Source: Zunongwangia profunda SM-A87
GTDB lineage: Bacteria > Bacteroidota > Bacteroidia > Flavobacteriales > Flavobacteriaceae
Length of the DNA: 64,000 bases
Direction of reading: 5' to 3'
Assembly (NCBI RefSeq): GCF_000023465.1
Contig: NC_014041.1
Location: forward strand, 1,385,001-1,449,000
The notes below the pieces were generated by a model. It was not told where the DNA came from, made no database searches, and saw nothing but the letters and a program-made list of their open reading frames with translations. Positions 1-64,000 of this stretch are shown here, one piece after another. How positions within the stretch are numbered: position 1 is the first letter of the stretch; every line of letters starts with the position of its first letter. Position numbers and translations under genes: made by a program.

Positions 1-67
1 CAATTTGGGCAAATAGGGAAGTGGATAGTAGCGAAAGCAAACTCGCCAGGTAGATAGATTTTTTCAT
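1..67 (-). CDS. N-terminus of an exported protein (cut by window edge)
   Basis: Reading the minus strand from the ATG at 67-65 gives a classic Bacteroidetes signal peptide, MKKSIYLASLLSLLSTSLFA, followed by QI. The gene runs off the left edge, so its product is unknown. The signal peptide ends in FAQ, the usual form for exported or outer-membrane proteins in this phylum. Confidence 0.6.
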   Translation of the reverse strand, partial: MKKSIYLASLLSLLSTSLFAQI

Positions 68-220
68 AACGGAACGTTTTAAATTTTTGATTCGTTTTCG
101 TTATGAGAAAATTAATGATTTAGTATTTTAAATAATTGAAAATCAATTTATTGTGAATAAAATATTATTTATTTGGAATTGATTTTCAATGATGTGATTT
201 GCCATCAAATTTTATGAAAT

Positions 221-478
221 TTGGAAGTAGGGTTGTTAACAACTCGAAAAGAGGAGATGGAAAGAATAGCTGAAAACGTCAGATTTGTGGTTTTACGATG
301 GAAAGTTTTTATCCGATATTTCGGAATTGGGTTTGGCTTGTTGGTGGTAGTAAGTTATGCGGTTTTGAGGTATGAATTGTATTTTATCCCCTTATCATAT
401 CATACATTTGACAATTCTATAATTTATATAATGGGATTCAGGTCATATTATTTCAGGATAGCTTATTATTTTAATTAA
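221..478 (+). CDS. doubtful small membrane ORF
   Basis: This 85-codon frame begins at a TTG and has one hydrophobic segment at about residues 31-50. No family is recognised, there is no clear promoter or ribosome binding site, and the composition resembles the non-coding flanks. It could be a remnant or chance ORF and is listed only because nothing else occupies the interval before the transporter gene. Confidence 0.15.
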   Translation: MEVGLLTTRKEEMERIAENVRFVVLRWKVFIRYFGIGFGLLVVVSYAVLRYELYFIPLSYHTFDNSIIYIMGFRSYYFRIAYYFN

Positions 479-503
479 CCCAAGGCCAACAGTGAATAAA
501 ATA

Positions 504-511
504 TAACTTTG
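504..511 (+). promoter_or_regulatory. -7 box of the EamA gene
   Basis: TAACTTTG fits the Bacteroidetes -7 consensus TAnnTTTG and ends nine bases before the ATG at 521, implying a very short leader. No convincing -33 TTTG was found. Confidence 0.4.
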
Positions 512-520
512 TCCTAAAAA

Positions 521-1417
521 ATGAATTCTCATAAAAACAATAAAATAGGTTTTTTAGCCGCATTATTTTCTGCATTAGCGTGGTCGACCACGGGTATATT
601 TGTTCGGTTTTTAAATGATTTTTCTGCGATAGAAATCGTAGCTGGACGTTGTTTGATCGGCCTTTTTTTTATGCTTTTGTTTTTAGTTATTAGCCGTGGA
701 GGCCTGTCAAAAAAAATATGGATTTCAAAGCATTCCTGGTTGTTAGGGTTATTAATGGCTGGATATTTTTTATTGGTCGTAACAGCTTATCAAATCGCTC
801 CCGTTGCAGAAGTAGCCATTCTTACCAACACAACTCCATTATTTGCATTATTCTATAGAAGATTAAAAGGTTTGTCGATAACTTCTAATGAGGTATGGGG
901 AATATGTCTCGGGGTTATAGGCGTTGTTTTGGTAGTGATTTCAGGAGCATCTTCCAATCAATCTTCATTTAATAATTTACATCTACTTGGGGATTTTATG
1001 GCATTGATTGCTGGATCAGCAATGGCCATATATTCTATTTTTTATAGCACTATTGATTCATCTAAAAAACCCTCCTCACAGATAGCAACATTTTTTACAT
1101 TTTTGATAGGTAGCCTAGTAAGTTTTTTCATAATAGGGATATCCGGTAATATGATTCATATGAGGAAACTATTGGATTTGAATGTCATCTATTTTATTCT
1201 AGGATTAGGTGTTTTTGCCACTCTTTTACCAGCACTTTGTTATGCCTATGCCTCATCAGTGTTAGCTTCGGTCACTGTAACATCACTAAGGTTGCTTACG
1301 CCTCTATTAGCAGCAACTCTTGGCATTCTGTTTTTAAATGAAATTCCTAATAATTTATTTTGGCCGGGAGCTTTTATTCTAATCACCGGCTTATTATTGA
1401 TTATTCGACAAAAATAA
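521..1417 (+). CDS. EamA/DMT-family transporter
   Basis: The 298-residue product has about ten hydrophobic segments arranged as two EamA repeats, with ALAWSTTGIFVRFL near the N-terminus and a second repeat from about residue 150. DMT proteins of this size are inner-membrane exporters or permeases of metabolites and amino acids; the substrate cannot be told from sequence. It stands alone, with a -7 box just upstream and a convergent mobile-element remnant starting nine bases downstream. The length is normal for the family. Confidence 0.85.
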   Translation: MNSHKNNKIGFLAALFSALAWSTTGIFVRFLNDFSAIEIVAGRCLIGLFFMLLFLVISRGGLSKKIWISKHSWLLGLLMAGYFLLVVTAYQIAPVAEVAILTNTTPLFALFYRRLKGLSITSNEVWGICLGVIGVVLVVISGASSNQSSFNNLHLLGDFMALIAGSAMAIYSIFYSTIDSSKKPSSQIATFFTFLIGSLVSFFIIGISGNMIHMRKLLDLNVIYFILGLGVFATLLPALCYAYASSVLASVTVTSLRLLTPLLAATLGILFLNEIPNNLFWPGAFILITGLLLIIRQK

Positions 1418-1425
1418 AATCATAA

Positions 1426-2094
1426 TTACTTTCTTTTATCCCTACTTTCCTTATCAAAAGCCACCAAATTAAATAGCTCTCGCATACGGCTACGAACGCG
1501 ATTACCATAACGCTCTTCCAGTTCTTGTGCATTAAGATTGGTGGTGGCGTGGGTTTTGATTTTACGTTTAGTGTTTAAATAAAGCTCGTAGCGGGATAAT
1601 AGGACTTCACCCATTACATTACAATCCTTTCCATAAAAGCGGCCAGGAGGTTCCACGCCCAGATCATCGAAACAGAAAAAACAGGAATTCCCGTAATCTT
1701 CAATGGTTTTATAGCCTAAATGATTAAAACCGAACACTACATTTCGGCAGGGGATCATTTCATAGGGGCGTTGGTGCGGCACCATATGCCTAAGCAATTT
1801 CATCAGGCTTGTTTTACCGCAGCCCACCGGCCCGGAAATCAGAAGACCTTTTTCAATATCAATTCCAAATTTCTCACAACTATCACGGTCTTTGATAAAA
1901 TAGGAGCATAGCTTGTATAAAATCCTTTGGTCTTCAGAGTGAATTTTAAACTTTTTGCCAAACAATAATTTTCCTTTAGCATCCAGATAGATAAGCATCT
2001 TTTTAAAATCATACTGGATCTCGTGGTTGCGGAGTTTTCCAAGTTGGTAGGCGACGCCACCTTCGGTAATGATATGTGGAGCTTTATATTTCAT
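1426..2094 (-). CDS. DnaC/IstB-like AAA ATPase of a mobile element
   Basis: The 222-residue protein has a Walker A motif GPVGCGKTS at residues 88-96 and a Walker B-like FCFDDLG at 140-146, followed by a sensor-like THATTNL segment. This matches the small AAA ATPases found with replication modules of Bacteroidetes conjugative and mobilizable elements. Its start overlaps the end of the next gene by four bases, so the two are probably translationally coupled. It is the last gene of a four-gene minus-strand set ending with the RteC homologue. A helicase-loader role is inferred from the fold only. Confidence 0.7.
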   Translation of the reverse strand: MKYKAPHIITEGGVAYQLGKLRNHEIQYDFKKMLIYLDAKGKLLFGKKFKIHSEDQRILYKLCSYFIKDRDSCEKFGIDIEKGLLISGPVGCGKTSLMKLLRHMVPHQRPYEMIPCRNVVFGFNHLGYKTIEDYGNSCFFCFDDLGVEPPGRFYGKDCNVMGEVLLSRYELYLNTKRKIKTHATTNLNAQELEERYGNRVRSRMRELFNLVAFDKESRDKRK

Positions 2095-2630
2095 AGGGGG
2101 TCATCATAATTTTTATCGGTACTCGTCTTAAGGTTGTCCTGATATGGTACACTTGCGATTTGTTTGTTCCCATTTGAATCTTGAAAATTTGAATTTTTAA
2201 AATTTCGCTGTTTGTTTTTGTTTTTAGTGTTTTGCATAGTTTGTATATGTTTATTTATAGATACCACTGCTTGTTCATTACTTGTCTCGATATTGGTACA
2301 GCTTTGGTTCACTACTTGTCCAGAGCTTGTCCCAAAATCGAACATCTTGATTTTACTTCCTTTAAAAGGGTTATGTGATGGGATATACACAATATAGCTC
2401 CAATAGCTCAACTCTTTAAGGCATTTATGGTAGGTGGATTTAGAACCAATCTTTGCATACTGCATTACTTCTTCGCGGTTGATATAGAATTCCTGTCGAA
2501 AAAAATTACTGTTCCATAGTTGAAATAAAGCAATATAAAGGCTGATATGCGTAGGGTTCAATCGGTTGTCTTTAGAAAAGTGTTCAAACACACCATTGAG
2601 ATGCTTGATGTAATTGATTTCTTCCAACAT
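2091..2630 (-). CDS. mobile-element replication/regulatory protein, winged-helix-like
   Basis: The first ~95 of 179 residues look like a winged-helix DNA-binding region (ThisLYIALF..., then EVMQYAKIGSKSTYHKCLKE, which resembles a helix-turn-helix). The C-terminal half is polar and rich in Asn, Gln and Ser, probably disordered. Proteins of this layout sit next to the small AAA ATPase in Bacteroidetes mobile elements. It overlaps the ATPase by four bases and the upstream HTH gene by one base, so the three form a tight operon. The function is inferred from context. Confidence 0.55.
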   Translation of the reverse strand: MLEEINYIKHLNGVFEHFSKDNRLNPTHISLYIALFQLWNSNFFRQEFYINREEVMQYAKIGSKSTYHKCLKELSYWSYIVYIPSHNPFKGSKIKMFDFGTSSGQVVNQSCTNIETSNEQAVVSINKHIQTMQNTKNKNKQRNFKNSNFQDSNGNKQIASVPYQDNLKTSTDKNYDDPL

Positions 2631-2908
2631 CAGAATTTATGATGTACGCGGTTATTTTCCAGTACTTCCATTATGTCGGCGTAATTATAATAAAGAACAC
2701 CTCCCATTTTGGTATACGGAATAGTGCCGTTAATACGAAGGTTCTGTAGTGTTCCCGGGGAGATTTTGAGCAGTTCGAGAACATCGGTGGATTTCAGCCA
2801 TTTCTTGGTTGGTTGTCCATTTTGACTTTGTAGTAATTCTTTAATGTCTTCCAGTAATTCCATTTTGAATTCCCGAAGATCGTCGGTGGTAATAATAGAT
2901 GTTGGCAT
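2630..2908 (-). CDS. excisionase-like helix-turn-helix protein
   Basis: The 92-residue product has a C-terminal HTH_17-type domain at about residues 41-90 (STDVLELLKISPGTLQNLR, then IPYTKMGGVLYYNYADI), typical of Xis/excisionase-like and DNA-binding accessory proteins of Bacteroides conjugative transposons. The N-terminal part is a short charged helix. It is the first gene of the three-gene set and shares its last base with the next gene. Confidence 0.7.
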   Translation of the reverse strand: MPTSIITTDDLREFKMELLEDIKELLQSQNGQPTKKWLKSTDVLELLKISPGTLQNLRINGTIPYTKMGGVLYYNYADIMEVLENNRVHHKF

Positions 2909-3174
2909 AATAGAATGTTTTAAAAGAAAGGGCCGTCAAGGTTCATAGATTTTAAATGACAGCCCTTTCCATGATTTGACTTTCGTTTTGTAAAATTGCG
3001 TGGCTTTAATGGATTTTTTTCGGTAGATGGTTCGTAGTACGAAAAAATTTAACTTTTCTTGTGAAAAAGGACAAATTGCCCTGTTTTGAGGTAGCGAAAA
3101 GAGGTATTGAGAAGAAATGGAATCAAATAAACATGGTAGATGCAATTTTCGAAGTAACGGTTAACTACGAAAAA

Positions 3175-4059
3175 CTATGTATGATCTTCTTCATTCATTT
3201 TAGCCTCAAGTTTTGCGGCAATAGTGTGGAGGTATTTGGTACGCGGATCTTTACGTGATTTTATTTCTCCGTAGGTTTTATAGAAGTTATCGATCTCGAT
3301 ATTAAAGAAATCTTCGAAGGCAGCGACGATGGTTTTTAAATCTACGGTACCGTGATTGATATCCCCTTTAAAGTAAAGGGCATAGATAATTTCCACCAGG
3401 CTTGTTTTAGTACCAGACCATACCAATAGATTGGGCTGTCGTTCCCTGAATTCTCCACTGCTTCCGGGTTGTATCAATTCTAACTTCTCCCGAATATAAT
3501 GGATGTAACGATAGAGGGCCTGTACCTGTGACCATAGCATATCGTGTGACGTAGAGAATTCTGGATATTGGTAATAGTGAATATTTGGATTGAATGAAAA
3601 ATCCCTTTTTCCATGCCGACTAAAGAAAAGGTGATCCAAATAGGTATGGCCCTGTTCCATATAGCTTACGAAGCTGTTGTTTTCTGAGAAGAACTGATTG
3701 ATTTTTTTAATCTCTTTCTCCAAAAAGCGTACTTTATGGGAATTCCCAATTTTAGGAAGGTTAATTTCACAATTACGGATCTGTGAGAAATAGATATGGT
3801 AGCTCATGGGAAGTGGCTTAATATTACGAAAGAAGTCTATTTCTGACTGAGGATCTTCAAAATCCTCTTTATTCACGTGTTTTTGAAGTTTCGATAAGGT
3901 TTTGACGGAAAGCTGTATCCCTGATTCCGCTTTTTTAAGATCGGAATCCCCGGAATGAATCAGGTTATCGATGTTTTCGCTAAAGGCCGACATAATGTTC
4001 TCGATCATGAGCTGAATATTTATGGATAACAAATAGTGGCGTTGCTGTGCTAGTTTCAA
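3175..4059 (-). CDS. rteC: RteC-family regulator
   Basis: This 294-residue protein matches RteC, the CTnDOT regulator that switches on excision genes in Bacteroides. Recognisable features are the long helical N-terminal half, the PxSxHIYFSQIR-like segment near residue 80, and a C-terminal KTSLVEIIYALYFKGDI segment followed by FFNIEIDNFYKTYGEIKSRK. It lies upstream of the excisionase-like gene, as expected. No tra, mob or integrase genes are nearby, so it belongs to a stripped-down remnant. An internal Met around residue 18 is an alternative start. Confidence 0.8.
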   Translation of the reverse strand: MKLAQQRHYLLSINIQLMIENIMSAFSENIDNLIHSGDSDLKKAESGIQLSVKTLSKLQKHVNKEDFEDPQSEIDFFRNIKPLPMSYHIYFSQIRNCEINLPKIGNSHKVRFLEKEIKKINQFFSENNSFVSYMEQGHTYLDHLFFSRHGKRDFSFNPNIHYYQYPEFSTSHDMLWSQVQALYRYIHYIREKLELIQPGSSGEFRERQPNLLVWSGTKTSLVEIIYALYFKGDINHGTVDLKTIVAAFEDFFNIEIDNFYKTYGEIKSRKDPRTKYLHTIAAKLEAKMNEEDHT

Positions 4060-4213
4060 ATTTGTGGGTTTGAGGATTGATAGCGATCCTATATGTCCAT
4101 AAACTATATCAAATTCTATTAAATTTCATTAGCTACAGATAAATTTTAACCTAAATTGAATAAATTGACAATTCATCTTTAAAAATCGATAAGTAATTTT
4201 TTGAGATAAATTT

Positions 4214-4221
4214 TATCTTTG
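4214..4221 (+). promoter_or_regulatory. possible -7 box upstream of the DUF7793 gene
   Basis: TATCTTTG matches TAnnTTTG about 75 bases before the ATG at 4297. The 237-base gap between rteC and this gene holds nothing else recognisable. Confidence 0.3.
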
Positions 4222-4296
4222 ATAAGCACTTAACCTAATAATCTTAGCGGATTTTATTGCAAGGTTCACCATTCTTAACTAAAAAATGTTCAAATT

Positions 4297-4665
4297 ATGT
4301 TTGAAGGTAAGTATGGCACCTATTGGATTGATAGTGGTATTTTACATATGGTTTATAAGGAGAATATTATTATTGATTTAAAAATTGCCAAAAAAATCAC
4401 TAGTGATCGTCTTTTATTCCAGAAGGCTAAAGAATATCCAGTTTTCTGCGATCTCTCTGCTGTAGTCGATTCTACATCTATGGCAAGGCGTTATTTTGCT
4501 GCCCAGGGAACTACGCTGATGAGCGCAATCGCCATTTATGCAGGTTCACCAGTGGCGATAAGCCATGCGGAATTCTATATGCGTACCCTAATGCACAAAA
4601 TACCTACAGCGTTTTTTACCCAGAAGTATCAAGCTTTAAAATTTTTAAAAGATTATTGCAAATGA
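4297..4665 (+). CDS. DUF7793 family (STAS-like) protein
   Basis: The 122-residue protein begins GKYGTYWIDSGILHMVYK and continues with IDLKIAKKITSDRL and VFCDLSAV. This is the pattern of a Bacteroidetes family (DUF7793) whose fold resembles STAS/SpoIIAA domains. It is cytoplasmic with no signal peptide. Such genes usually precede an AraC regulator, and here the regulator follows after 23 bases, so the two are probably co-transcribed. The molecular function is unknown. Confidence 0.6.
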   Translation: MFEGKYGTYWIDSGILHMVYKENIIIDLKIAKKITSDRLLFQKAKEYPVFCDLSAVVDSTSMARRYFAAQGTTLMSAIAIYAGSPVAISHAEFYMRTLMHKIPTAFFTQKYQALKFLKDYCK

Positions 4666-4688
4666 CATAAACTGTAAACACTAGAATT

Positions 4689-5600
4689 ATGGAGCGGGAA
4701 TTTAACAGGGAGAATTTACAGGGTATTTATCGCTTGCTTACCGAAATTGCAAAAGGTAATTTTGCCTATAAAATTAGGCGTAGCCGTTATAATGATGAGC
4801 TAGAAGCGCTCATAACTTACTTTAATCAGGCCGCTCAGGAACTGTACCGTACCCGAAATCAATTTTTATGGATCAACCGTGAGAACGAAGCTGTAAAAAT
4901 CCGGACAGCTCATTTTGTCCTGGACCACCAATTTAAAATTCAGAAATTAAGTTATGATACTCCTGGAAATAAATCGGTGAAAGCAGTAGATTTTGTTGGT
5001 AAACCTTTTGAAATATTACTGGTAAAATCTTTTAGGAAACAATGGCGTAAAAAGATAAAATCTTTAAAAAAGTCTCGTCGAATGTCTTTTTTTATAAAGC
5101 TTGAATATCATTTTGATAGCTTTGTGAATATCGATTTAGATTCTGTTGTTTCACGTTTTATTAGTGATAAAATGGAAGAATATATTGTTACCTCATTTTT
5201 ATTAGAAACCTCAAAAGACATAGCCTTAGTCACTTCGAACAATATTGCCCTTAAAACCTTTTCCATATGGGATCAGAAATTACTTAAGGAGATCCAGGTG
5301 TATATAGAACACCATCTTGAAGAACCATTAGTAAGCATTGATGAACTGGCCCTGAAATTTCAGACCAATACCCATAAGATAATCAATGGCTTTAAAGAAT
5401 TATTTGGCTGTACACCGTTTCAGTATCACGCCAGGCAACGAATTGAGCGTTGTAAATTTTTAATCGAATACAGTGAACTTAATCTTATGGAGATTTCTAT
5501 TAAAATGGGTTACGGATCCTATCCTAATTTTTCAAAACGTTTCAAGAATATAACACAGATATCACCTAAACGATATCGGGATATTGTTCGAAAGTCGTAA
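4689..5600 (+). CDS. AraC-family transcriptional regulator
   Basis: The 303-residue protein has a C-terminal AraC double helix-turn-helix from about residue 200 (VSIDELALKFQTNTHKIINGF, then LNLMEISIKMGYGSYPNFSKRFK). The N-terminal part has a helical stretch and a PAS-like region at about 70-160, typical of the AraC proteins beside DUF7793 genes in flavobacteria. It most likely controls the adjoining MauE/DUF6520 and SusCD-peptidase genes, but this is inferred from position only. Confidence 0.75.
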   Translation: MEREFNRENLQGIYRLLTEIAKGNFAYKIRRSRYNDELEALITYFNQAAQELYRTRNQFLWINRENEAVKIRTAHFVLDHQFKIQKLSYDTPGNKSVKAVDFVGKPFEILLVKSFRKQWRKKIKSLKKSRRMSFFIKLEYHFDSFVNIDLDSVVSRFISDKMEEYIVTSFLLETSKDIALVTSNNIALKTFSIWDQKLLKEIQVYIEHHLEEPLVSIDELALKFQTNTHKIINGFKELFGCTPFQYHARQRIERCKFLIEYSELNLMEISIKMGYGSYPNFSKRFKNITQISPKRYRDIVRKS

Positions 5601-5697
5601 GATTTAATGCAATTTGTATAAAATTGACAAGTTGACTTCTCCATCGGTTAAGTATTATGATGCAGTTTTATACCATTGAAGATGAAATGGATATAAA

Positions 5698-6123
5698 ATG
5701 ATGAAAAAGAGGATGAAATTTAATCTTGAACTCGCTATTCGTTTTCTTTTTATCGTGTTGTTTTTATATGCAGCATTAAGTAAACTGATCGATTATCAAA
5801 AATTTTATAACGATCTTTTAAACAGTCCTATTTTAGGATATCCTTTAGTTGCTCGATTCGTATCCATTTTGATACCCTGTTTGGAAATTATTGTTTCAGG
5901 CTTGCTTAGTATGGGGAAATGGCTAAAAACAGGGTGGTATCTGGTATTTTTACTGATGGTTCTATTTACTGTTTATATAGGATCAATATTGTTTTTTAGT
6001 GAAAGTGTACCCTGTTCCTGCGGCGGTATTATAAGTAAACTAAGCTGGGACGAACATCTTATTTTTAATGTTGCCTTTACCATCTTAAGTGGCCTGGGAA
6101 TATATCTTCATAGAAAAAAATAA
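5698..6123 (+). CDS. MauE/DoxX-family redox-associated membrane protein
   Basis: The 141-residue product has four hydrophobic segments. A CSCGG motif follows the third (SVPCSCGGIISKLSWDEH, residues 101-118), the signature of MauE-like membrane proteins that bring reducing power or assist disulfide chemistry in the periplasm. It lies between the AraC regulator and a small exported DUF6520 peptide, a recurrent flavobacterial arrangement. The partner thioredoxin-like protein is not adjacent. Confidence 0.65.
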   Translation: MMKKRMKFNLELAIRFLFIVLFLYAALSKLIDYQKFYNDLLNSPILGYPLVARFVSILIPCLEIIVSGLLSMGKWLKTGWYLVFLLMVLFTVYIGSILFFSESVPCSCGGIISKLSWDEHLIFNVAFTILSGLGIYLHRKK

Positions 6124-6202
6124 CATAAAATATTGTTGCGCGACGATGCAGGAGAAGCCGAAAACCTGAGAGAGAGTAGGCACTTAATTTAATTTAATGA
6201 TT

Positions 6203-6481
6203 ATGAAAACCAAAAAGTTTTTAATGCCGGTTATGGCAATCGCAATGGCAGTAGGACTAGCCTTTAGTACGAAAGCAGATGTACAGTCTAACGGATGGGT
6301 AGAACGGGATGGAGCATCTTATCAATTACAGACCGATCCCTGTAATTCTAGCAATCAGGCACAGTGTGAAGTGATTTTTACTGATGATCCGGGAACGGTG
6401 CACCAGGTATATATGGATGAAGCTTTAAGCATTCCGAAACCTGGAGGATCGGGAGGTTTACCTTATGAAATTGAGGACTAG
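6203..6481 (+). CDS. DUF6520 family small exported peptide
   Basis: The product begins MKTKKFLMPVMAIAMAVGLA, a signal peptide. The mature part is short, with two Cys (DPCNSSNQAQCE) and an acidic tail, as in DUF6520 peptides. The ATG at 6203 is preferred over the one two codons upstream. A GC-rich hairpin terminator follows directly. These peptides accompany MauE-like proteins and TonB/SusC systems in flavobacteria; their role is unknown. Confidence 0.6.
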   Translation: MKTKKFLMPVMAIAMAVGLAFSTKADVQSNGWVERDGASYQLQTDPCNSSNQAQCEVIFTDDPGTVHQVYMDEALSIPKPGGSGGLPYEIED

Positions 6482-6500
6482 GTAGATCATCTTTTTATGC

Positions 6501-6526
6501 AACCCCGGAATTTTATTCCGGGGTTT
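6501..6526. terminator. bidirectional terminator
   Basis: AACCCCGGAA and TTCCGGGGTT form a perfect stem around a short TTTA loop. It sits between the convergent DUF6520 and M16-peptidase genes and can serve both. Confidence 0.75.
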
Positions 6527-6535
6527 AATTTATGA

Positions 6536-9355
6536 TCAGTTTTCAGAGCTTCCGATAAAAGTCCATTTAAATTTCTCATTAAAATACATCTTAGCCACAT
6601 CTTTTAAATCCTTAGCTGAAAAAGATTCTATATCGTATTGCATGATATCTTCTGACGGTATAGCGAGCTGATGTTGGTAATGATCATATAATTGTTGTAT
6701 AAGTTCACTGTTCTCATTTCTGGCAGGTTCTTTCCATTTTTTCAAGTCAGCCCCGTTTTTTATAGCCTTTATTGTTGCAGGGTCTAAGCTTTCAGATTTC
6801 AATTCCCTGAAGAATTCATTACAGGAGGTAAGCACCTTATCAAAATCATCGGTACTGCATTGCAGGTAAATTTCTATACTGCTCATTCCAGTTTCTGGTT
6901 GCATGGATTTGATGGCCCTTGCCGAGTATACGCCAAGGTGGTTATTAAAACGGAGTTGTTTTAGTTTAAAATTTAAAGCCGTTTGAAGTAATTCTAAATT
7001 AAGGGCAGTTTTATAATCTATGTGCTTATCTGGAATGCTGAATTTAATGGATAGATATGTGTTTTTCACCGGTTCGGTAAATTTATAATGACTGTTCTTA
7101 TTCTCAGGTATGTGAGGCAGGTAATTATCACATTTGAGAAATGCTTTGGAAGTCTGACTTGGTAAATTTCCAAGGTATTTCCTTAGCAACGGGAGCATTT
7201 TTTCTTTGTTATAGGGACCAACAACCAGCACAGTATATTTCTCTGGATGCGCATGTAAATGTTCATATTTTTTTAAAGCCCTATAATAATCTACAGTAAG
7301 GCTTTCCTTATAGCGTTTTATTCCTCGTGGGATACCAATATAACCGATTTGTTCCTCTATAAAATCCATAAAATTATTACCGGGCCGTGAGTTTCTTACC
7401 CGGTCTTTAGCTTCCTGCATTTTCCAGTCTAGAAAAGCTTCTGGTTTTGGTGTAGGCCTCGCAAAACTCAGATATACGGTTTGTAGAAAATTTTCCAGAT
7501 CCTCTGGTGCAAAAGCGCCTTCGAATCCGGTTTCATAGGGGGTTATATAATTGCGGTAGTGATGCTTAAAACTTGTAGTTTCCAAAAAATTATTGATCTC
7601 AAATTTATCGTAGTTACCAAGCCCGCTATTTTTTAATATCAATGGGGAAAGAATGGCTTCGTAATCTTGGCTCCCGAAACAAGCACTACCTTGGGGACTA
7701 AAACCATGCATCATGATCTTATCTTTAAACCTTCCGGTAATGGGGTTATTTTGTTTTAAAATTAGGGTCACTCCATTTTCTAAGGTGATGATTTCTTCTC
7801 CATAATCACCGTTTTGTCGATCTATAATTTGGGCTGGGATTAATCTAGCCTGTTCTTCCTGGGGGATAAGGTTTTTAGGTGTTTTTATTTTAGGGACAGC
7901 TCTTGGATTCTTTATTCCCTCTTTTATAAATCTAAGAAGATCTTCTTTTATATAGTCTTCACGATTTTCTGTTTTGGGAATAATTACCGAAATATTGTTA
8001 GGAATCCAACGCAAGGTTTTTACATAGTCGTAGAGATCTTTAAGTTTTAATTGATTTAGAAATAATAGGCGCTTTTTTAAGTTTTGCTTTGTAGGCTTAT
8101 CGTTTATAACAAGATTCATATAGTAGTCTGACCAAAACGATACTGGAGATTGATGAGGCTCACTTATAAACTGCTTTCTAGATTGTATAGCAGTTGTGAG
8201 CTCAGTCTTGGTAATTCCATTTTCACTAATTCCCGCCAGGATAGCAAATACATCTTCCACATTTTTTTTAATAGAGGAGGGTGGGGTATGGATATAAAGA
8301 CTATTTTGAGAAAGATCGTAATAAGGCATAAAATTCGAATAGTAATCAATAGTATATCTATGCTGAAGCTTTAGTAAACGGTCCTGAATGATGGGTGATA
8401 AAATATGCCAGAATTCTTCCTTTTGAAGTTTTTCCCACTCGCTCGTATGCTTATAATGCTCACTAAAATAAAATTGAAACCTCGATAAGGATACATTGCT
8501 GTCCAGGGATTGTTCCACAATAAATTTTTCTGGATTTGCTATATAATTTTGAATACAGTCCCTGGAACTCGGCTTTTTCCCTACCAGTGGTATATTTTCA
8601 AATATCTTTCTAATTTTAGCTTCAATTTTATCCGGATCATCAAATTTTCCAACCAGTAGTAGGGTCATTACATCTGGTCTATACCATTGATGATAAAATT
8701 CCTGAAGTGCACTATCTGAAGAATTCATCAGTTTATCCTTAAACTCATTTGGTGGAACTACCGGTTTGTTACAATTAAAAAGCGTATTGTATATTTTATG
8801 TGAACTATAATTCTTTTCAGGTTCTTTCAACAGGTATTCCTGGTAAACCGCTTTTTTTTCGGCTTTAATCTGCTCTTTATGAAACACGACCTTTCCTGAA
8901 GCGATTTCGTATCCAAAATTTAAAAGGGTATCTAAAGCTATTGCGTTTGTTTTCGGATAAGAAAATTGATAGTAGGTAGACGTTCTTAAGGTGATGGCAT
9001 GCATATCATTCTGCTTCATTTGCAGTGCCGATAAAATATTGGTGTCGAAATTAAAATTGGTATAACTTTCTAAATAATTAAATGCTATATGCTCTAAAAG
9101 GTGCGCATGCTCATATTGATCATCCCGCTCTTGATTGCTTCCCGCATTAACGATCAATCGAATTTCGTTTTTTTCAATGTTTTCTGCGATGGGTTGGATA
9201 ATATACGTAAACCCGTTGGCAAGAGTGTCAATAACGGGTTCGGGCGTTAGCGTTTTACTATCCGGTATCGTTTGTCCACTTACAGGAAAAATAAAAGAGA
9301 GCCATAGCAGGGAAAATGCAAGGTATGCTACATTATGTGTTTTCATTATTATCAT
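6536..9355 (-). CDS. M16-family zinc metallopeptidase (pitrilysin-like)
   Basis: The 939-residue protein has a signal peptide (LLWLSFIFPVSGQ) and an inverted zinc motif HLLEH at residues 85-89, with the likely third ligand E166 in EKKAVYQEY. The C-terminal half is a second M16 domain without the zinc motif, the normal two-domain build of periplasmic insulinase-like proteases. It is the third gene of a SusC-SusD-M16 operon, only six bases after susD, suggesting that peptides taken up by the SusCD pair are cleaved in the periplasm. The length is typical. Confidence 0.85.
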   Translation of the reverse strand: MIIMKTHNVAYLAFSLLWLSFIFPVSGQTIPDSKTLTPEPVIDTLANGFTYIIQPIAENIEKNEIRLIVNAGSNQERDDQYEHAHLLEHIAFNYLESYTNFNFDTNILSALQMKQNDMHAITLRTSTYYQFSYPKTNAIALDTLLNFGYEIASGKVVFHKEQIKAEKKAVYQEYLLKEPEKNYSSHKIYNTLFNCNKPVVPPNEFKDKLMNSSDSALQEFYHQWYRPDVMTLLLVGKFDDPDKIEAKIRKIFENIPLVGKKPSSRDCIQNYIANPEKFIVEQSLDSNVSLSRFQFYFSEHYKHTSEWEKLQKEEFWHILSPIIQDRLLKLQHRYTIDYYSNFMPYYDLSQNSLYIHTPPSSIKKNVEDVFAILAGISENGITKTELTTAIQSRKQFISEPHQSPVSFWSDYYMNLVINDKPTKQNLKKRLLFLNQLKLKDLYDYVKTLRWIPNNISVIIPKTENREDYIKEDLLRFIKEGIKNPRAVPKIKTPKNLIPQEEQARLIPAQIIDRQNGDYGEEIITLENGVTLILKQNNPITGRFKDKIMMHGFSPQGSACFGSQDYEAILSPLILKNSGLGNYDKFEINNFLETTSFKHHYRNYITPYETGFEGAFAPEDLENFLQTVYLSFARPTPKPEAFLDWKMQEAKDRVRNSRPGNNFMDFIEEQIGYIGIPRGIKRYKESLTVDYYRALKKYEHLHAHPEKYTVLVVGPYNKEKMLPLLRKYLGNLPSQTSKAFLKCDNYLPHIPENKNSHYKFTEPVKNTYLSIKFSIPDKHIDYKTALNLELLQTALNFKLKQLRFNNHLGVYSARAIKSMQPETGMSSIEIYLQCSTDDFDKVLTSCNEFFRELKSESLDPATIKAIKNGADLKKWKEPARNENSELIQQLYDHYQHQLAIPSEDIMQYDIESFSAKDLKDVAKMYFNEKFKWTFIGSSEN

Positions 9356-9361
9356 TTAAAT

Positions 9362-10750
9362 TTAATAGCCAGGGTTTTGGGTTAAATTCGGATTCTTTAC
9401 TCGTTCGCTATAGGGGATGGGGTAAAGCCATGCATCGGTCGTAAAATTGGTATTAGGTTTAGCGTTAAGTGAAGTCTTTTTGTCGTAGCGCTTTAGGGCT
9501 AACCATCGATGTCCCCATTCGCTAAAAAGTTCTCTTCTATTTTCTACCAATAAGGTGTCCAGCAGTTGAGAACTACTTAAATCATTGGAAATTTTGGGAA
9601 TGCCAGATCGTTCCCGGAGCGCATTGATCCCATTAATGGCCTCCTCTAATTTATTCAGTTGAATATTAGCTTCAGCCTGGATAAGATATTGTTCGGCCAG
9701 GCGTAAAACCATGGAATACTCGGTAATATTCCCTGAGTAATCATACTGAACCTTGTATTTATAGGGATAATATAAATACTCCTCATTAATCATAATACTG
9801 TCTGTCCAATGCTCTTTTCGAAGATCCTGCTTATAAAAACTATTTATAAATTCTTTTGATAGCGCAATTGGGGTGCTATTGGTAGGTGTTTTGATCAGGA
9901 GGTTTCCATCGCGGGTATGACTAAAACTATTTCCCCATCCAATCGGGGAAATTTGCCAGATCGCTTCGCGGCTATTGGCTAAGAATACCTGGTCGTGTTG
10001 TGCCAAAAGTTCATATTGGTCATGGGCAGCAATGATTTCTGAACTGTATGACCTTGCAGCTTCCCAATTATTTAAAAACAGGTGTACCCTTGCCAGTAAA
10101 GCCTTCGCCGCAAATTGGTTTATGCGCGTTCTATCATTATCTTCATAGGTGGGCGCCAGGAGTGCTGAAGCCTGTTCTAAATCTAAGATGATCTGATCGT
10201 AAATTAACGGTGTCGCTGTATTTTTTGCGGTCGTATTTTGATGATAATCGGTCTGTAAAATAAGCGGAACTTCCCCGTAAAGATTGATTAAGTAAAAATA
10301 GGTGAAGGCACGAACAAACCGGGCGCTACCTTCAATTTTGGCAATTAATGGTTCCGGCAGGTTTTGGTTGTTATTTACCCCTTCTAGCAATAAATTTGCC
10401 TGATAAATGATGTTATAACATCCCGACCAGAGAATGAGGTTAAAATTATTGGTGGTAGAAATATCATTTTGATAGAATTCTATAATATCCTGGGTGGTTG
10501 AGGTTACTATTAAATTATCGGCAGATAGGCTGGTTAAATAACTTACCGATTGTGCCCCACCATTGGAAAAACTGGTATTGAAAAGCTGGTTAAACAATCC
10601 GTTTAAGGCACTTTGTGCGGCTTGCTCATTAGAAAAAACAGCCTGAGTATCGAGCATATTATCAGGTGTGTTTACCGCTATAAAATCCTCACAGGCACTT
10701 AGGCTTATAAGGCTAATGATGCAAATGGCTTTTAGGTATAGTGTTTTCAT
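9362..10750 (-). CDS. RagB/SusD-family nutrient-binding lipoprotein
   Basis: The 462-residue protein has a lipobox ending LISLSAC (C20), then the SusD N-terminal region (ALNGLFNQLF) and TPR-like helices. It ends with the typical SusD tail: INALRERSGIPKI, ENRRELFSEWGHRW, LYPIPYSERVKNPNLTQNPGY. It caps the outer-membrane SusC channel. It starts ten bases after susC. With the adjoining M16 peptidase, a peptide substrate is more likely than a glycan; no glycoside hydrolase is present nearby. Confidence 0.9.
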   Translation of the reverse strand: MKTLYLKAICIISLISLSACEDFIAVNTPDNMLDTQAVFSNEQAAQSALNGLFNQLFNTSFSNGGAQSVSYLTSLSADNLIVTSTTQDIIEFYQNDISTTNNFNLILWSGCYNIIYQANLLLEGVNNNQNLPEPLIAKIEGSARFVRAFTYFYLINLYGEVPLILQTDYHQNTTAKNTATPLIYDQIILDLEQASALLAPTYEDNDRTRINQFAAKALLARVHLFLNNWEAARSYSSEIIAAHDQYELLAQHDQVFLANSREAIWQISPIGWGNSFSHTRDGNLLIKTPTNSTPIALSKEFINSFYKQDLRKEHWTDSIMINEEYLYYPYKYKVQYDYSGNITEYSMVLRLAEQYLIQAEANIQLNKLEEAINGINALRERSGIPKISNDLSSSQLLDTLLVENRRELFSEWGHRWLALKRYDKKTSLNAKPNTNFTTDAWLYPIPYSERVKNPNLTQNPGY

Positions 10751-10760
10751 TTTATGAGGT

Positions 10761-13700
10761 TTAAAAGGTTAATTGTAACCCGGCAGTAACACGCTGTAGC
10801 TGGGGCAGGTTTGTACTGTTAGGGTTTTGAGGATCCAAACCGGTATAACCGCTAAGGGTGAACACGTTTTGTCCTTGCAGGAATAGGTTAAGCCGTGTAA
10901 AAGGTAATTGCCGGATTAACTTTTCAGGTAGGGTATAGCTTAGGTTGATACTTTTCATTCTCACATAAGATGCATCTACAGGTCTTTTAGAGCTTTGTAA
11001 ATAATTCCTGTAGGCGCGAAAGCCCGTAATGGCCTGCGTGGGTTGCTGAGCGGAGTTTGTTACCGGGGCGCCATCCATAGTGTAGCGTCCGTCAGCTAAG
11101 ATATTGGTTTGGAAGCCCGGGGTTCCACTATCATGACTTAGCCCTTGTTGTTTTACAAATTCCAACAAGAAATTCAAGTGAAACCCTTTAAACGATATTT
11201 GGTTTGAAAAACCACCATAATAGGTTCTGCTAAGATCTTTAAATACCATACGATCTTCATCATCATAACTTCCATCTTCATTCACATCAACCACACTAAA
11301 AAAACCGGTCTCAGGATCTATTCCGTCATAAGCGTAGAACCGCATGATGTTCAACGGATATCCTACCGCATATTGGGTAGCATAAGGAGTTTCTTCGATT
11401 CCCTCAAATTCGATTAGTTTGCTTTTAGGAAAACTAATATTTACAGAAGCCTGCCAGTTAAATGTTTTGGATTTGATGAGGTCACCCGATAGTACAAGCT
11501 CTATCCCAGAATTTTCAATAGTGGCCGGGAAATTGGCTTCTACGCTGGTAAACCCAGTAATAGCCGGTAAAGTATAGCCCACTAACTGGTTGGAAGAGCG
11601 ATTGCGATACCAGCTAGCCTCCAGGTTAAGCAGGTTACCAAAGAAGCCAAGTTCTATGGCGGCTTCCAGTTTTTTGTTCGATTCCCACGAAAAATCAGGA
11701 TTGGTAAGGCGGGTAGGGTACAGGCCGCCCGGTCCCGGGGTAGCTTCGTAGGTATTTAAATAGCGATAATCGCCAATTTGATCGTTTCCTGTAATACCAT
11801 AACTGGCACGAAGTTTCCCAAAATTCAAAAAGTGTAGATGATCTGTGATAAAAGGATATTGTGAGAAAATCCAGGCCGTACCTATAGCCCCAAAATTAGC
11901 AAAGCGGTTATTCGCTCCAAATCGTGAAGATCCATCCCGCCGACCGGTAAGGTTGATAAAGTAAGTTTTGTTTAGATTATAGCCTATACGGGCGAATATC
12001 GCCTGGTATTTATAGATCACTTCCTGATCGGTAATTACGCTTACAGCATCAGCAGCATTTAAATTTCCGATAAGATGTTGATTGGCATAACCGGTTGCCG
12101 ATAAATTTAGCTGGTGATTCTTATTTTGCTGAAAGGTAGTTCCTAAAATCAGGTCAAGGTGATGGGAGCCTATATTGGTTGTATAATTTAGTTGCGGTTC
12201 TATACTCCAGGACTCCCTGTTGGTTTGTGAATGCTGTGACCGATTGGACACCCGGTGCCAAATAGCGGGGTCTGAAATTTGAATGGGCAATAAATTGATA
12301 TTATCGTTATCCAGCGTGGTATAACCAAAATTACTTTTAAGGCTGAGACCGGGGAGCATTTTATATTCTAAATTAAGATTACTCACCAGCGTTTTTGTGG
12401 AGTTTTCACCGGTACTCTTTAATATGGCTACCGGGTTGCTCCAGGATGATTGTGCCCAGTTAAGGCTACCATCTTCGTTATATAAGGCGGGCGCATTGGG
12501 CGGTAAGTTTAAAGCCGTGGCCACAAAATTAGCACTGCTAAAGAGATCACTATCTGTGAGGCCATAATTCACCAAAGCATTCATGCTAAATTTACCATCT
12601 TTGGCCGTATGATGGAGACTAAGATTTGCGGTCTTTTTTTCAAATTGATGATCCCCAGGGAAAACATTTCCCTGACGGGTATAAGAAGCACCCGCCCGAA
12701 ATGACGTTTGTGCGTTCCCACCAGCATAAGACAAATTGGTATTTAGAATGGGCGCGCTATGTCCAAAAAGTTCTTTTTGCCAATTGGTTTGGCGATCCTG
12801 ATCCCATACTACTAAATCTTCGGCGTTCGATGGGGTGGGGTCTACCTGGTCATTTAGGAAAGCTCTGCGTCGTAATGCCAGGTATTGCGGGGTCTCCATA
12901 AGGTCTAAGAAATGGGCCACTCGGGAAAACCCACTGTAAAAAGTCACCTGTAGCTCATCTTTAGCCGTATAGGTTTTATTTTTTGTGGTTATGAGCACTA
13001 CCCCGTTAGCACCTCGGGAACCATAAATCGCGGTAGCATCAGCATCTTTTAAAACCTCTATACTTTTGATGTTGGCGAGATCGATGCCATTTAAAGGATC
13101 GGTTCCGGTTGTACTGGTAAACTGATTAATGGAACTCACCGGAGCTGAGTTTACCGGCATACCATCAATTATATATAAAGGTAGGTTACCGTTATTCCCT
13201 AATTGCGTTCGTAAACTATTTTGTCCCCTAATACGTATGGTGGGGGCTGCTCCCGGCACACCGGTTTGCTGAACAATTTCTACCCCGGCCATACGTCCCT
13301 GTAAAGCTTCAATAGGACTGGTTACCGGCTGTAATTCGATATCTTCCCCGGTAACCCTTGCTATATTTCCCGTTCGTTCCCGCTCGGTCGTGATGTAATA
13401 CCCCGCATTGATCACTACTTCAGATAGTGCATCGGCGTTTTGTTGTAATTGGATATCACCCTTAAAATCATTAGTGACCACCAGTATTTTGGTGGTATAA
13501 CCCATAAAAGAGTAGGAGAGAGTATCGCCAATTGCGGCGGTAATACTATACTTCCCATCCAGATTGGTCATTGTACCGGTTGAGGTTCCTTTTACGATCA
13601 CGTTAACGCCGGGTAGGGGCAAGCCTTCCTGGTCGCTAATAGTTCCCGATATGATTTGTTGGGCTAGGGGATTTTCGGCATAGGCCGGGACGATACCTAA

Positions 13701-13766
13701 TTGAAAAAAAAAGGATAATAGGGGTATTAGCACTACAATATTGCAGCACTTGTAATTATTTTTCAT
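10761..13766 (-). CDS. SusC/RagA-family TonB-dependent outer-membrane transporter
   Basis: This 1001-residue protein carries a signal peptide, a CarboxypepD_reg-like domain (SDQEGLPLPGVNVIVKGTST), a plug domain with LPLYIIDGMPVNSAP and DADATAIYGSRGANGVVLIT, and a long beta-barrel ending in Phe (RVTAGLQLTF). These are hallmark SusC features. It heads the SusC-SusD-M16 operon. SusC proteins import large ligands across the outer membrane using TonB energy; RagA, which imports oligopeptides, is the closest functional analogy given the peptidase. Confidence 0.92.
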   Translation of the reverse strand: MKNNYKCCNIVVLIPLLSFFFQLGIVPAYAENPLAQQIISGTISDQEGLPLPGVNVIVKGTSTGTMTNLDGKYSITAAIGDTLSYSFMGYTTKILVVTNDFKGDIQLQQNADALSEVVINAGYYITTERERTGNIARVTGEDIELQPVTSPIEALQGRMAGVEIVQQTGVPGAAPTIRIRGQNSLRTQLGNNGNLPLYIIDGMPVNSAPVSSINQFTSTTGTDPLNGIDLANIKSIEVLKDADATAIYGSRGANGVVLITTKNKTYTAKDELQVTFYSGFSRVAHFLDLMETPQYLALRRRAFLNDQVDPTPSNAEDLVVWDQDRQTNWQKELFGHSAPILNTNLSYAGGNAQTSFRAGASYTRQGNVFPGDHQFEKKTANLSLHHTAKDGKFSMNALVNYGLTDSDLFSSANFVATALNLPPNAPALYNEDGSLNWAQSSWSNPVAILKSTGENSTKTLVSNLNLEYKMLPGLSLKSNFGYTTLDNDNINLLPIQISDPAIWHRVSNRSQHSQTNRESWSIEPQLNYTTNIGSHHLDLILGTTFQQNKNHQLNLSATGYANQHLIGNLNAADAVSVITDQEVIYKYQAIFARIGYNLNKTYFINLTGRRDGSSRFGANNRFANFGAIGTAWIFSQYPFITDHLHFLNFGKLRASYGITGNDQIGDYRYLNTYEATPGPGGLYPTRLTNPDFSWESNKKLEAAIELGFFGNLLNLEASWYRNRSSNQLVGYTLPAITGFTSVEANFPATIENSGIELVLSGDLIKSKTFNWQASVNISFPKSKLIEFEGIEETPYATQYAVGYPLNIMRFYAYDGIDPETGFFSVVDVNEDGSYDDEDRMVFKDLSRTYYGGFSNQISFKGFHLNFLLEFVKQQGLSHDSGTPGFQTNILADGRYTMDGAPVTNSAQQPTQAITGFRAYRNYLQSSKRPVDASYVRMKSINLSYTLPEKLIRQLPFTRLNLFLQGQNVFTLSGYTGLDPQNPNSTNLPQLQRVTAGLQLTF

Positions 13767-14089
13767 AATTTCGCTGTGGTTTTTTGTTATTTTAATAGTT
13801 CATAAAGCCATAGCCTTCCCTAACTAGACAGCAATCTTAATCTCGGGAAGGCTCTTTTTAGCTTAAAGCCCGTGAATACGGCGCTAATTCAAATGTTGTG
13901 GTTTTGTTTTTTTTTCTTATAGCTATTGGTTTTAAGGGTTATATTAATAGTTTATAGTTAAGGGTTTACAGCTCCAAATAATTCAAAATTTAATATCCAA
14001 GATTTGAACTGATTCCTGGTTTTGATTATCACCTCTCACACTTCACTTTCTACTTTACGCTTTCATATTTCCCAATTTCAATAGTCATT

Positions 14090-14128
14090 TCGACTGTAGC
14101 GTAGTGGAATGGAGAAATCTCCTCTTTC
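14090..14128. repeat. dispersed TCGACTGTAGCGTAGTGG repeat, copy 1
   Basis: The segment contains CATTTCGACTGTAGCGTAGT followed by GGAATGGAGAAATC. A related copy occurs at 48140-48185. Such short repeats are scattered between genes in many flavobacteria; the function is unknown. Confidence 0.5.
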
Positions 14129-14614
14129 AATCTAAAATAATTCCAAATTAAGAATTCAAAATTTCATCCTGATTTTCACTTTCTACTTTTAAACTTTCCA
14201 ACTCATTTTTTAAAAACCGGCCCAGCTTGCCTGTATCGGCAAATTTTGGATTTGCACAACTAAGGAAAACCCTGTATTTTTAGCATTGCGAGTACTAAAG
14301 AATACGATGGTTACCCCTGTGCTATGCCTATGTGGTTTGCCAAGGCACCAGGCCGGTTATACCGGGCAAAAGGCAGGGCATTTTGACCGCGGCTACGCCC
14401 AAATTATTCTGGTGGACGCTTGATGTTTTTTGAAATAGGTTGTAATGATTGGGGCTGTGGTTTACTGTTATGAAAAGAGAAAAAACCTTTATGCAGCAAT
14501 ATGCCGCTATGGTGTTTAGTAGGATATGTAGTTCTCGTTTTCATAATTCTAATAGTTATGTAAACGAAGTTTTTTCGAAGTAAATATGAAATATCCTAAA
14601 ATAAGCAAGGGGCA

Positions 14615-14706
14615 GTCTCACACCTTAGACCTGTGGGTAACCAACCCGGAACTTCTAAATTTCAATGAAACTTAGCAAGTCCTTCCACCTAAAGTTAACG
14701 TGAGAC
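14615..14706. other. possible structured RNA or regulatory hairpin
   Basis: GTCTCAC at 14615-14621 pairs with GTGAGAC at 14700-14706. The flanking CCTTAG and CTAAAG continue the stem past a bulge, enclosing about 75 bases. No RNA family is recognised. It lies about 200 bases upstream of the XRE gene. Confidence 0.3.
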
Positions 14707-14876
14707 CACCCGCATGCAATATGCAAAAGTATAAAACTTTTTTAAGCATGGGGCGATCAGCACGGTCTTCTCGGTGGAAAATTGGTTGTTTACAGGCCGA
14801 AAAAACATCGTTTATCAAGGCTAATAATAGCCATGATTATCAAATCGCTTAAACAAATATAAAAATATAATTTAAA

Positions 14877-14894
14877 GTACCAAAAATAAGGTAC
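14877..14894 (+). promoter_or_regulatory. inverted-repeat operator candidate for the XRE gene
   Basis: GTACC and GGTAC are separated by eight A/T bases and lie just upstream of the ATG at 14907. The spacing and position suit autorepression by the XRE protein, but this is inferred. Confidence 0.35.
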
Positions 14895-14906
14895 ATTAAT
14901 TTAATT

Positions 14907-15299
14907 ATGAGTAAAGTTTTTGAAAGTTCCGCTATATATAAAATCGAATATGAATTAATTAAAAATGTAAAGAACTTTCGTTTAGAAAGAGGTTGGTCAC
15001 AAAGAACTTTAAGTAAAAATATGGGGCTTTCGGAGACATTCGTAGGTAAATGTGAAGCAATAGATCAGCCTGAGAAGTATAATCTACGTCACATTAATAT
15101 CCTTAAAGAAGTATTCAACTTTGAAAGTTTAGACGATTTGTATCCCGATGGTTTGCCAAAAGATCAGTTAATAAAATTGAGATATAAAAAAGTACCTAAG
15201 TTGAAGATAGATGGTACTTATTCTAAATTTTATGAAACAGAAGTTATTAAAACTATTATTATGAAGGAGAGTACAAAAATTAAAAGTAACAAATCTTAA
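14907..15299 (+). CDS. XRE-family helix-turn-helix regulator
   Basis: The 130-residue protein has an HTH_3 domain at residues ~17-70 (LRLERGWSQRTLSKNMGLSETFVGKCE-type pattern, here interrupted by family variation), followed by a basic tail ending KIKSNKS. It is cytoplasmic. It is the only plus-strand gene in this interval, has an inverted-repeat operator candidate upstream and a strong hairpin downstream, and lies near the recombinase that starts the cassette array. A role in controlling that element is possible but unproven. Confidence 0.7.
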   Translation: MSKVFESSAIYKIEYELIKNVKNFRLERGWSQRTLSKNMGLSETFVGKCEAIDQPEKYNLRHINILKEVFNFESLDDLYPDGLPKDQLIKLRYKKVPKLKIDGTYSKFYETEVIKTIIMKESTKIKSNKS

Positions 15300-15401
15300 G
15301 AACCATTCTACCACTCTTAATCCGATAAATCCCAAACCAAGTAAACTTTTCAATTATTTGTATGGTGACGGAGAGCGACCGAAGATAGAGATATGATTAC
15401 A

Positions 15402-15433
15402 AATACTGTCCAAGCTAAAGCTTGGACAGTATT
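15402..15433. terminator. terminator hairpin
   Basis: A perfect 15-bp stem: the arms AATACTGTCCAAGCT and AGCTTGGACAGTATT are separated by two bases and followed by an AT-rich run. It lies downstream of the XRE gene. The remaining 300 bases to the next gene show nothing else. Confidence 0.7.
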
Positions 15434-15607
15434 ATAATTTTTAAAGTAAATATTAAAAACCTGAAGGACAGAAGAGATTAACTACTCATGTTTAGGGTTT
15501 AAAGCAGTTTTAAAAAAATCAACTCATATATCTGTTTATTGTGATTAAAATTGAAATAAATTAAGGGTTGCCTTTCATGTTATCGATTGAACGTAGATAA
15601 TATTGAT

Positions 15608-15853
15608 TTAAAGATTAAGATCAGTATACTTATCCATAATTTCACCGGTCACAAAACTTTTAAGAGCAATTATTTTATTCTCTTTATTAATATATTCTAC
15701 TTCCACAAAAAATTTGAAAAGTGCGTAAACAGCAAAACGAGAATTCCCCGCTATTACCATATCTAAAAAATCTCCCTGGGTAAATAATAAATCGTATTGC
15801 TCATGATCTGATAATAGTTTATATTGGTAAAGCGTCAAAACCTTCATAATCAA
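15608..15853 (-). CDS. hypothetical small protein
   Basis: An 81-residue soluble protein (VLTLYQYKLLSDHEQYDLLF, then LYALFKFFVEVEY-like helix). The preferred start is the Met at residue 3 (MKVLTLYQ). I recognise no named family, though the YxLLxxxEQYxLLFxxG pattern recurs in small flavobacterial proteins near recombinases. It has its own upstream gap and appears to be a single-gene unit. Confidence 0.55.
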   Translation of the reverse strand: MIMKVLTLYQYKLLSDHEQYDLLFTQGDFLDMVIAGNSRFAVYALFKFFVEVEYINKENKIIALKSFVTGEIMDKYTDLNL

Positions 15854-15961
15854 AAATCTATTAAAAGTAAAAATAATGAAGCAATTTAATATCTGTTACT
15901 ATTAGCGAAATTTTCTAATATTAATTCAAATTCAAGAGTGTAATGATTAGGTTATAATAAT

Positions 15962-16330
15962 TTATTTCTTCATATATTCCTGCCATTGTACAATCAGGTA
16001 TTTATCTTTGCCTGATTTTTTTAAATCTAAAAAACCATAATCATAAACAAAGAAGTACACATCCCCTCTTGAATTTTTCCAGTAATGACTGAAAAAATCG
16101 GGATTAAAACCATCGTTTAAAAGTGCTGTTTTTCGCACCGTAGTATACCCCTTGTAATTGTAAGTTTTTAATATTTTTCGGTTCAATTTCAATTGACGAT
16201 CCACTTCAAAATAAAAAGCCTCTTTTTTCTGTCGCATTTCATATTGATGTATCGACTTACATTTTGTTGAACAAAATTTCTTATCGGTTCTTCCGACAAT
16301 AACAGATTCACAAACTGGACACTTTTTCAT
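15962..16330 (-). CDS. small zinc-ribbon protein
   Basis: The 122-residue protein starts with two Cys pairs, CPVC (residues 4-7) and CSTKC (20-24), forming a probable zinc ribbon of the kind CxxC...KKFCSxxCK. A basic helix and a conserved-looking region about residues 55-110 (YTTVRKTALLNDGFNPDFFSH) follow. Its start is only 12 bases from the hairpin upstream of the recombinase gene, so the two are divergently arranged. Similar proteins are common and uncharacterised in flavobacteria. Confidence 0.6.
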   Translation of the reverse strand: MKKCPVCESVIVGRTDKKFCSTKCKSIHQYEMRQKKEAFYFEVDRQLKLNRKILKTYNYKGYTTVRKTALLNDGFNPDFFSHYWKNSRGDVYFFVYDYGFLDLKKSGKDKYLIVQWQEYMKK

Positions 16331-16342
16331 ACGAATATCTTT

Positions 16343-16372
16343 AAGCGTATATTATGCGACTAATATACGCTT
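16343..16372. promoter_or_regulatory. perfect inverted repeat upstream of the recombinase
   Basis: AAGCGTATATT and AATATACGCTT are exact reverse complements separated by ATGCGACT. The hairpin lies between the divergent zinc-ribbon and recombinase genes, so it could be an operator or a folded recombination or control element. It contains an in-frame upstream ATG (16354) that is probably not the true recombinase start. Confidence 0.5.
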
Positions 16373-16398
16373 TACATCAATATTTTCTGGTAATATTG

Positions 16399-17529
16399 AA
16401 AATGGATTATTTTAGAAACATCAGCCTCTACCATTTAATGATCGGTAAACAAAAGATGATAGGGATTAAATTTCAACCCGATAAGGTCATCCATGGACTT
16501 ATTAAAAGTCTGGACAACCCCAAATGGAGCGACCATTTTAAGATGGTCTATCTACCCAATACCAAGGCAAACCGCTCCCAGATATTCATTACCTTTAAAG
16601 GGGTCGCATGGATCAACTATAACAGGTTTTATAACAATCGCCCTTCCACAACAGGAGCTGCCCAAATAGATAGTTCCTGGTTTCGTAACCGTGATATACC
16701 GGGAGGTTACCGCCGTTGCCCAGAAAATTATCTTTTAAAACTGGAGCTTAAAAGGTACTCTGTTAGTACTATTAAAACATATGTCACTTTCTTTGAAAAG
16801 TTTATTAATCACTATTCACAGCGGGATATAGACAGTCTGGATGAATGTGAGATTAGATTGTTCCTGCAAAGTTTGATACAGGAGAATAAGTCCAATTCCT
16901 ACATCAACCAGGCTATAAATGCCATCAAATTTAATTATGAAGTGGTCTGTGGGATGCCTAACCGGTTTTATGATATGGAGCGCCCCAGACGGGAACACAG
17001 ACTACCCCAAGTTATTTCTAGAGAGGAAATATTTGCGATCATCGAAAACACTAATAATATCAAACACCGCTGTATTGTAGAACTCCTGTATAGTAGCGGT
17101 CTGCGCCGATCAGAACTTTTAAACCTGAAGCTTCAAGATATAGACAGTAAGCGCATGCTTATTAAAATTAAAGCAGGTAAAGGCAACAAAGACAGGTTTA
17201 CTATTTTATCTGAGAAATGCCTTGCCCATTTACGACAGTATTACAGAAAATGGAAACCGGAAATCTACCTTTTTGAAGGGCAACCGGGAAAACAATATAG
17301 CGGAGCGAGTGTACTAAAGGTGGTCAAAAACGCCTCTAGCAAGGCCAAACTGAACAAAAATATAAGTCCGCACATCCTGCGCCACAGCTTTGCTACCCAC
17401 CTTTTGGAATCTGGCGTGGATCTTAGAAAGATACAGGTTTTACTAGGGCATGGTTCTACTAAAACCACTGAAATTTACACCCATGTAGCTACGAATACTT
17501 TTAAATCAATTAAAAATCCTTTAGATTAG
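16399..17529 (+). CDS. tyrosine recombinase (integron-integrase-like role)
   Basis: All tyrosine-recombinase catalytic residues are present, numbered from the upstream ATG at 16354: R251 (SSGLRRSEL), K276 (AGKGNKDR), H340 and R343 (HILRH), H366 (LLGHG), Y375 (IYTHV). An unusual N-terminal region of about 100 residues precedes the SAM-like core-binding domain (YSVSTIKTYVTFFEKF). The interval R251-H340 is 89 residues, as in XerC/D. From memory it is about 130 in IntI1, so the IntI-specific insertion is absent. The C-terminus KNPLD resembles IntI and related Bacteroidetes enzymes. The start at 16399 avoids the upstream hairpin. It is co-oriented with, and directly abuts, the cassette array. Confidence 0.85.
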   Translation, partial: KMDYFRNISLYHLMIGKQKMIGIKFQPDKVIHGLIKSLDNPKWSDHFKMVYLPNTKANRSQIFITFKGVAWINYNRFYNNRPSTTGAAQIDSSWFRNRDIPGGYRRCPENYLLKLELKRYSVSTIKTYVTFFEKFINHYSQRDIDSLDECEIRLFLQSLIQENKSNSYINQAINAIKFNYEVVCGMPNRFYDMERPRREHRLPQVISREEIFAIIENTNNIKHRCIVELLYSSGLRRSELLNLKLQDIDSKRMLIKIKAGKGNKDRFTILSEKCLAHLRQYYRKWKPEIYLFEGQPGKQYSGASVLKVVKNASSKAKLNKNISPHILRHSFATHLLESGVDLRKIQVLLGHGSTKTTEIYTHVATNTFKSIKNPLD

Positions 17530-17548
17530 TCATCGCTAAAAAAGAAAT

Positions 17549-17583
17549 AAACGTACCGGTACGTTTATACATACGTTGTGTGC
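17549..17583 (+). other. attI-like primary recombination site
   Basis: Twenty bases after the recombinase stop lies the perfect 18-bp palindrome AAACGTACCGGTACGTTT. ATACATAC and the core GTTGTGTGC (17575-17583) follow, beginning cassette 1. Two diverged copies with the same layout lie at 29489-29525 and 30307-30343, each also just after a recombinase 3' end. Calling it attI is inference from layout. Confidence 0.65.
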
Positions 17584-17659
17584 AATTAAAACACAGCAGT
17601 CGGAATAAGCCGAAAAAAGACTGAAAACGGAAGTAGGCAAAACAGAAAAATAAAAATTT

Positions 17660-17878
17660 ATGGCACTTTTCAGAATTACAGTAAAACAAAACAATTATTC
17701 AAATGGAATTAGACTTGAAAAAGGTATGACAGTTGACGTTTCTTCAAGATATTCTAATCCAGTAACAACAAATGGAGGACACGAAGTTATTGACGCGTTT
17801 CAAAGAATGTATGGAATTGACATAAAGAAGAACGGTGGACTTTCAACAGTTTATCTTGACGTGAAAAAAATTAACTAA
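17660..17878 (+). CDS. DUF6140-like small protein (cassette 1)
   Basis: The 72-residue protein MALFRITVKQNNYSNGIRLEKG... resembles the DUF6140 family: a short beta-rich protein with a conserved MTVDVSSRYSNPVTTNGG segment. It is the first gene of cassette 1, about 75 bases after the crossover point. Its stop codon touches the start of the nuclease-like gene, so the pair is translationally coupled. No function is known; the coupling suggests a partner or antidote role, which is speculation. Confidence 0.6.
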   Translation: MALFRITVKQNNYSNGIRLEKGMTVDVSSRYSNPVTTNGGHEVIDAFQRMYGIDIKKNGGLSTVYLDVKKIN

Positions 17879-18904
17879 ATGAAATCACGACCAAATCTTT
17901 TTGATTATGCAACTTCTGAGCTTTCTCAAGATGCTTTTTTGACTTGGTTAATTCAATGGGCAGATAAAGACTATCGAGAAATTGATAGTTCTTTAAATGC
18001 TTGTGCAATTTCCTTTGTTCAAGAACTTTTAGGCAAAGACAAATCCTATTCAATTGAAACCATAGAAGCAGGAAGACAATGGAACAACATTGACGTTTGG
18101 GCTTTAGTGAATAACAAATATTTTCTTGTAATAGAAGATAAAAAAGGGACTAAAGAGCATTCAGACCAACTCAACAGATATTCTGAACTCTCTAAAAAGC
18201 ATTACGAAAAATCAGACATTGAGATAAAGCTCGTTTACTTCAAAATGGAAGAACAAGGAAAATACTGCGATATTAAAGAAGCAGGTTTTTCACCTTTCCA
18301 AAGAAGTAAAATGCTTTCTATTCTTACAGACTATTTCAACTCGACTGAACAAGCAAAACAAAACGACATAGTTGTGGACTATTACAAGAACCTTGACAAC
18401 TTGGACAAGAAAATCAAAAGCTACCTGACTAGACCTTTGAATGAATGGTATTGGCATTCTTGGCAAGGTTTCTACTCTGAACTTCAAAAACACATTGGCG
18501 GAAATTGGGAATATGTTGCAAATGCAGCAGGTGGTTTTCTCGGCTTTTGGTGGAATTGGAATTACTCGAAAGTTGACGGAAAAGAATTTGAATATTATCT
18601 ACAATTAGAACAAGACAAATTTGTGTTCAAACTCTATGCGTACAATGAAAATGAGCGTAGAGAAGTCAGAGATTTGTATCGCAGACATTTGTATAAAAAG
18701 GCAAAAGAGTTGAATATTAGTATTTCTCAATTTGGTCGTTTAGGAGCATATATGGGAGTTGCTAAATTGAACTCTGAGTACCGACTTACAAACGAAAACG
18801 GACTTTTGGATTTTCAAGCCACAGTTGAGAATTTAAAAGGACTAATGAAACTTATAAACGAAACCAAAAAAGAAATAACTGCACACAACACCGTGTATAG
18901 TTAA
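17879..18904 (+). CDS. PD-(D/E)XK nuclease-superfamily protein (cassette 1)
   Basis: The 341-residue protein shows the PDDEXK_4-type pattern: an N-terminal LTWLIQWADK helix, then D72 (NNIDVWAL) and E86-D87-K88 (FLVIEDK), the expected D...ExK active site. A long C-terminal region with WYWHSWQGFY and FLGFWWNW follows. Related proteins are often encoded in defence or mobile regions. The ATG follows the previous stop directly. The last residues (HNTVYS) and the stop are encoded inside the attC-like site, so the reading frame ends within the recombination site. Confidence 0.7.
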   Translation: MKSRPNLFDYATSELSQDAFLTWLIQWADKDYREIDSSLNACAISFVQELLGKDKSYSIETIEAGRQWNNIDVWALVNNKYFLVIEDKKGTKEHSDQLNRYSELSKKHYEKSDIEIKLVYFKMEEQGKYCDIKEAGFSPFQRSKMLSILTDYFNSTEQAKQNDIVVDYYKNLDNLDKKIKSYLTRPLNEWYWHSWQGFYSELQKHIGGNWEYVANAAGGFLGFWWNWNYSKVDGKEFEYYLQLEQDKFVFKLYAYNENERREVRDLYRRHLYKKAKELNISISQFGRLGAYMGVAKLNSEYRLTNENGLLDFQATVENLKGLMKLINETKKEITAHNTVYS

Positions 18905-19014
18905 TGGCGGTTAAGTACTAAATTGTAACGCTTTTCATTTGAGTAAAACAAGTGCAAAACCGAAAGTAAAGTGCTTTGAAATCCGCCACTAACCATACAC
19001 AAACCGTTGTAAGC
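18881..19014 (+). other. attC-like site 1
   Basis: R'' box GCACACAAC (18881-18889) and left arm to 18910 (GTGTATAGTTAATGGCGG) pair with the right arm CCGCCACTAACCATACAC (18983-19000). The latter runs into AAACCGTTGTAAGC, the next cassette core (19006-19014). The arms have scattered mismatches and unequal spacers, and the loop is about 72 bases. Confidence 0.8.
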
Positions 19015-19015
19015 A

Positions 19016-19846
19016 ATTAAAACAAACATCCTGCTAACCGAATATTCCATATCAGAAATAATAACCTCAGTCCCAGAAGAAAATATTTTCTACATTGGAA
19101 CATTTGAGGGAACAGAGGGAGCTGACGTAGATTGGCCTCACAGACACGATTTTTATTCACTTGTTTGGTTTACCAAAAGTTCAGGAATAAACGTAATCGA
19201 CTTTGAGGAATACAAAATCATTCCCAACAGAATTTTTCTAATGCAACCCAAACAGGTTCATAATTGGTCATATTCAAATGAATCAAAAGGCTACACTTTG
19301 GTTTTCGATAAACATTTTATAAACCAATTTCCGTTAGAAATAATGAATATTCCGTTTTTTGACCTAAAACCAAATAACATCCAACTTCTAAAACCAATAT
19401 TTGAAAATTTAATTGAAGAATCGAAACTAAACGACAACTTGGGAGAAAAATCGATTGTTTCGGGAGTTAATTATTTGTTGCTTCACTTAACTAGAATGGC
19501 AAACGATTTAAAGAAAAATATAAAACCCAAGCCAACAACGACATTAGAATTCTCGAAATTGGTGGGCACCACCATTTCTCAAAACCTTACGGTAAAAGAT
19601 TATGCTGACCAACTTCATCTAACAGTCGAAAAACTCAATGAACTCTGCAAAGAAAATTATGGACAAAACCCAAAAAATATTATTTTAGAGAAAAAGATAA
19701 CCGAAGCAAAACGACTTCTGTATTTCACAGATTTGTCAATCAAGGAAATTGCTTTCCAATTAGGTTTTGAAGATAGTTCTTACTTCTCGCGAATTTTTAA
19801 ACTAAAGACCAACCTTTCACCTTCGGACTTCAAAAGTACCCGATAA
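19016..19846 (+). CDS. AraC-family regulator without an ATG at the expected start (cassette 2)
   Basis: The frame is open from the TAA at 19010-19012 and encodes a complete-looking AraC protein. An N-terminal cupin-like region (DWPHRHDFYSLVWF) is followed by a C-terminal double HTH (LTVKDYADQLHLTVEKLNEL; LSIKEIAFQLGFEDSSYFSR). The first ATG is at 19241, which would delete the cupin. Thus either ATT/ATC near 19016-19030 initiates, or the native start was lost at the recombination junction. Downstream come three enzyme genes in the same cassette, likely its targets. Confidence 0.65.
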   Translation: MKTNILLTEYSISEIITSVPEENIFYIGTFEGTEGADVDWPHRHDFYSLVWFTKSSGINVIDFEEYKIIPNRIFLMQPKQVHNWSYSNESKGYTLVFDKHFINQFPLEIMNIPFFDLKPNNIQLLKPIFENLIEESKLNDNLGEKSIVSGVNYLLLHLTRMANDLKKNIKPKPTTTLEFSKLVGTTISQNLTVKDYADQLHLTVEKLNELCKENYGQNPKNIILEKKITEAKRLLYFTDLSIKEIAFQLGFEDSSYFSRIFKLKTNLSPSDFKSTR

Positions 19847-19909
19847 ACCTTCAAAAGTCCTACACCTTAACACTACTGTCATTCTATTTTTGCAAAAAAC
19901 AATTTTAGA

Positions 19910-20308
19910 ATGGAAACAAACAACATTAAAATCGTAAAAGATTATTTCGATAAATTTCTCTCAGGCAAAAAAGAAGAGGCTTTTAAGCTATTAGACGATA
20001 AAATTACTTGGACTGTCAAAGGCTCAGATAATGTGCCTACCGTAGGCTTACGAAAAGGGAAAAAAGAGGTAGAGGATTTTTTTCAAAAATTTCAAAACAC
20101 CTTTGAACCTCAAGAGTTTAATATCAACCATTACTTTAGCGATGGAGATTTGGTTTTTGCAATCGGTAATTTCACCCATTACATTAAAGAAAACCAAAGG
20201 TTAGTCAGTAGCGATTGGCTTATAGAATTTGGTCTTATAGATGGAAAAATAACATCGTATAAAATTTTGGAAGATTCCTATGCACTGTATTTAGCATTTA
20301 AAAAGTAA
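19910..20308 (+). CDS. SnoaL/NTF2-like protein (cassette 2)
   Basis: The 132-residue protein has the NTF2-like pattern: helical KDYFDKFLSGKKEEAFKLLDD, then ITWTVKG, a KGKKEVEDFFQKF helix and C-terminal beta strands (DWLIEFGLIDGKITSYKILED). Such proteins are small-molecule-binding or isomerase-like and cytoplasmic. It follows the AraC gene by 63 bases and precedes the hydrolase by four, forming a probable AraC-regulated detoxification or catabolic set. Confidence 0.75.
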   Translation: METNNIKIVKDYFDKFLSGKKEEAFKLLDDKITWTVKGSDNVPTVGLRKGKKEVEDFFQKFQNTFEPQEFNINHYFSDGDLVFAIGNFTHYIKENQRLVSSDWLIEFGLIDGKITSYKILEDSYALYLAFKK

Positions 20309-20312
20309 TTCT

Positions 20313-21116
20313 ATGTCTTATTTTAAAACGGAACTATGTAATTATTTTTTTCAAGAAAAAGGTGCTGGAAAAACATTGATTTTTGCTCACGGATTGTTTG
20401 TTGACCAGACCATTTTTTCACATCAGTTTGAACATTTAAGTAAAAGTTACCATTGTATTTCTTTCGATATGCCTGGTCACGGCAAATCCTCTTTTGGAGA
20501 GAATGGATGGACATTAGACGAAATTGCAAACGATTTTTATGAATTCATCACAGTCAATAATATTAAAAAACCAATATTAATTGGGCAATCTCAAGGAGGA
20601 ATGGTCTTTATGCGATTAGCTACAAAATTTCCAGACTTAGTAGGTGGATTGGTATTAATAGGTACTTCGGCAAAAGCAGAATACAAAGATAGATTGCCTT
20701 TTTGGAAAGAAGTAATTCAAATTTTGAATTCTAAAGATGAAACAAACATTAGTAGCCTACTAAAACAAATCCAAAAAAACGTGGTGTCGGAATATTTTTT
20801 GAAAAACTTTCCTTCTCAAGCCATTCAGGAATTAAGAATGATGCAGAGCCATCATCCAGTTGGTCTGAAATTAGCCACAGAAGCTGCTACTTTAAACCGA
20901 ACGGACATTTCTGCAGAAATTCATAGAATAAAATGCAAAACTTTAATTGTCTGTGGAAAAGATGACCACGCCACGCCTTTAGACCTTTCTGAAATGATGA
21001 AAACAGAAATTAAGCAGGCTCAATTTGAAATAATTGACAATGCATCTCATCATATTCCGATAGAAACACCAGAAACGTTAACGGATTCAATTTCAAAATT
21101 CGTCATAAATATTTGA
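20313..21116 (+). CDS. alpha/beta hydrolase (cassette 2)
   Basis: The 267-residue protein has the alpha/beta-hydrolase layout: oxyanion HGLFVDQ, nucleophile elbow GQSQGG with Ser, acid in CGKDDHATP, and catalytic His in ASHHIPIETPE. It lacks a signal peptide. It is typical of small esterases and lactonases in the 3-oxoadipate enol-lactonase-like group. It lies between NTF2-like and CMD genes with 1-4 base gaps, consistent with a CMD-type lactone pathway. The substrate is unknown. Confidence 0.85.
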   Translation: MSYFKTELCNYFFQEKGAGKTLIFAHGLFVDQTIFSHQFEHLSKSYHCISFDMPGHGKSSFGENGWTLDEIANDFYEFITVNNIKKPILIGQSQGGMVFMRLATKFPDLVGGLVLIGTSAKAEYKDRLPFWKEVIQILNSKDETNISSLLKQIQKNVVSEYFLKNFPSQAIQELRMMQSHHPVGLKLATEAATLNRTDISAEIHRIKCKTLIVCGKDDHATPLDLSEMMKTEIKQAQFEIIDNASHHIPIETPETLTDSISKFVINI

Positions 21117-21117
21117 G

Positions 21118-21585
21118 ATGAAACAATTAACAATTTTAGTAATCCTATTCCTTGCAATCAAAGGGTCTGGACAAACAGAAAAACAAGTAAAAATGGACAC
21201 TACAAAAACAGAACGTTTCAACAAAGGTTGGGATAAATTAAAAGAAATTGACGGACAAGCAGGAGTGAACGTTATTGAAAGCCTAAAAGATGTATCGCCT
21301 GATTTAGCAAAATACACCATCGAATACCCTTTTGGAGATGTTTACAGTAGAGATATTTTAGACAATCGAACAAAAGAAATTGCAGTCGTTGCGGCTTTAG
21401 CAGCAATGGGAAACGTAGAACCACAATTGAAAGTACATATTAACGCTGCCCTAAACGTTGGAGTAACTTCCGAGGAGATTTCTGAAATTATGATATTAAT
21501 GTCGGTCTATGCTGGTTTTCCTTCAGCATTGAATGGGACTTTGGCGCTGAAAGATGTGCTAAAAGAACGAGCATCGCAGGATTAA
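21118..21585 (+). CDS. carboxymuconolactone decarboxylase-family protein (cassette 2)
   Basis: The 155-residue protein has an N-terminal hydrophobic segment (LVILFLAIKGSGQ, a likely signal peptide). A CMD domain follows with LAAMGNVEPQLKVHINAALN and EEISEIMILMSVYAGFPSALN, matching the E...H...G...E...Y.G.P pattern. The CxxC of AhpD-type members is absent. It is the last gene of cassette 2; its stop codon lies just before the R''-like box of site 2. Confidence 0.8.
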   Translation: MKQLTILVILFLAIKGSGQTEKQVKMDTTKTERFNKGWDKLKEIDGQAGVNVIESLKDVSPDLAKYTIEYPFGDVYSRDILDNRTKEIAVVAALAAMGNVEPQLKVHINAALNVGVTSEEISEIMILMSVYAGFPSALNGTLALKDVLKERASQD

Positions 21586-21587
21586 CT

Positions 21588-21785
21588 GCTTACAACAACG
21601 TATATAGCTCATAGCTAATTAGTTACAAACCCAAAGTTAGTGCATATTTGCCAAATCGCCAAATTTTTGAATTTGGCTTTTTGCGTTTATAAGATAAAAA
21701 GAAAATACAAAAATTTGGCTTGTGCTAAACCGAAAAGTCCGTACCTTTTTACTCGCTACGAGCCATATACAAGACTGTTACCAAC
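21588..21785 (+). other. attC-like site 2
   Basis: R'' box GCTTACAAC (21588-21596) and left arm GTATATAGCTCATAGC pair with the right arm GCTACGAGCCATATAC (21755-21770). The site ends with the core GTTACCAAC (21777-21785). The long loop contains an internal hairpin GCCAAATT/AATTTGGC (21658-21677). Confidence 0.8.
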
Positions 21786-21799
21786 AAGCTGAGAAACTA

Positions 21800-22204
21800 T
21801 TGAAAAATTCGATTTTCCTAATAATTTTTATAACATTTCAAGTTCACTCATATGGACAAAATCTTGACGGACTTTATATCTGGAGCGGAGAAATAAAAGG
21901 ACCGAAAACCGATTACGGAATTGTGGAGATAAAAATAGATAGCGATTCGACATACACCCAAACGGACTTTTCAGGTTATAAAGCTGACTTTGACGACCGA
22001 GAAAACAAATGGAACCGCATTGTTCGGAGTGGAAAAATTAAAAAAGATGGTGGATTTTATCTTCTGACTGAAATTGGCAATCGAAAAAATTGGCATCTGG
22101 TCAAAATCCGCAGAAATAAATTAGTTATTTACGGATACAAAAAAAAGAGAAATGGAAAACTGAAAAAAGTGAAAGGAATAGAACTAAAAAAAGCCAGTTG
22201 GTAA
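21800..22204 (+). CDS. hypothetical secreted protein (cassette 3)
   Basis: A TTG at 21800, 23 bases after the crossover, gives a signal peptide (KNSIFLIIFITFQVHSYGQ). A ~115-residue mature domain follows, rich in Lys and Tyr with beta-strand character (LDGLYIWSGEIKGPKTDYGI). The frame is open upstream through the attC-like site, but those codons are recombination-site sequence. The stop TAA lies within the R'' box GTTGGTAAC of the cassette's own site. I recognise no family. Confidence 0.55.
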   Translation: MKNSIFLIIFITFQVHSYGQNLDGLYIWSGEIKGPKTDYGIVEIKIDSDSTYTQTDFSGYKADFDDRENKWNRIVRSGKIKKDGGFYLLTEIGNRKNWHLVKIRRNKLVIYGYKKKRNGKLKKVKGIELKKASW

Positions 22205-22394
22205 CAAAACCTATAAACAATACGCGCTTCGGGCTTAAACCAATGGTTTATGTATTTTTATAATGTCCGCAAAATCTTTTGGATTTTGCTCTGGACAGTA
22301 AAATATATCAAAAACAATAAGATTTTGCTACTTGCGTGGCAGAAAGCAAGCGCTAGTTTGCTCCCGTACTGTTCATAGCTAAACCGTTATACGC
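22197..22394 (+). other. attC-like site 3
   Basis: R'' box GTTGGTAAC (22197-22205) and left arm CTATAAACAATACG pair with the right arm CGTACTGTTCATAG (22365-22378). The site ends with the core GTTATACGC (22386-22394). The loop carries a strong hairpin, GCAAAATC/GATTTTGC, with outer GTCC/GGAC (22265-22296). Confidence 0.8.
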
Positions 22395-22395
22395 A

Positions 22396-22965
22396 ATGAA
22401 AAACATGACTTCAGAAATAACGCTTGACAATGTGGAAGAATTTTGTGTTCCATTTGAATCCCATCCCTTAAAATGGAAATTTGAAGATGAAGATGGATTT
22501 ATTTCTGATGAGTTTAAGGATCAAATTGTACCATTGGAAACAAAAGCTGCCAAATTTCTTTGGAATTTTGAAAGTACCCAAAGACAGCTTGGTAACATCC
22601 CAAAAATGGAACAGCATTACAAAAAGACTTTAGAATTTTATAGTGGTGCTTCATCTAATCAAGAAGTTAAAAAATGGCTATATACTTTAGGGGTTCCATT
22701 TGATCAGAAAGTATTCTGGATTGATCAACCACAATGGGGATTTATTTTGACTTGGAAAATGATCATTAAATATTCAGATGACTTATTCTTTGGTTCTGAT
22801 GCCATTATTTGGGATAGATCTCTGAATTGGTGTTTAAATTATGATCACAATGACATGTTTTATTTTGGGAAAGATCGAATTGATAATGCTGATATAAGGT
22901 CTGAAGAAATATCAGAAAATAATGATATGATGAAGGCATTGATCCTTAAACATCAGAAAAAATAG
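22396..22965 (+). CDS. hypothetical protein, DUF2947-like (cassette 4)
   Basis: The 189-residue cytoplasmic protein has a pattern that recalls DUF2947: LKWKFEDEDGFISDEFKDQI, PLETKAAKFLWNF, a central FWIDQPQWGFILTWK segment, then a strand-rich FFGSDAIIWDRSLNW and MFYFGKDRI. The match is from memory and moderate. The ATG lies one base after the nine-base core, so there is essentially no room for a leader of its own; transcription must come from upstream. No catalytic motif is evident. Confidence 0.5.
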   Translation: MKNMTSEITLDNVEEFCVPFESHPLKWKFEDEDGFISDEFKDQIVPLETKAAKFLWNFESTQRQLGNIPKMEQHYKKTLEFYSGASSNQEVKKWLYTLGVPFDQKVFWIDQPQWGFILTWKMIIKYSDDLFFGSDAIIWDRSLNWCLNYDHNDMFYFGKDRIDNADIRSEEISENNDMMKALILKHQKK

Positions 22966-22968
22966 GAC

Positions 22969-23052
22969 GCGTATAACATCGCCTATACTTCATGCCGAAA
23001 GTGTTATATTCGAGAGGTCGGCACGAAAGTATAGCCGCAAACCGTTGTGCAT
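22969..23052 (+). other. attC-like site 4 (short)
   Basis: R'' box GCGTATAAC (22969-22977) and left arm CCTATACTTCATGCCGA pair with the right arm TCGGCACGAAAGTATAG (23018-23034). There is one extra base in the right arm. The site ends with the core GTTGTGCAT (23044-23052). The loop is only about 20 bases, making this the shortest of the seven. Confidence 0.8.
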
Positions 23053-23056
23053 AATT

Positions 23057-23653
23057 ATGAAGAACATCCAAATTTTAATAATTTTTCTATTTTCAGTTGG
23101 TGTTTATGCACAAAACACAAGCAAAATAAATGCGGATTTAAAACTATCTGACTCTCTGACTTTGGATTCTGAAATCCGAATCTATGCTGGTGGCGGAATA
23201 ACAAATTATTCTTCCCTTTTTAGAATGTACAAGGACAAATCGGACAAATGGAAAGCGGAATTTTACCAGCATTACGCAAAGGTTTCTGGACAAGCAGAAC
23301 TGCAGACTGAAAAGCAAACTCTAAAATCGAAAAATGATATGGAGTATGTTTGGAATAGTATTTTACGAACCAATGTTCAATTCCTTCCAAATATGTCTGA
23401 AATAAAATATAAAATGAGAGAACGTGGAAATGTTGAGCTTGTTGATGGTGAATATCAGCTAACGTGGCGAGCTAAAGAGATTATGGATGGAGTTGGTTAT
23501 AAAGTTCAAATCAAAGCAAATAAAAAATTACACGAAGTTGATTATGGGAATCCAGAAAGCTATTTAAAATATTATCCGGACGTAGATGAATTAATATATT
23601 TCAATGAACTTTTAGATACAATAAAAAAAGAATTTGGAATTTGGAAAGAATAA
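23057..23653 (+). CDS. hypothetical secreted protein (cassette 5)
   Basis: The ATG at 23057, just past the core, yields a signal peptide (MKNIQILIIFLFSVGVYAQ) and a ~180-residue mature protein. Notable segments are IRIYAGGGITNYSSLFRMYK and the YKVQIKANKKLHEVDYGNPE region. The upstream TTG alternative lies inside the core and is unlikely. No family is recognised; it is probably periplasmic. The stop is followed three bases later by the R'' box of its own site. Confidence 0.55.
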   Translation: MKNIQILIIFLFSVGVYAQNTSKINADLKLSDSLTLDSEIRIYAGGGITNYSSLFRMYKDKSDKWKAEFYQHYAKVSGQAELQTEKQTLKSKNDMEYVWNSILRTNVQFLPNMSEIKYKMRERGNVELVDGEYQLTWRAKEIMDGVGYKVQIKANKKLHEVDYGNPESYLKYYPDVDELIYFNELLDTIKKEFGIWKE

Positions 23654-23655
23654 CA

Positions 23656-23792
23656 ATGCACAACACCGGCTATAGTTCATTGCTTTTGACTTTCCTCTCC
23701 GAAAGTACTCGTAAATTTGCTATCTTCGGTTTATGTCGGAAAATCCTCGCGGATTTTCACGCAACGAAACCATAGCCAAACACGTTGCCAAC
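23656..23792 (+). other. attC-like site 5
   Basis: R'' box ATGCACAAC (23656-23664) and left arm GGCTATAGTTCATTGC pair with the right arm GCAACGAAACCATAGCC (23761-23777). The site ends with the core GTTGCCAAC (23784-23792). An internal hairpin GAAAATCC/GGATTTTC (23739-23758) lies in the loop. Confidence 0.8.
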
Positions 23793-23966
23793 AATACATA
23801 ACACTTTCAATATTATACTATTAGTTTAGTTTTCAAAAATAATTATCAACAATCTCACTGATCTTTAAGTGGCTGATTTAAAGACAACTAAATCTACAAC
23901 TAATTGTTTATTCCTTTTTTAATCTATTCTTATTAACAACAAAAAATTTCTTGTTTGTTTTTTATG

Positions 23967-23996
23967 TTTGTTTTTTAATATTTAGTTGTATCTTTG
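23967..23996 (+). promoter_or_regulatory. promoter inside cassette 6
   Basis: A TTTG (23967-23970) and TATCTTTG (23989-23996) fit the Bacteroidetes -33/-7 elements with an 18-base spacer. They lie 12 bases before the ATG at 24008. Cassette 6 is unusual in the array for having about 215 bases of AT-rich 5' DNA and its own promoter. Confidence 0.65.
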
Positions 23997-24007
23997 AAAA
24001 CAGATAA

Positions 24008-24496
24008 ATGATTAATATGGATACTAAAGAGTTTTTAAATAGAAGAATATCAGAGGTCGAAAAAGAGCTTAGTAGTCTTAGAGCTGCGTTATCAGCTTAC
24101 GAAAGATCAAGTTCTAAATCTAATATTAATTCAGAGTATGATACAGATTTACAAGAAGTATCAAATGAAAAGTATGATGGAACTTGGATAGAAAATATTT
24201 TAACAGTTATAAAGAATAAAAATAGATTTCTTCACAATACCGAAATAGCTAATGAACTATATAGCTCATATGCTGATAAGGATAAAAAATCTGTAAAGAG
24301 AAGAATATCAGCTGTTTTGTCTTCTGCATTATCAAAGGGAGAAATTGACAGTTTAACAAATCATCGTTTCTCTAATTCTATTAAAGATACAGTTTGGGGT
24401 AAAAAAGAATGGTTGGACGAACAGGGACAAATAAAAAAAGAATATATGTATACATCAAAAGAAAATAATAAAAACAACAAGACTTTTGATTTTTAA
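24008..24496 (+). CDS. coiled-coil protein with winged-helix-like C-terminus (cassette 6)
   Basis: The 162-residue protein has an N-terminal coiled coil (EFLNRRISEVEKELSSLRAA), a polar linker, then at about 60-140 a winged-helix-like region (WIENILTVIKNKNRFLHNTE, then KSVKRRISAVLSSALSKGEI and a wing ending TVWGKKEW). This suggests a DNA-binding regulator. It has its own promoter and terminator inside the cassette and is followed by a tiny basic peptide gene. No named family was recognised. ATG 24017 is an alternative start. Confidence 0.6.
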   Translation: MINMDTKEFLNRRISEVEKELSSLRAALSAYERSSSKSNINSEYDTDLQEVSNEKYDGTWIENILTVIKNKNRFLHNTEIANELYSSYADKDKKSVKRRISAVLSSALSKGEIDSLTNHRFSNSIKDTVWGKKEWLDEQGQIKKEYMYTSKENNKNNKTFDF

Positions 24497-24501
24497 AAAA
24501 T

Positions 24502-24527
24502 AAAGGATACTCTGAACAGTATCCTTT
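24502..24527 (+). terminator. terminator after the winged-helix-like gene
   Basis: AAAGGATACT and AGTATCCTTT form a perfect 10-bp stem around CTGAAC, starting six bases after the stop codon. Confidence 0.65.
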
Positions 24528-24582
24528 ATACGGAATTGGAAAGTCCAATTCTTTAATTTCACTAACTTAAACTCATTTTAAA

Positions 24583-24675
24583 ATGGCAAAAGTTGTTAGA
24601 AGAGTGATTACGGTTCGACCAAAAATCACAATCACTCGTACTGTGAGAATTACAACTAGAACAACTAGAAAGTAA
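24583..24675 (+). CDS. 30-residue Arg/Thr/Val-rich peptide (cassette 6)
   Basis: The ORF starts at ATG 24583 and encodes a 30-residue peptide containing MAKVVRRVITVRPKITITR and ending RTTRTTRK-like (TTRTTRK). Nine of 30 residues are Arg or Lys and there are no acidic residues. It is bracketed by a terminator upstream (24502-24527) and a second terminator downstream (24687-24714), so it behaves as its own small transcription unit. It could be a toxin, a nucleic-acid-binding peptide or a chance ORF; the bracketing argues for a real gene. Confidence 0.5.
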   Translation: MAKVVRRVITVRPKITITRTVRITTRTTRK

Positions 24676-24686
24676 TTCAATTAAAG

Positions 24687-24714
24687 GGCGGAGATAAAAT
24701 CTTCGCCTTTTTCT
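24687..24714 (+). terminator. terminator after the 30-residue peptide gene
   Basis: GGCGGAGA pairs with TCTTCGCC (one G-T pair) around a short A-rich loop, followed by a T-rich run. Confidence 0.7.
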
Positions 24715-24837
24715 TTGACAAAAATAGTATATTTTATCGATTATATTACAGGAACTGGTGGTATTTTTATGAGGCGTTTAATTAATGTGAAAGGAATAAT
24801 TTCCATAGATTAACTACATTTATGCTAAAAAAGTACT

Positions 24838-25040
24838 GTTGGCAACACGCACAACATATATAACAAATAGCCAAATCTTTTCTAAATCGTAAATTTTGGT
24901 ATATTTGGTTAGTCGCCAAATCTTTTGATTTGGCTTTTTGAACTAAAATTAAAAATCAAAACACAAAAGTTTTGGCTTGTGACGAATCGAAAATAAATCA
25001 TTTTTGCTCGCTACTTGCCATATATAAACACGTTGTGAGC
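24838..25040 (+). other. attC-like site 6
   Basis: R'' box GTTGGCAAC (24838-24846) and left arm TATATAACAAATAGC pair with the right arm GCTACTTGCCATATATA (25010-25026). The site ends with the core GTTGTGAGC (25032-25040). The loop holds the hairpin GCCAAATC/GATTTGGC (24915-24934), nearly the same as in site 2. Confidence 0.8.
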
Positions 25041-25043
25041 AAT

Positions 25044-25625
25044 ATGAGAAAAACGCTATCGATACTAATTTCACTTCTGATTTTATCTTGTGACAAGTCG
25101 GAAAACAAAACGATTGACTACGGAGCGTTTGAAATAACAGTTCCGAAAAGTTGGTCAGAATATAAAATAAAAGGAATTGACAGCTATGTTAGCGGATTGA
25201 TAACAGACAAAAACGACACGCTGATTTTTGATTTAGGTTGGTACTCACCTGATTTGACTAAAAACCCAGAGGTGTTGGTATTTGAGCAATCTGAATATGC
25301 AGAATTTAGTGACAAGCAAAAAAAGCAATTAGAAAATGTAAAGCATTTAGTTATTGAGGACTTTCTAACCGCTGAATATGACGCAAAAGATTACTTTAAG
25401 TACGAATACGAATTGGACAGTATTGACTGCTTTATAGCTAAATTTATAAAGCCAAAAAATAAAGGATATGGAGTAAGTGGAATTTACATTGACAGCTTAA
25501 AAGGCGGTGGACCGAATTCTAACAAAACTAGTTTGAGTTTTTATGGAAATAATCTATCTGACTCAACGCAAACTGAATTTTTTAAGGCATTAAAAAGCAT
25601 AAAACTGACTGAATATTGTGAATAA
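25044..25625 (+). CDS. hypothetical lipoprotein (cassette 7)
   Basis: The ATG at 25044, three bases after the core, gives a lipoprotein signal (MRKTLSILISLLILSC) and a ~178-residue mature domain. It contains YGAFEITVPKSWSEYKI and ends SLSFYGNNLSDSTQTEFFKA, a strand-rich pattern like small flavobacterial surface lipoproteins. The longer upstream frame reads through the attC-like site and is rejected. The stop lies six bases before the R'' box. Confidence 0.6.
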   Translation: MRKTLSILISLLILSCDKSENKTIDYGAFEITVPKSWSEYKIKGIDSYVSGLITDKNDTLIFDLGWYSPDLTKNPEVLVFEQSEYAEFSDKQKKQLENVKHLVIEDFLTAEYDAKDYFKYEYELDSIDCFIAKFIKPKNKGYGVSGIYIDSLKGGGPNSNKTSLSFYGNNLSDSTQTEFFKALKSIKLTEYCE

Positions 25626-25631
25626 AATACT

Positions 25632-25918
25632 GCTCACAACAATGGTAACTGTTGCACAAGCCTATATTTCTAAAAAAAGAGAATTATCCTGATTTTTCGT
25701 AATAGATAAGTTATTGTTATTCAAATTTATCGTATTCTTTAAAACTACTTTTATTTCGAATTTTGATTCAAAAAGAACTTGTGCAACAGGCACAATGTAT
25801 AACCGCAATTACGGCGGATTCGACTTCGTCCGAATCCACTCGGAATTGCTAAGCCAGTTCTAAACCGAAAATTAACGCATATTAACCCGTAACTGACGGT
25901 TATACGAGACCGTTGTGC
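25632..25918 (+). other. attC-like site 7, interrupted by a small insertion
   Basis: R'' box GCTCACAAC (25632-25640) is separated by a 147-bp insertion from its left arm GTATAACCGCAATTACGG (25797-25814). That arm pairs with the right arm CCGTAACTGACGGTTATAC (25887-25905). The site ends with the core GTTGTGC (25912-25918). An internal hairpin GGATTCG/CGAATCC lies at 25816-25837. Confidence 0.75.
25645..25791. mobile_element. MITE-like element inside attC-like site 7
   Basis: CTGTTGCACAAG (25649-25660) and CTTGTGCAACAG (25778-25789) are perfect 12-bp terminal inverted repeats around AT-rich non-coding DNA. ACAATG flanks it on both sides (25639-25644 and 25792-25797), a six-base target duplication. 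Removing it restores a normal site. No transposase is encoded. Confidence 0.65.
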
Positions 25919-25964
25919 TTAATTCTGCCCCGTCCTGAATAAAGGCTACATAATTTTAAATATT

Positions 25965-26555
25965 ATGTATCTTTTTACTCCAGATTTTTTACCCACTCAG
26001 TGGATGGTTGATTTATATGAAGATGACGATATTCGTAAAGATGTTTATTTTCTGAATGATACTATAGTGATGAGTAGTATTACTTATACAGATTTATTTA
26101 TGGTAAATAAATATCCAGGTAATCCAGATTTATGGACAGGTGCAAATACTAACTACCAGCAAGCTCCAAAAGTTTTTAGGATTGCTGAAATGTATTTAAT
26201 ATCTGCGGAAGCTGCATTGAGCATTTCAGAGTCTCAGGCTTTAGCTCCTTTGAATGAACTACGTCAAGCTAGAGGTTTAAGTGCTGTAGATGCGTCAGGA
26301 AGCGCTTTAGTTGATGCGGTAAGAGAAGAACGTACTCGTGAACTGGCGTTTGAAGGTTTTAGGTTAGATGATTTACGTAGATGGGATTTAGGTTTTACTA
26401 GAAGAGATCCACAGAATACAGATCCTCTTCAACCTGGAGCGAACTATTATACTAAATCAGTTGAAGCTAGTAATCCTAAGTTTATATGGGGTGTTCCTAC
26501 TAATGATATACTTATTAATCCTGGTTTAGCCGGCGAGCAAAATCCTGGATGGTAA
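25965..26555 (+). pseudogene. C-terminal fragment of a RagB/SusD lipoprotein
   Basis: The 196 residues match the second half of a SusD protein: QAPKVFRIAEMYLISAEAAL, LNELRQARGLSAV, VREERTRELAFEGFRLDDLR, and the terminal NPGLAGEQNPGW. The signal peptide and N-terminal half are missing, and the frame is closed just upstream. The DNA before it (25924-25950, TGCCCCGTCCTGAATAAAGG) may be an insertion-sequence end. It is unrelated to the cassettes and marks a break in the array. Confidence 0.8.
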
Positions 26556-26582
26556 TATTATTCAAGAAAGTTTAAAGCTTCA

Positions 26583-26610
26583 AAAAACCACCCAATCTTG
26601 GGTGGTTTTT
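26583..26610 (+). terminator. terminator after the susD fragment
   Basis: CCACCCAA and TTGGGTGG form a stem with A-rich and T-rich flanks. The next ~345 bases (to about 26959) are AT-rich and show no gene. Confidence 0.7.
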
Positions 26611-26959
26611 CTTTTTAGTAAGATATTTGCCTTAAGACTTATCCACTTCTTAAATTTTTTAGAGAAAAAAATTGTTCTTTAATTGATTACGTATTTCTTT
26701 AAAGAAAATAAATAACTACTCTGTTATGTAATATTTTATTGGTAAAGTGTAATATTATTAAATAAGTCAGGTTTAGATTTTAAGCAGACTACTATAAGAC
26801 TTTTTCTAAGTAAATTGTAGAAAAATGTTTTGAGACCGAAGCGATCTTATTTAAAGGAATAGTTTTTTTAAGTTATACCTTGGTTATTTTCATATTTATC
26901 TCGAAACGTTTTTTTGAGCAAGTTTTTCATGCAAGTAGTTTTCAGAAATCTTCCGATAA

Positions 26960-28129
26960 TATGACAAGAAAAAGGGCAGTGCCGGAGTCGATGGACAGAG
27001 TTTACAGAATTTTAGGGAGAACCTCTCTGGAAATTTGTATAAAATCTGGAACCGTATGACCTCAGGCAGTTATTTTCCGCCTGTTGTAAAGGAAGTTCGT
27101 ATAACCAAGAAAACAGGAGGCTTTCGCAGTCTCGGAATTCCTACGGTATCGGATCGCATTGCGCAACAGGTGATTAAAAGTTACTTAGAACCCAAGGTGG
27201 AAAGCAGTTTTCATCAGAATAGTTATGGATACAGACCCAGGAAAAGTGCGCATCAGGCACTGGAGAAAACAGTGTCCAGATGTGGTTATTACAGTTGGGT
27301 GGTAGACCTTGATATTCGTGGATTCTTTGATAACATTGACCATACCCTACTGATGAAGGCAGTAGAAAGGTATACAAAAGAGAAATGGGTGTTGATGTAT
27401 ATTGGAAGGTGGTTGAAAACAGGAGTATCCAGAGAAGGTGAAATCACCGATAGAATAAAAGGTACTCCTCAAGGCGGCGTCATTAGTCCGCTACTTGCCA
27501 ATATATTTCTTCACTTTGCATTCGATAAATGGATGCAAATCCATCACTCCAATATGCCTTTCGAACGATATTGCGACGATGCCATCATACATTGCACATC
27601 AGAGAAACAAGCATATTTCATTAGAGAGGCTGTTTCTAAACGGATGAAAGCTTGTAAGTTGGAACTCAATAGTGAGAAAACTCACATTGTGTATTGCAAG
27701 AATCACGTGCACAGCGAAAGTCACAAGAATACAAGTTTTGATTTTCTCGGTTACACGTTCCGCCCCCTCAGACGACCAACCAAAAATGGTTGGAAACTGA
27801 CTTACTTTCCAGTAATGAGCCACGCCTCAAAGAAAGAAGCAAGGCGAAGACTTAAGAAGGTTGTCAATAGAAAGTTTCGGGGATCCATCCAAGAACTGGC
27901 ACAGATAATCAACCCTATGATAAGGGGCTGGTATCAATATTTTTGCAAGTATTCGAAATGGACAACCCGTGGACTATGGTATTGGTTAAACAGGAAAATA
28001 GTTAGATGGATTAGGAGGTACAGAAAGCGCAGTAGAGTGCAAGCTCGAAAATGGCTAAAAAATGTGTACAAGACTAACCCACAATTGTTTGAGCATTGGA
28101 AACCTGTCTTAGATATAAAACCTTACTAA
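26960..28129 (+). pseudogene. ltrA: group II intron reverse transcriptase/maturase, 5'-damaged
   Basis: The long frame encodes RT domains of the group II class (PTVSDRIAQQVIKSYLEP, VVDLDIRGFFDNIDH, GTPQGGVISPLLANIFLH, catalytic YCDD) and a GIIM maturase domain (MIRGWYQYFCKYSKW). KGSAGVDGQSLQNF, normally near residue 40, is in frame from about 26970. The N-terminus before it lies in another frame, consistent with one A lost from the A-run at about 26968. The usual 5' ribozyme of several hundred bases is absent. The RT active-site Ala of YADD is Cys. Confidence 0.75.
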
Positions 28130-28131
28130 TT

Positions 28132-28219
28132 GTACCGTTAATCTGGAAGCGCCGTATGATGGGAGACTATCACGTACGGTGCTGTGAGAGACTTGGGGTG
28201 AAATTCCCCTTGTCTACTC
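28132..28219 (+). ncRNA. group II intron 3' end (domains V-VI)
   Basis: GCGCCGTATGATGGGAGACT and CACGTACGGTGCTG form a domain-V-like hairpin. A GGGG/CCCC domain-VI stem follows, and the tail is TTGTCTACTCGAC. This directly follows the maturase stop and abuts IS66 coding sequence, so the intron had inserted into that transposase gene. Confidence 0.7.
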
Positions 28220-28220
28220 G

Positions 28221-29008
28221 ACCCCATAAAAGTGATGGATAAAAACAAAAAGGGCACCACCCATCAGGGCTATTACTGGGTGTACCATTGCCCTATAGAT
28301 AAAACCGTACTCTTTGATTACCAACCCGGACGAAGTGCCCAGGCTGCCCAGCACGTATTATCTGGATTTAAAGGCTACTTGCAAAGTGACGGGTACAGCG
28401 TATATGACAAAATCGGAGCACGGGAAGGGATTACGCACCTGAACTGTTGGGCACACGCTCGAAGAGAATTTACCAAATCCCTGGATAATGATAAGCAGCG
28501 AGCTGAAATAGCCCTGACTTATATCCAAAAGCTTTATAAAGTCGAAGCCAGGGCCAGGGAAAACAACCTGGATCCCGAGCAACGAAAAGCGCTTCGCCTG
28601 GATGAATCCTTAAAGATCCTCGAGGGGTTTGGTAAATGGATGGTAGATGAATTACAGAAGAACCACATCCTACCGAAAAGTCCGATAGCAAAAGCCATAC
28701 ATTACACCTTGGGTAAGTGGGACAAGCTACACACCTATTTATATGATGGAATCCTGGAGATTGATACGAACCTTACTGAGAATGCCCTTAGACCCCTTAC
28801 AATCGGAAGAAAAAACTACTTGTTCGCCGGGTCTCATAATGCAGCACAGCGATCGGCGTGTATTTATTCCTTTATGGCTATCTGCAAAAAGCACGACGTG
28901 AATCCGCAGGAGTGGTTAAAGCATACCCTGGAGAATATTCTCACTATCAATCATAAAAACCTCCGGGATCTGTATCCACAGAATTATAAAAAACTAAAGA
29001 ATACCTAA
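28221..29008 (+). pseudogene. IS66-family transposase, C-terminal half
   Basis: The frame IKVMDKNKKGTTHQGYYWVY joins the intron end. It continues with IS66 hallmarks: LQSDGYSVYDKI, HLNCWAHARREF, LTENALRPLTIGRKNYLFAG and an ACIYSFMAICKKH tail. The 5' half is not present upstream of the intron, so a deletion or rearrangement followed intron insertion. The right end of the element is probably near 29080 (GTGGGGTGCATAC-like). Confidence 0.8.
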
Positions 29009-29105
29009 TAGATCTTCACCGCTAAGTTCTGTTATAAGTATATTCAGATTAACTTCCTAGATGTACTTGGTGGGGTGCATACTAATAAGCTATCTAATTG
29101 CAAAA

Positions 29106-29252
29106 ATGAAAGGCACTAAACATATAAAATTTAAAAAATACTGGAATAATAAAAGAACTAATACTTATGAGAATTTAGAAACTGAAACAGCTAATAGAAT
29201 TGCTGGAGGACTTTTTTTTGCAATGATTATATTATTAATTTTTATATTATAA
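29106..29252 (+). CDS. small membrane protein at the end of a cassette
   Basis: A 48-residue product with a basic N-terminal half (KGTKHIKFKKYWNNKRT) and one C-terminal transmembrane segment (GGLFFAMIILLIFIL). The ATG at 29106 is preferred because upstream codons belong to the IS66 end. Its stop lies five bases before compact attC-like site A. It may be a whole small gene or the tail of one truncated by IS66. Confidence 0.4.
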   Translation: MKGTKHIKFKKYWNNKRTNTYENLETETANRIAGGLFFAMIILLIFIL

Positions 29253-29256
29253 GCCA

Positions 29257-29316
29257 GTGCACAATAACTAAGCGTTCGTGTGGCCGGAACGGCCTAACAT
29301 GAAGATCCTGTTGATT
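29257..29316 (+). other. compact attC-like site A (type 2)
   Basis: R''-like GTGCACAAT then AACTAAG and the arm GCGTTCGTGTGGCCG pair through a GAA loop with CGGCCTAACATGAA, ending CTGTTGATTGG. The GGCCG-GAA-CGGCC hairpin recurs at 33992-34053 and in diverged form at 30054-30110. Confidence 0.6.
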
Positions 29317-29360
29317 GGCAGTTATGTGATAGGTTATTTCTTGCTGAGCATTTTAATTGT

Positions 29361-29467
29361 AGCCGTTAGGCGAGGGGAGTATTGAGAGTAATCCAGGTTG
29401 AGTTTTTACGCATAACTACTGGAATTTATACTTGTCTTTTAAAACAACTAAAAATGCGGTAAATTTA
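29361..29467 (+). pseudogene. 3' stub of a cassette recombinase (platform 2)
   Basis: The DNA aligns with the last ~35 codons of the intact recombinase. TTGAGAGTAATCCAGGTTGA matches LRKIQVL, and ACTACTGGAATTTATACT matches the TTEIYT box carrying the catalytic Tyr (here TTGIYT). A shortened FKSIK-like tail follows. It is degenerate and cannot be functional. The attI-like site of platform 2 follows. Confidence 0.6.
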
Positions 29468-29488
29468 GTGTTCTCTAAAATAGAAATG

Positions 29489-29525
29489 AAGGTACCGGTA
29501 GGTTTATATTTATGTTGGGCGCAAG
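29489..29525 (+). other. attI-like site of platform 2
   Basis: GGTACCGGTAGGTTTATATT then TATGTTGGGCGC corresponds base-for-base in layout to the attI-like site at 17549 (ACCGGT centre, TTTATA, core GTTGGGCGC at 29514-29522). It begins the next cassette. Confidence 0.55.
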
Positions 29526-29537
29526 CTAAAAATCGAA

Positions 29538-30062
29538 ATGGCGAAAAAAATTGGACTTTTAATATTAATCGTAATTATTTCGATAATTCTTGCTTCGATT
29601 TACGGAATTTTTCACAATCAAGTTTCTTACTCAATCTCGAATGAATATTTTACAAAATTCAAACTTGAACAATTTGGATTTGTTGCCTATCCAGATACTG
29701 TGATTATGACAATTGGAGTAGTTGGATTTTTATCGACTTGGTGGTTTGGACTTTTAATCAGATTGATAAACGGAATTGTTGGACTATTTCAACCGACTGC
29801 AAAAATAATGTGGAAGAATACTTTCGGAGCAACAATTCGGACTTTATTAATCGCAATCGGATTTGGAATGGTGGGCGTTTTGGTTGGTAAGTTTGTAATC
29901 TCAAACATAAATGCTAATTGGAATCTTCCAGCGGATTTAACCGACCGAAAAAGTTTTTTGATTGCTGGAACAATGCATAATTTTAGCTATCTCGGTGGAA
30001 TAATCGGACTGATATACGGAATTAAATATCAATTAAAAATAAAAAAAGCCAATGCCCAATAA
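29538..30062 (+). CDS. hypothetical multi-pass membrane protein (cassette)
   Basis: The 174-residue product has four hydrophobic segments (LLILIVIISIILASIYGIF; VIMTIGVVGFLSTWWFGLLI; TLLIAIGFGMVGVLVG; LGGIIGLIYGI). A conserved-looking DRKSFLIAGTMHNFSYLGG motif lies before the last helix. No family name is certain. The gene starts 15 bases after the core, and its stop TAA lies in the R''-like end (GCCCAATAAC) of its own site. Confidence 0.55.
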   Translation: MAKKIGLLILIVIISIILASIYGIFHNQVSYSISNEYFTKFKLEQFGFVAYPDTVIMTIGVVGFLSTWWFGLLIRLINGIVGLFQPTAKIMWKNTFGATIRTLLIAIGFGMVGVLVGKFVISNINANWNLPADLTDRKSFLIAGTMHNFSYLGGIIGLIYGIKYQLKIKKANAQ

Positions 30063-30110
30063 CTAAGTCTTCGTGTGGTAGGAACGACCTAACATGAAGA
30101 TCCTTTTTAC
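30054..30110 (+). other. compact attC-like site B (type 2)
   Basis: R''-like GCCCAAT, AACTAAG, then arms TCTTCGTGTGGT and ACCTAACATGAAGA. The arms pair with each other although their sequence differs from site C, i.e. the two sides co-vary. The right-hand core is degenerate. Confidence 0.55.
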
Positions 30111-30154
30111 TGCCGGTTATGTGGTTTTTAATTTTTTTAGAGCACTTTAATAGT

Positions 30155-30287
30155 AGCCGTTAGGCTAGGGGAGTGTTGAGAGTAACCGAGGTTGAGTTTT
30201 TACTGGTATCGATTCACAAAAGCTACTGGAATTTATACGTGTGTAGTTATAAATGCTTTTAAATCAATTAAAATTACGGTAGATTAG
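30155..30287 (+). pseudogene. 3' stub of a cassette recombinase (platform 3)
   Basis: This matches the 3' end of the intact gene more fully than the platform 2 stub. It reads ...GTTGAGAGTAACCGAGGTTG..., then ATYGIYT-like (GCTACTGGAATTTATACG) and NAFKSIKITVD with a stop at 30285-30287, against NTFKSIKNPLD in the intact enzyme. The catalytic His and Arg region is lost or scrambled. Confidence 0.65.
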
Positions 30288-30306
30288 TGTTTTAACTAAA
30301 ATGGAT

Positions 30307-30343
30307 ATAACACAACTTGTTTTGTTATCCGTACGTTGGGGGC
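30307..30343 (+). other. attI-like site of platform 3
   Basis: The inverted repeat ATAACACAAC/GTTTTGTTAT (30307-30328) replaces the ACCGGT palindrome in the same position. CCGTAC and the core GTTGGGGGC (30335-30343) follow. The layout matches the other two sites while the palindrome sequence differs. Confidence 0.55.
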
Positions 30344-30385
30344 AATTTGACAAAATCACTAATGAATACCATTTTGAAATAATTA

Positions 30386-30661
30386 ATGGCTAAAAAAAAG
30401 AGGAAAATATCTTTTCAGTTTCTCATCAAACAGATGGGAACTTCAGCTGGTACAGCCATTTCAATATTCACTTTACTTGGAATGGGATTTACAGCAGGTG
30501 TCTATTATAATGACTATGTGAAAAATGTTGAAATATTAGAAATCAAAAAAAACAATTTTATCGAAATTCAAACATTGAGCTATGAAATAGAATCTTTGAA
30601 ACTAGAAAATAAGGAGTTAAAAATTAAAATCACTGATTATGAGCAAAAAAGCGAAGAATGA
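30386..30661 (+). CDS. small membrane protein with coiled coil (cassette)
   Basis: The 91-residue product has a basic N-terminus (MAKKKRKISFQFLIKQ), one transmembrane segment (TAISIFTLLGMGFTAGVYY) and a C-terminal coiled coil (TLSYEIESLKLENKELKIKI). It overlaps the next gene by 23 bases, so the two are translationally coupled and probably form a membrane complex. No family is recognised. It starts 51 bases after the core. Confidence 0.6.
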   Translation: MAKKKRKISFQFLIKQMGTSAGTAISIFTLLGMGFTAGVYYNDYVKNVEILEIKKNNFIEIQTLSYEIESLKLENKELKIKITDYEQKSEE

Positions 30662-31319
30662 GTCAATCAGTGATTCACTAAATCTGATTGTAAAAAAAGT
30701 TCAAACTTTAAAAAAATCGGAGGAAGTGAAAGATGAAAAATCACTGGAAACAATTTTAAAAGCAACAGAAGAAGTTAGAACATTCTTTAAAGGAATAAGA
30801 AAGATATTTTTAATTCTTTTGAGCTTAGTTGTTTTATTATTTGTTCTTTTAATTATTTCAACTACCTATAATACCAAACTGGAGAACTTGAACTCAGAAT
30901 TGGAGAACCAAAAAATTGATTCTATTATAAAAACAATAATGGATATTAAAAGAGTTCAAAAAAATGATTCAACAATTACGACTTCATATAGTTATCAAGT
31001 TAGAGGTGACAAAATTGTAACATATAATGAACTAGTAAATGAGAAAGATAGTTTGAGAAATACAATCGACAGTTTAAAATTATTGAGAATCAAGTTGAAA
31101 TCTAAAAACTCTGAACTTGACCAAAAGCTAAAGATGATTATCGATAATTACGGAATTAAATTTACTGAATTCTATAAAATCAAAAACAAAGACACTATTA
31201 ATTACTTGAGACTTGAAGGAAAGAAAATTGATTCAGCTCTAATTTTGTTAGAACATTATCGAAAAAATCTTTCTTACGATAAAGAAAAAAATAAATGGTA
31301 TATCATTGAAAATAAATAA
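30639..31319 (+). CDS. membrane protein with long coiled coil (cassette)
   Basis: The 226-residue product has a charged cytoplasmic N-terminus, one transmembrane segment (IFLILLSLVVLLFVLLIIS), then long helices with heptad character (NELVNEKDSLRNTIDSLKLL) and a small C-terminal strand-rich end (SYDKEKNKWYIIEN). Together with its overlapping neighbour it looks like a two-part membrane-anchored coiled-coil system. In a cassette next to a SIR2-STAND gene, defence is a reasonable but unproven guess. Confidence 0.6.
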   Translation: MSKKAKNESISDSLNLIVKKVQTLKKSEEVKDEKSLETILKATEEVRTFFKGIRKIFLILLSLVVLLFVLLIISTTYNTKLENLNSELENQKIDSIIKTIMDIKRVQKNDSTITTSYSYQVRGDKIVTYNELVNEKDSLRNTIDSLKLLRIKLKSKNSELDQKLKMIIDNYGIKFTEFYKIKNKDTINYLRLEGKKIDSALILLEHYRKNLSYDKEKNKWYIIENK

Positions 31320-31324
31320 AAACG

Positions 31325-31460
31325 AAGGCACAACAATGGCTATAAGTAATTGCTTGTTCTCGCATACTTCTGAAAATCCTCACGGATTTTCAGTCTGGTG
31401 TATACTTGCAAAGTTAAGTCCTAACCTACGCAACTACTCATAGCCTAACCGTTGGGCAAA
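31325..31460 (+). other. attC-like site between platform 3 cassettes
   Basis: R''-like GGCACAAC and left arm GGCTATAAGTAATTGC (to 31353) pair with the right arm GCAACTACTCATAGCC (31430-31445). The site ends in the core GTTGGGCAAA (31451-31460). A perfect 10-bp internal hairpin, CTGAAAATCC/GGATTTTCAG, lies at 31370-31393. It is the same class as sites 1-7. Confidence 0.75.
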
Positions 31461-31475
31461 ATAAATAATCGATTA

Positions 31476-33986
31476 ATGAATAAAAAAGAAATAGAGCTTA
31501 AAAGAGTTTTAGAAATAGAAGATCCAATTTTATTTCTAGGTGCTGGATTCTCATTAGGAGGTAAAACAAATCAGAACCACCCAATTCCTAATGGATCACA
31601 ACTTAAAGAGATATTAATTACGCAGTTATTAAAGTATCCAATAGACTCAGAAAACTATAATGACCTGATCAAATTTAGTTTATCTGATGTAAGCGATTTC
31701 TGTGAAAGTGAAAAAAGTAAGGCTCACCTAGAAGATTTCTTAATCGAGATTTTTAAAAACACTGAGCCATCCGAACATCAAAAATTAATAACCAAATTTC
31801 CTTGGAAGAAAATATATACAACTAACATAGATGATATAATCGAAACTAGTTATCAGATTTCCAAGAAAAGTTTGTTAGTTCAAAATTTCAAAAGAAAATC
31901 TACTTTAGATAATAAAGGTAAAACTGAACTATATAAGCTTCACGGTTGCGTGAATAATCCAAGTGAAGGGTTTACATTCAGTTCCAGAAGTTATTTGGAC
32001 TCTATGATTCTAAATAAAGATTACCGTTTCAATAGTCTTTCATTGGATATGCATTCTGAATCAATAATTTTTCTTGGTCATGATTTCAATGAAATCAATA
32101 TTGATTTTTACTTAAAGCTTTATGAAAATTCCGGATATCAATCTTCTAAGGGCAGCCTCATATTTATAAACCCATCCCCATCAATAATACTGAAGAGTAA
32201 GATTAAAAAATTAGGAGCTACTTTAATAGAATGGAAAACCGAAGAATTCTTTGATTTTGTTCTACGAGTACAAGAAAACAAAGATTCGAGCCAGACAATA
32301 AAGCAAAAAAGAACATTAAGTAGATTTAGATTCAAAAATCTCAACGATTTAAAGTCTCAAATATTTCCAATAGAAAATTATGAGAGTGAATTGTATTTTG
32401 GATATGAACCAACTTGGAAGGATATATTTGATGAATGGGATTTTGAAAATAGTGAAATAAACAACTCATTAAAACATTTCGATAATGCGCTTAAAGATTT
32501 GCAGTCTGGCCTTATAGCCCTATATGGAAAAGGGCTTTCAGGAAAAAGTTCCTATCTCCTCAGATTGGGGCAAAAGTTAGATATGGAAGGATTTGAAGTA
32601 TGGAGTTATGAAGGAAAATATTTCAATTATTTTGAATTTTTTAAATGGATCAAGTTAAATAAGGAACAAAAGTATTTTTGTCTTCTTATTGATGATGCAG
32701 CTCATATGTATAAAGACATAACACGTTTAATAAATTTAATACCGAATGACCAAAGATTGATTGTAATTACAACCTCTCGTATACCACTTCACATAAGATT
32801 GCGATATAGTATTATTGATTTTCCACATATTGAAAAATTTTTAGAACCAAATATCTCTAAAGAATTTGCTACAGAAATAGAAAGAACATTGGACCAAAAG
32901 GGTTATTTGGGCTCACTTAAATCTAAAAATCAAGCTGAAAGAATAAAATATATATCTGAAAATAATGATGTATTAAGCTTATTATATGAGATTACATATG
33001 GTAAAGAATTTAGAAATCGATTAAATAAAGAACTTAAACCTCTACTACTACAGAGTAGTTCCGAACATGATTTACTATCATTGTTAGCAATTTTTGAAAA
33101 GCTAGATATACCTACGGTCCCAAAAGAATTAATTTCTTTACAATACGGCGGGGATTCAAAAAAGGTTTTAGGTGAAATTGAAAATTTTATAAAATATACA
33201 TCTAATGGTGATATCAGTTTAAGGTCTGGTTTTTATTTAAAAAGTATTTTTGAATCCATACCAAAAGATAAGATAATAGAAATCTTAAAAGCCATTTTGA
33301 AAAGTATTTCTCCGCAATTAGATAACCGGCCAGGTAATTTGTGGAATCATATAGAAGCTTCCTGTATCAAACAAAAAGTTCTTAGAAAAAAATTAAAATT
33401 GTCAAGTACTCAAATTAGAAATATGCTGTACGACCTGAAAGAGGATCTCGGTATTAGTTTTAATTATTGGATACAATTGGGTATTACTGAGCAAAATAGT
33501 AAAAGCTTCGACAAAGCATTAAACCATTTTCGCCAAGCAGAGGCAATTGCTCCAAGTTCTTATATGATACAAAATGCGATTGGCAGAAATTTTCTGAAAC
33601 AAGCAAATAATATGGATAATAAATCCCTAGCCTTAGCCACATTTGAAGAGGGTGAAGAAATTTTACTAACTCTAATAAATAATCGAGAGGAGTATCAAGT
33701 TAAGGCCTTTTCAACTCATACCTATCTTTATGAAAAAATAAATTTTCTCAAAAAATTTAAAATCAAACCAACTAATAGAGAATTAAAAGAATTGTTCAAG
33801 CTTTTAAAACAATTAATTGATAAAGATCCTGATGATGCTATGTCAAAAGAATTGAGCAATAAATTTTTAAGGTATCTGAAATCGATCAAAAAAGAGAACA
33901 TAATGAAAATAGGATACCATGATTTAAAAATGCTTAAGTCTATGTTTTCAGATTCTGAAATCGATTTTGAAGATGTATTGGAGTAA
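31476..33986 (+). CDS. SIR2-STAND NTPase, putative anti-phage defence protein (cassette)
   Basis: From the ATG at 31476 the protein has an N-terminal SIR2_2 domain: GAGFS (residues 22-26), TTNIDD (115-120) and KLHGC (154-158, catalytic His). A STAND-type NTPase follows, with P-loop GKGLSGKS (351-358) and Walker B LLIDDA (D406-D407), then a helical C-terminal region with TPR-like repeats (NHFRQAEAIAPSSYMIQNAI). SIR2-STAND proteins such as Avs5-type systems degrade NAD+ on sensing phage proteins. Cargo of a single-gene cassette; its 5' core GTTGGGCAAA matches its end TTTGCCCAAT in nine of ten bases. Confidence 0.8.
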   Translation: MNKKEIELKRVLEIEDPILFLGAGFSLGGKTNQNHPIPNGSQLKEILITQLLKYPIDSENYNDLIKFSLSDVSDFCESEKSKAHLEDFLIEIFKNTEPSEHQKLITKFPWKKIYTTNIDDIIETSYQISKKSLLVQNFKRKSTLDNKGKTELYKLHGCVNNPSEGFTFSSRSYLDSMILNKDYRFNSLSLDMHSESIIFLGHDFNEINIDFYLKLYENSGYQSSKGSLIFINPSPSIILKSKIKKLGATLIEWKTEEFFDFVLRVQENKDSSQTIKQKRTLSRFRFKNLNDLKSQIFPIENYESELYFGYEPTWKDIFDEWDFENSEINNSLKHFDNALKDLQSGLIALYGKGLSGKSSYLLRLGQKLDMEGFEVWSYEGKYFNYFEFFKWIKLNKEQKYFCLLIDDAAHMYKDITRLINLIPNDQRLIVITTSRIPLHIRLRYSIIDFPHIEKFLEPNISKEFATEIERTLDQKGYLGSLKSKNQAERIKYISENNDVLSLLYEITYGKEFRNRLNKELKPLLLQSSSEHDLLSLLAIFEKLDIPTVPKELISLQYGGDSKKVLGEIENFIKYTSNGDISLRSGFYLKSIFESIPKDKIIEILKAILKSISPQLDNRPGNLWNHIEASCIKQKVLRKKLKLSSTQIRNMLYDLKEDLGISFNYWIQLGITEQNSKSFDKALNHFRQAEAIAPSSYMIQNAIGRNFLKQANNMDNKSLALATFEEGEEILLTLINNREEYQVKAFSTHTYLYEKINFLKKFKIKPTNRELKELFKLLKQLIDKDPDDAMSKELSNKFLRYLKSIKKENIMKIGYHDLKMLKSMFSDSEIDFEDVLE

Positions 33987-33991
33987 TTTAC

Positions 33992-34053
33992 TTTGCCCAA
34001 TAACTAAGCGTTAGTGTGGCCGGAACGGCCTAACATGAACGCACTGTTGACTA
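33992..34053 (+). other. compact attC-like site C (type 2)
   Basis: R''-like TTTGCCCAAT, AACTAA, then GCGTTAGTGTGGCCG pairs through a GAA loop with CGGCCTAACATGAACGC, ending CTGTTGACT. Stem arms GCGTT and AACGC match exactly. This is the clearest of the three type 2 sites and closes the SIR2-STAND cassette. Confidence 0.65.
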
Positions 34054-34283
34054 AACCAGTTCTTTGCCGGTTAGCCATATATGGGGATTAGTCTATTTTT
34101 AGGAGGTAGTATTTGTCGGATAGTAAATCTTGTCTCTATGCAAGATATCGGCTTTTGGTTATTGACCTAAAGTGCAACTGCTTTTTACTATGTTCCTTCA
34201 CTGGTACTTACAGGATTTAGTGTCATTTTGATCGTTTTAAGCCATAGGTTTCCTGTTACGCCCGGAAAGATCGTTTTTCGTAC

Positions 34284-34745
34284 TCATTTATTTGATTGTT
34301 TTCTTAGTTTTTCCATCCAGTATCTAGGTGGGCCTCGGGCGGTAAAAGTAGTGAGTGTCACCAATTTTCCTTTCTTGCACACCGGGCAAAGCTGGTGTTG
34401 TAATGGTTGATGCTCTTTGAGTTGCACCCGTACCAGGTTTTTCTGTAGCTGGGTAAGTGTAATTTTTTTATGGTAGGAACTCAAGATCCCATAATGCCGG
34501 ATGCGAACAAATCCTTTGGGAAGTACGTGAAGTGCGAACCTCCTGATGAACGCTGCATCGGATAAACGTAACAAGGATTTTCTTCCCCCGTGGCGGTAGT
34601 CCTTTACAGCAAATGTAAAGCTTTGATTATCCAGGTTTTTTATCCGATGGTTACTTATGGCGATCTTATGGGTATAGCGGCCAAGGTATTCCACCACCTG
34701 GGCGGGACCTAAAAATGGACGTTTACAATAAACTTGGATAACTCG
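34284..34745 (-). pseudogene. IS91-family transposase, C-terminal fragment
   Basis: The remaining ~150 residues contain KRPFLGPAQVVEYLGRYTHK and AISNHRI, a DYRHGGRK segment, and a CPVCKKGK zinc pair, all typical of the rolling-circle IS91 transposase. The N-terminal half is cut off by the IS21 element; the first residues of the open frame are IS21-end sequence. IS91-like elements often lie beside integrons. Confidence 0.75.
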
Positions 34746-34922
34746 GATCAAATTGTGCCACTGATTTCGGTCGGTTAGTGCCAGGCATTTCGGTTTAAAT
34801 TGTGCCACTTTTGGTATTAAGTTAAACCTGTATCGGTTCGATTTGTGCCAGTTGTTTCGGTTTGTTTTGTGCCACTTTAAAAGATCAAGTAAATAATACC
34901 TTGTCGCTTAAAACGAAGCGAT

Positions 34923-36476
34923 ATGGCCAACACACTTGATCCAATGGACTTAAAACAGATAATATCCTTACACCTCGATGGGTTTAGTAACCGTAAAATT
35001 GGAGCCACCCTTGGGATCTCCCGCAATACGGTAAACACCTATATGCGTTTGTTTAGCGTTAGTGACTATGCTCTTAAAGAGTTGCTGACCCTTGATAATG
35101 CAACCTTAGATAAACTTTTTCCCTCCCACAGCACTATTGACAACTCCCGGTATCAAGAGCTGATGCTCTATTTTAAGGAGCTTAACCAAGCCCGTAACCA
35201 TCCCGGGTTTACCTTTTTATATCATTATCAGGAGTATGTCTCCCAGTCTAAAAACCCATATGGCTATACACAGTTTATGGAGCATTACCGCCGTAAATAT
35301 GCTAAAATCAAAGGCTCGATGAAGCTTGAGCACGACCCCGGCAAGGAACTCTTCATTGATTTTGCCGGTAAAAAGCTTCACATTATTGACAAACAAACCG
35401 GGGAATTAATTCCTGTCGAGGTGTTTGTAGCTATTTTGCCCAACAGTCATTACACCTATGTAGAGGCTTGCAAAAGTCAGAAACGCGATGAGCTGATCAA
35501 CTGTTGCCGTAACACTTTACACTTTTATGGCGGGGTACCTAAAGCGATTGTCTCTGACAACCTAAAATCAGCTGTTAACCGTGCCAGCAGGTATGAGCCC
35601 GAGATCAACCGAAGTTTTAAAGACTTTGCCCGGCATTACAACTGTGTGATCAACCCCACCCGAGGCTATGCTCCACAGGACAAGGCTTTAGTAGAGAATG
35701 CCGTAAACCTGGCCTATCAACGGATCTATTATCCTATGCGCAAGATGAGCTTCTTCTCTATAGAAGAACTCAACAGGGAGATAAAAAAGCAGCTGGGGCA
35801 TTACAACAACTTATTGTTCTCCCGCAAGGAGTCCAGTCGCAGGGAACTGTTCCAATCTGTGGAGCAGGAATACTTGAAGCCCCTTCCAGAGACAGCTTAT
35901 GAATTAAAAAGCTACCGAAGGGCAAAGGTTCAGAAAATAGGCTATGTGTACTTCTCCCCGGATAAAAGCTATTACAGCGTGCCCTATCGCTACATAGGAA
36001 AGGAAACCACCTTGCATTACACCCGTTCTTTAGTTGAAGTGTATTACCACTATCAACGCATCGCCCTGCATCAGCGCAACCCCTCAAAAGGCAGTTATAA
36101 TACTAACAAAGAACACCTGAGCAGCACCCATAAATACTATAGCGACTGGAGTCCTGAATTCTTTAAAAAGAAAGCAGCCTTGCACGGGAAGCACGTGGTG
36201 GATTGTGTCGAAAAAATAATCACTGCGGTAGATTATCCTGAAATAGGGTATAAGCGTGCTATGGGGCTTATTCAGCTCCATAAATCCTACGGCTCCCAGC
36301 GGCTGGACAATGCCTGTAAAAGAGCTTTACAAGCAGATGCAGCCACCTATCAGCGCATCAAGAACATCCTGAAAAACAATCTGGACAAGAGCTCCCTGTT
36401 CTATCAGGATTTGGAAGAAAATAAAACACATATACCGAAGCATACTAACATACGCGGTGCTTCAGCTTATCAGTAA
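34923..36476 (+). CDS. istA: IS21 transposase IstA
   Basis: The 517-residue protein has an N-terminal HTH (LHLDGFSNRKIGATLGISRN) and an rve-type integrase core with the DDE residues in LFIDFAGKK, AIVSDNLKSAV and ALVENAVNLAYQRI. The C-terminal part has the Mu-transposase-like strand region (SYRRAKVQKIGYVYFSPDKS). The length is normal and there is no frameshift, so it may be active. istB follows after 23 bases. Confidence 0.92.
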   Translation: MANTLDPMDLKQIISLHLDGFSNRKIGATLGISRNTVNTYMRLFSVSDYALKELLTLDNATLDKLFPSHSTIDNSRYQELMLYFKELNQARNHPGFTFLYHYQEYVSQSKNPYGYTQFMEHYRRKYAKIKGSMKLEHDPGKELFIDFAGKKLHIIDKQTGELIPVEVFVAILPNSHYTYVEACKSQKRDELINCCRNTLHFYGGVPKAIVSDNLKSAVNRASRYEPEINRSFKDFARHYNCVINPTRGYAPQDKALVENAVNLAYQRIYYPMRKMSFFSIEELNREIKKQLGHYNNLLFSRKESSRRELFQSVEQEYLKPLPETAYELKSYRRAKVQKIGYVYFSPDKSYYSVPYRYIGKETTLHYTRSLVEVYYHYQRIALHQRNPSKGSYNTNKEHLSSTHKYYSDWSPEFFKKKAALHGKHVVDCVEKIITAVDYPEIGYKRAMGLIQLHKSYGSQRLDNACKRALQADAATYQRIKNILKNNLDKSSLFYQDLEENKTHIPKHTNIRGASAYQ

Positions 36477-36499
36477 TCTAACCTTTAAAAACAGTAACT

Positions 36500-37237
36500 A
36501 TGAACAACAATCAGACTATTGAAAAATTAAAAGAAATGCGACTAGGGGCTATGGCTCAGCTGCACCTGCAACATCTTAAAGACAACCGCATAGCCGGGAT
36601 CACTGCCGATGAATATCTGGCATTATTGACCGATCACCAGTGGGAAGACCGACACAACCGTAAGATAGAAAGGCTTTTAAAACAGGCGGGATTTAAACAA
36701 CAGGCCAGTCTGGCTGACATTAACTACTCCCAGAACCGGAATCTGGATAAGAATATGTTTGCTCGATTAGGCAGTCTGGATTTTATAACCAGAAAAGAAA
36801 ACATCATCCTTACCGGTGCTTCAGGAGTAGGTAAAAGTTATTTAGCTCAGGCTTTAGGGCATCAGGGGTGTATGATGGAATACAAAACCATATACACAAA
36901 CACAGCCCGGCTTTTTAAAAAACTAAAACTTAGTAAGGTCGATGGCACCTACCTTAAGGAACTGGGAAAACTCATCAAAGCAGACCTTCTAATCCTCGAT
37001 GACTTTGGGTTACAGAGTTTTGATAATCACGCAAGGGAAACCCTGATGGATATCATCGATGACCGCTATAATAAAGCTTCCACAATTATATCCTCACAAA
37101 TACCCGTATCTGCCTGGTACGATATTATTGGGGAGGGGACTATCGCAGATGCAATCTTGGACAGGATTGTAAACTCCTCACACCGTATTGACCTAAAGGG
37201 TGAGTCGCTAAGAAAAGGAGCTTTAAAGAACCAGTAA
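36500..37237 (+). CDS. istB: IS21 helper ATPase IstB
   Basis: The 245-residue AAA+ ATPase has Walker A GASGVGKS and Walker B LLILDDFG, plus the IstB N-terminal region (RLGAMAQLHLQHL) and the C-terminal SSHRIDLKGESLRK tail. IstB assembles with IstA and helps target selection. It is intact and lies 23 bases downstream of istA in the same element. Confidence 0.92.
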   Translation: MNNNQTIEKLKEMRLGAMAQLHLQHLKDNRIAGITADEYLALLTDHQWEDRHNRKIERLLKQAGFKQQASLADINYSQNRNLDKNMFARLGSLDFITRKENIILTGASGVGKSYLAQALGHQGCMMEYKTIYTNTARLFKKLKLSKVDGTYLKELGKLIKADLLILDDFGLQSFDNHARETLMDIIDDRYNKASTIISSQIPVSAWYDIIGEGTIADAILDRIVNSSHRIDLKGESLRKGALKNQ

Positions 37238-37311
37238 CATTAATTTTATATATAATTGCAGTATCTTTTAAAGTGGCACTGTTTGACCGAAACAGCTGGC
37301 ACCATCACTCC

Positions 37312-37959
37312 GAAATAGCCATCAGGTTTTTTGCCTTTAATAGTTGGTTCAGAAATACTTTTAATTCTTTCTTCTATAGTTTTTTTCGTAAAACCAACTT
37401 TGAATAAATTATCATTCAAATCATAAATTAGATAAATTTTTTCAATTCCTTTTTCATTTTCAATAATCGATTTTTTATTAAAAATTAATTTAAAAAAACT
37501 TATAGGTTCAATAGTCAAAACTTTCTCTACCGCTTTTTTACCTTTTAGTATAAATATAGGATTATTTAATTCTTTCAATTCATATTGATTGACACAGAAA
37601 AAACCAAACATTTCGTATGTTGATTTTAATAGATTTTGAAATGTATTAAATAATATAATTTCATTTAAATTTTTAAACTCTTCACTTAAAAATCTACAAA
37701 ATTGATATGTTATTATATCTCTATTTTTCAGCTTTCTTTCAGAATTTAAAGCATATCCAGTAAGTTCGTTGTAATTTACAATTAATAACAAATCATAACT
37801 TTCAATATTTTTTTCATCGTGAGCTAATATGCTATAACTTTCTTTTCTGATTTTTTCAATAACATTATTTAGTTCAGGCTTTTTATTTGATTCGAAAATT
37901 TTTAGAACTTGCTCTAAATCAATTTTTCTAATTCTTTTATTTAGTTCGTTTGTATTCAC
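37312..37959 (-). pseudogene. GIY-YIG (T5orf172-like) protein truncated by IS21
   Basis: The first ~215 residues are native: a helical N-terminal region, then IYLIYDLNDNLFKVGFTKK followed by TIEERIKSISEPT, which matches the start of the T5orf172/GIY-YIG nuclease-like fold. From KKPDG onward the frame reads into the IS21 end (YFGVMVPAVSVK...), so the rest of the domain is missing. The N-terminal part is not recognised. It is probably inactive. Confidence 0.6.
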
Positions 37960-37995
37960 ATTTTGTATTATAGCTAACTTTTTTTATAAATAAAA

Positions 37996-38039
37996 AAAGT
38001 GTCGATTTACCGCAACATTCATCCGGTTATCGACACTTT
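37996..38039. terminator. hairpin terminator, XRE module copy 1
   Basis: AAAGTGTCGAT pairs with ATCGACACTTT, with an inner ACCG/CGGT pairing. It lies downstream of the XRE gene and between convergent genes. A near-identical structure lies downstream of the second XRE gene (58530-58573). Confidence 0.75.
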
Positions 38040-38067
38040 ATTCAATTCTTAAGTATTTTTTTCTTCA

Positions 38068-38460
38068 CTATTTTTTTTCCAATAATTTCTCCAAATAAGC
38101 CACCTTATCCTTTTCCGCTTGAACCAAACGCTCATAAAGTTCAACGACTTTATCTAAAGGGTTAAACGTACAGTGAAAATTATTTAATGGACCGTTATTC
38201 ACACTGTTATCGTTGAAATTATTAATATTGTGAAAAATCGATTCCTCGGAAAAGTTCTCAATAGCTTCTTTACTCACCCCTAACACTTTCGCCACTCTTT
38301 CCAACTTTTCATCCTCAATATGCTCGCTTTGTTCTAAGCTGGAAACACTTTGTTGGCTGATTCCTAATTCTGCGGCAAGGGTTTCTTGCTTCATTCCTCG
38401 AAGTTCTCTGATTCGGCTGATTTTTCTACCGATATGACTGGTTTTTGTTGCTGTGCTCAT
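38068..38460 (-). CDS. XRE-family regulator, copy 1
   Basis: The protein starts MSTATKTSHIGRKI. It has an HTH_3 domain (RELRGMKQETLAAELGISQQ, then SVSSLEQSEHIEDEKLERV), a variable Asn-rich linker, and a C-terminal coiled coil (LYERLVQAEKDKVAYLEKLL). The -7 box TATCTTTG at 38466-38473 ends five bases before this ATG, so the longer upstream start would be untranscribed and the mRNA is nearly leaderless. A close paralogue sits at 58602. It probably represses its own promoter. Confidence 0.8.
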   Translation of the reverse strand: MSTATKTSHIGRKISRIRELRGMKQETLAAELGISQQSVSSLEQSEHIEDEKLERVAKVLGVSKEAIENFSEESIFHNINNFNDNSVNNGPLNNFHCTFNPLDKVVELYERLVQAEKDKVAYLEKLLEKK

Positions 38461-38511
38461 AATCTCAAAGATAAACATTCTTTTTAAAAGTTGTACTCCT
38501 CACTCTTTGCA

Positions 38512-38541
38512 GTAAAAAACAAGATTCTCCTTGTTTTTTAC
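38512..38541 (-). promoter_or_regulatory. palindromic operator, XRE copy 1
   Basis: GTAAAAAACAAG and CTTGTTTTTTAC are perfect 12-bp inverted repeats separated by six bases, about 40 bases upstream of the -7 box. The same palindrome lies at 59076-59105 before the paralogue. Confidence 0.6.
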
Positions 38542-38808
38542 TCGATAATCGAGATTACCTATTCCAAGGGTTATCTAAATATTAAAAATAATTTTCTAAT
38601 AAATGCCACATCGTCTAAAGGCAATTTACTAGTCATTTTGATTCGCTACAGCCGCTTCCTTTTAAAACTTGAATCCTCATTACCCCCACTAAAGTTTCAT
38701 TTTAAAACCTCTTGATCTATGCTTACCATTTACATCCTCACAAAGTTATAGAATTTGCATTACCCCAAATTACGGAAATCCTCATTATCAACTTTAAAAT
38801 TTACCGCT

Positions 38809-39066
38809 ATGAAAAATTTACAGTCCTTAGATATTAAAAAGATCGTTACCGCAATTACCAGTATCGTTGAAACTTTATTCATCTATCAATATAGAGATTT
38901 CTTGATTATAATTTGCTCCTATAGTTATCAAGATACTCGGCCAAAGAAAAAAGAAGCTTTATTAAAAATAAAACATTTTATTTTTAACAGTTATGTTTTT
39001 ACATTTTTTAATACTTTTCAAAAAAAGCAATTATTTTTAAAATCTTTAACTAAGAAAAAATTTTAA
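38809..39066 (+). CDS. hypothetical small protein
   Basis: The frame from ATG 38809 begins MKNLQSLDIKKIVTAITSIV, which resembles the leader style of small flavobacterial peptide precursors. The remainder is very basic and aromatic and may be out-of-frame decay. It lies between an XRE regulator and a Cys-containing peptide relic. The rest of the gap 38542-38808 shows no gene. Confidence is low. Confidence 0.3.
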   Translation: MKNLQSLDIKKIVTAITSIVETLFIYQYRDFLIIICSYSYQDTRPKKKEALLKIKHFIFNSYVFTFFNTFQKKQLFLKSLTKKKF

Positions 39067-39086
39067 TACCATGTTCTATTTTGACA

Positions 39087-39284
39087 ATGATTTTAATATC
39101 ATTTAGTGAAAATAATTTAGATAAGAATATTCCAAGTGAAGGAAATATTAATTTGCCCCCTTGTGCAGAAAGCGTAAGAGTTGACTGAGATGGCGACGGA
39201 GTCGCGGAGTTGGAATGGACCTTTGAATGTCAATATGCTGATGCTATGCGTGAGCAGTTCCAGCAAACTTGTCTAGGAAATTAA
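39087..39284 (+). pseudogene. small Cys-containing peptide gene with one in-frame TGA
   Basis: The frame encodes SENNLDKNIPSEGNINLPPC and AESVRVD, a TGA at 39186-39188, then DGDGVAELEWTFECQYADAM and a tail ending QQTCLGN. The coding character continues on both sides of the stop and ends at a proper TAA, so a single substitution (for example TGT or TGC to TGA) is likely. It lies just before the GLPGLI gene, where small exported peptides are often found. Confidence 0.5.
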
Positions 39285-39340
39285 ATCATAATATTTTAAT
39301 CAATTATTAACCACAAATAATGGCTTTTTTCAAATTTAAT

Positions 39341-40132
39341 ATGACAAAAAAAATACTTCTTCTAATTACTGTTTTCTCATCATTACTCACTCAAGGCCAA
39401 AACCAAACAGGTTTAGTTTATTACGGAGAAATTCAAAGTATGGGAGCTGGGGCGCCAGTCGGTCCTGATCTAAACGCTATTCTGGTATTTGATAATAATC
39501 GTTCTTTATTTATTACAAGGATGGATTCTTTAGAAGGAGGACATATAAGAGAACAACGTAATTTTGAAGGCACTGCAAGAATTTCAAGAACTGTTACTAC
39601 TAATGAAATAGGCTTTAGACATTTAAATGATTTTAAAAAAGGAATTTTTACTTCAAGAGATATAGGTTTTAGTTATGTAAAAGATCGTACTCCTAAAATC
39701 AAATGGAATATTACTTCGGAAACTAAGGCCATCGGGAAGTTTACAGCTAATAAAGCTACCGCTCATTTTAGAGGTCGGGATTATACGGCCTGGTTTACTC
39801 CCGAAATTCCGTTACCTATTGGCCCGTGGAAATTGCAAGGCTTGCCCGGTTTAATTCTGGAAGCTTACGATACCAATAAAGAAATTTACTGGTATTTTAA
39901 ATCTATAGAATATCCTACGGATAAATCATATTTATTAAAACCAATCGAACATGATGGGGAATGGATGAGTACTGAGGATTTTAAAAAAGATCAAATCAAA
40001 GCTTTAAAAAGTGCTTTGATTTCAGGTAGAATGAGTGCTGAGAGTGCAAATATACGTGGCATTCATGTAAATAATACAACTCAAAATTTAATGCTAAGAA
40101 GTTATATAGAAGGATTTGCAGACGATCAATAA
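39341..40132 (+). CDS. GLPGLI-family exported protein
   Basis: Starting at ATG 39341, the protein has a signal peptide (KKILLLITVFSSLLTQGQ) and the defining motif LQGLPGLILEAYD, preceded by YTAWFTPEIPLPIGPWK. The family is periplasmic or surface-exposed in Bacteroidetes and usually precedes a TonB-linked barrel, as here. The stop overlaps the start of the next gene by 17 bases. The molecular function of GLPGLI proteins is unknown. Confidence 0.85.
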   Translation: MTKKILLLITVFSSLLTQGQNQTGLVYYGEIQSMGAGAPVGPDLNAILVFDNNRSLFITRMDSLEGGHIREQRNFEGTARISRTVTTNEIGFRHLNDFKKGIFTSRDIGFSYVKDRTPKIKWNITSETKAIGKFTANKATAHFRGRDYTAWFTPEIPLPIGPWKLQGLPGLILEAYDTNKEIYWYFKSIEYPTDKSYLLKPIEHDGEWMSTEDFKKDQIKALKSALISGRMSAESANIRGIHVNNTTQNLMLRSYIEGFADDQ

Positions 40133-42725
40133 AATTATAGTTGTTTTTATTTTCTCTTGTCTGGGGAGTCTTTATGGACAATCTGGTGAATTTGTAGTAC
40201 ATGGAATCGTTCAGGATTCAATAACAAGCGAAACCATCGAGGGCGCTTCTGTAATTTTAAAGCAGGATACCCGTTTTCTAGCTTTTGGCTACACCGATGC
40301 AAAAGGTGTTTTTGAACTGATTATTCCAGAATTTCAGGAAAATTTAGTTTTGGTCGCTAACAGCATGGGCTTTACTAAGCAGGAAATTTTTTTGCTTAAA
40401 AATAAACAATCTTATACTATAAAATTAGTACCACAGGTAGAAAGCCTGGACGAAGTTTTACTGCGACCAGATGAAAAGATTGTTATTAAAACCGATACGT
40501 TGCGTTATAAAGTCAGCGCTTTTACCAATAAAACCGAGCAAACCGTTGAAGATGTTTTGCGCAATATTCCCGGTATCGAAATTGATGGCGATGGAAATAT
40601 TAAAGCGCAGGGACAGTACATTAAAAAGATCCTGATCGAAGGAGATGATTTAGCCAATAATAATTATAAAATCATTTCAAAAAACCTGGACGCTCAAGTG
40701 CTCGATAAAGTTGAGGTAATAAGCAATTATGAAGAAAATCCCGTTTTAAAACAGTTTTTAAATTCAGATGCCAAGGTTTTAAATCTAAAATTAAAGGAAG
40801 ATCGAAAAACGGTACTTTTTGGAACAAATACTGCCGGGATCGGAAATCGCGAACGCTCAAAGCTAGAGAGTAATCTGGGGCTGATTAAGGAAAAAATAAA
40901 ATTCCTGAATCTGGGAAAGTGGAACAATACTGGCGAATGGGCAGACGAACAACTTTCTAGTTATGTTTCAGAAAATAGTTCGGGGTTCAATGATTTTGAT
41001 AAGGATTTTTCAAAAAAATTAGATCCTCAAGTGTATTTACAGGAAAGTACGATTATGCTCGATGAGCGAAATTATATTCAAAATAAAAGTTTTTTCGATC
41101 ATTTTTTAATTCATAAACCTTTAAGCAAAAACACGAAATTAAGAGCTGCAACTTCGTATATCAATGAAAAGCTCGATCAGCAGTTTGGCGGTAATTATAC
41201 TTATTTTCTGGATGATCCAATTACCTATAATGAACAACATGATTTTGCAGGAAAAACACGGAATTTTAGAAATGAGATCGAAATTTCGAGTGCGATTTCT
41301 AAAGATCATTATTTAAATTTTACAAATGTGGTCGATCTGAAATCTTATGCCTCTGGTACTTCGCTTCAATTTAATAACGATCTGATCGATCAGGATTTGG
41401 ACACTCGGGAACGAAATCTGGAAACCGATATTAATTTCAGTAAAAAGATTAAAAATGGAGCTATGATCATGTATGGATATATAGCCCACAAAAAATTGGA
41501 CGAAGATTTTACAGCTTCGCCGGTTTCTTTTCTGGAAGCTGATAGAGCGATAACCGGGAATTATAAAACAACATTAAACTATCAGGGGATTGAGGCCGAT
41601 TTCATTTTCAGGAAAAAGAAATGGTCGTATAGTTTTTTTGGCGGAGTGCAGCATTTAGACGAAGAATTTACCGGAACATCAAACGAAATAAATGCTGAAA
41701 TCGCGATCGATAGCTTAAGTGGCGGTAATGATTCGCGGCAGCTAAGTTTAAGGGGCGGGCTAAAGCTCGCTTACCAGATGAATGAAAAAATGGATATGAA
41801 TGCTAAAATAACAGGAGATATTCTAGATTATAGGAACTCTTTTTTTAAAGACCAATATCTAATCTATAATCCTGAACTTTCGTATCGTTGGTTAAAAAAC
41901 AGTTTTGGCAATTTCAGACTTTCTTATAAATTTCAGCAGGATTTGCCAAGGCTAAGTTCTTTGCCCAGTTTTGGCGTTTTAAAAAGTTACAGGAGTATTC
42001 AATATGGGGCACAGCAAGTAGAACTTCTAAAGAGTCACCGCTATTCGCTTAGCTATATTTTGAATAAAGTAAAAGATCGATTTTTACTGAGTACAACATT
42101 GTCTTATGTAGATTATCAAAACAGTTTTGTACGCCAAAATTTTATTGCTGAAAACTATAATTTTTCTTCCTTATTTTACACAAATTCAGAAGACTTTTTA
42201 AACCTGAATGCTGGGGTGACCACCTTTATCGATAAGTTGAATATGACCGCCAAACTTGGAATTAACCAAATGTGGTTTACCAGGCCTTCGGTCTTGAATG
42301 ATCAGTTTGCTTTAATCAAGAATAAATCGCAAAATCTCTATCTGAGGGGAACAACCTATTTTAAAGGGAATTACGATTTTTATTTTCAGCTGAATTATAT
42401 GAGAAACTCAGGTGAAATTGAAGGAAATTCAACCAAAATTGAAAATTACTCGGCCAGTTTTGAAAATGTTTTTAGAATCAACGATAAGTTTTTTTTGAAC
42501 TTTAAAAATGAATTATTTCTGGTAGACGATCAGTTTTTTGAAAGTAGCCTAATAAATGCCGAATATCGACCTAAGCAAAGCAATTGGACTTTCGGTTTTA
42601 ATGCACAAAACGTATTCAACACTCAATATTATCGCTTTCAGAACATCACTAATTTTGAACGATCTGAACTTCGCTACAAAAGTGTAGAGCGATTTGTACT
42701 TGCTTATGCGAAATGGAGGATATAA
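40116..42725 (+). CDS. TonB-dependent-receptor-like outer-membrane protein with CarboxypepD_reg domain
   Basis: The 869-residue product starts at a TTG inside the GLPGLI gene and has a signal peptide (IIVVFIFSCLGSLYGQ). A carboxypeptidase-regulatory-like domain follows (VVHGIVQDSITSETIEGASV), then a plug-like region (TVEDVLRNIPGIEIDGDGNI) and a long barrel ending YAKWRI. It is the standard partner of GLPGLI genes. The TTG start and 17-base overlap imply translational coupling. The ligand is unknown. Confidence 0.85.
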   Translation: MQTINKIIVVFIFSCLGSLYGQSGEFVVHGIVQDSITSETIEGASVILKQDTRFLAFGYTDAKGVFELIIPEFQENLVLVANSMGFTKQEIFLLKNKQSYTIKLVPQVESLDEVLLRPDEKIVIKTDTLRYKVSAFTNKTEQTVEDVLRNIPGIEIDGDGNIKAQGQYIKKILIEGDDLANNNYKIISKNLDAQVLDKVEVISNYEENPVLKQFLNSDAKVLNLKLKEDRKTVLFGTNTAGIGNRERSKLESNLGLIKEKIKFLNLGKWNNTGEWADEQLSSYVSENSSGFNDFDKDFSKKLDPQVYLQESTIMLDERNYIQNKSFFDHFLIHKPLSKNTKLRAATSYINEKLDQQFGGNYTYFLDDPITYNEQHDFAGKTRNFRNEIEISSAISKDHYLNFTNVVDLKSYASGTSLQFNNDLIDQDLDTRERNLETDINFSKKIKNGAMIMYGYIAHKKLDEDFTASPVSFLEADRAITGNYKTTLNYQGIEADFIFRKKKWSYSFFGGVQHLDEEFTGTSNEINAEIAIDSLSGGNDSRQLSLRGGLKLAYQMNEKMDMNAKITGDILDYRNSFFKDQYLIYNPELSYRWLKNSFGNFRLSYKFQQDLPRLSSLPSFGVLKSYRSIQYGAQQVELLKSHRYSLSYILNKVKDRFLLSTTLSYVDYQNSFVRQNFIAENYNFSSLFYTNSEDFLNLNAGVTTFIDKLNMTAKLGINQMWFTRPSVLNDQFALIKNKSQNLYLRGTTYFKGNYDFYFQLNYMRNSGEIEGNSTKIENYSASFENVFRINDKFFLNFKNELFLVDDQFFESSLINAEYRPKQSNWTFGFNAQNVFNTQYYRFQNITNFERSELRYKSVERFVLAYAKWRI

Positions 42726-42838
42726 ATTAAATTGGCAATCTTTTATTTTTCTAAGATTGTTATTTCGTCATTAAGATTTTTTCAAGATAGACAAATTTTT
42801 CTTTTTCAGCTTCTTTTACGGAAAAGGTGTTTACTAAA

Positions 42839-43446
42839 ATGAAACAAAAAGTAAAGATTTTTAGTATTCATTATACCCTGAATGAGATTGAAAACCGATT
42901 GACGGAAGGAGACAATTTTTTAAGTTTAGCTTTAAATAAGAAAAATATAATTTTTCAAGAGAGCCCTTTTTTTCTTACCGGATATAATAATCATCCAATA
43001 ATGTTTCAACGAATACATGAGCATTGGAAGTCTAGAATTAGTAAAGCAGAATACTTTAATAGTAAATTGGATGTGAGTGATGATGATACCTATAGCGAAC
43101 CAGCTAAACTTCTTTTAGCGAATCAAGCTATTTCACAAACCTGTGCAGCGCTACTTTGGGTTTATTGGGAATTTAAGCCACCCGTATTTGATTTAGATTA
43201 TATGATTCATCTATGCCAGAACTTTAGTAAGAGTATAAAAATTGTTCTTCCTAAACATCCTTTCGATCTCAACGAGTTTATAATCTATTATGCCATGCGC
43301 AATACAATTTAAACTATAAATCGCTTCATCATATCCCCATTGAGGACGGATATTATACTTCCGATTTGGCATTTAAATTTTTGAAAGCTGTACGTGTTGA
43401 AGGAAAGAAACGATTAACTGAATTAGCTGAAATTCATAACATCTAA
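42839..43446 (+). pseudogene. hypothetical gene with a frameshift
   Basis: ATG 42839 opens a frame ending IIYYAMRNTI at 43312. In the next frame the sequence continues NLNYKSLHHIPIEDGYYTSD and then LAFKFLKAVRVEGKKRLTEL to a stop at 43444-43446. Joining the two gives one continuous domain, so a one- or two-base indel in the AATTT run near 43308 has broken the gene, or it is a sequence error. No family name is recognised. Confidence 0.55.
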
Positions 43447-43599
43447 ATGATGTATTCATATGGTTATTTGATTAGTGGACACGGTTAAAAATTAACTACA
43501 GGACTACAAATTACGTGGTAATTCAAGATGTGTGTCTGTGGAAACAATTTTGATTGCTCCCCACGGTCGCAATTAAAAAAAGAGAGGTTTAAGGGTATT

Positions 43600-44085
43600 T
43601 TATTTATTCATCAATGATTGTAAGAATTTTGGTTCGAGACCTATTCCAAATCCCCACCAACGTTTTTGATTGTATATCCATTCTTTTCCTATAGTTGATG
43701 TCGCATAATCAAATCCTATGGGTACAAATGAAAAGCTAATATTATTGTATGTATAATTTATTGTGAGACCAGTTGAAATAAAAAATTGACTAACTTCATT
43801 TTCATCTTTTAAATAGTTTTTCGTTGTTTCTGAATTCAATTTTTCTACCATAGGAGCTGCCCAAATACCTAAAGAAAACTTATGATTTGATTTAAAACCC
43901 GTCCAAAAATATCTATTTCTCTCAAATTCAATAAAATTTAGATTAAAACCTAAATTATTAATTCCAGAGGAAGCTGTTGAAGATTTGTATTTATTTTTAG
44001 GTCTAACTTTAAAAGGTATCGTAATTAATGAAATTGGGAGAGGTTTCCAATGACCTTTTTTAAATGGAAGACTGTTTGACGTAAT
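43600..44085 (-). pseudogene. C-terminal part of an exported protein split by IS256
   Basis: The minus-strand frame continues upstream of the first Met (43851) without a stop to the IS end, reading SNSLPFKKGHWKPLPISLIT and then FNLNFIEFERNRYFW. Joined to the piece at 45420-45654, it gives one ~240-residue protein in frame. The strand-rich aromatic sequence (FSFVPIGFDYATSTIGKEW) suggests a membrane or surface protein. No family is recognised. Confidence 0.6.
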
Positions 44086-44115
44086 GGGAGTGTAATTTAA
44101 ACTCTGTCCTCTGTT

Positions 44116-45359
44116 TCACTGCTTCGGGGGTACCCCCGAAGCAGTGGTTGCCAAATCGAGCCTAATACGGTCTTCAAATCTAATATATAATTGCTGTATT
44201 GTCAAGCTCCAATTATGAAGTGGAGTGGTCCATTTCTTTTGGATGTTCTGAGTAGCCAGGTAAACTAATTTGAGCAGTGCCATATCATTGCTAAAGGCTC
44301 CTTTAGTCTTGGTTACCTTACGTACTTGTCTATGGAATCCTTCCACGGCATTGGTGGTATAAATAAGCTTTCTGATGGGCTGAGTATATTTAAAATACTG
44401 TGATAGGTGCTCCCAGTTGTTCTGCCAGCTTTCAATAACTACCGGGTATTTCTTGCCCCATTTCTCTTCCAGGTTCAGGAGCTGGTCTTGCGCTACTTCT
44501 TTGCTGGTAGCACGATACACCAATTTTAAGTCTGTCATAAACTCCTTCTGATCCTTAGAGGCTACATATTTCATCGAGTTCCTTATTTGATGAATTATGC
44601 ACAGCTGCACCTCTGTTTTCGGGAAAATGCTGAGGATAGCTTCCGTAAAGCCTTTGAGATTGTCAGTACAGGCAATGAGTATATCCTCAAGTCCCCTATT
44701 TTGAAGGTCAGTAAGTACCTGAAGCCAGAAATTGGCACCTTCGCTTTCTGAAATATACATTCCAAGCACTTCTTTATACCCATCTTTGTTTATGCCCAGA
44801 ATATTATAGAGCGCCCTATGTTTTATCTTCCCATCCACTTTGACTTTATAGTGCATGGCATCCAGCCATACGATACAGTAAAGAGGTTCTAAGGGACGAT
44901 TTTGCCAGGCTTTAATATCAGGGATAATCCGGTCGGTAATCTCTGTTAGAACATTGTGGGAGATCTCAGTATCGTACATTTCTTTGATATGGCTGCAGAT
45001 ATCCCGGTAACTCATTCCAAGCCCGTAAAGACCGATTATTTTCTCGGAGAGGTTATCAGCCAGAATGGTTTGGCGCTTCTTACGATCTCGGGTTCGAAAC
45101 TACTGTGACGGTCCTGTGGTGTTTTAATATCAAAAGTGCCAACCCCTGTTTTAAGTTTCTTGTTACCCTTACCATTACGCTTATTTCCATGGGAGCGCTC
45201 TTCATGGTCAAGATGGCCATCCATCTCTGCTTCGAGAGCCTTGTCTAAAAAATTCTGTAGAAGCGGTGCAAAAGCACCATCCTTTCCAAATAGACTTTTG
45301 CCAGTGGTAAGTTGTTCTAAGGCTTTCTTTTCAATCTTGTTTAATTCATCTTGTGTCAT
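44116..45359 (-). pseudogene. IS256-type (mutator) transposase with a frameshift
   Basis: The N-terminal frame (45359-45036) has DKALEAEMDGHLDHEERSHG and runs to FEPEIV before going off frame. The second frame resumes with KRQTILADNLSEKIIGLYG and contains LDAMHYKVK, ACTDNLKGF and the HRQVRKVTKTKGAF region with the DDE residues. One missing A near 45090 (GTAAGAAG for GTAAAGAAG) accounts for the break. Unless frameshifting occurs, the element is inactive. Confidence 0.8.
44117..44146. repeat. 30-bp perfect palindrome in the IS256 transposase 3' end
   Basis: Each half is CACTGCTTCGGGGGT and its complement, with no loop. It encodes the last residues of the transposase and is GC-rich compared with its surroundings. 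It may stop read-through into the element or serve as its terminator. Confidence 0.6.
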
Positions 45360-45419
45360 TCTAATTCTGTTTGAGTTTTAATATAAAATTTCTCAGACAG
45401 ACTTCAAATTACAACCTCA

Positions 45420-45654
45420 ACGTAATACTAAATACTTGGTAACGATTTAATTTTATCTTTCTTAGATTTAAAACATCGTTTTTGTCGTAACCGAAAATAG
45501 TTAAAGTATCATTTGAGGATTTAACATCTATTACTTCATGGAATTTATAGTTCTTTAAATATGAGTTTAAAGAGGTTGTAGACACTGATTGAGAGAAACA
45601 ATAGTTAATGATAAATAGACTTAACAGAATTAACAGTCTTTTAAATAATAACAT
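45420..45654 (-). pseudogene. N-terminal part of the exported protein split by IS256
   Basis: It starts with a signal peptide (LLILLSLFIINYCFSQ) and continues SVSTTSLNSYLKNYKFHEVI to NRYQVFSIT, where the insertion begins. The C-terminal part lies at 43600-44085. Before insertion the gene would have been a single, probably intact, exported protein of about 240 residues. Confidence 0.6.
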
Positions 45655-45898
45655 AAAGTAATTTTTAAATTAAATTTTTAATGAATTTGGAATTTATAAC
45701 AGACTGTAAAAAGTTGAAATACCTATTACTAGGTATTAACATTTCCATTCTATGGAAAATATATTCATAAAACTTATTTACTTTTTTTATCCAGAGCATT
45801 TGCCTTTTTAGTTTCATTGAAGTACTACTAAAGATCAAATGAAATAGGCCATTTACTTCTTAGAGCCGTCACATTACCTTTTTGGTATAGATACTTCT

Positions 45899-45980
45899 AC
45901 AGGATTTAGGATTAGGAAAAGGGCTATAAATAGGAAAGCGTAGCTTACCGGTTTATGCGCCCGCTAATGCTAAATCCTGT
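45899..45980. other. inverted-repeat element, possible structured RNA
   Basis: ACAGGATTTAG (45899-45909) and CTAAATCCTGT (45970-45980) pair perfectly around a 60-base purine-rich then GC-richer centre. It lies in a 400-base gap (45655-46057) that otherwise shows no gene. It could be a small RNA, a riboregulator or a miniature element. Confidence 0.35.
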
Positions 45981-46057
45981 TCTTTTGAGAAAAAGATAAG
46001 GCTGTAAAATTGAAAGTAAGTTTATAGATTTTTTTTAGAAACAGATAAATAATTTCT

Positions 46058-46399
46058 TTATTGAATTAGGCTACCATTTTCAACTTTTTTATCTGGCTTT
46101 AATAAGGTAACGGTATCGTTTTCTCCTAAAATACCTAGAACAAGGCACTGGCTCATTATATTGGCAATCTGTTTTGGTGGAAAATTAATAACGGTAATTA
46201 CCTGCATCCCTAAGATTTCATTGGAGTCATATAATTTAGTGATTTGAGCTGAAGTTTATCTTGTTCCAAAAGCTCCAAAATCAATTATCATTTGATATGC
46301 AGGCTTTTTTACTTTTTTAAAGTCTTCAGCTGATATGATGGTACCTACACGCATCTCGACCTTTGTAAAATCATTCCAAGTCAAATTTTGATTTTCCAT
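46058..46399 (-). pseudogene. csaA: CsaA-like tRNA-binding-domain protein with one nonsense codon
   Basis: The minus frame reads MENQNLTWNDFTKVEMRVGT, DFKKVKKPAYQMIIDFGAFG and TR, then TAA at codon 48 (46256-46258), then TSAQITKLYDSNEILGMQV and VINFPPKQIANIMSQCLVLG. This is the complete tRNA_bind OB-fold of CsaA. The stop replaces the Lys expected before TSAQITKLY, a single A-to-T change. The gene is otherwise full length (113 codons) and probably recently inactivated. Confidence 0.75.
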
Positions 46400-46421
46400 A
46401 TTTTTTTAAATTATAAATGAT

Positions 46422-47330
46422 TTATTTTTGAACACCCTCTATAGTTTTCATAAGATAATAAGAAAGAATATCTGGCTTTTCTTCCGGGATATAGTGCCCG
46501 CAAGAATCAATAGAAATGTTTGTTAGGTTATTGGTTATTTTTTTTATTGAATTTCCTAAGCTCATACCAACTGCCTGTTTACCACCTATTGCTAAGACTG
46601 GAATACTTAGCTTCCTTAGAAGTTTTTTATTTTGAGTACTACTTTCAAAAAATGCCCTGTAATAATTAAATCCAATTTTTAGCTTTTCTTTTCCCTTGTA
46701 CGCATCAGTATAAATTTTAAGATCATTTGAATTAATAGCTGATTTTACAAAAGATTTATTTTCAAAAAACCATTTCAGGTATGCTTTTTCTTTTCCATGG
46801 ATTAAAAATTCTGGAAGATCTTCAATTTGATTAAAGTAGAATTGCCAAATTTTATCAGCATTCTCAGGGCTAAATAAATCTGAACCAATGAAGCCAGGAA
46901 TTCCCGCATCAACTAAGCAAAGAGTTTTCAAATTTTTCTCATATAATAAACTATAGGTAGTGGCTATCCACGCTCCAATATCATGCCCAACCAAGTGAAA
47001 GGAATTAATCTCCATCTTAGTTAGAAAGTGGTGAATCTTATTGGCTATAAATTTACTATCATAATTTGTTGTAGGATCACTATAACCAAGACCAGGTAAG
47101 TCCAAAGCGATTACTCTATATTTTTTGGAAAGTATTGGAATGACTTTTCTCCAAGTATACGATGTCTGTGGCCATCCATGTAATAATAATATAATTTCCC
47201 CTTCTCCTTGTTCTATATACGCTATCTTTTCATTGTCTACATTCAAATATTGAGTAGATGGTAGCGATTGAGCGCTCCCAATAACAGTAACTAACCATAT
47301 AAAAGGAATTGATATTTTTTTTCGAACCAT
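46422..47330 (-). CDS. alpha/beta hydrolase, epoxide-hydrolase/dehalogenase-like
   Basis: The 302-residue protein has a short signal-like N-terminus (WLVTVIGSAQ) and the oxyanion motif HGWPQTSYTW. Its nucleophile elbow GHDIGAW has Asp in place of Ser, as in epoxide hydrolases and haloalkane dehalogenases. The C-terminal catalytic His lies in CGHYIPEEKP. It sits between a csaA relic and a Crp-type regulator on the same strand; the three might have formed one stress-response unit. The substrate is unknown. Confidence 0.8.
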   Translation of the reverse strand: MVRKKISIPFIWLVTVIGSAQSLPSTQYLNVDNEKIAYIEQGEGEIILLLHGWPQTSYTWRKVIPILSKKYRVIALDLPGLGYSDPTTNYDSKFIANKIHHFLTKMEINSFHLVGHDIGAWIATTYSLLYEKNLKTLCLVDAGIPGFIGSDLFSPENADKIWQFYFNQIEDLPEFLIHGKEKAYLKWFFENKSFVKSAINSNDLKIYTDAYKGKEKLKIGFNYYRAFFESSTQNKKLLRKLSIPVLAIGGKQAVGMSLGNSIKKITNNLTNISIDSCGHYIPEEKPDILSYYLMKTIEGVQK

Positions 47331-47385
47331 AATTTAAATTTTTAACGGTTCAAAAATCCAACATCATTAGAATTTTTTCATTGAC

Positions 47386-47949
47386 CTATGTTAAGGATTT
47401 GATCCTACTTAACGATTCCGGTTTGATTCCCAAATAAGAAGCTATTTGATATTGGGGTACCTTTTGTTCTATACCAGGATAAGTTTCAAGTAAAAGCGAA
47501 TACCTGTCCTTTGCAGAATCCATTAAAAGAGAGGTTTGACGTTTACATTTTCTAAGGAAGTAATCATCACTAATAAATTTAGCAAATTTATAAGCTTCAA
47601 TATTTTCAGCAAGAAGTTCATTATAACTTTCTTTACCTAAAATCAGTAATTGGCTATCTTCAAGCGCCTGTAAAAAGCCTATAGCTGGCTTTCCTGTTAA
47701 AAAACTAGAATAAGCACTAGCGAAAGTGAATTTTAAATGAAAGTCTATATTGTATTCAGATCCATCTTTTCCGATAAAGTACCTAAGGACTCCGCTATTT
47801 ACAAAAGCGATGAAGTTTCCTACTTTACCAGGTCTGATTAAAAATTCCTTTTTTTTAATTTCCTTACAAACTACAAAGCTTAATATTCGGCGTACAGAAC
47901 TATCTGAGAGTTTTACAATATCATAAAGGTATTTTTCAAAATCTTCCAT
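47386..47949 (-). CDS. Crp/Fnr-family (cNMP-binding) regulator
   Basis: The 187-residue protein has an N-terminal cupin-like cyclic-nucleotide-binding domain (KKEFLIRPGKVGNFIAFVNS) and a C-terminal segment YQIASYLGIKPESLSRIKSL resembling the recognition helix. The short, degenerate DNA-binding region is typical of the many Bacteroidetes Crp-like regulators. It lies 55 bases upstream of the hydrolase gene on the same strand and probably controls it. Confidence 0.8.
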   Translation of the reverse strand: MEDFEKYLYDIVKLSDSSVRRILSFVVCKEIKKKEFLIRPGKVGNFIAFVNSGVLRYFIGKDGSEYNIDFHLKFTFASAYSSFLTGKPAIGFLQALEDSQLLILGKESYNELLAENIEAYKFAKFISDDYFLRKCKRQTSLLMDSAKDRYSLLLETYPGIEQKVPQYQIASYLGIKPESLSRIKSLT

Positions 47950-48065
47950 AACAGATATTAAAGCGTTAAAACGAATATGACAAAATTATCAAATCTAAAC
48001 TTTAAACAGCCTTAGAATAAATATTTGTTGTAAAGATATTGCATGCACAATCTAGGTAAAGCGAA

Positions 48066-48128
48066 CGTAAGTCAAAAGCAAATTTTCCGCTTCAATCTAT
48101 TACTATTTTTGTTTGCTTTTGGCTTATG
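48066..48128. repeat. 63-bp hairpin element
   Basis: CGTAAGTCAAAAGCAAA and TTTGCTTTTGGCTTATG are inverted repeats matching at 15 of 17 positions around a 29-base centre. It lies in a ~520-base gap (47950-48473), together with the dispersed repeat at 48140. No gene is seen there. Confidence 0.45.
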
Positions 48129-48139
48129 TTCAAGACCAT

Positions 48140-48185
48140 TTCGACGAACCGTTTTGACTGTAGCGTAGTGAAAGGAAATATGGTG
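48140..48185. repeat. dispersed TGACTGTAGCGTAGTG repeat, copy 2
   Basis: CATTTCGACGAACCGTTTTG is followed by ACTGTAGCGTAGTGAAAGG, related to the copy at 14090-14128. The function is unknown. Confidence 0.45.
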
Positions 48186-48473
48186 AGGATTGTTCAATAG
48201 ATACCTACAATTTCATTTTTTACTAATTTTTGCTGTAAATAATTGCCTGTTTATAGGGCTTCCCAGAGGGTTTGCAGCAAAAATCCATGAAAACATTTTG
48301 AGTTGAACGTATAAAAAAAATGATAATCAATAAAATAAAAAATAACAACATCGCTGTGCGTGTTGTCCTCTTGCTGTGCCTTTTTTTGATTATATCTCTC
48401 AAATGAATACAGAGGTTAGACAAGAATTTACTAAATTCAGACCGTAAATTACTTTACTCATCAAATATCTCAA

Positions 48474-48749
48474 ATGACTATCGAAAATCTTTTATTCATT
48501 TATGATTCTGATTTAAAGAAAAGAAATTGGTCGGATTGGGTAATTTCACATATTATGTTTTCTCCTCCTGTGCATCGATATTCCGGAAGGGCAAAAATTC
48601 TTTCTGATCAATTCATCTTTAAAGGCTACGATAAGCAGAAAAATAAAAATGTTGAAATAATATTATATAGACATCTAATTACACAACTCTATTTAGGTTA
48701 TGATAAAACCTATTCTCATTTTCAAGTACTTTTTAATTCCGGACTTTAA
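48474..48749 (+). CDS. hypothetical protein
   Basis: The 91-residue product, MTIENLLFIYDSDLKKRNWS..., contains a strand-rich region (YSGRAKILSDQFIFKGYDKQ) resembling small PH-like or lipocalin-like domains but no named family. It ends abruptly (VLFNSGL), nine bases before the next gene, and could be co-transcribed with it. It may be truncated. Confidence 0.4.
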   Translation: MTIENLLFIYDSDLKKRNWSDWVISHIMFSPPVHRYSGRAKILSDQFIFKGYDKQKNKNVEIILYRHLITQLYLGYDKTYSHFQVLFNSGL

Positions 48750-48758
48750 TAAAGACAC

Positions 48759-50006
48759 ATGAAAAGATGCATATTTTTAATAGTAATAGCTCTATTCAGT
48801 ATTCATGTAATAGCTCAAGAGAAATTTATTATTGAAGGTAGGATCATTGATAAAGAAACCAAAACACCTTTAGTCTATGCTTCAATTATTTTTTCAGATA
48901 AATCTCTAGGGACTACCACTGATGAAAACGGAAATTTTACCTTTCCTCTCTTTGATACAAAACTTTCTGATAGTATCTCCATTACTTATATGGGCTATAA
49001 GCCTATAAAATTAACTGTGGCAGAAAGTATGAAATTAAAGGAATTTGAGCTCATTCAAGATGCCTTTGAGCTTAATGAAGTTGTTATAAACACCGAAAAT
49101 ATCAACTTAAAACAATTAATTAAAGAAACCGTTAAGAGTTATAATAAAAATCGAAGAGAGCAACCTCATATTGCCATTGCACATTACCGGGAAAAAGCTA
49201 AAAAGGATCATGAATATATTATGTACATGGAGAGCATTGGTTATTCCATCTATGCAGGAACGATGAAGGATGCTACATTACTGTCAAATTACAAGTTCTT
49301 CTGTGAAAATACCAAAGCTTACGTTTCTAATTCCGAATGGAAACAATATAAAAGCCTTCCTTATGAATTGCCTGCCCCATCAGGAGGAGCGAATTTAAAT
49401 ATTTTTCGATATATTGAATTATACGGGTTACTTTCAGAAAAACATTATAGAGGTTACAGTTACAAAATTGATTCAACTTATCTTTTCAATAATAATATAG
49501 TATACAGTATTCGCTTTAAAGGGGATATAGCAGAAGGTACCATACATATTTTTAAAGAGAGCAAAGAGATCTTTAAAATTGAATGTACAACAAATAAATA
49601 CTGGAGCAGGGCATTCCATAAACTATTGACTGCAAAAGTGAGGATTGCGTTTAATTATTTTGAAAATACTCCTTTTGTTTCTTCAATCAATGCTCATTAT
49701 GAGAATCAAAATCTGTTGTACCAAAACGACCTGGAGATATTGGTTCAGAAATTTCAAAAATTTTCATTAAATGAAAATGAATACTGGAGCTTAAATAATT
49801 ACGATGGAAATCCTTATATCCAGTATGATCCTCAGGAATGGCGGGACTTGGGTATTACTAAGGATAAAGATCATGAAAAAATTGAAAGTGATATACCTTC
49901 ATTAGAAAAAGAATTTCAGGATTATTCGGGCCGATGGTTCTTTGTGAATGCCCAAAGAGAGGAAATAGCCAGGACAGTCATTCGGCGCCTAAAGGAAAAT
50001 TTTTAA
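48759..50006 (+). CDS. CarboxypepD_reg-like exported protein
   Basis: The 415-residue protein has a signal peptide (CIFLIVIALFSIHVIAQ) followed by a carboxypeptidase-regulatory-like beta-sandwich (IEGRIIDKETKTPLVYASII, then SLGTTTDENGNFTFPLF, ITYMGYKPIKL). The long C-terminal domain resembles DUF5686-like surface proteins but lacks the barrel. It is common in flavobacteria as a peptidoglycan- or outer-membrane-associated protein of unknown role. It is followed by a decayed MG2-type gene. Confidence 0.7.
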   Translation: MKRCIFLIVIALFSIHVIAQEKFIIEGRIIDKETKTPLVYASIIFSDKSLGTTTDENGNFTFPLFDTKLSDSISITYMGYKPIKLTVAESMKLKEFELIQDAFELNEVVINTENINLKQLIKETVKSYNKNRREQPHIAIAHYREKAKKDHEYIMYMESIGYSIYAGTMKDATLLSNYKFFCENTKAYVSNSEWKQYKSLPYELPAPSGGANLNIFRYIELYGLLSEKHYRGYSYKIDSTYLFNNNIVYSIRFKGDIAEGTIHIFKESKEIFKIECTTNKYWSRAFHKLLTAKVRIAFNYFENTPFVSSINAHYENQNLLYQNDLEILVQKFQKFSLNENEYWSLNNYDGNPYIQYDPQEWRDLGITKDKDHEKIESDIPSLEKEFQDYSGRWFFVNAQREEIARTVIRRLKENF

Positions 50007-50132
50007 GAAATATATTATACCAGTGAATTTTAGACGATTATTACCCGGGAATAAAATTATATATAATGTTTAACCTGCTTGGGGAACTTTAAAAATTCCT
50101 AGTATTGCTCTATAAACGACTAAAGCCAACTG

Positions 50133-52248
50133 GTGAAAGTTTATGATATGAAACATCAAATTAAAGTAAATAAAATATGGTTCTTTTTGTCTTTTGTGAT
50201 TTTACTTACCAGTGCTTATTGTCAGACTAGCAATTCTATTCCCAAAATATTAGCAGAAAAATTAAATGAGGGTCACCTTTATATTCCGGATTCGCTCTCT
50301 CCCGGACATTATTTCTTGGTAGCTCAAACCCCAAATTCCATTAACAAAGACGAAGAAGTCATCAAATCGGTAAGAAAAGTCAAAATTATTCAGAACATTT
50401 CTTCACTACAGAAGGAGATCACTACTGATCCACCGCAATTGAAACAAAAGGAATTAGATTTCAGCCTGATGCCGGAAGGAGGGCATTTAGTGTCGGGTTT
50501 GAAAAATAAGTTAGCCTTTAAGGCGGTTGATAAATATAGAAATCCCCAGGAGGTTTCCGGTACTTTATTTGAAAATAACAAAACCCTAATAGAGTTTAAA
50601 AGTTTGCATGCCGGTATGGGAAGTTTTTATTTTATTCCTGATTCCAAAAAGGAATACCATATCGAATTAGAAGGGAGTTCCAAAAAATACATATTACAGG
50701 AAATTAAATCGAAAGGACAAGTTTTACAATTGTTGTCAAACTCTTAGGACACACTTGTTTTAAAGGCCATGCAGAGTCTCTACCTGCCCCGGCAAATATA
50801 TGTACTTAAGGATTCAAATTAGAGGTGTAGTGTATGCATTGGTAGCAATTAGTTTAAACCATGAAAAGCTTATCAAGATCCCTGTTAAAAATTTCCCGAG
50901 GGGCATAGCCGAAATCACCCTGTTTAATCATGAGCTAGTCCCAGTAACCGAGCGTTTGCTTTTTGTAAATCATGACCAGAAATTATATATCAAAGCAATT
51001 GCGGATAAAGAAATATACTTTACAAAGGAAAAGGTGAAAATTAAAATTAAAGTTACGGATGACGAAGGAAATCCAGTTTTAGCACACTTGGGAGCAAGCG
51101 TTTACGATAAAATATATGATGACCCTGAAGATTCAAAGACCATAGAAGGTCATTTCTTTTTGTCCACAGTCTTAAGGGGAATAATCTATGATCCTGAATA
51201 TTCTTTCAATCCAGAACAGCCTGGTCGTAAGGAGTCATTAGACCTGCTGATGCTTACACAGGGATGGCGGAAATATGAATGGCAGGAAAACAATCTTAAA
51301 GAAGAAACTGTAGAAAAACAACCTTATATCACTGATACGCTCATTGGTAGGATATACCTCAAGAAGCGAAAAACACAGGTAAATTTAGGAGAGCAGTACG
51401 TAATGTCTTTTGCTGGCAATTCAGAATCAGGCAAAACTCTCCTTGAAGTAGATAGCCTTGGACAATTCGTAATATTACCCCAGTATCTACAGCAGGAGAA
51501 AAGAGGCTATATGTATTTAAAATTGCTAACCAATATCAAGGAGCTTGGCATTGGCATTGTTGATCCTTCTTTTGAACCTCTTAATAAACTTATAACCGAT
51601 CAAAATATTAGCTACCTTTGTCGGAGCCCAAAGAAAAAACAGCTATTAGTCCAGAACGATTATATGTAGCGTCCGATAATGTAAACTTATTGGAAGAAGT
51701 GGTGTTAACCGGTAAAAAAACAGATTTTTAGAGATAAATATATGGGTTCGTTGGACAGTCTGGCAAAATTGAATATCAATAATGATTATGAGTGTGAAAG
51801 TGGTTTTTTAAATTGTGAAGTTCATGAGTTTTCTGATAAAAATACCAAACCTGTCGAGGTAGAAGCTTACGGACAATACATAGGTTTCCAATGGAATAGT
51901 GAAAGAACAGCCTATACAATAAAAGGACGTCAATATATAACATATCATTATCTTGAATTTACTGAGGAAGAATTATTAAAAAAATACAATTTAGCTCGGA
52001 CCAAAAGCTATTATCCTAAAAAGGAATTTTACAGTCCTGTTTATGATAAAAAAGAATTGCATGATGATTTTCCAGATTATCGCAATACCCTTTATTGGAA
52101 ACCTGATGTTGTAACGGATAAAAATGGTAAGGCAGAAATAGAGTTCTATTGTTCCAGCATAAGTAGTCATTATTGGGGAATAATCGAAGGAATTGACGGA
52201 AACGGACTATTAGGTAGAGATGAATTTAAATTTTATGTAAGAAAGTAA
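50133..52248 (+). pseudogene. MG2/macroglobulin-like exported protein broken into several frames
   Basis: Three consecutive open pieces (50133-50747, 50800-51669, 51742-52248) belong to one Bacteroidetes MG2-type protein. They carry a signal peptide (FLSFVILLTSAYCQ), the family tags SLMPEGGHLVSGLKNKLAFK, DLLMLTQGWRKYEW, and the C-terminal FPDYRNTLYWKPDVVTDKNG. At least one stop (TAG near 50745), one frameshift near 50810 and further breaks around 51660-51745 separate them. It is no longer functional. Confidence 0.75.
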
Positions 52249-52325
52249 GTGCTACCCTAATGCCAGACTTTTATACAAACTTTCTAAACCAATAAATGCA
52301 ATTAAAGAAAATAGACATCATCTGA

Positions 52326-53258
52326 ATGAAAGTTATATCCTTAATCACTAAATATCAGGGCATTCATATATTAATTATGAATCTGCTTTTTACAATATGT
52401 TGCCTAACAAATGTTAGCGGGCAAGAAATGGAAATTAAGCCTAAAGACCAGTCCGGTTGTATCCCTTACCATGAGAAATCTGGCAGACTGCTTTTAGAAG
52501 CCTCTTACAACAACGAAAGTTTTCTTATGATCATTGATACGTATTGTCATTTTTCTCAATTACCAAGCGACTGGGTCGTAAAGAAATGGAAATTAAAAAA
52601 AACTCCATATAGACATTCCACAATAGATGTGAATAATAAGCGCAGTAAAGTTCGATTGAGGCTGATGGATACTATATCTATTTCGAATACTTTTTCTGCA
52701 TCTAATTTTTACATACGCCCCAATAAGGCTTTTAATAGTTTTGAAGTTGGCATACTTGGCCTTGATTTTTTCAATGACTTGAACTGGAAATTTGACTTTA
52801 GAAATAATGAAATATGCTACAATACACAACCTTATCAATTATTAAACACTTTAATAAGTAACCAATTCGACAGGAATACAGAATTCCCATGGTTAACTAT
52901 AAGTATTGATCAGAACGAACAAAAAGTAATTGTAGACCTCGGTGCTGGAAATGATATGATGATACCTGCTGGTAGCAAATTGGGCGCCTATTTAATTGAA
53001 AAATATAAACTTATCCCTAGATCTGTAGATAGTGGCGGAGCGAATAAACTTGGGGGGAGTGACATTCAATATAAAATAAAATTAGATTCAATTAATATTC
53101 AAGGAACACCTGTAAAGGATGTAGAGATTATAATAAGTGAGAATACGAAAAGTTCATATATCGGCTGCGGAATTTTAAAAAGAGGTAGACTCTATCTAAA
53201 TTTTAAGGGGGATAGTTCTTCGCGCGGAGAAATAGGTCTAGAGTTATATAAGCATTAA
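52326..53258 (+). CDS. exported retropepsin-like aspartyl-protease-fold protein
   Basis: The 310-residue protein has a signal segment (MNLLFTICCLTNVSGQ; Met about residue 18 is a likelier start). It has two halves, each with a pepsin-like strand and Asp: LMIIDTYCHFSQLP and VIVDLGAGNDMMIP. Conserved glycines (VGILGLDFF; SYIGCGILKRGRLYLNF) match the hydrophobic-hydrophobic-Gly signature. The canonical DTG is DTY in the first half and DLG in the second, so activity is uncertain. Confidence 0.65.
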   Translation: MKVISLITKYQGIHILIMNLLFTICCLTNVSGQEMEIKPKDQSGCIPYHEKSGRLLLEASYNNESFLMIIDTYCHFSQLPSDWVVKKWKLKKTPYRHSTIDVNNKRSKVRLRLMDTISISNTFSASNFYIRPNKAFNSFEVGILGLDFFNDLNWKFDFRNNEICYNTQPYQLLNTLISNQFDRNTEFPWLTISIDQNEQKVIVDLGAGNDMMIPAGSKLGAYLIEKYKLIPRSVDSGGANKLGGSDIQYKIKLDSINIQGTPVKDVEIIISENTKSSYIGCGILKRGRLYLNFKGDSSSRGEIGLELYKH

Positions 53259-53483
53259 ATGACGCGATTAAGAGATAGAATTTTTATAAATTGCTGTATA
53301 TTCCTTTAAGGGGTTTAAGGCCCTGAACTCCTGAAATGAAAGGGTGAAAACTTTGTTTTATATAGCACACCCAAGACAAACTTTGTAATCATTAATGCCG
53401 TAGTAATGTTAGAGAATGTCAAGTAAATGTCGCTGGATAACGCATTGATTCTTCATATTTTTACATTGGATTTATTAAAAATT

Positions 53484-53969
53484 ATGAAATCGACTGGAAA
53501 GATCATTTATGAGGTTCGAAAGCAAAAAGGTATTTCCCAAGAAGAATTGGCGATCATGGCCAAGGTCAATTTAAGAACCATACAAAGACTGGAAAATGAC
53601 ATAAATGAGCCAAGGAACGCTACTATAAATTTGATTTGTGAAGCTTTGGAAATAGATCAAAATGACTTACAGTCCCAAGTAGAGAAAGAAAATTCAGGTA
53701 GTTTAATTCAAAAATTGATAAATTCTATATTTCTACTTTTTTTTAATGTATCAATAGCATCTTTTATCATATACTTGACGGTCTATAACAGTGCAAATAT
53801 TTATAGTAGAATAAGTGCATTCTTTCTTTGCATTTTACTCCCATATTTTATTGTTTCAATAACACGCAATTCTAAAAGCCATTTGAGGCTTATAAAATTT
53901 GGAACAGGTTTTATTCTTCTAATTGTTTTTTCTGCTTTTCCAAGTAAAGTTGTCCACAACAATATTTAG
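53484..53969 (+). CDS. XRE-family regulator with C-terminal membrane helices
   Basis: From ATG 53484 (MKSTGKIIYEVRKQKGISQE) the protein has an HTH_3 domain (LAIMAKVNLRTIQRLENDIN), then three or four transmembrane segments (LLFFNVSIASFIIYLTVYN...). In another frame the C-terminus appears to continue (SGAIPFSIIGLGVIFYGNYI, ending 54042). A small indel near 53955 may therefore have shortened it. Membrane-bound HTH proteins of this type are widespread in flavobacteria. Confidence 0.65.
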   Translation: MKSTGKIIYEVRKQKGISQEELAIMAKVNLRTIQRLENDINEPRNATINLICEALEIDQNDLQSQVEKENSGSLIQKLINSIFLLFFNVSIASFIIYLTVYNSANIYSRISAFFLCILLPYFIVSITRNSKSHLRLIKFGTGFILLIVFSAFPSKVVHNNI

Positions 53970-54094
53970 TGGAGCTATTCCATTTTCAATAATAGGTCTT
54001 GGCGTAATTTTCTATGGCAACTATATACCTATCAAAAAATAAAGATTCACGATCTTTTAATCTAAATATATCAATTATTTCCGCTTAAATATTC

Positions 54095-54417
54095 TTGTAT
54101 TATAACAATATTGATCCTGTCAACCTTCCTTCAATTAAAAAAAGCTCTTTATTGAGCATTTCAATATTGATGTTATTTGTGCTTGGATGTGATCATCAAA
54201 ATACAAAAACACCGTTTAAGAAAGCATTGAGATCAACTAACACTTCCATTAAAGGTAGTGTTTATAACTGGCCTACCGATACCGTTTACTTTGCTACTTT
54301 TACATTCCATTCTACATATTCTACCGTAGAAGGTTATCAAATACTATCACCAGATAAAACCTTTGAGCTCAATAAAAATAATGTTGATAAACCTTTTGTC
54401 CTTTTTCTAACACCAGA
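54095..54417 (+). pseudogene. lipoprotein N-terminus truncated by a group II intron tail
   Basis: A lipobox (LSISILMLFVLGC) precedes a strand-rich region (SIKGSVYNWPTDTVYFATFT, VDKPFVLFLTP) like the N-terminal domain of TlpA-type lipoproteins. From about 54414 the sequence is group II intron domain V, so the thioredoxin part is missing. The start codon is uncertain (TTG). Confidence 0.55.
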
Positions 54418-54478
54418 TGATGGGATACTATCACGTACAATACTGGGAGAGGCTCGGAGAGAAACTCTCCTTGTCTAC
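54414..54478 (+). ncRNA. group II intron 3'-end remnant beside a cassette-site stub
   Basis: GATGATGGGATACTATCACGT resembles domain V at 28145-28170. GGAGAG/CTCTCC and CTTGTCTAC match the domain VI tail of that copy. Four bases further on is ACTACAAACCGTTGGGC (54482-54498), the right arm of an attC-like site with its core GTTGGGC. Confidence 0.55.
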
Positions 54479-54576
54479 TAAACTACAAACCGTTGGGCAA
54501 AATCCTTGGTTTAAGACCTGTTGAAAAGCAAGTTAGATAACGAAAAAGCATAGGCTTTTAACGCTCATATTTTAAA

Positions 54577-54681
54577 TTGGCGTACAGGTTAAAAAAACAA
54601 CTCGATCAGAATCCTGGAGCTGGGAAAATATTGGAAGACAGAATGTTGCAGCTAGGCTACCCCGAATATAATATTTTCTAA
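54577..54681 (+). pseudogene. C-terminal gene fragment
   Basis: The frame LAYRLKKQLDQNPGAGKILE followed by DRMLQLGYPEYNIF and a stop has clear coding character but no start and no recognised family. It lies just after the cassette-site stub and could be the tail of a lost cassette gene. Confidence 0.35.
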
Positions 54682-54765
54682 AAGCTATGTGAATGTCCCT
54701 GATTTGACTTTTTTTATTAAATTGCGAAGAAACAACTTCGGATATCGTATACATTAAAAAACAAA

Positions 54766-55224
54766 ATGAAACATATTTTACTTATAATATACTTTGTTAT
54801 TCCTGCTTTAACCTTTGGACAAAATAAATCTGAACCTGCCTGGTATCAAATGGATAGAGACGGAGAGTATTTAGAAGTGGCTAGTTATCTATTATATCAA
54901 GTGCAATCAGACTCGACAAGAAATAAGCACTTAGATTATCTACATATTGCTCGGAGTTACGGATATTTAAATGATTATGAAAAAGCAATTTTTTATCTAA
55001 ATCGATCAATGGATGGTCTATCCGAAAAAGATGATGAACTATTTTGGTGGTATTATAAAGGAACTTTAGCATTTTTTGAGAGAGATAAAGCGAGCCTGAA
55101 AGAATATTTAGAAAAACTTGAAGCTAATTACACTCCATATTACGAGAATAATTTTAGGACATTAAAATCTTTATATGAGAATTTCGAAAAAGGATATAGA
55201 GAGGCTTCTTCCTGGAAGGGTTGA
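54766..55224 (+). CDS. exported TPR-like protein
   Basis: The 152-residue product has a signal peptide (LLIIYFVIPALTFGQ) and two or three TPR-like helical pairs (LDYLHIARSYGYLNDYEKAI; WYYKGTLAFFERDKASLKEY). It appears intact and is probably periplasmic. It is surrounded by gene fragments. No close family is named. Confidence 0.6.
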   Translation: MKHILLIIYFVIPALTFGQNKSEPAWYQMDRDGEYLEVASYLLYQVQSDSTRNKHLDYLHIARSYGYLNDYEKAIFYLNRSMDGLSEKDDELFWWYYKGTLAFFERDKASLKEYLEKLEANYTPYYENNFRTLKSLYENFEKGYREASSWKG

Positions 55225-55285
55225 AAACTTAGCTAAAGGTTTTCCTGTTTTGAAGGCTTCATTTCTAAAAAAAATATTCTCGTTT

Positions 55286-55527
55286 CTAAAGATTTCGGTC
55301 ATAAATAACTAAAATATCATTTAAGCTATAATAGCTCGGAAGCTTATAATTATCTTTATAGATTGCAGGAGTTCCAATGATATTTAAAGATTTAATAAAA
55401 CTTTGGGAAGATTCTATCTCACTAGTTGGAATTTCTTTATTTTTAACTGGCACTTTTAAGGATGAGCTTTTATATAATTGTTTAAATTCTTCATTTATTT
55501 TATGATCTACTTCAGAAAAAGCAGTTA
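55286..55527 (-). pseudogene. thioredoxin-like C-terminal fragment
   Basis: The minus frame reads INEEFKQLYKSSSLKVPVKN, FIKSLNIIGTPAIYKDNYKL and SLNDILVIYDRNL, the thioredoxin-fold end with a cis-Pro GTPA motif of MauE/VKOR-linked proteins. There is no start, and the fragment joins the Cys-rich peptide fragment at about 55527 in the opposite orientation, showing a rearrangement. Confidence 0.5.
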
Positions 55528-55530
55528 AAA

Positions 55531-55683
55531 TCTATTTTTGCAGGTACTATATCTAAGGGTGATTGCGATGATGAATGTAAATCAGATGCTGATTGTACTG
55601 GCGAAGCTGATAAATGCAAGCCTCAAGATGCAAGTAAGACATGTTCTGGTAAAGGTACAATTAACATGTGTGTATGGGTATAA
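55531..55683 (+). pseudogene. C-terminal fragment of a Cys-rich peptide
   Basis: The frame ends GDCDDECKSDADCTGEADKC, KPQDASKTCSGKG, TINMCVWV and stop: six Cys in about 40 residues, as in small exported or modified Bacteroidetes peptides. The N-terminal leader is missing because of the junction at about 55528. A TlpA lipoprotein gene follows, a usual partner. Confidence 0.5.
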
Positions 55684-55755
55684 TTTTTAATTAGAATTGA
55701 GAATCAAGTTATCAATACTTGGTAAATTGATTTTTTTTTATTTTAATAATCAATT

Positions 55756-57108
55756 ATGCAAAAATTAATTCTTTTCATTTCAATATTACTATTAATTATA
55801 AATGTTGGCTGTAATACTCCAAAGCATAATCCCATGGATCACCCAGTCGTAGAACTATCATTGGTCTCCCAAACGCCTCAAAACAAATTTTCTTTCCCAA
55901 AATTATATTCTACATATCCAGTTTTTTCAACTGCTGAAATTTCAAAAAAGTATTATTTAGAAAAGCTTGAAAACTTTAAAGGAATTCCAAAATTAGATAC
56001 ATTTTTAATACAAACAGAGAGTTTTAAATCTGGGAACTTTTTTGGAAAGATTGCATTATATAGTGATGATAATAAAGATCTAAGCTTTTATAGAGACTCT
56101 CTAAAAATGTTTTATGATAAAAACTCCCATAACTTAAATATTATATCAGGTTTTAGGGGAAACAAACAAATAATAATAGCAGATTTAAATAACAATAAAG
56201 ATTTTAGTGATGATTCTATCCTTTCGTTTCCTAAAAATAAGGATGAATCTATAAAAAATATAGATTCAGTTGTCGAATTTAAATACAATCTAAATGATTC
56301 AGTATCTACAAATTTCTCTAAAAGACATATTAGAATATTCCCAGATTCAAATAGTATTTATGCTAAATTTCTGAAAGATTCTTTAAACAAGTCTTTAGCT
56401 ACTTCTTTTGAACTTATGGATTTTATGAAAGGTCAACTAAGAATCGATACCTTAGATTATGATATAGCTATTCAAGGATTTGTGAAGAATAGAACGTTAA
56501 TTTTAGTCAAACCAATAAATATATCATTATCCGATCAAGACAAAGTATTTAATGAAAATTTTTATTTTTCAGTAGGAGATACATTAATATTAGAGGACAA
56601 TTTCTACAAAATTGATTCTCTTAGCGATAATTTTCGAAAATTATATTTTAGTTTGATTAAAAATATTGATGTGTATCGCGGTAGAAGACTAGGTGTTAAG
56701 ATTAAGAATTATAACCTTACATCTTTGACTAAAGATACGACAACAATCAAAGAGTTTTCAAAAGGGAAAAAGTTTATTCTATTAGATTTCTGGGGCACAT
56801 GGTGTGTACCATGTCTAGAATTATTACCAAATCTTAAAAAATTCCATCAGGAAAATGACAACGTTTCAATTATCAGTATTGCATTAGATGAATCTATAGA
56901 TGTTGTTAAGGATTATTCTGAGAAAGAGGCTATGTATTGGAATCATGCATACGTGGACAGAAACAATAGGAAAGGTATAATAACTGATTTGAGAGTAGAA
57001 AGTTATCTTACATTTATTTTACTTAATGACAAACTGAAAATTCTATATAAGGGAGCGGGTGAAACAGCCTTAGAAAATATCGAAAAAATATTGAGAAGTA
57101 AAAAATAA
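55756..57108 (+). CDS. TlpA-family lipoprotein thiol-disulfide oxidoreductase
   Basis: The 450-residue protein has a lipobox (LLLIINVGC), a long N-terminal region of unknown fold, and a C-terminal thioredoxin domain with WGTWCVPC (Cys350 and Cys353). It is surface- or periplasm-anchored. It sits between relics of a Cys-rich peptide and a C39 exporter, suggesting it once managed disulfides of the exported peptide. It appears intact. Confidence 0.8.
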   Translation: MQKLILFISILLLIINVGCNTPKHNPMDHPVVELSLVSQTPQNKFSFPKLYSTYPVFSTAEISKKYYLEKLENFKGIPKLDTFLIQTESFKSGNFFGKIALYSDDNKDLSFYRDSLKMFYDKNSHNLNIISGFRGNKQIIIADLNNNKDFSDDSILSFPKNKDESIKNIDSVVEFKYNLNDSVSTNFSKRHIRIFPDSNSIYAKFLKDSLNKSLATSFELMDFMKGQLRIDTLDYDIAIQGFVKNRTLILVKPINISLSDQDKVFNENFYFSVGDTLILEDNFYKIDSLSDNFRKLYFSLIKNIDVYRGRRLGVKIKNYNLTSLTKDTTTIKEFSKGKKFILLDFWGTWCVPCLELLPNLKKFHQENDNVSIISIALDESIDVVKDYSEKEAMYWNHAYVDRNNRKGIITDLRVESYLTFILLNDKLKILYKGAGETALENIEKILRSKK

Positions 57109-57159
57109 CTGATGTTTCTGAATTATTTAACCAATATTCCTTAGCTAAAAAAAATCATA

Positions 57160-57249
57160 TTGAAGAAAAAATTTCCTTTTTACAAACAACCAGATAATAA
57201 AGATTGTGGCCCTACCTGCTTGCGTATTGTAGCCAAGCCTATTGTTTAA
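57160..57249 (+). pseudogene. N-terminal fragment of a C39-peptidase ABC exporter
   Basis: The 29 codons KKKFPFYKQPDNKDCGPTCL followed by RIVAK match the very start of bacteriocin-type ABC transporters with a C39 peptidase domain, including the catalytic Cys in DCGPTC. The frame then stops and the rest is absent. Coding-like DNA (AYCLKDGIFSLVKAIEKMNE) follows in another frame before the intron tail. Confidence 0.65.
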
Positions 57250-57292
57250 AGGATGGAATATTTTCATTGGTGAAAGCAATTGAAAAAATGAA

Positions 57293-57398
57293 TGAACCCC
57301 GTATACGAGCCCCGCTTGGTTTATCCTGGGCGAAGTCGAAGGCTACGGTGGCATGAGAGGTGCACTCCGTCATTTGTTGGCGGAGCCGTCCACTCGAC
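57293..57398 (+). ncRNA. group II intron 3'-end remnant (second type)
   Basis: CCCGTATACGAG..., TACGGTGGCATGAGAGGTGC and GGCGGAGCCGTCCACTCGAC match domains V-VI of another group II intron class, with an extra ~28 bases inside domain V. No reverse transcriptase is attached. Confidence 0.55.
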
Positions 57399-57437
57399 TA
57401 TATTTAGGTGCGGATAGATAAAAATTCCATTTATAAA

Positions 57438-58463
57438 TCAAGATTTTTCGGCAAGCAACTCTTTTAATCTATTCTTTAGTTGGATTGGTTCTAAGTTTAC
57501 ACCTAAAATCTGATTATTCTTATCTACTAAAAAACTAGATGGATAAAATTGAATTTGCAAAGATTGAATAGTCTTGTTACTAGTTTTATCCACACAAATT
57601 AGATTTTGCCAGGGCATATCGAATTTCTCTAGAGCATTTTTCCAGCTTTCTTTATTTTCTTGTATAGCAATAAATATAATTTCTACATTTTCAGTATTAA
57701 ATTTTTTGTATACTTCTTTTAGCTTTGGTATTGCTTCCATGCATGGTGTGCATCCAACAAACCAAAATTCAATAAATGTTAGTTCAGCATTGCTCTTAGA
57801 AATGTCTACCATTTTATTATTCTCATTAGGTAAAATAATTGTAGGTAGTTTCGAGCCTATTTCAAATTTTTCATATTTTTTGATATTTACTTTAATATCA
57901 TTTATAGAAGATTTATTCTGGAATTTTAAGTCTAGCTTGTCTAATAAGTTGCTAGCCTCAAAAGATGATATAATTCCTCCTTGCTCAACAATAGCCGCTA
58001 GCATTTCTCCTATCAATGGATTTTTAGGGTATGTCGAAATTAAGGTATCTAATTTATTGTACACTTTACGTCCAAAATCCTTTTGATCATAATTTGATTC
58101 ATAAAAAGATACAAACTCATTTTTAAGGTTTTGAGTTTTACTTTTTCCAGTAAGATGAATAATTGACATAGATTTATCACCGGGACTTACTTCCAAATCA
58201 ATTTCATAATCAGAGTTTTCCAAGTATATTCCATCGCTACGCCTTGTATTCTTTGTGGATAAACTAATCTTTTTAGGATGATCAAATTGACCTTTAAACT
58301 CAAATTTTTCATCTTTAATCTTCGTACTATCAATGAAATCCTCCCCTATTATATAAAGATAATCGGATGCGGCGTTTTTGATTGTTCCTTTAATACTATA
58401 GCTTTTATTTTGGGCAAAGCATATTACGGAAAATAATAATATTAAACTTGTGAATTGTTTCAT
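57438..58463 (-). CDS. TlpA-like protein with DUF4369 N-terminal domain
   Basis: From the Met at 58463 the protein has a signal peptide (KQFTSLILLFSVICFAQ), a DUF4369-like beta domain (YSIKGTIKNAASDYLYIIGE) and a C-terminal thioredoxin fold with FVGCTPC. The cis-Pro region is FYPSSFLV. It is a periplasmic thiol-disulfide protein. It lies beside the second XRE gene and convergent to the TlpA lipoprotein region. The length is normal. Confidence 0.8.
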   Translation of the reverse strand: MKQFTSLILLFSVICFAQNKSYSIKGTIKNAASDYLYIIGEDFIDSTKIKDEKFEFKGQFDHPKKISLSTKNTRRSDGIYLENSDYEIDLEVSPGDKSMSIIHLTGKSKTQNLKNEFVSFYESNYDQKDFGRKVYNKLDTLISTYPKNPLIGEMLAAIVEQGGIISSFEASNLLDKLDLKFQNKSSINDIKVNIKKYEKFEIGSKLPTIILPNENNKMVDISKSNAELTFIEFWFVGCTPCMEAIPKLKEVYKKFNTENVEIIFIAIQENKESWKNALEKFDMPWQNLICVDKTSNKTIQSLQIQFYPSSFLVDKNNQILGVNLEPIQLKNRLKELLAEKS

Positions 58464-58529
58464 GATGTTTAAAAGATGATTTTGATTGAATTTTTTTAGC
58501 AATTAAATACAACTCATTTTATAAATAAA

Positions 58530-58573
58530 AAAGTGCCGATTTACCGGAATATTAATCCGGTTATCGACACTTT
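58530..58573. terminator. hairpin terminator, XRE module copy 2
   Basis: AAAGTGCCGAT pairs with ATCGACACTTT, with an inner ACCGG/CCGGT stem. It is nearly the same as 37996-38039 and lies in the same position relative to the XRE gene. Confidence 0.75.
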
Positions 58574-58601
58574 TTTCAAATCTTAAATATTTTCTTTTTC
58601 A

Positions 58602-59024
58602 CTATTTCTTATCCAGTAATTTCTCTAAATAAGCCACTTTCTCTTTTTCAGCTTTCAACAATCTTTCGTAAAGTTTTTCTTTTTCTTCATAAGCCTGAAC
58701 TAACCTATCCAAAGGATTAAACGTACAATTCAAATTAGAAACACTTACAGACGAAGCTCCTTTATTAGAGCCTTCATAATTATTTTGAATATTATATATC
58801 AAATTTTCTTCACTAAAATTCTCAATAGCCTCTTTACTCACCCCTAACACTTTCGCCACTCTTTCAAGCTTTTCATCTTCAATATGCTCGCTTTGTTCTA
58901 AACTGGATACACTTTGTTGGCTGATCCCTAATTCTGCGGCAAGGGCTTCCTGTTTCATTCCTCGAAGTTCTCTGATTCGGCTGATCTTTCTACCGATATG
59001 ACTGGTTTTTGTTGCTGTGCTCAT
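58602..59024 (-). CDS. XRE-family regulator, copy 2
   Basis: A paralogue of the protein at 38068. The first ~95 residues are almost identical (one visible change, QETLAAEL to QEALAAEL), the linker differs (NNYEGSNKGASSVSVSNLN), and the C-terminal coiled coil is conserved (RLLKAEKEKVAYLEKLLDKK). The same -7 box and palindromic operator lie upstream. The two copies may cross-regulate each other's neighbours. Confidence 0.8.
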   Translation of the reverse strand: MSTATKTSHIGRKISRIRELRGMKQEALAAELGISQQSVSSLEQSEHIEDEKLERVAKVLGVSKEAIENFSEENLIYNIQNNYEGSNKGASSVSVSNLNCTFNPLDRLVQAYEEKEKLYERLLKAEKEKVAYLEKLLDKK

Positions 59025-59075
59025 AATCTCAAAGATAAACATTCTTTTTAAAAGTTGCACTCATCACTCTTTGCA

Positions 59076-59105
59076 GTAAAAAACAAGTTTTGAATTGTTT
59101 TTTAC
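59076..59105 (-). promoter_or_regulatory. palindromic operator, XRE copy 2
   Basis: GTAAAAAACAA and TTGTTTTTTAC are 11-bp inverted repeats separated by eight bases. They are equivalent in sequence and position to 38512-38541. Confidence 0.6.
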
Positions 59106-59138
59106 TCGAGGTTTCGAATAATTATTCCTGAATCTTTT

Positions 59139-59327
59139 CTAAGATGATTTTGCGTGTAACTTTCTTTCTTTGAAGATTTGATTACTTAATCCAGCTACAA
59201 CAATAATACTAACAATCATAATTGTGATAAAAGCATTATTTTCTTCTTTTAACAGGAAGCCTCCGATTGCAAGGAATATTAAGGAAATTAGTGCTGTTGC
59301 TTTTGTTTTAATAGATAATTTATGCAT
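59139..59327 (-). CDS. small two-helix membrane protein
   Basis: The 62-residue protein has two hydrophobic segments (TALISLIFLAIGGFLL; AFITIMIVSIIVVAGL) between basic ends. It has no named family. It lies upstream of the XRE gene on the same strand but is separated from it by the operator, so it is a separate unit. The 276 bases beyond it show no gene. Confidence 0.5.
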   Translation of the reverse strand: MHKLSIKTKATALISLIFLAIGGFLLKEENNAFITIMIVSIIVVAGLSNQIFKERKLHAKSS

Positions 59328-59603
59328 TTAAGAAATTTAAAAAATGAGTGAATATCAGATACCTCAAACTTAATTGCAACAATTAACAAATTTATGTTGT
59401 TAAAAGCAAATAATGCACGTCCAGATATTTCTCTGAACACCATCCTGATTGCCTGCCCCGGTTGTAATTAAAAAAAAGAAAGATGTTTAATGAGAGTCTT
59501 TTAAAGTTTAGCTATAGGAATGAAATCAACTTGCTTTTCACCTATAAAAAAAGAAAATGAGGAAGTATACCTTCCTCGTTTGCTAAATATGATTCTGGAT
59601 CTT

Positions 59604-60161
59604 TTAAAATTTATATCCTAGTCCTATACTAAATGCATTAAATTCAGAATCAACATCGATCCCCTCAGAATCAGCCGCATCTTTTACCTCTTTTGAAAAC
59701 CTGTTCGTTAGTTCAAAACTGTATTTTGCTTCTACGAAAAAATTAGAATTAATTTTATAACCCGCACCAAAAGCTAAATCCAGCCCAAAAGTATTTAAAA
59801 GATCGATTCCTCCTATTGAAACGTTGTCTAGCAAAAAAGTACCTTGCGGTCCTGCCTGAAGATAAAAGCCAGAATCTTGTATGTAATACTGCGCAAGAAC
59901 CGGAACGATTATAAAATTAACATCATCGGCATTGGCATAATTAACAGAAGGTTGTAAATGAAAATGATCTGATAAGGTAAAGTCAACCAATGCACCCAGA
60001 TAAAATCCAGAGGAATTTCCTGAAGTAGAAATATCCTCTAAAGAGTTAGAAGATTTTCCCTCGATATTGATGTAGCCTCCCTGTACACCAAAATTAATTT
60101 CCTGGCTAAAAGAAATCATAGTAGTCAATATTGCGACTACAGTTAGTAATTTTTTAAACAT
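59604..60161 (-). CDS. outer-membrane beta-barrel (porin-family) protein
   Basis: The 185-residue protein has a signal peptide (LLTVVAILTTMISFSQ) and repeated amphipathic strands (NFGVQGGYINIEG, GFYLGALVDFTLSDHFHLQP, LAFGAGYKINSNFFVEAKYS), ending in the aromatic FSIGLGYKF. This is the outer-membrane beta-barrel pattern (OMP_b-brl) of 8-stranded proteins. It is intact and monocistronic. Confidence 0.85.
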   Translation of the reverse strand: MFKKLLTVVAILTTMISFSQEINFGVQGGYINIEGKSSNSLEDISTSGNSSGFYLGALVDFTLSDHFHLQPSVNYANADDVNFIIVPVLAQYYIQDSGFYLQAGPQGTFLLDNVSIGGIDLLNTFGLDLAFGAGYKINSNFFVEAKYSFELTNRFSKEVKDAADSEGIDVDSEFNAFSIGLGYKF

Positions 60162-60187
60162 ATAAAATTTATTAAAAGATTGTTTAT

Positions 60188-60195
60188 CAAATTTA
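60188..60195 (-). promoter_or_regulatory. -7 box of the beta-barrel gene
   Basis: On the minus strand TAAATTTG fits TAnnTTTG, 26 bases before the ATG. The intergenic region to 60428 otherwise shows only AT-rich DNA. Confidence 0.4.
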
Positions 60196-60428
60196 AATTA
60201 AAAAACAATTTGAAAGATACATTCACAAAATAAAAGCTTGAAAAATTAAATTTTTTTGACTGCCACCTACTGAAATGAAATATGGCTAGGAAAGCTTTAT
60301 TTTATGTAAGAGGACATATTTTAACATTACACATAATTCATAATATTTTCATAAATTTTAATATATAAATGATTATTTCAATTAATTATTTAATTATATT
60401 TAAAATGCTAACCAATTCTATATGAGTC

Positions 60429-61280
60429 ATGAAACTACTTAATTCAACTTTAATTTTTCTTTTATTTATTTTAAGTTTTGTAACACCATCACTTTTCGCT
60501 CAGGAGAAAAATGATGTCATTTTTATGCTTACCGGAGAAACCAAAGAAGGTAAGGTAACGGGGATACATGAAAGCACTATTGACTTCGTGTATAGCGGGG
60601 AGGATCTTAAGTATGAACTTAAAAAGTCGGATGTTCTAAAGATTATTTTTGCCAGTGGCAGAACTCAAATTATTTCACAGGCAACAACTCCAACTACAAA
60701 TGCTTCTACCACAACCGCTGCTGAGCGTAAAAATAAATTGGCAGTTCTTCCATTCACAATGGTTTCCAATGATCAGGGTTTAATGAGTGAGGCTATGTCT
60801 GGACAAATCCAACATGCTGCGATTAATTCCTTTAAAAAGAACACCAGACAAATTATGGTACAGGACCCTATGACTACTAACGCTATTCTCTTAAAAAATA
60901 ATTTAGATCTGAATAGTATTAAAACGATGATGCCTCAAAGGGTAGCGGAAATATTAGGAGTAGAATTTGTAGTCTATGGAACTGCTAATATTAGTTTTGA
61001 AGGCACACGCTCCTATGGTACTTCCAGCACAACTTATCAGGACAAAAATAAAAAGGATAAGGATAAAAAGGAGGAGAAAAGTTCTGGAAAAGAGTTTACT
61101 TCTAATAGTTCTTCAACCACATCAAATTACGATACGTCTATAGAGCTAAATATTTTTTCTGATTCTGGAAGTAATCTATATTCAGTAAACCGTAATGCTT
61201 TTGGAAGTTCATTAGATACCTATGATGGAACTTTAAATTATTTAATTAAACGAAGTCCCTGGGGTAGTAAAAACAAGTAA
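60429..61280 (+). CDS. CsgG/FlgO-like exported protein
   Basis: The 283-residue protein has a signal peptide ending SLFAQ. A small SH3-like region (FMLTGETKEGKVTGIHESTI) is followed by a CsgG-type domain beginning NKLAVLPFTM, with AINSFKKNTRQIMVQDPMTT and AEILGVEFVVYGTANISFEG. A Lys/Ser-rich low-complexity insert lies before the last strands. CsgG-like proteins are outer-membrane-associated; here there is no lipobox Cys, so it is probably periplasmic. It stands 32 bases before the DUF3667 gene. Confidence 0.75.
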   Translation: MKLLNSTLIFLLFILSFVTPSLFAQEKNDVIFMLTGETKEGKVTGIHESTIDFVYSGEDLKYELKKSDVLKIIFASGRTQIISQATTPTTNASTTTAAERKNKLAVLPFTMVSNDQGLMSEAMSGQIQHAAINSFKKNTRQIMVQDPMTTNAILLKNNLDLNSIKTMMPQRVAEILGVEFVVYGTANISFEGTRSYGTSSTTYQDKNKKDKDKKEEKSSGKEFTSNSSSTTSNYDTSIELNIFSDSGSNLYSVNRNAFGSSLDTYDGTLNYLIKRSPWGSKNK

Positions 61281-61311
61281 TGTAAGCTATTAATTTCTGG
61301 GCTTTAAATTC

Positions 61312-62037
61312 ATGATAATTTGTAAAAATTGCCATCAGCGTTTTCAGGGGAACTATTGTAATAGATGTGGGCAAAAAGCTACTGTAAAAAGAATTCATCG
61401 AGGATTTATTTTTAATGATTTACAGTTAGGCCTTTTCAATATCGACTCAGGTTTTTTCTATACCGCTAAGGAACTTTTCACACGACCGGGTTATGCTATT
61501 AAAGATTATATTGTAGGTAAGAGAGTTAGGTATTTTATGCCTGTCTCTATGTTACTTGTATTATCTACAGTATATAGTTTCTTATATCATTATTTAGATG
61601 TTGATATTTTTTACCAGGGCACTAGCGTGTATAGCGAGAATGAAAAATATATGAGTCTTGTTAAAGCCTTAGACGGAAACTATGCCTATTATACGCTGGT
61701 TTCCCTACATATTTTTTCATTTAGTTCATGGTTATTATTTAAAAGATTTGGATATAACTTTTCAGAGCATTTTGTGTTAAATACCTATGCTGCCTGTCAA
61801 CGACTTTTTTTTCATACTATTTTTCTAAGCATTCTTTATATAGCTCCAGAAGAACAGAATAAATACATTTTTATTTTTCGCATACAACTAATTGTCGATT
61901 TTTTACTTTTTCTATGGTGTTTTATTCAATTTTTCAAAATGAGAACAATTACGATAATCATTAAAACTTGCTTAAGTTTAATTTTATCCTATTTCATCCT
62001 ACTCATCATAATCTCTTTTATTTATTATGTCCTATAA
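61312..62037 (+). CDS. DUF3667 membrane protein with zinc ribbon
   Basis: The 241-residue protein starts with two Cys pairs (CKNCHQRFQGNYCNRCGQKA, residues 4-23). It continues with the DUF3667 pattern LFNIDSGFFYTAKELFTRPG and IKDYIVGKRVRYFMPVSMLL, then four or five transmembrane helices. Its end overlaps the next gene by 11 bases, so the two are coupled. The family is widespread in Bacteroidetes and of unknown function. Confidence 0.85.
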   Translation: MIICKNCHQRFQGNYCNRCGQKATVKRIHRGFIFNDLQLGLFNIDSGFFYTAKELFTRPGYAIKDYIVGKRVRYFMPVSMLLVLSTVYSFLYHYLDVDIFYQGTSVYSENEKYMSLVKALDGNYAYYTLVSLHIFSFSSWLLFKRFGYNFSEHFVLNTYAACQRLFFHTIFLSILYIAPEEQNKYIFIFRIQLIVDFLLFLWCFIQFFKMRTITIIIKTCLSLILSYFILLIIISFIYYVL

Positions 62038-63025
62038 TTCAATTTATTTTTCCGGTTTATTTATTGTTTTGTTTTCCCACCAAATAATATTGGCACAAAA
62101 CAAGGATTCTGCAGCCATAATATCCTATGCTGATAAAATGCAGATTAAGCTTAATGTAGATTCACATTTAGAGAATTACTATGTTTCAAACAATGAATCC
62201 GAAACAGATTTAAATCTTGCCTTAAATAATGATTTAAGACTTACGCTTCTTTTAGACTATAAAATCTTTAGTCTTTCTTATTCTTTTACGCCAGATTTTT
62301 TACCTGGAAATCATGGAGATGAGAATAAAGGAGAGAGTAGTTATTCTGATTTTAGTGTTTCATTATACCCCGGTCAATTTGTACAGGAATTAACCTATCA
62401 GCGAATGAAAGGGTTTTATGTAGTAAATACGGCTGATTTTGTTGCCAATCTGCCAGAAGATAGTGCCTATTTGCTTTTTCCAGATCTAAAAAGAACCTTC
62501 TATGGAGGTTCTACCGCTTATATTCTAAATTCTGATTTCTCTATAGAAAATTTAGTGTACCAGAGAGAGTGGCAGCGCTATAGTACTGGAAGTTTTGTAC
62601 CTAGATTCAACTATAGTTATGCTGAATTTTCTAATGATTTTGAGGACTTTAAAGGAAAAGAGAAAGATTTTGATTTCAGTTTAGATCTGAATTATTACTA
62701 CAACTGGGTTCTTGCGGAAAGGTTTAACCTCTCGCCATATGCTTATGGGGGCTTAGGAACCCGTATCCAAAATTATAGGCAAAGCGGCGATAAATTGAAT
62801 GAAAAAGAATCAAATACATATTTTACCCAGGAATATGGTGGCGGGTTACAGCTTGGCTATAATACAGACAAATTTCTTATGGGAGCAAGAGTTTCTTATA
62901 AATCCTTAAATTATAAGAATGCTAGTGATTTACGTATACAAAATGATTCATGGTACGGATTATTTTTTATAGGATACCGTCTGGATCCACCTGAAAATTT
63001 AAAAAGAATTGGAGATCAATTTTAA
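62027..63025 (+). CDS. DUF4421 outer-membrane protein
   Basis: The 332-residue protein has a signal peptide (LFIVLFSHQIILAQ) and the DUF4421 barrel pattern: ADKMQIKLNVDSHLENYYV, SFTPDFLPGNHGDENKGES, ELTYQRMKGFYVVN and a final SWYGLFFIGYRLDPPENLKR. It overlaps the DUF3667 gene and precedes a lipoprotein gene by nine bases, forming a three-gene envelope operon. Confidence 0.8.
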   Translation: MSYNSIYFSGLFIVLFSHQIILAQNKDSAAIISYADKMQIKLNVDSHLENYYVSNNESETDLNLALNNDLRLTLLLDYKIFSLSYSFTPDFLPGNHGDENKGESSYSDFSVSLYPGQFVQELTYQRMKGFYVVNTADFVANLPEDSAYLLFPDLKRTFYGGSTAYILNSDFSIENLVYQREWQRYSTGSFVPRFNYSYAEFSNDFEDFKGKEKDFDFSLDLNYYYNWVLAERFNLSPYAYGGLGTRIQNYRQSGDKLNEKESNTYFTQEYGGGLQLGYNTDKFLMGARVSYKSLNYKNASDLRIQNDSWYGLFFIGYRLDPPENLKRIGDQF

Positions 63026-63034
63026 TTGTAGTCG

Positions 63035-63985
63035 ATGAGATTTAAATTAATACTATTATGTGTTTTAAGCGGTCTTCTAGGTTGTAAACACAGTAAAGAA
63101 AAGCAAATTATAACTCCAAAAATGGTATCTATAAATCCTGAAGGTACTTATACGAGTGATCAATATGAAAATAGGGATAAAGGATTTGACTGGGTTGGAA
63201 TTGAGGTTTTTTCTATAGATGATACTTTAATAAAAGTTTCTTTACGGTCTAGAGCAGACCTTAAACGTCCTACTTGTACATTGCACTGCATTGCTAGAAA
63301 ATTGAATGATTCCGTCTATGAATCTGTTGAAACGACGATTCCAGTACGTTTTAATTTTTCGAAACAAGAGGTATCCATCTATTCTTCATCACGACAGGAG
63401 TTAGCTTATTTTTGCTCTGGTGGAGCTAGTATCCAGGGTGATTATCGCAAGATCTACGAGCCTATAGACACTTCTCAGGTGGATCCTAGGTTATATTCAA
63501 AATACATACATAGCGATGGGATTAGCTTTGAAATTACACTGCAACTTCTTGATAGTCTGAAAATTTTAACGGTTATACCTGCAGGCTTATCTAAAGATAA
63601 TTCTACATATACCCAGCAAATCGATAAAGACATTGTCTCTGCTAAAGCTTTAGATCTGAATAATGATGATGCGCCTGAGCTGTTGATTGTATTGAAAGAT
63701 TTTAAAACTCAGGAATCAACAATCCTGGCATTTACAACAAATCAGAAAAATTCAATGAGTACGATTAACTTTCCGGCGAACGAGTTTCATCTAAAAAAAG
63801 GATACTATAGTGGATACGATACTTATGAAATAGAAAGTGGCAAACTAGTCAGAAAATTTCCTGTGTTTGAAAATGGAGAAGCGAGTGACTATCAACAAAT
63901 CATAACCTATACACTTAAGCCGGGAGAAGCTATGCCCCAATTCAAAATTGATTCTGAACGATTCGTCAAAATAAATCAAAAGTAA
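63035..63985 (+). CDS. hypothetical lipoprotein
   Basis: The 316-residue protein has a lipobox (LLCVLSGLLGC, Cys17). A first domain of about 120 residues (NPEGTYTSDQYENRDKGFDW) ends with a GGASIQGDYRKI motif. A second strand-rich domain (SAKALDLNNDDAPELLIVLK) resembles FG-GAP-like repeats. It is intact and the last gene of the DUF3667/DUF4421 operon. The function is unknown. Confidence 0.6.
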   Translation: MRFKLILLCVLSGLLGCKHSKEKQIITPKMVSINPEGTYTSDQYENRDKGFDWVGIEVFSIDDTLIKVSLRSRADLKRPTCTLHCIARKLNDSVYESVETTIPVRFNFSKQEVSIYSSSRQELAYFCSGGASIQGDYRKIYEPIDTSQVDPRLYSKYIHSDGISFEITLQLLDSLKILTVIPAGLSKDNSTYTQQIDKDIVSAKALDLNNDDAPELLIVLKDFKTQESTILAFTTNQKNSMSTINFPANEFHLKKGYYSGYDTYEIESGKLVRKFPVFENGEASDYQQIITYTLKPGEAMPQFKIDSERFVKINQK

Positions 63986-64000
63986 AATTTCTAAGTATTA

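What the first reader, a model, noticed from the sequence alone, without database searches (positions are those of the whole stretch)
17549..25918. Integron-like cassette array whose cassette ends are exact complements of their own starts
Seen directly: for seven consecutive cassettes the nine bases beginning at GTT are the perfect reverse complement of the R''-like box about 0.6-2.6 kb downstream at the end of the same cassette, while they pair less well with the R'' box of the adjoining site. Six of the nine positions vary between cassettes, so this is not a single conserved motif. In integrons the R' half of a circular cassette ends up at the 5' end of the integrated cassette, which predicts exactly this pattern. 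Each site also has two longer inner arms that pair. Cassettes hold one to four genes, all in one orientation. Such an array in a flavobacterium, fed by a non-IntI recombinase, appears unusual; novelty could not be checked here.
Basis: partly seen in the sequence, partly recalled or inferred. Interest (0 to 1): 0.97.

Follow-up and report, generated by a model that had tools for sequence, protein, structure and literature searches.

The report
Hidden integron system of Bacteroidota bacteria
Beside a gene for a DNA-joining enzyme, this chromosome carries a row of gene packets whose two ends are exact complements of each other; the enzyme likely inserts and removes them as an integron would, and packets of the same design elsewhere hold known antibiotic-resistance genes such as tet(X2).

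Summary
In detail: seven cassettes in a row start with a GTT nonamer that is the perfect reverse complement of the box ending the same cassette. They lie behind a tyrosine recombinase gene and a palindromic attI. A second copy of this module in the genome matches up to the first cassette's start; different cassettes follow. An attC model built here hits 147 of 296 genomes of the phylum and 0 of 26 others. Among cassettes found by that model alone, 113 of 128 have fully complementary ends; 3 of 128 match the adjoining site. The recombinase lacks the IntI-specific domain and falls outside the IntI clade. attC goes with it (odds ratio about 12), not with canonical IntI (about 1). Strand choice seems to rest on G-T wobbles more than on extrahelical bases. 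On a Bacteroides plasmid aadS, ere(D) and tet(X2) are three such cassettes, and tet(X3) of Acinetobacter starts at an attI-like site. I read this as an integron system of Bacteroidota with its own integrase lineage. Recombination is inferred, not shown. Nine searches of an open-access library showed no report of it.

The parts
16354..17529 (+). tyrosine recombinase (integrase) gene, 391 aa: an N-terminal extra region of about 120 aa, a SAM-like core-binding domain and a catalytic domain; ends ..IKNPLD
   Evidence: Pfam PF00589 6.4e-41, PF13495 9.5e-14; NF040815 226 bits over its cut-off of 220, TIGR02249 integron integrase 208 under its cut-off of 265 and in two stretches
17547..17583 (+). attI: perfect 22-bp palindrome ATAAACGTACCGGTACGTTTAT (17547-17568), 6-bp spacer, crossover GTT at 17575 (crossover inferred)
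   Evidence: second copy in the same genome 97% identical over 15626-17585 and then unrelated
17575..19005 (+). cassette 1: DUF6140 gene (17660-17878) and PDDEXK_4 nuclease-like gene (17879-18904)
19006..21776 (+). cassette 2: AraC-type regulator, SnoaL-like protein, alpha/beta hydrolase, carboxymuconolactone decarboxylase-like protein
21777..22385 (+). cassette 3: one gene, no Pfam family
22386..23043 (+). cassette 4: one gene, weak DUF2947 match under the cut-off
23044..23783 (+). cassette 5: one gene, no Pfam family; homologues in four other genera begin within 6 bp of this cassette start
23784..25031 (+). cassette 6: one gene (24008-24496), no credible family
25032..25910 (+). cassette 7: one gene ending at 25625, no Pfam family; its attC is split by a MITE-like insert
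18881..19014 (-). attC 1 (134 bp), R'' GCACACAAC, bottom strand the more stable
   Evidence: 93.0 bits; used to build the model
21588..21785 (-). attC 2 (198 bp)
   Evidence: 60.9 bits
22197..22394 (-). attC 3 (198 bp)
   Evidence: 28.5 bits
22969..23052 (-). attC 4 (84 bp)
   Evidence: 29.4 bits
23656..23792 (-). attC 5 (137 bp)
   Evidence: 90.9 bits; used to build the model
24838..25040 (-). attC 6 (203 bp)
   Evidence: 39.3 bits for 24847-25040
25632..25919 (-). attC 7, interrupted between R'' and L'' by an insert of about 155 bp
   Evidence: the part 25786-25920 scores 55.6 bits
25911..25919 (+). start GTTGTGCTT of a cassette 8; no perfect own end within 4 kb
   Evidence: not among the pairs found
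31326..31459 (-). further attC downstream; the stretch behind it (start 31451) holds a SIR2/STAND gene
   Evidence: 95.2 bits

Best explanation
The locus is an integron-like cassette array whose neighbouring tyrosine recombinase, which lacks the IntI-specific domain, is predicted to insert and excise the cassettes at attI and at folded bottom-strand attC sites. Shown by sequence: a recombinase gene, an attI directly behind it, cassettes in tandem, cassette ends complementary to their own starts, and different cassettes behind one and the same attI. Inferred: the ends match because R' and R'' once belonged to one circular molecule; the bottom strand of attC folds into an R stem, a short asymmetric unpaired spacer and an L stem that is mostly ungapped and carries G-T wobbles; the enzyme cuts at the GTT; strand choice comes from wobbles that are A-C mismatches on the top strand. 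The enzyme belongs to a clade of its own, so I call it an integron-like system of Bacteroidota and not a canonical IntI integron.
For: Own-end complementarity 113/128 against 3/128, extended to about position 14 with a mismatch at position 11. Two copies of the integrase-attI module in one genome, alike up to GTTGTGTGCAA and then with different cassettes. By eye, 18 of the 20 loci (the window's own among them) have a GTT nonamer of this type about 45-150 bp behind the integrase, with different sequence after it; L010 and L017 show none. At least one chained cassette in 20 of 79 loci of the genome scan against 2 of 79 shuffled; two or more in 9. Bottom strand more stable in 70 of 72 attC sites, mean 3.9 kcal/mol. 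attC goes with this integrase and not with IntI: in the window's class 37 of 40 integrase genomes have attC (odds ratio 11.6, p 1e-4); in the other classes 41 of 49 (odds ratio 12.0, p 1.3e-11), IntI 36 of 85 (odds ratio 1.04, p 0.89). Single cassettes recur in other genera with homology starting at or near the cassette boundary. Catalytic residues invariant in 14 aligned integrases.
Against: No recombination was observed. Fold energies are predictions. The integrase tally rests on an E-value limit (1e-50), not on a curated family, and the Fisher tests treat related genomes as independent; 16 of 73 class genomes have attC hits but neither integrase at these limits. Some intact-looking integrase loci with 10 kb behind them show no chained cassette (L057, L071, L072, L090), and L163 of Persicobacter sp. 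JZB09 shows none with only two model hits. Some arrays carry insertions and may be dead. One array (L083) sits by an integrase outside the main clade. Three of 128 model-defined cassettes match at only 2 of 6 variable positions and 12 at 5. In 21 of 72 sites a single bulge improves the L stem, so the lack of extrahelical bases is not universal.
Confidence: 0.93

Rival explanations
1. It is an ordinary integron: a canonical IntI, here or recently lost, built the array, and the neighbouring recombinase is an unrelated Xer-type enzyme.
For: attC logic is that of integrons; canonical IntI exists in the phylum (84 of 296 genomes over the TIGR02249 cut-off).
Against: No IntI match in this genome, and in 1 of 73 genomes of the class, where 54 of 73 have attC; attC is not associated with IntI (odds ratio 1.04) but is with this integrase. 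attI lies directly behind this integrase in relatives.
Confidence: 0.04
2. The sites are ends of a transposon or dispersed palindromic repeats, and the genes between them are there by chance.
For: The sites are palindromic, repeated, and also found singly at other places of the genome.
Against: Each end matches its own cassette start and not the adjoining one, although the starts differ (74 different starts among 128 cassettes); arrays start behind an integrase.
Confidence: 0.01
3. The array is a relic: the integron-like system worked this way but is now fixed in this strain. (This differs from the best reading in state, not in mechanism, so its odds overlap with it.)
For: MITE-like insert in attC 7, an insertion sequence inside an attC of the second array, orphan attI and integrase 3' ends downstream.
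Against: Both integrase copies are open reading frames with 3 differences in 391 residues, and 6 of 7 attC sites of the window are uninterrupted; the two modules are 97% identical yet hold different cassettes, so turnover is recent on that scale.
Confidence: 0.15

Closest known systems
Integrons with IntI (class 1, sedentary chromosomal integrons)
   Same: Integrase gene followed by attI; tandem cassettes mostly in one orientation; cassette start complementary to the R'' of its own attC; GTT/AAC boxes; bottom-strand hairpin with R stem, unpaired central spacer, L stem and variable terminal structure (features as in passages of PMC2727003)
   Different: Integrase lacks the IntI additional domain and lies outside the IntI clade; has an extra N-terminal region; R' is GTTR (72 of 73), not GTTRRRY (recalled consensus); R arm runs to about 14 positions with a wobble at 11, where PMC2727003 gives 9-11 consecutive; L stem mostly ungapped with wobbles, where that paper gives 2-3 extrahelical bases; palindrome in attI in 13 of 29 loci; many attC sites of 132-140 or about 198 bp
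Integrons already known in Bacteroidota (PMC9024848, PMC8618304, PMC2426708, passages)
   Same: Same phylum; arrays of attC; canonical IntI is confirmed here outside the window's class
   Different: IntegronFinder looks for the IntI-specific domain profile (PMC9668308, passage); PMC9024848 tells of one complete Bacteroidetes integron, in Salinibacter ruber M1, besides those of Chlorobi and Ignavibacteriae, where one search finds these attC sites in 54 of 73 genomes of the window's class
XerA / XerD-type recombinases
   Different: Tied to attI, attC and cassettes; extra N-terminal region
xerD-tet(X) units of Acinetobacter and Flavobacteriaceae (PMC7473080, PMC7494873, PMC11194056, passages)
   Same: The gene before tet(X3) is a short relative of this integrase, 53% identical over residues 159-391, with a palindrome and GTT before tet(X3)
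   Different: In the passages seen, tet(X) is not described as a cassette; PMC7473080 says that no integron was predicted next to tet(X14) and that a role of XerD in moving tet(X) remains to be tested

Membership tests
IntI integron | tyrosine recombinase with the catalytic R-K-H-R-H-Y set | tested here: met
   R251, K276, H340, R343, H366 and Y375 invariant in 14 sequences; roles assigned from recall
IntI integron | IntI-specific additional domain in the integrase (defining in PMC9668308 and used for selection in PMC2426708, passages) | tested here: not met
   between profile positions 280 and 301 lie 20 positions, where IntI4 2a3v has 63 residues (180 to 244); TIGR02249 under cut-off and split
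IntI integron | integrase falls in the IntI clade | tested here: not met
   12 IntI of the phylum and 4 other rows form a 100/100 clade of 16; 28 of 29 rows labelled array lie in another clade of 40 (97/93); the label covers 15 rows with a chained array and the 14 of alignment A1, of which not all have a chain (root arbitrary)
IntI integron | attI next to the integrase gene where cassettes are inserted at GTT | tested here: met
   (by sequence, not by experiment)
IntI integron | attC with R''/R' and L''/L' pairing on the bottom strand | tested here: met
   (predicted folds)
IntI integron | extrahelical bases on the L'' arm | tested here: not met
   ungapped bottom-strand L stem of 12 or more pairs in 67 of 72 sites; one bulge helps in 21 of 72
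IntI integron | circular cassettes and integrase-dependent recombination | not testable with these tools
   needs bench work
Xer dimer-resolution recombinase | acts on a dif site | not tested
   dif was not sought; two copies at distant places, each with attI and cassettes, speak against this role

The most novel reading that the evidence does not exclude
Bacteroidota run their own integron system, with an integrase lineage separate from IntI that reads wobble-marked hairpins more than extrahelical bases. It has been overlooked because search tools demand the IntI domain. It is a main gene-exchange platform of the phylum (52 attC sites in 40 kb of one plasmid) and the source from which tet(X), aadS and ere(D) were mobilised as cassettes, including the 'xerD-tet(X3)' unit now in Acinetobacter.
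Probability: 0.8. Interest if true: 0.97.

Novelty: new variant of a known kind. Interest (0 to 1): 0.94.

Why it matters
If true, integron logic exists without the IntI domain held to be essential, so the feature that selects the strand and the enzyme part that reads it can be compared between two lineages. It gives a concrete, testable answer to a question left open in print: whether the recombinase beside tet(X) mobilises it (PMC7473080). It may also bear on the unexplained homology-independent uptake of aph(3')-IVb with an attC-like end in Riemerella (PMC13148043), which I did not test. Surveys that need the IntI domain would miss it in the window's class.

Tried and rejected
Rfam over the window found only a group II intron and a DUF805b RNA. 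The chain finder stops at insertions, so it lost cassette 7 and most of the second array; the covariance model recovered these. In L044 the chain finder took a GTT inside the attI palindrome as the first start, so one of the 73 cassettes is probably wrong. Four loci with single weak chains (L050, L051, L054, L076) were dropped before the count of 73. G031 and G022, found with looser limits, do not enter the 73. L084 (Spirochaetota) is among the 73 with one cassette, yet its genome has no model hit. L065 was left out because its match reaches the end of the contig. L064 gives no chain but 10 model hits. One site over 210 bp was left out of the 72-site folds.

The thought that the N-terminal region is a HARP-like domain was recalled and not confirmed. 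Pfam gives DUF5710 at best E 0.02 in 2 of 14 members, whose place in the protein was not shown; the region was not folded alone. The attI palindrome is not universal: arms of 8 bp or more in 13 of 29 loci against 1.1% of shuffles. The negative control is of 26 genomes picked because they carry distant recombinases; it holds no positive genome, but the same model rings in 147 of 296 genomes of the phylum (with stricter filters). Outside the window's class the model has hits in 13 of 60 genomes with IntI and without this integrase, and in 39 of 114 with neither, so it does not prove which enzyme made a given attC there. No phage record has a relative covering 80% of the integrase (0 of 53); of plasmid records 10 of 146 do. 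The integrase belonging to the Persicobacter psychrovividus array was not located.
Full report
What was checked first. The recombinase gene is at 16354-17529, 45 bases before the first start. Between them stands a perfect 22-bp palindrome and then GTT at 17575.

A natural experiment in the same genome. The genome has two copies of the recombinase, 99% identical, about 2.16 Mb apart in record coordinates. DNA identity of 97% covers window 15626-17585 and stops eleven bases into the first cassette start, GTTGTGTGCAA, which both copies share. Behind it come different genes: in the second copy the first cassette runs 1410 bp from start to R'' and holds one gene (a nucleoside hydrolase by my reading, not searched), and a second runs 609 bp from start to R''. 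That is what insertion at one attI would leave.

Relatives. Of 60 genomes searched, the own one included, 38 have a homologue at E 1e-40. Of the 20 loci then viewed, 18 have, by eye, a GTT nonamer of this type behind the integrase, each followed by other sequence; L010 and L017 show none. Chains of cassettes with own-end matches follow in many. In a scan of named genomes 80 loci were kept by the tool and 79 tested: 20 of 79 have at least one chained cassette and 9 have two or more, against 2 of 79 with one or more after shuffling. They include Winogradskyella ursingii (4), Seonamhaeicola aphaedonensis (6, the first with a doubtful start), Flavobacterium aciduliphilum (3), Algoriphagus ornithinivorans (2) and Zunongwangia mangrovi (2). 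From such named relatives I infer that the window is of the Flavobacteriaceae and that the phylum searched is Bacteroidota; the tool does not name the groups.

What the ends look like. In 73 chained cassettes from 25 loci the pairing continues past the nine bases that the search demanded: position 10 in 64%, position 11 in none, position 12 in 84%, 13 in 92%, 14 in 75%, 15 in 40%. Position 11 is A in 72 of 73 and the base facing it is C in 58 of 73; such a pair is a G-T wobble on the bottom strand and an A-C mismatch on the top strand. The same bias holds in the L arms: A/G and C/T differences 190, G/A and T/C 44, beside 238 differences of other kinds. The bottom strand is the more stable in 70 of 72 sites. 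The L stem is ungapped over 12 or more pairs in 67 of 72, and a single bulge would improve it in 21. In canonical attC sites strand choice rests on extrahelical bases (PMC2727003, passages), and the additional domain of IntI is held to be needed (PMC9668308, PMC8138268, passages). Here the domain is missing and the bases mostly so, which suggests, without proof, that a different part of the enzyme reads a different mark.

A test that does not presuppose the match. A covariance model R1 was built from 25 in-array sites, whose R'' and R' come from different cassettes, so the model if anything favours pairing with the adjoining site. In six loci rich in hits, none of them used for the model, 134 full-length hits all lie in AAC/GTT register; partial hits and opposite-strand doubles were left out. 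Of the 128 cassettes between consecutive hits, 113 match their own end at all six variable positions, 12 at five and 3 at two; the adjoining site matches fully in 3.

Cassettes move as units. The array's DNA finds 88 of 199 family genomes, the own one included; in the printed part of the list most matches are short stretches over an attC. Cassette 5 is found in four other genera. Homology starts 3 bp before to 1 bp after its start in three, and 6 bp before in the fourth, where it runs to the cassette's end. Cassette 2 genes recur in a fifth genus, with homology from 10-12 bp before the start. A plasmid of Persicobacter psychrovividus carries 52 attC sites (E up to 0.1) in 40 kb.

Resistance genes. 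On a Bacteroides xylanisolvens plasmid four attC sites in a row (58.6, 50.6, 25.8 and 62.1 bits) bound aadS, ere(D) and tet(X2); ere(D) lies in the opposite orientation. The ends of all three pair as ten matches, a mismatch at 11, and four matches, the pattern learnt from the other arrays. The tet(X2) gene of a Myroides odoratimimus plasmid has the same ends. In an Acinetobacter indicus plasmid the gene before tet(X3) is a short relative of this integrase (53% over residues 159-391), followed by a palindrome and GTT at the base where homology with tet(X2) begins. Against this last case: behind tet(X3) there is no model hit, only a half-site that resembles R''-L'' by eye, and its R'' differs from the complement of the start at 3 of 9 bases. 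Papers note xerD beside tet(X) without, in the passages seen, naming cassettes.

What is known in print. The nine searches of an open-access library gave no title or abstract that describes cassettes or attC sites with such an integrase; I read listings and passages only. Canonical integrons in Bacteroidota are known (PMC8618304, PMC2426708), and PMC9024848 tells of one complete Bacteroidetes integron beside those of Chlorobi and Ignavibacteriae. PMC13148043 reports an attC-like fold behind aph(3')-IVb in Riemerella and an unknown integration mechanism; whether that site fits R1 was not tested. Subscription papers and preprints are not covered, and NCBI's name for NF040815 already contains 'integron integrase'.

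Verdict. What it works like: an integron, with high confidence. What it is a member of: not the IntI integrons as defined, since two features of the integrase and the extrahelical bases of attC were tested and not met.

Noticed in passing
25640-25797; L021 12690-12855: MITE-like insert of about 155 bp with inverted ends, 97% identical in attC sites of both arrays of the genome: an element that may target attC.
   Followed up: partly
L021 about 9860-11480: An insertion sequence (IS1182-like by my reading, not searched) inside an attC of the second array.
   Followed up: no
29450-29510 and 30290-30345; L021+L022 34839-34925: Orphan attI-like sites preceded by remnants of the integrase 3' end (read by eye in the window; by tblastn in the second array), each opening a further cassette-like stretch.
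   Followed up: partly
about 29260, 30090 and 33995: A repeat with a core like GTGTGGCCGGAACGGCCTAACATGAA, three times, each at the end of a cassette-like stretch; the one at 33995 follows TTTGCCCAA, the complement of the start at 31451 but for its last base.
   Followed up: no
31452-33986: SIR2-like and STAND NTPase gene with ThsA similarity behind an attC: a possible defence cassette.
   Followed up: no
17879-18904: PDDEXK_4 gene in cassette 1 resembles PADLOC candidate PDC-S26.
   Followed up: no
27035-28222: Group II intron reverse transcriptase and a group II intron RNA match downstream of the array, followed by an IS66 transposase match.
   Followed up: no
6148-6182: DUF805b RNA between two ORFs.
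   Followed up: no
L158, L159: Persicobacter psychrovividus plasmid pPP2: 52 attC in L158, and further short genes mostly in one orientation in L159 that was not scanned.
   Followed up: partly
L083, L075, L079: Recombinases of 412-683 aa in a separate clade, one (L083) followed by five chained cassettes: perhaps another integrase lineage using such sites.
   Followed up: no
24838-24855: R'' of attC 6 is followed at once by a second R''-like GCACAAC, as if two ends had been joined.
   Followed up: no
L161: Chryseobacterium sp. SNU WT5 plasmid: an integrase of this kind named 'integron integrase' by NCBI, with one chained cassette and four model hits behind it.
   Followed up: partly
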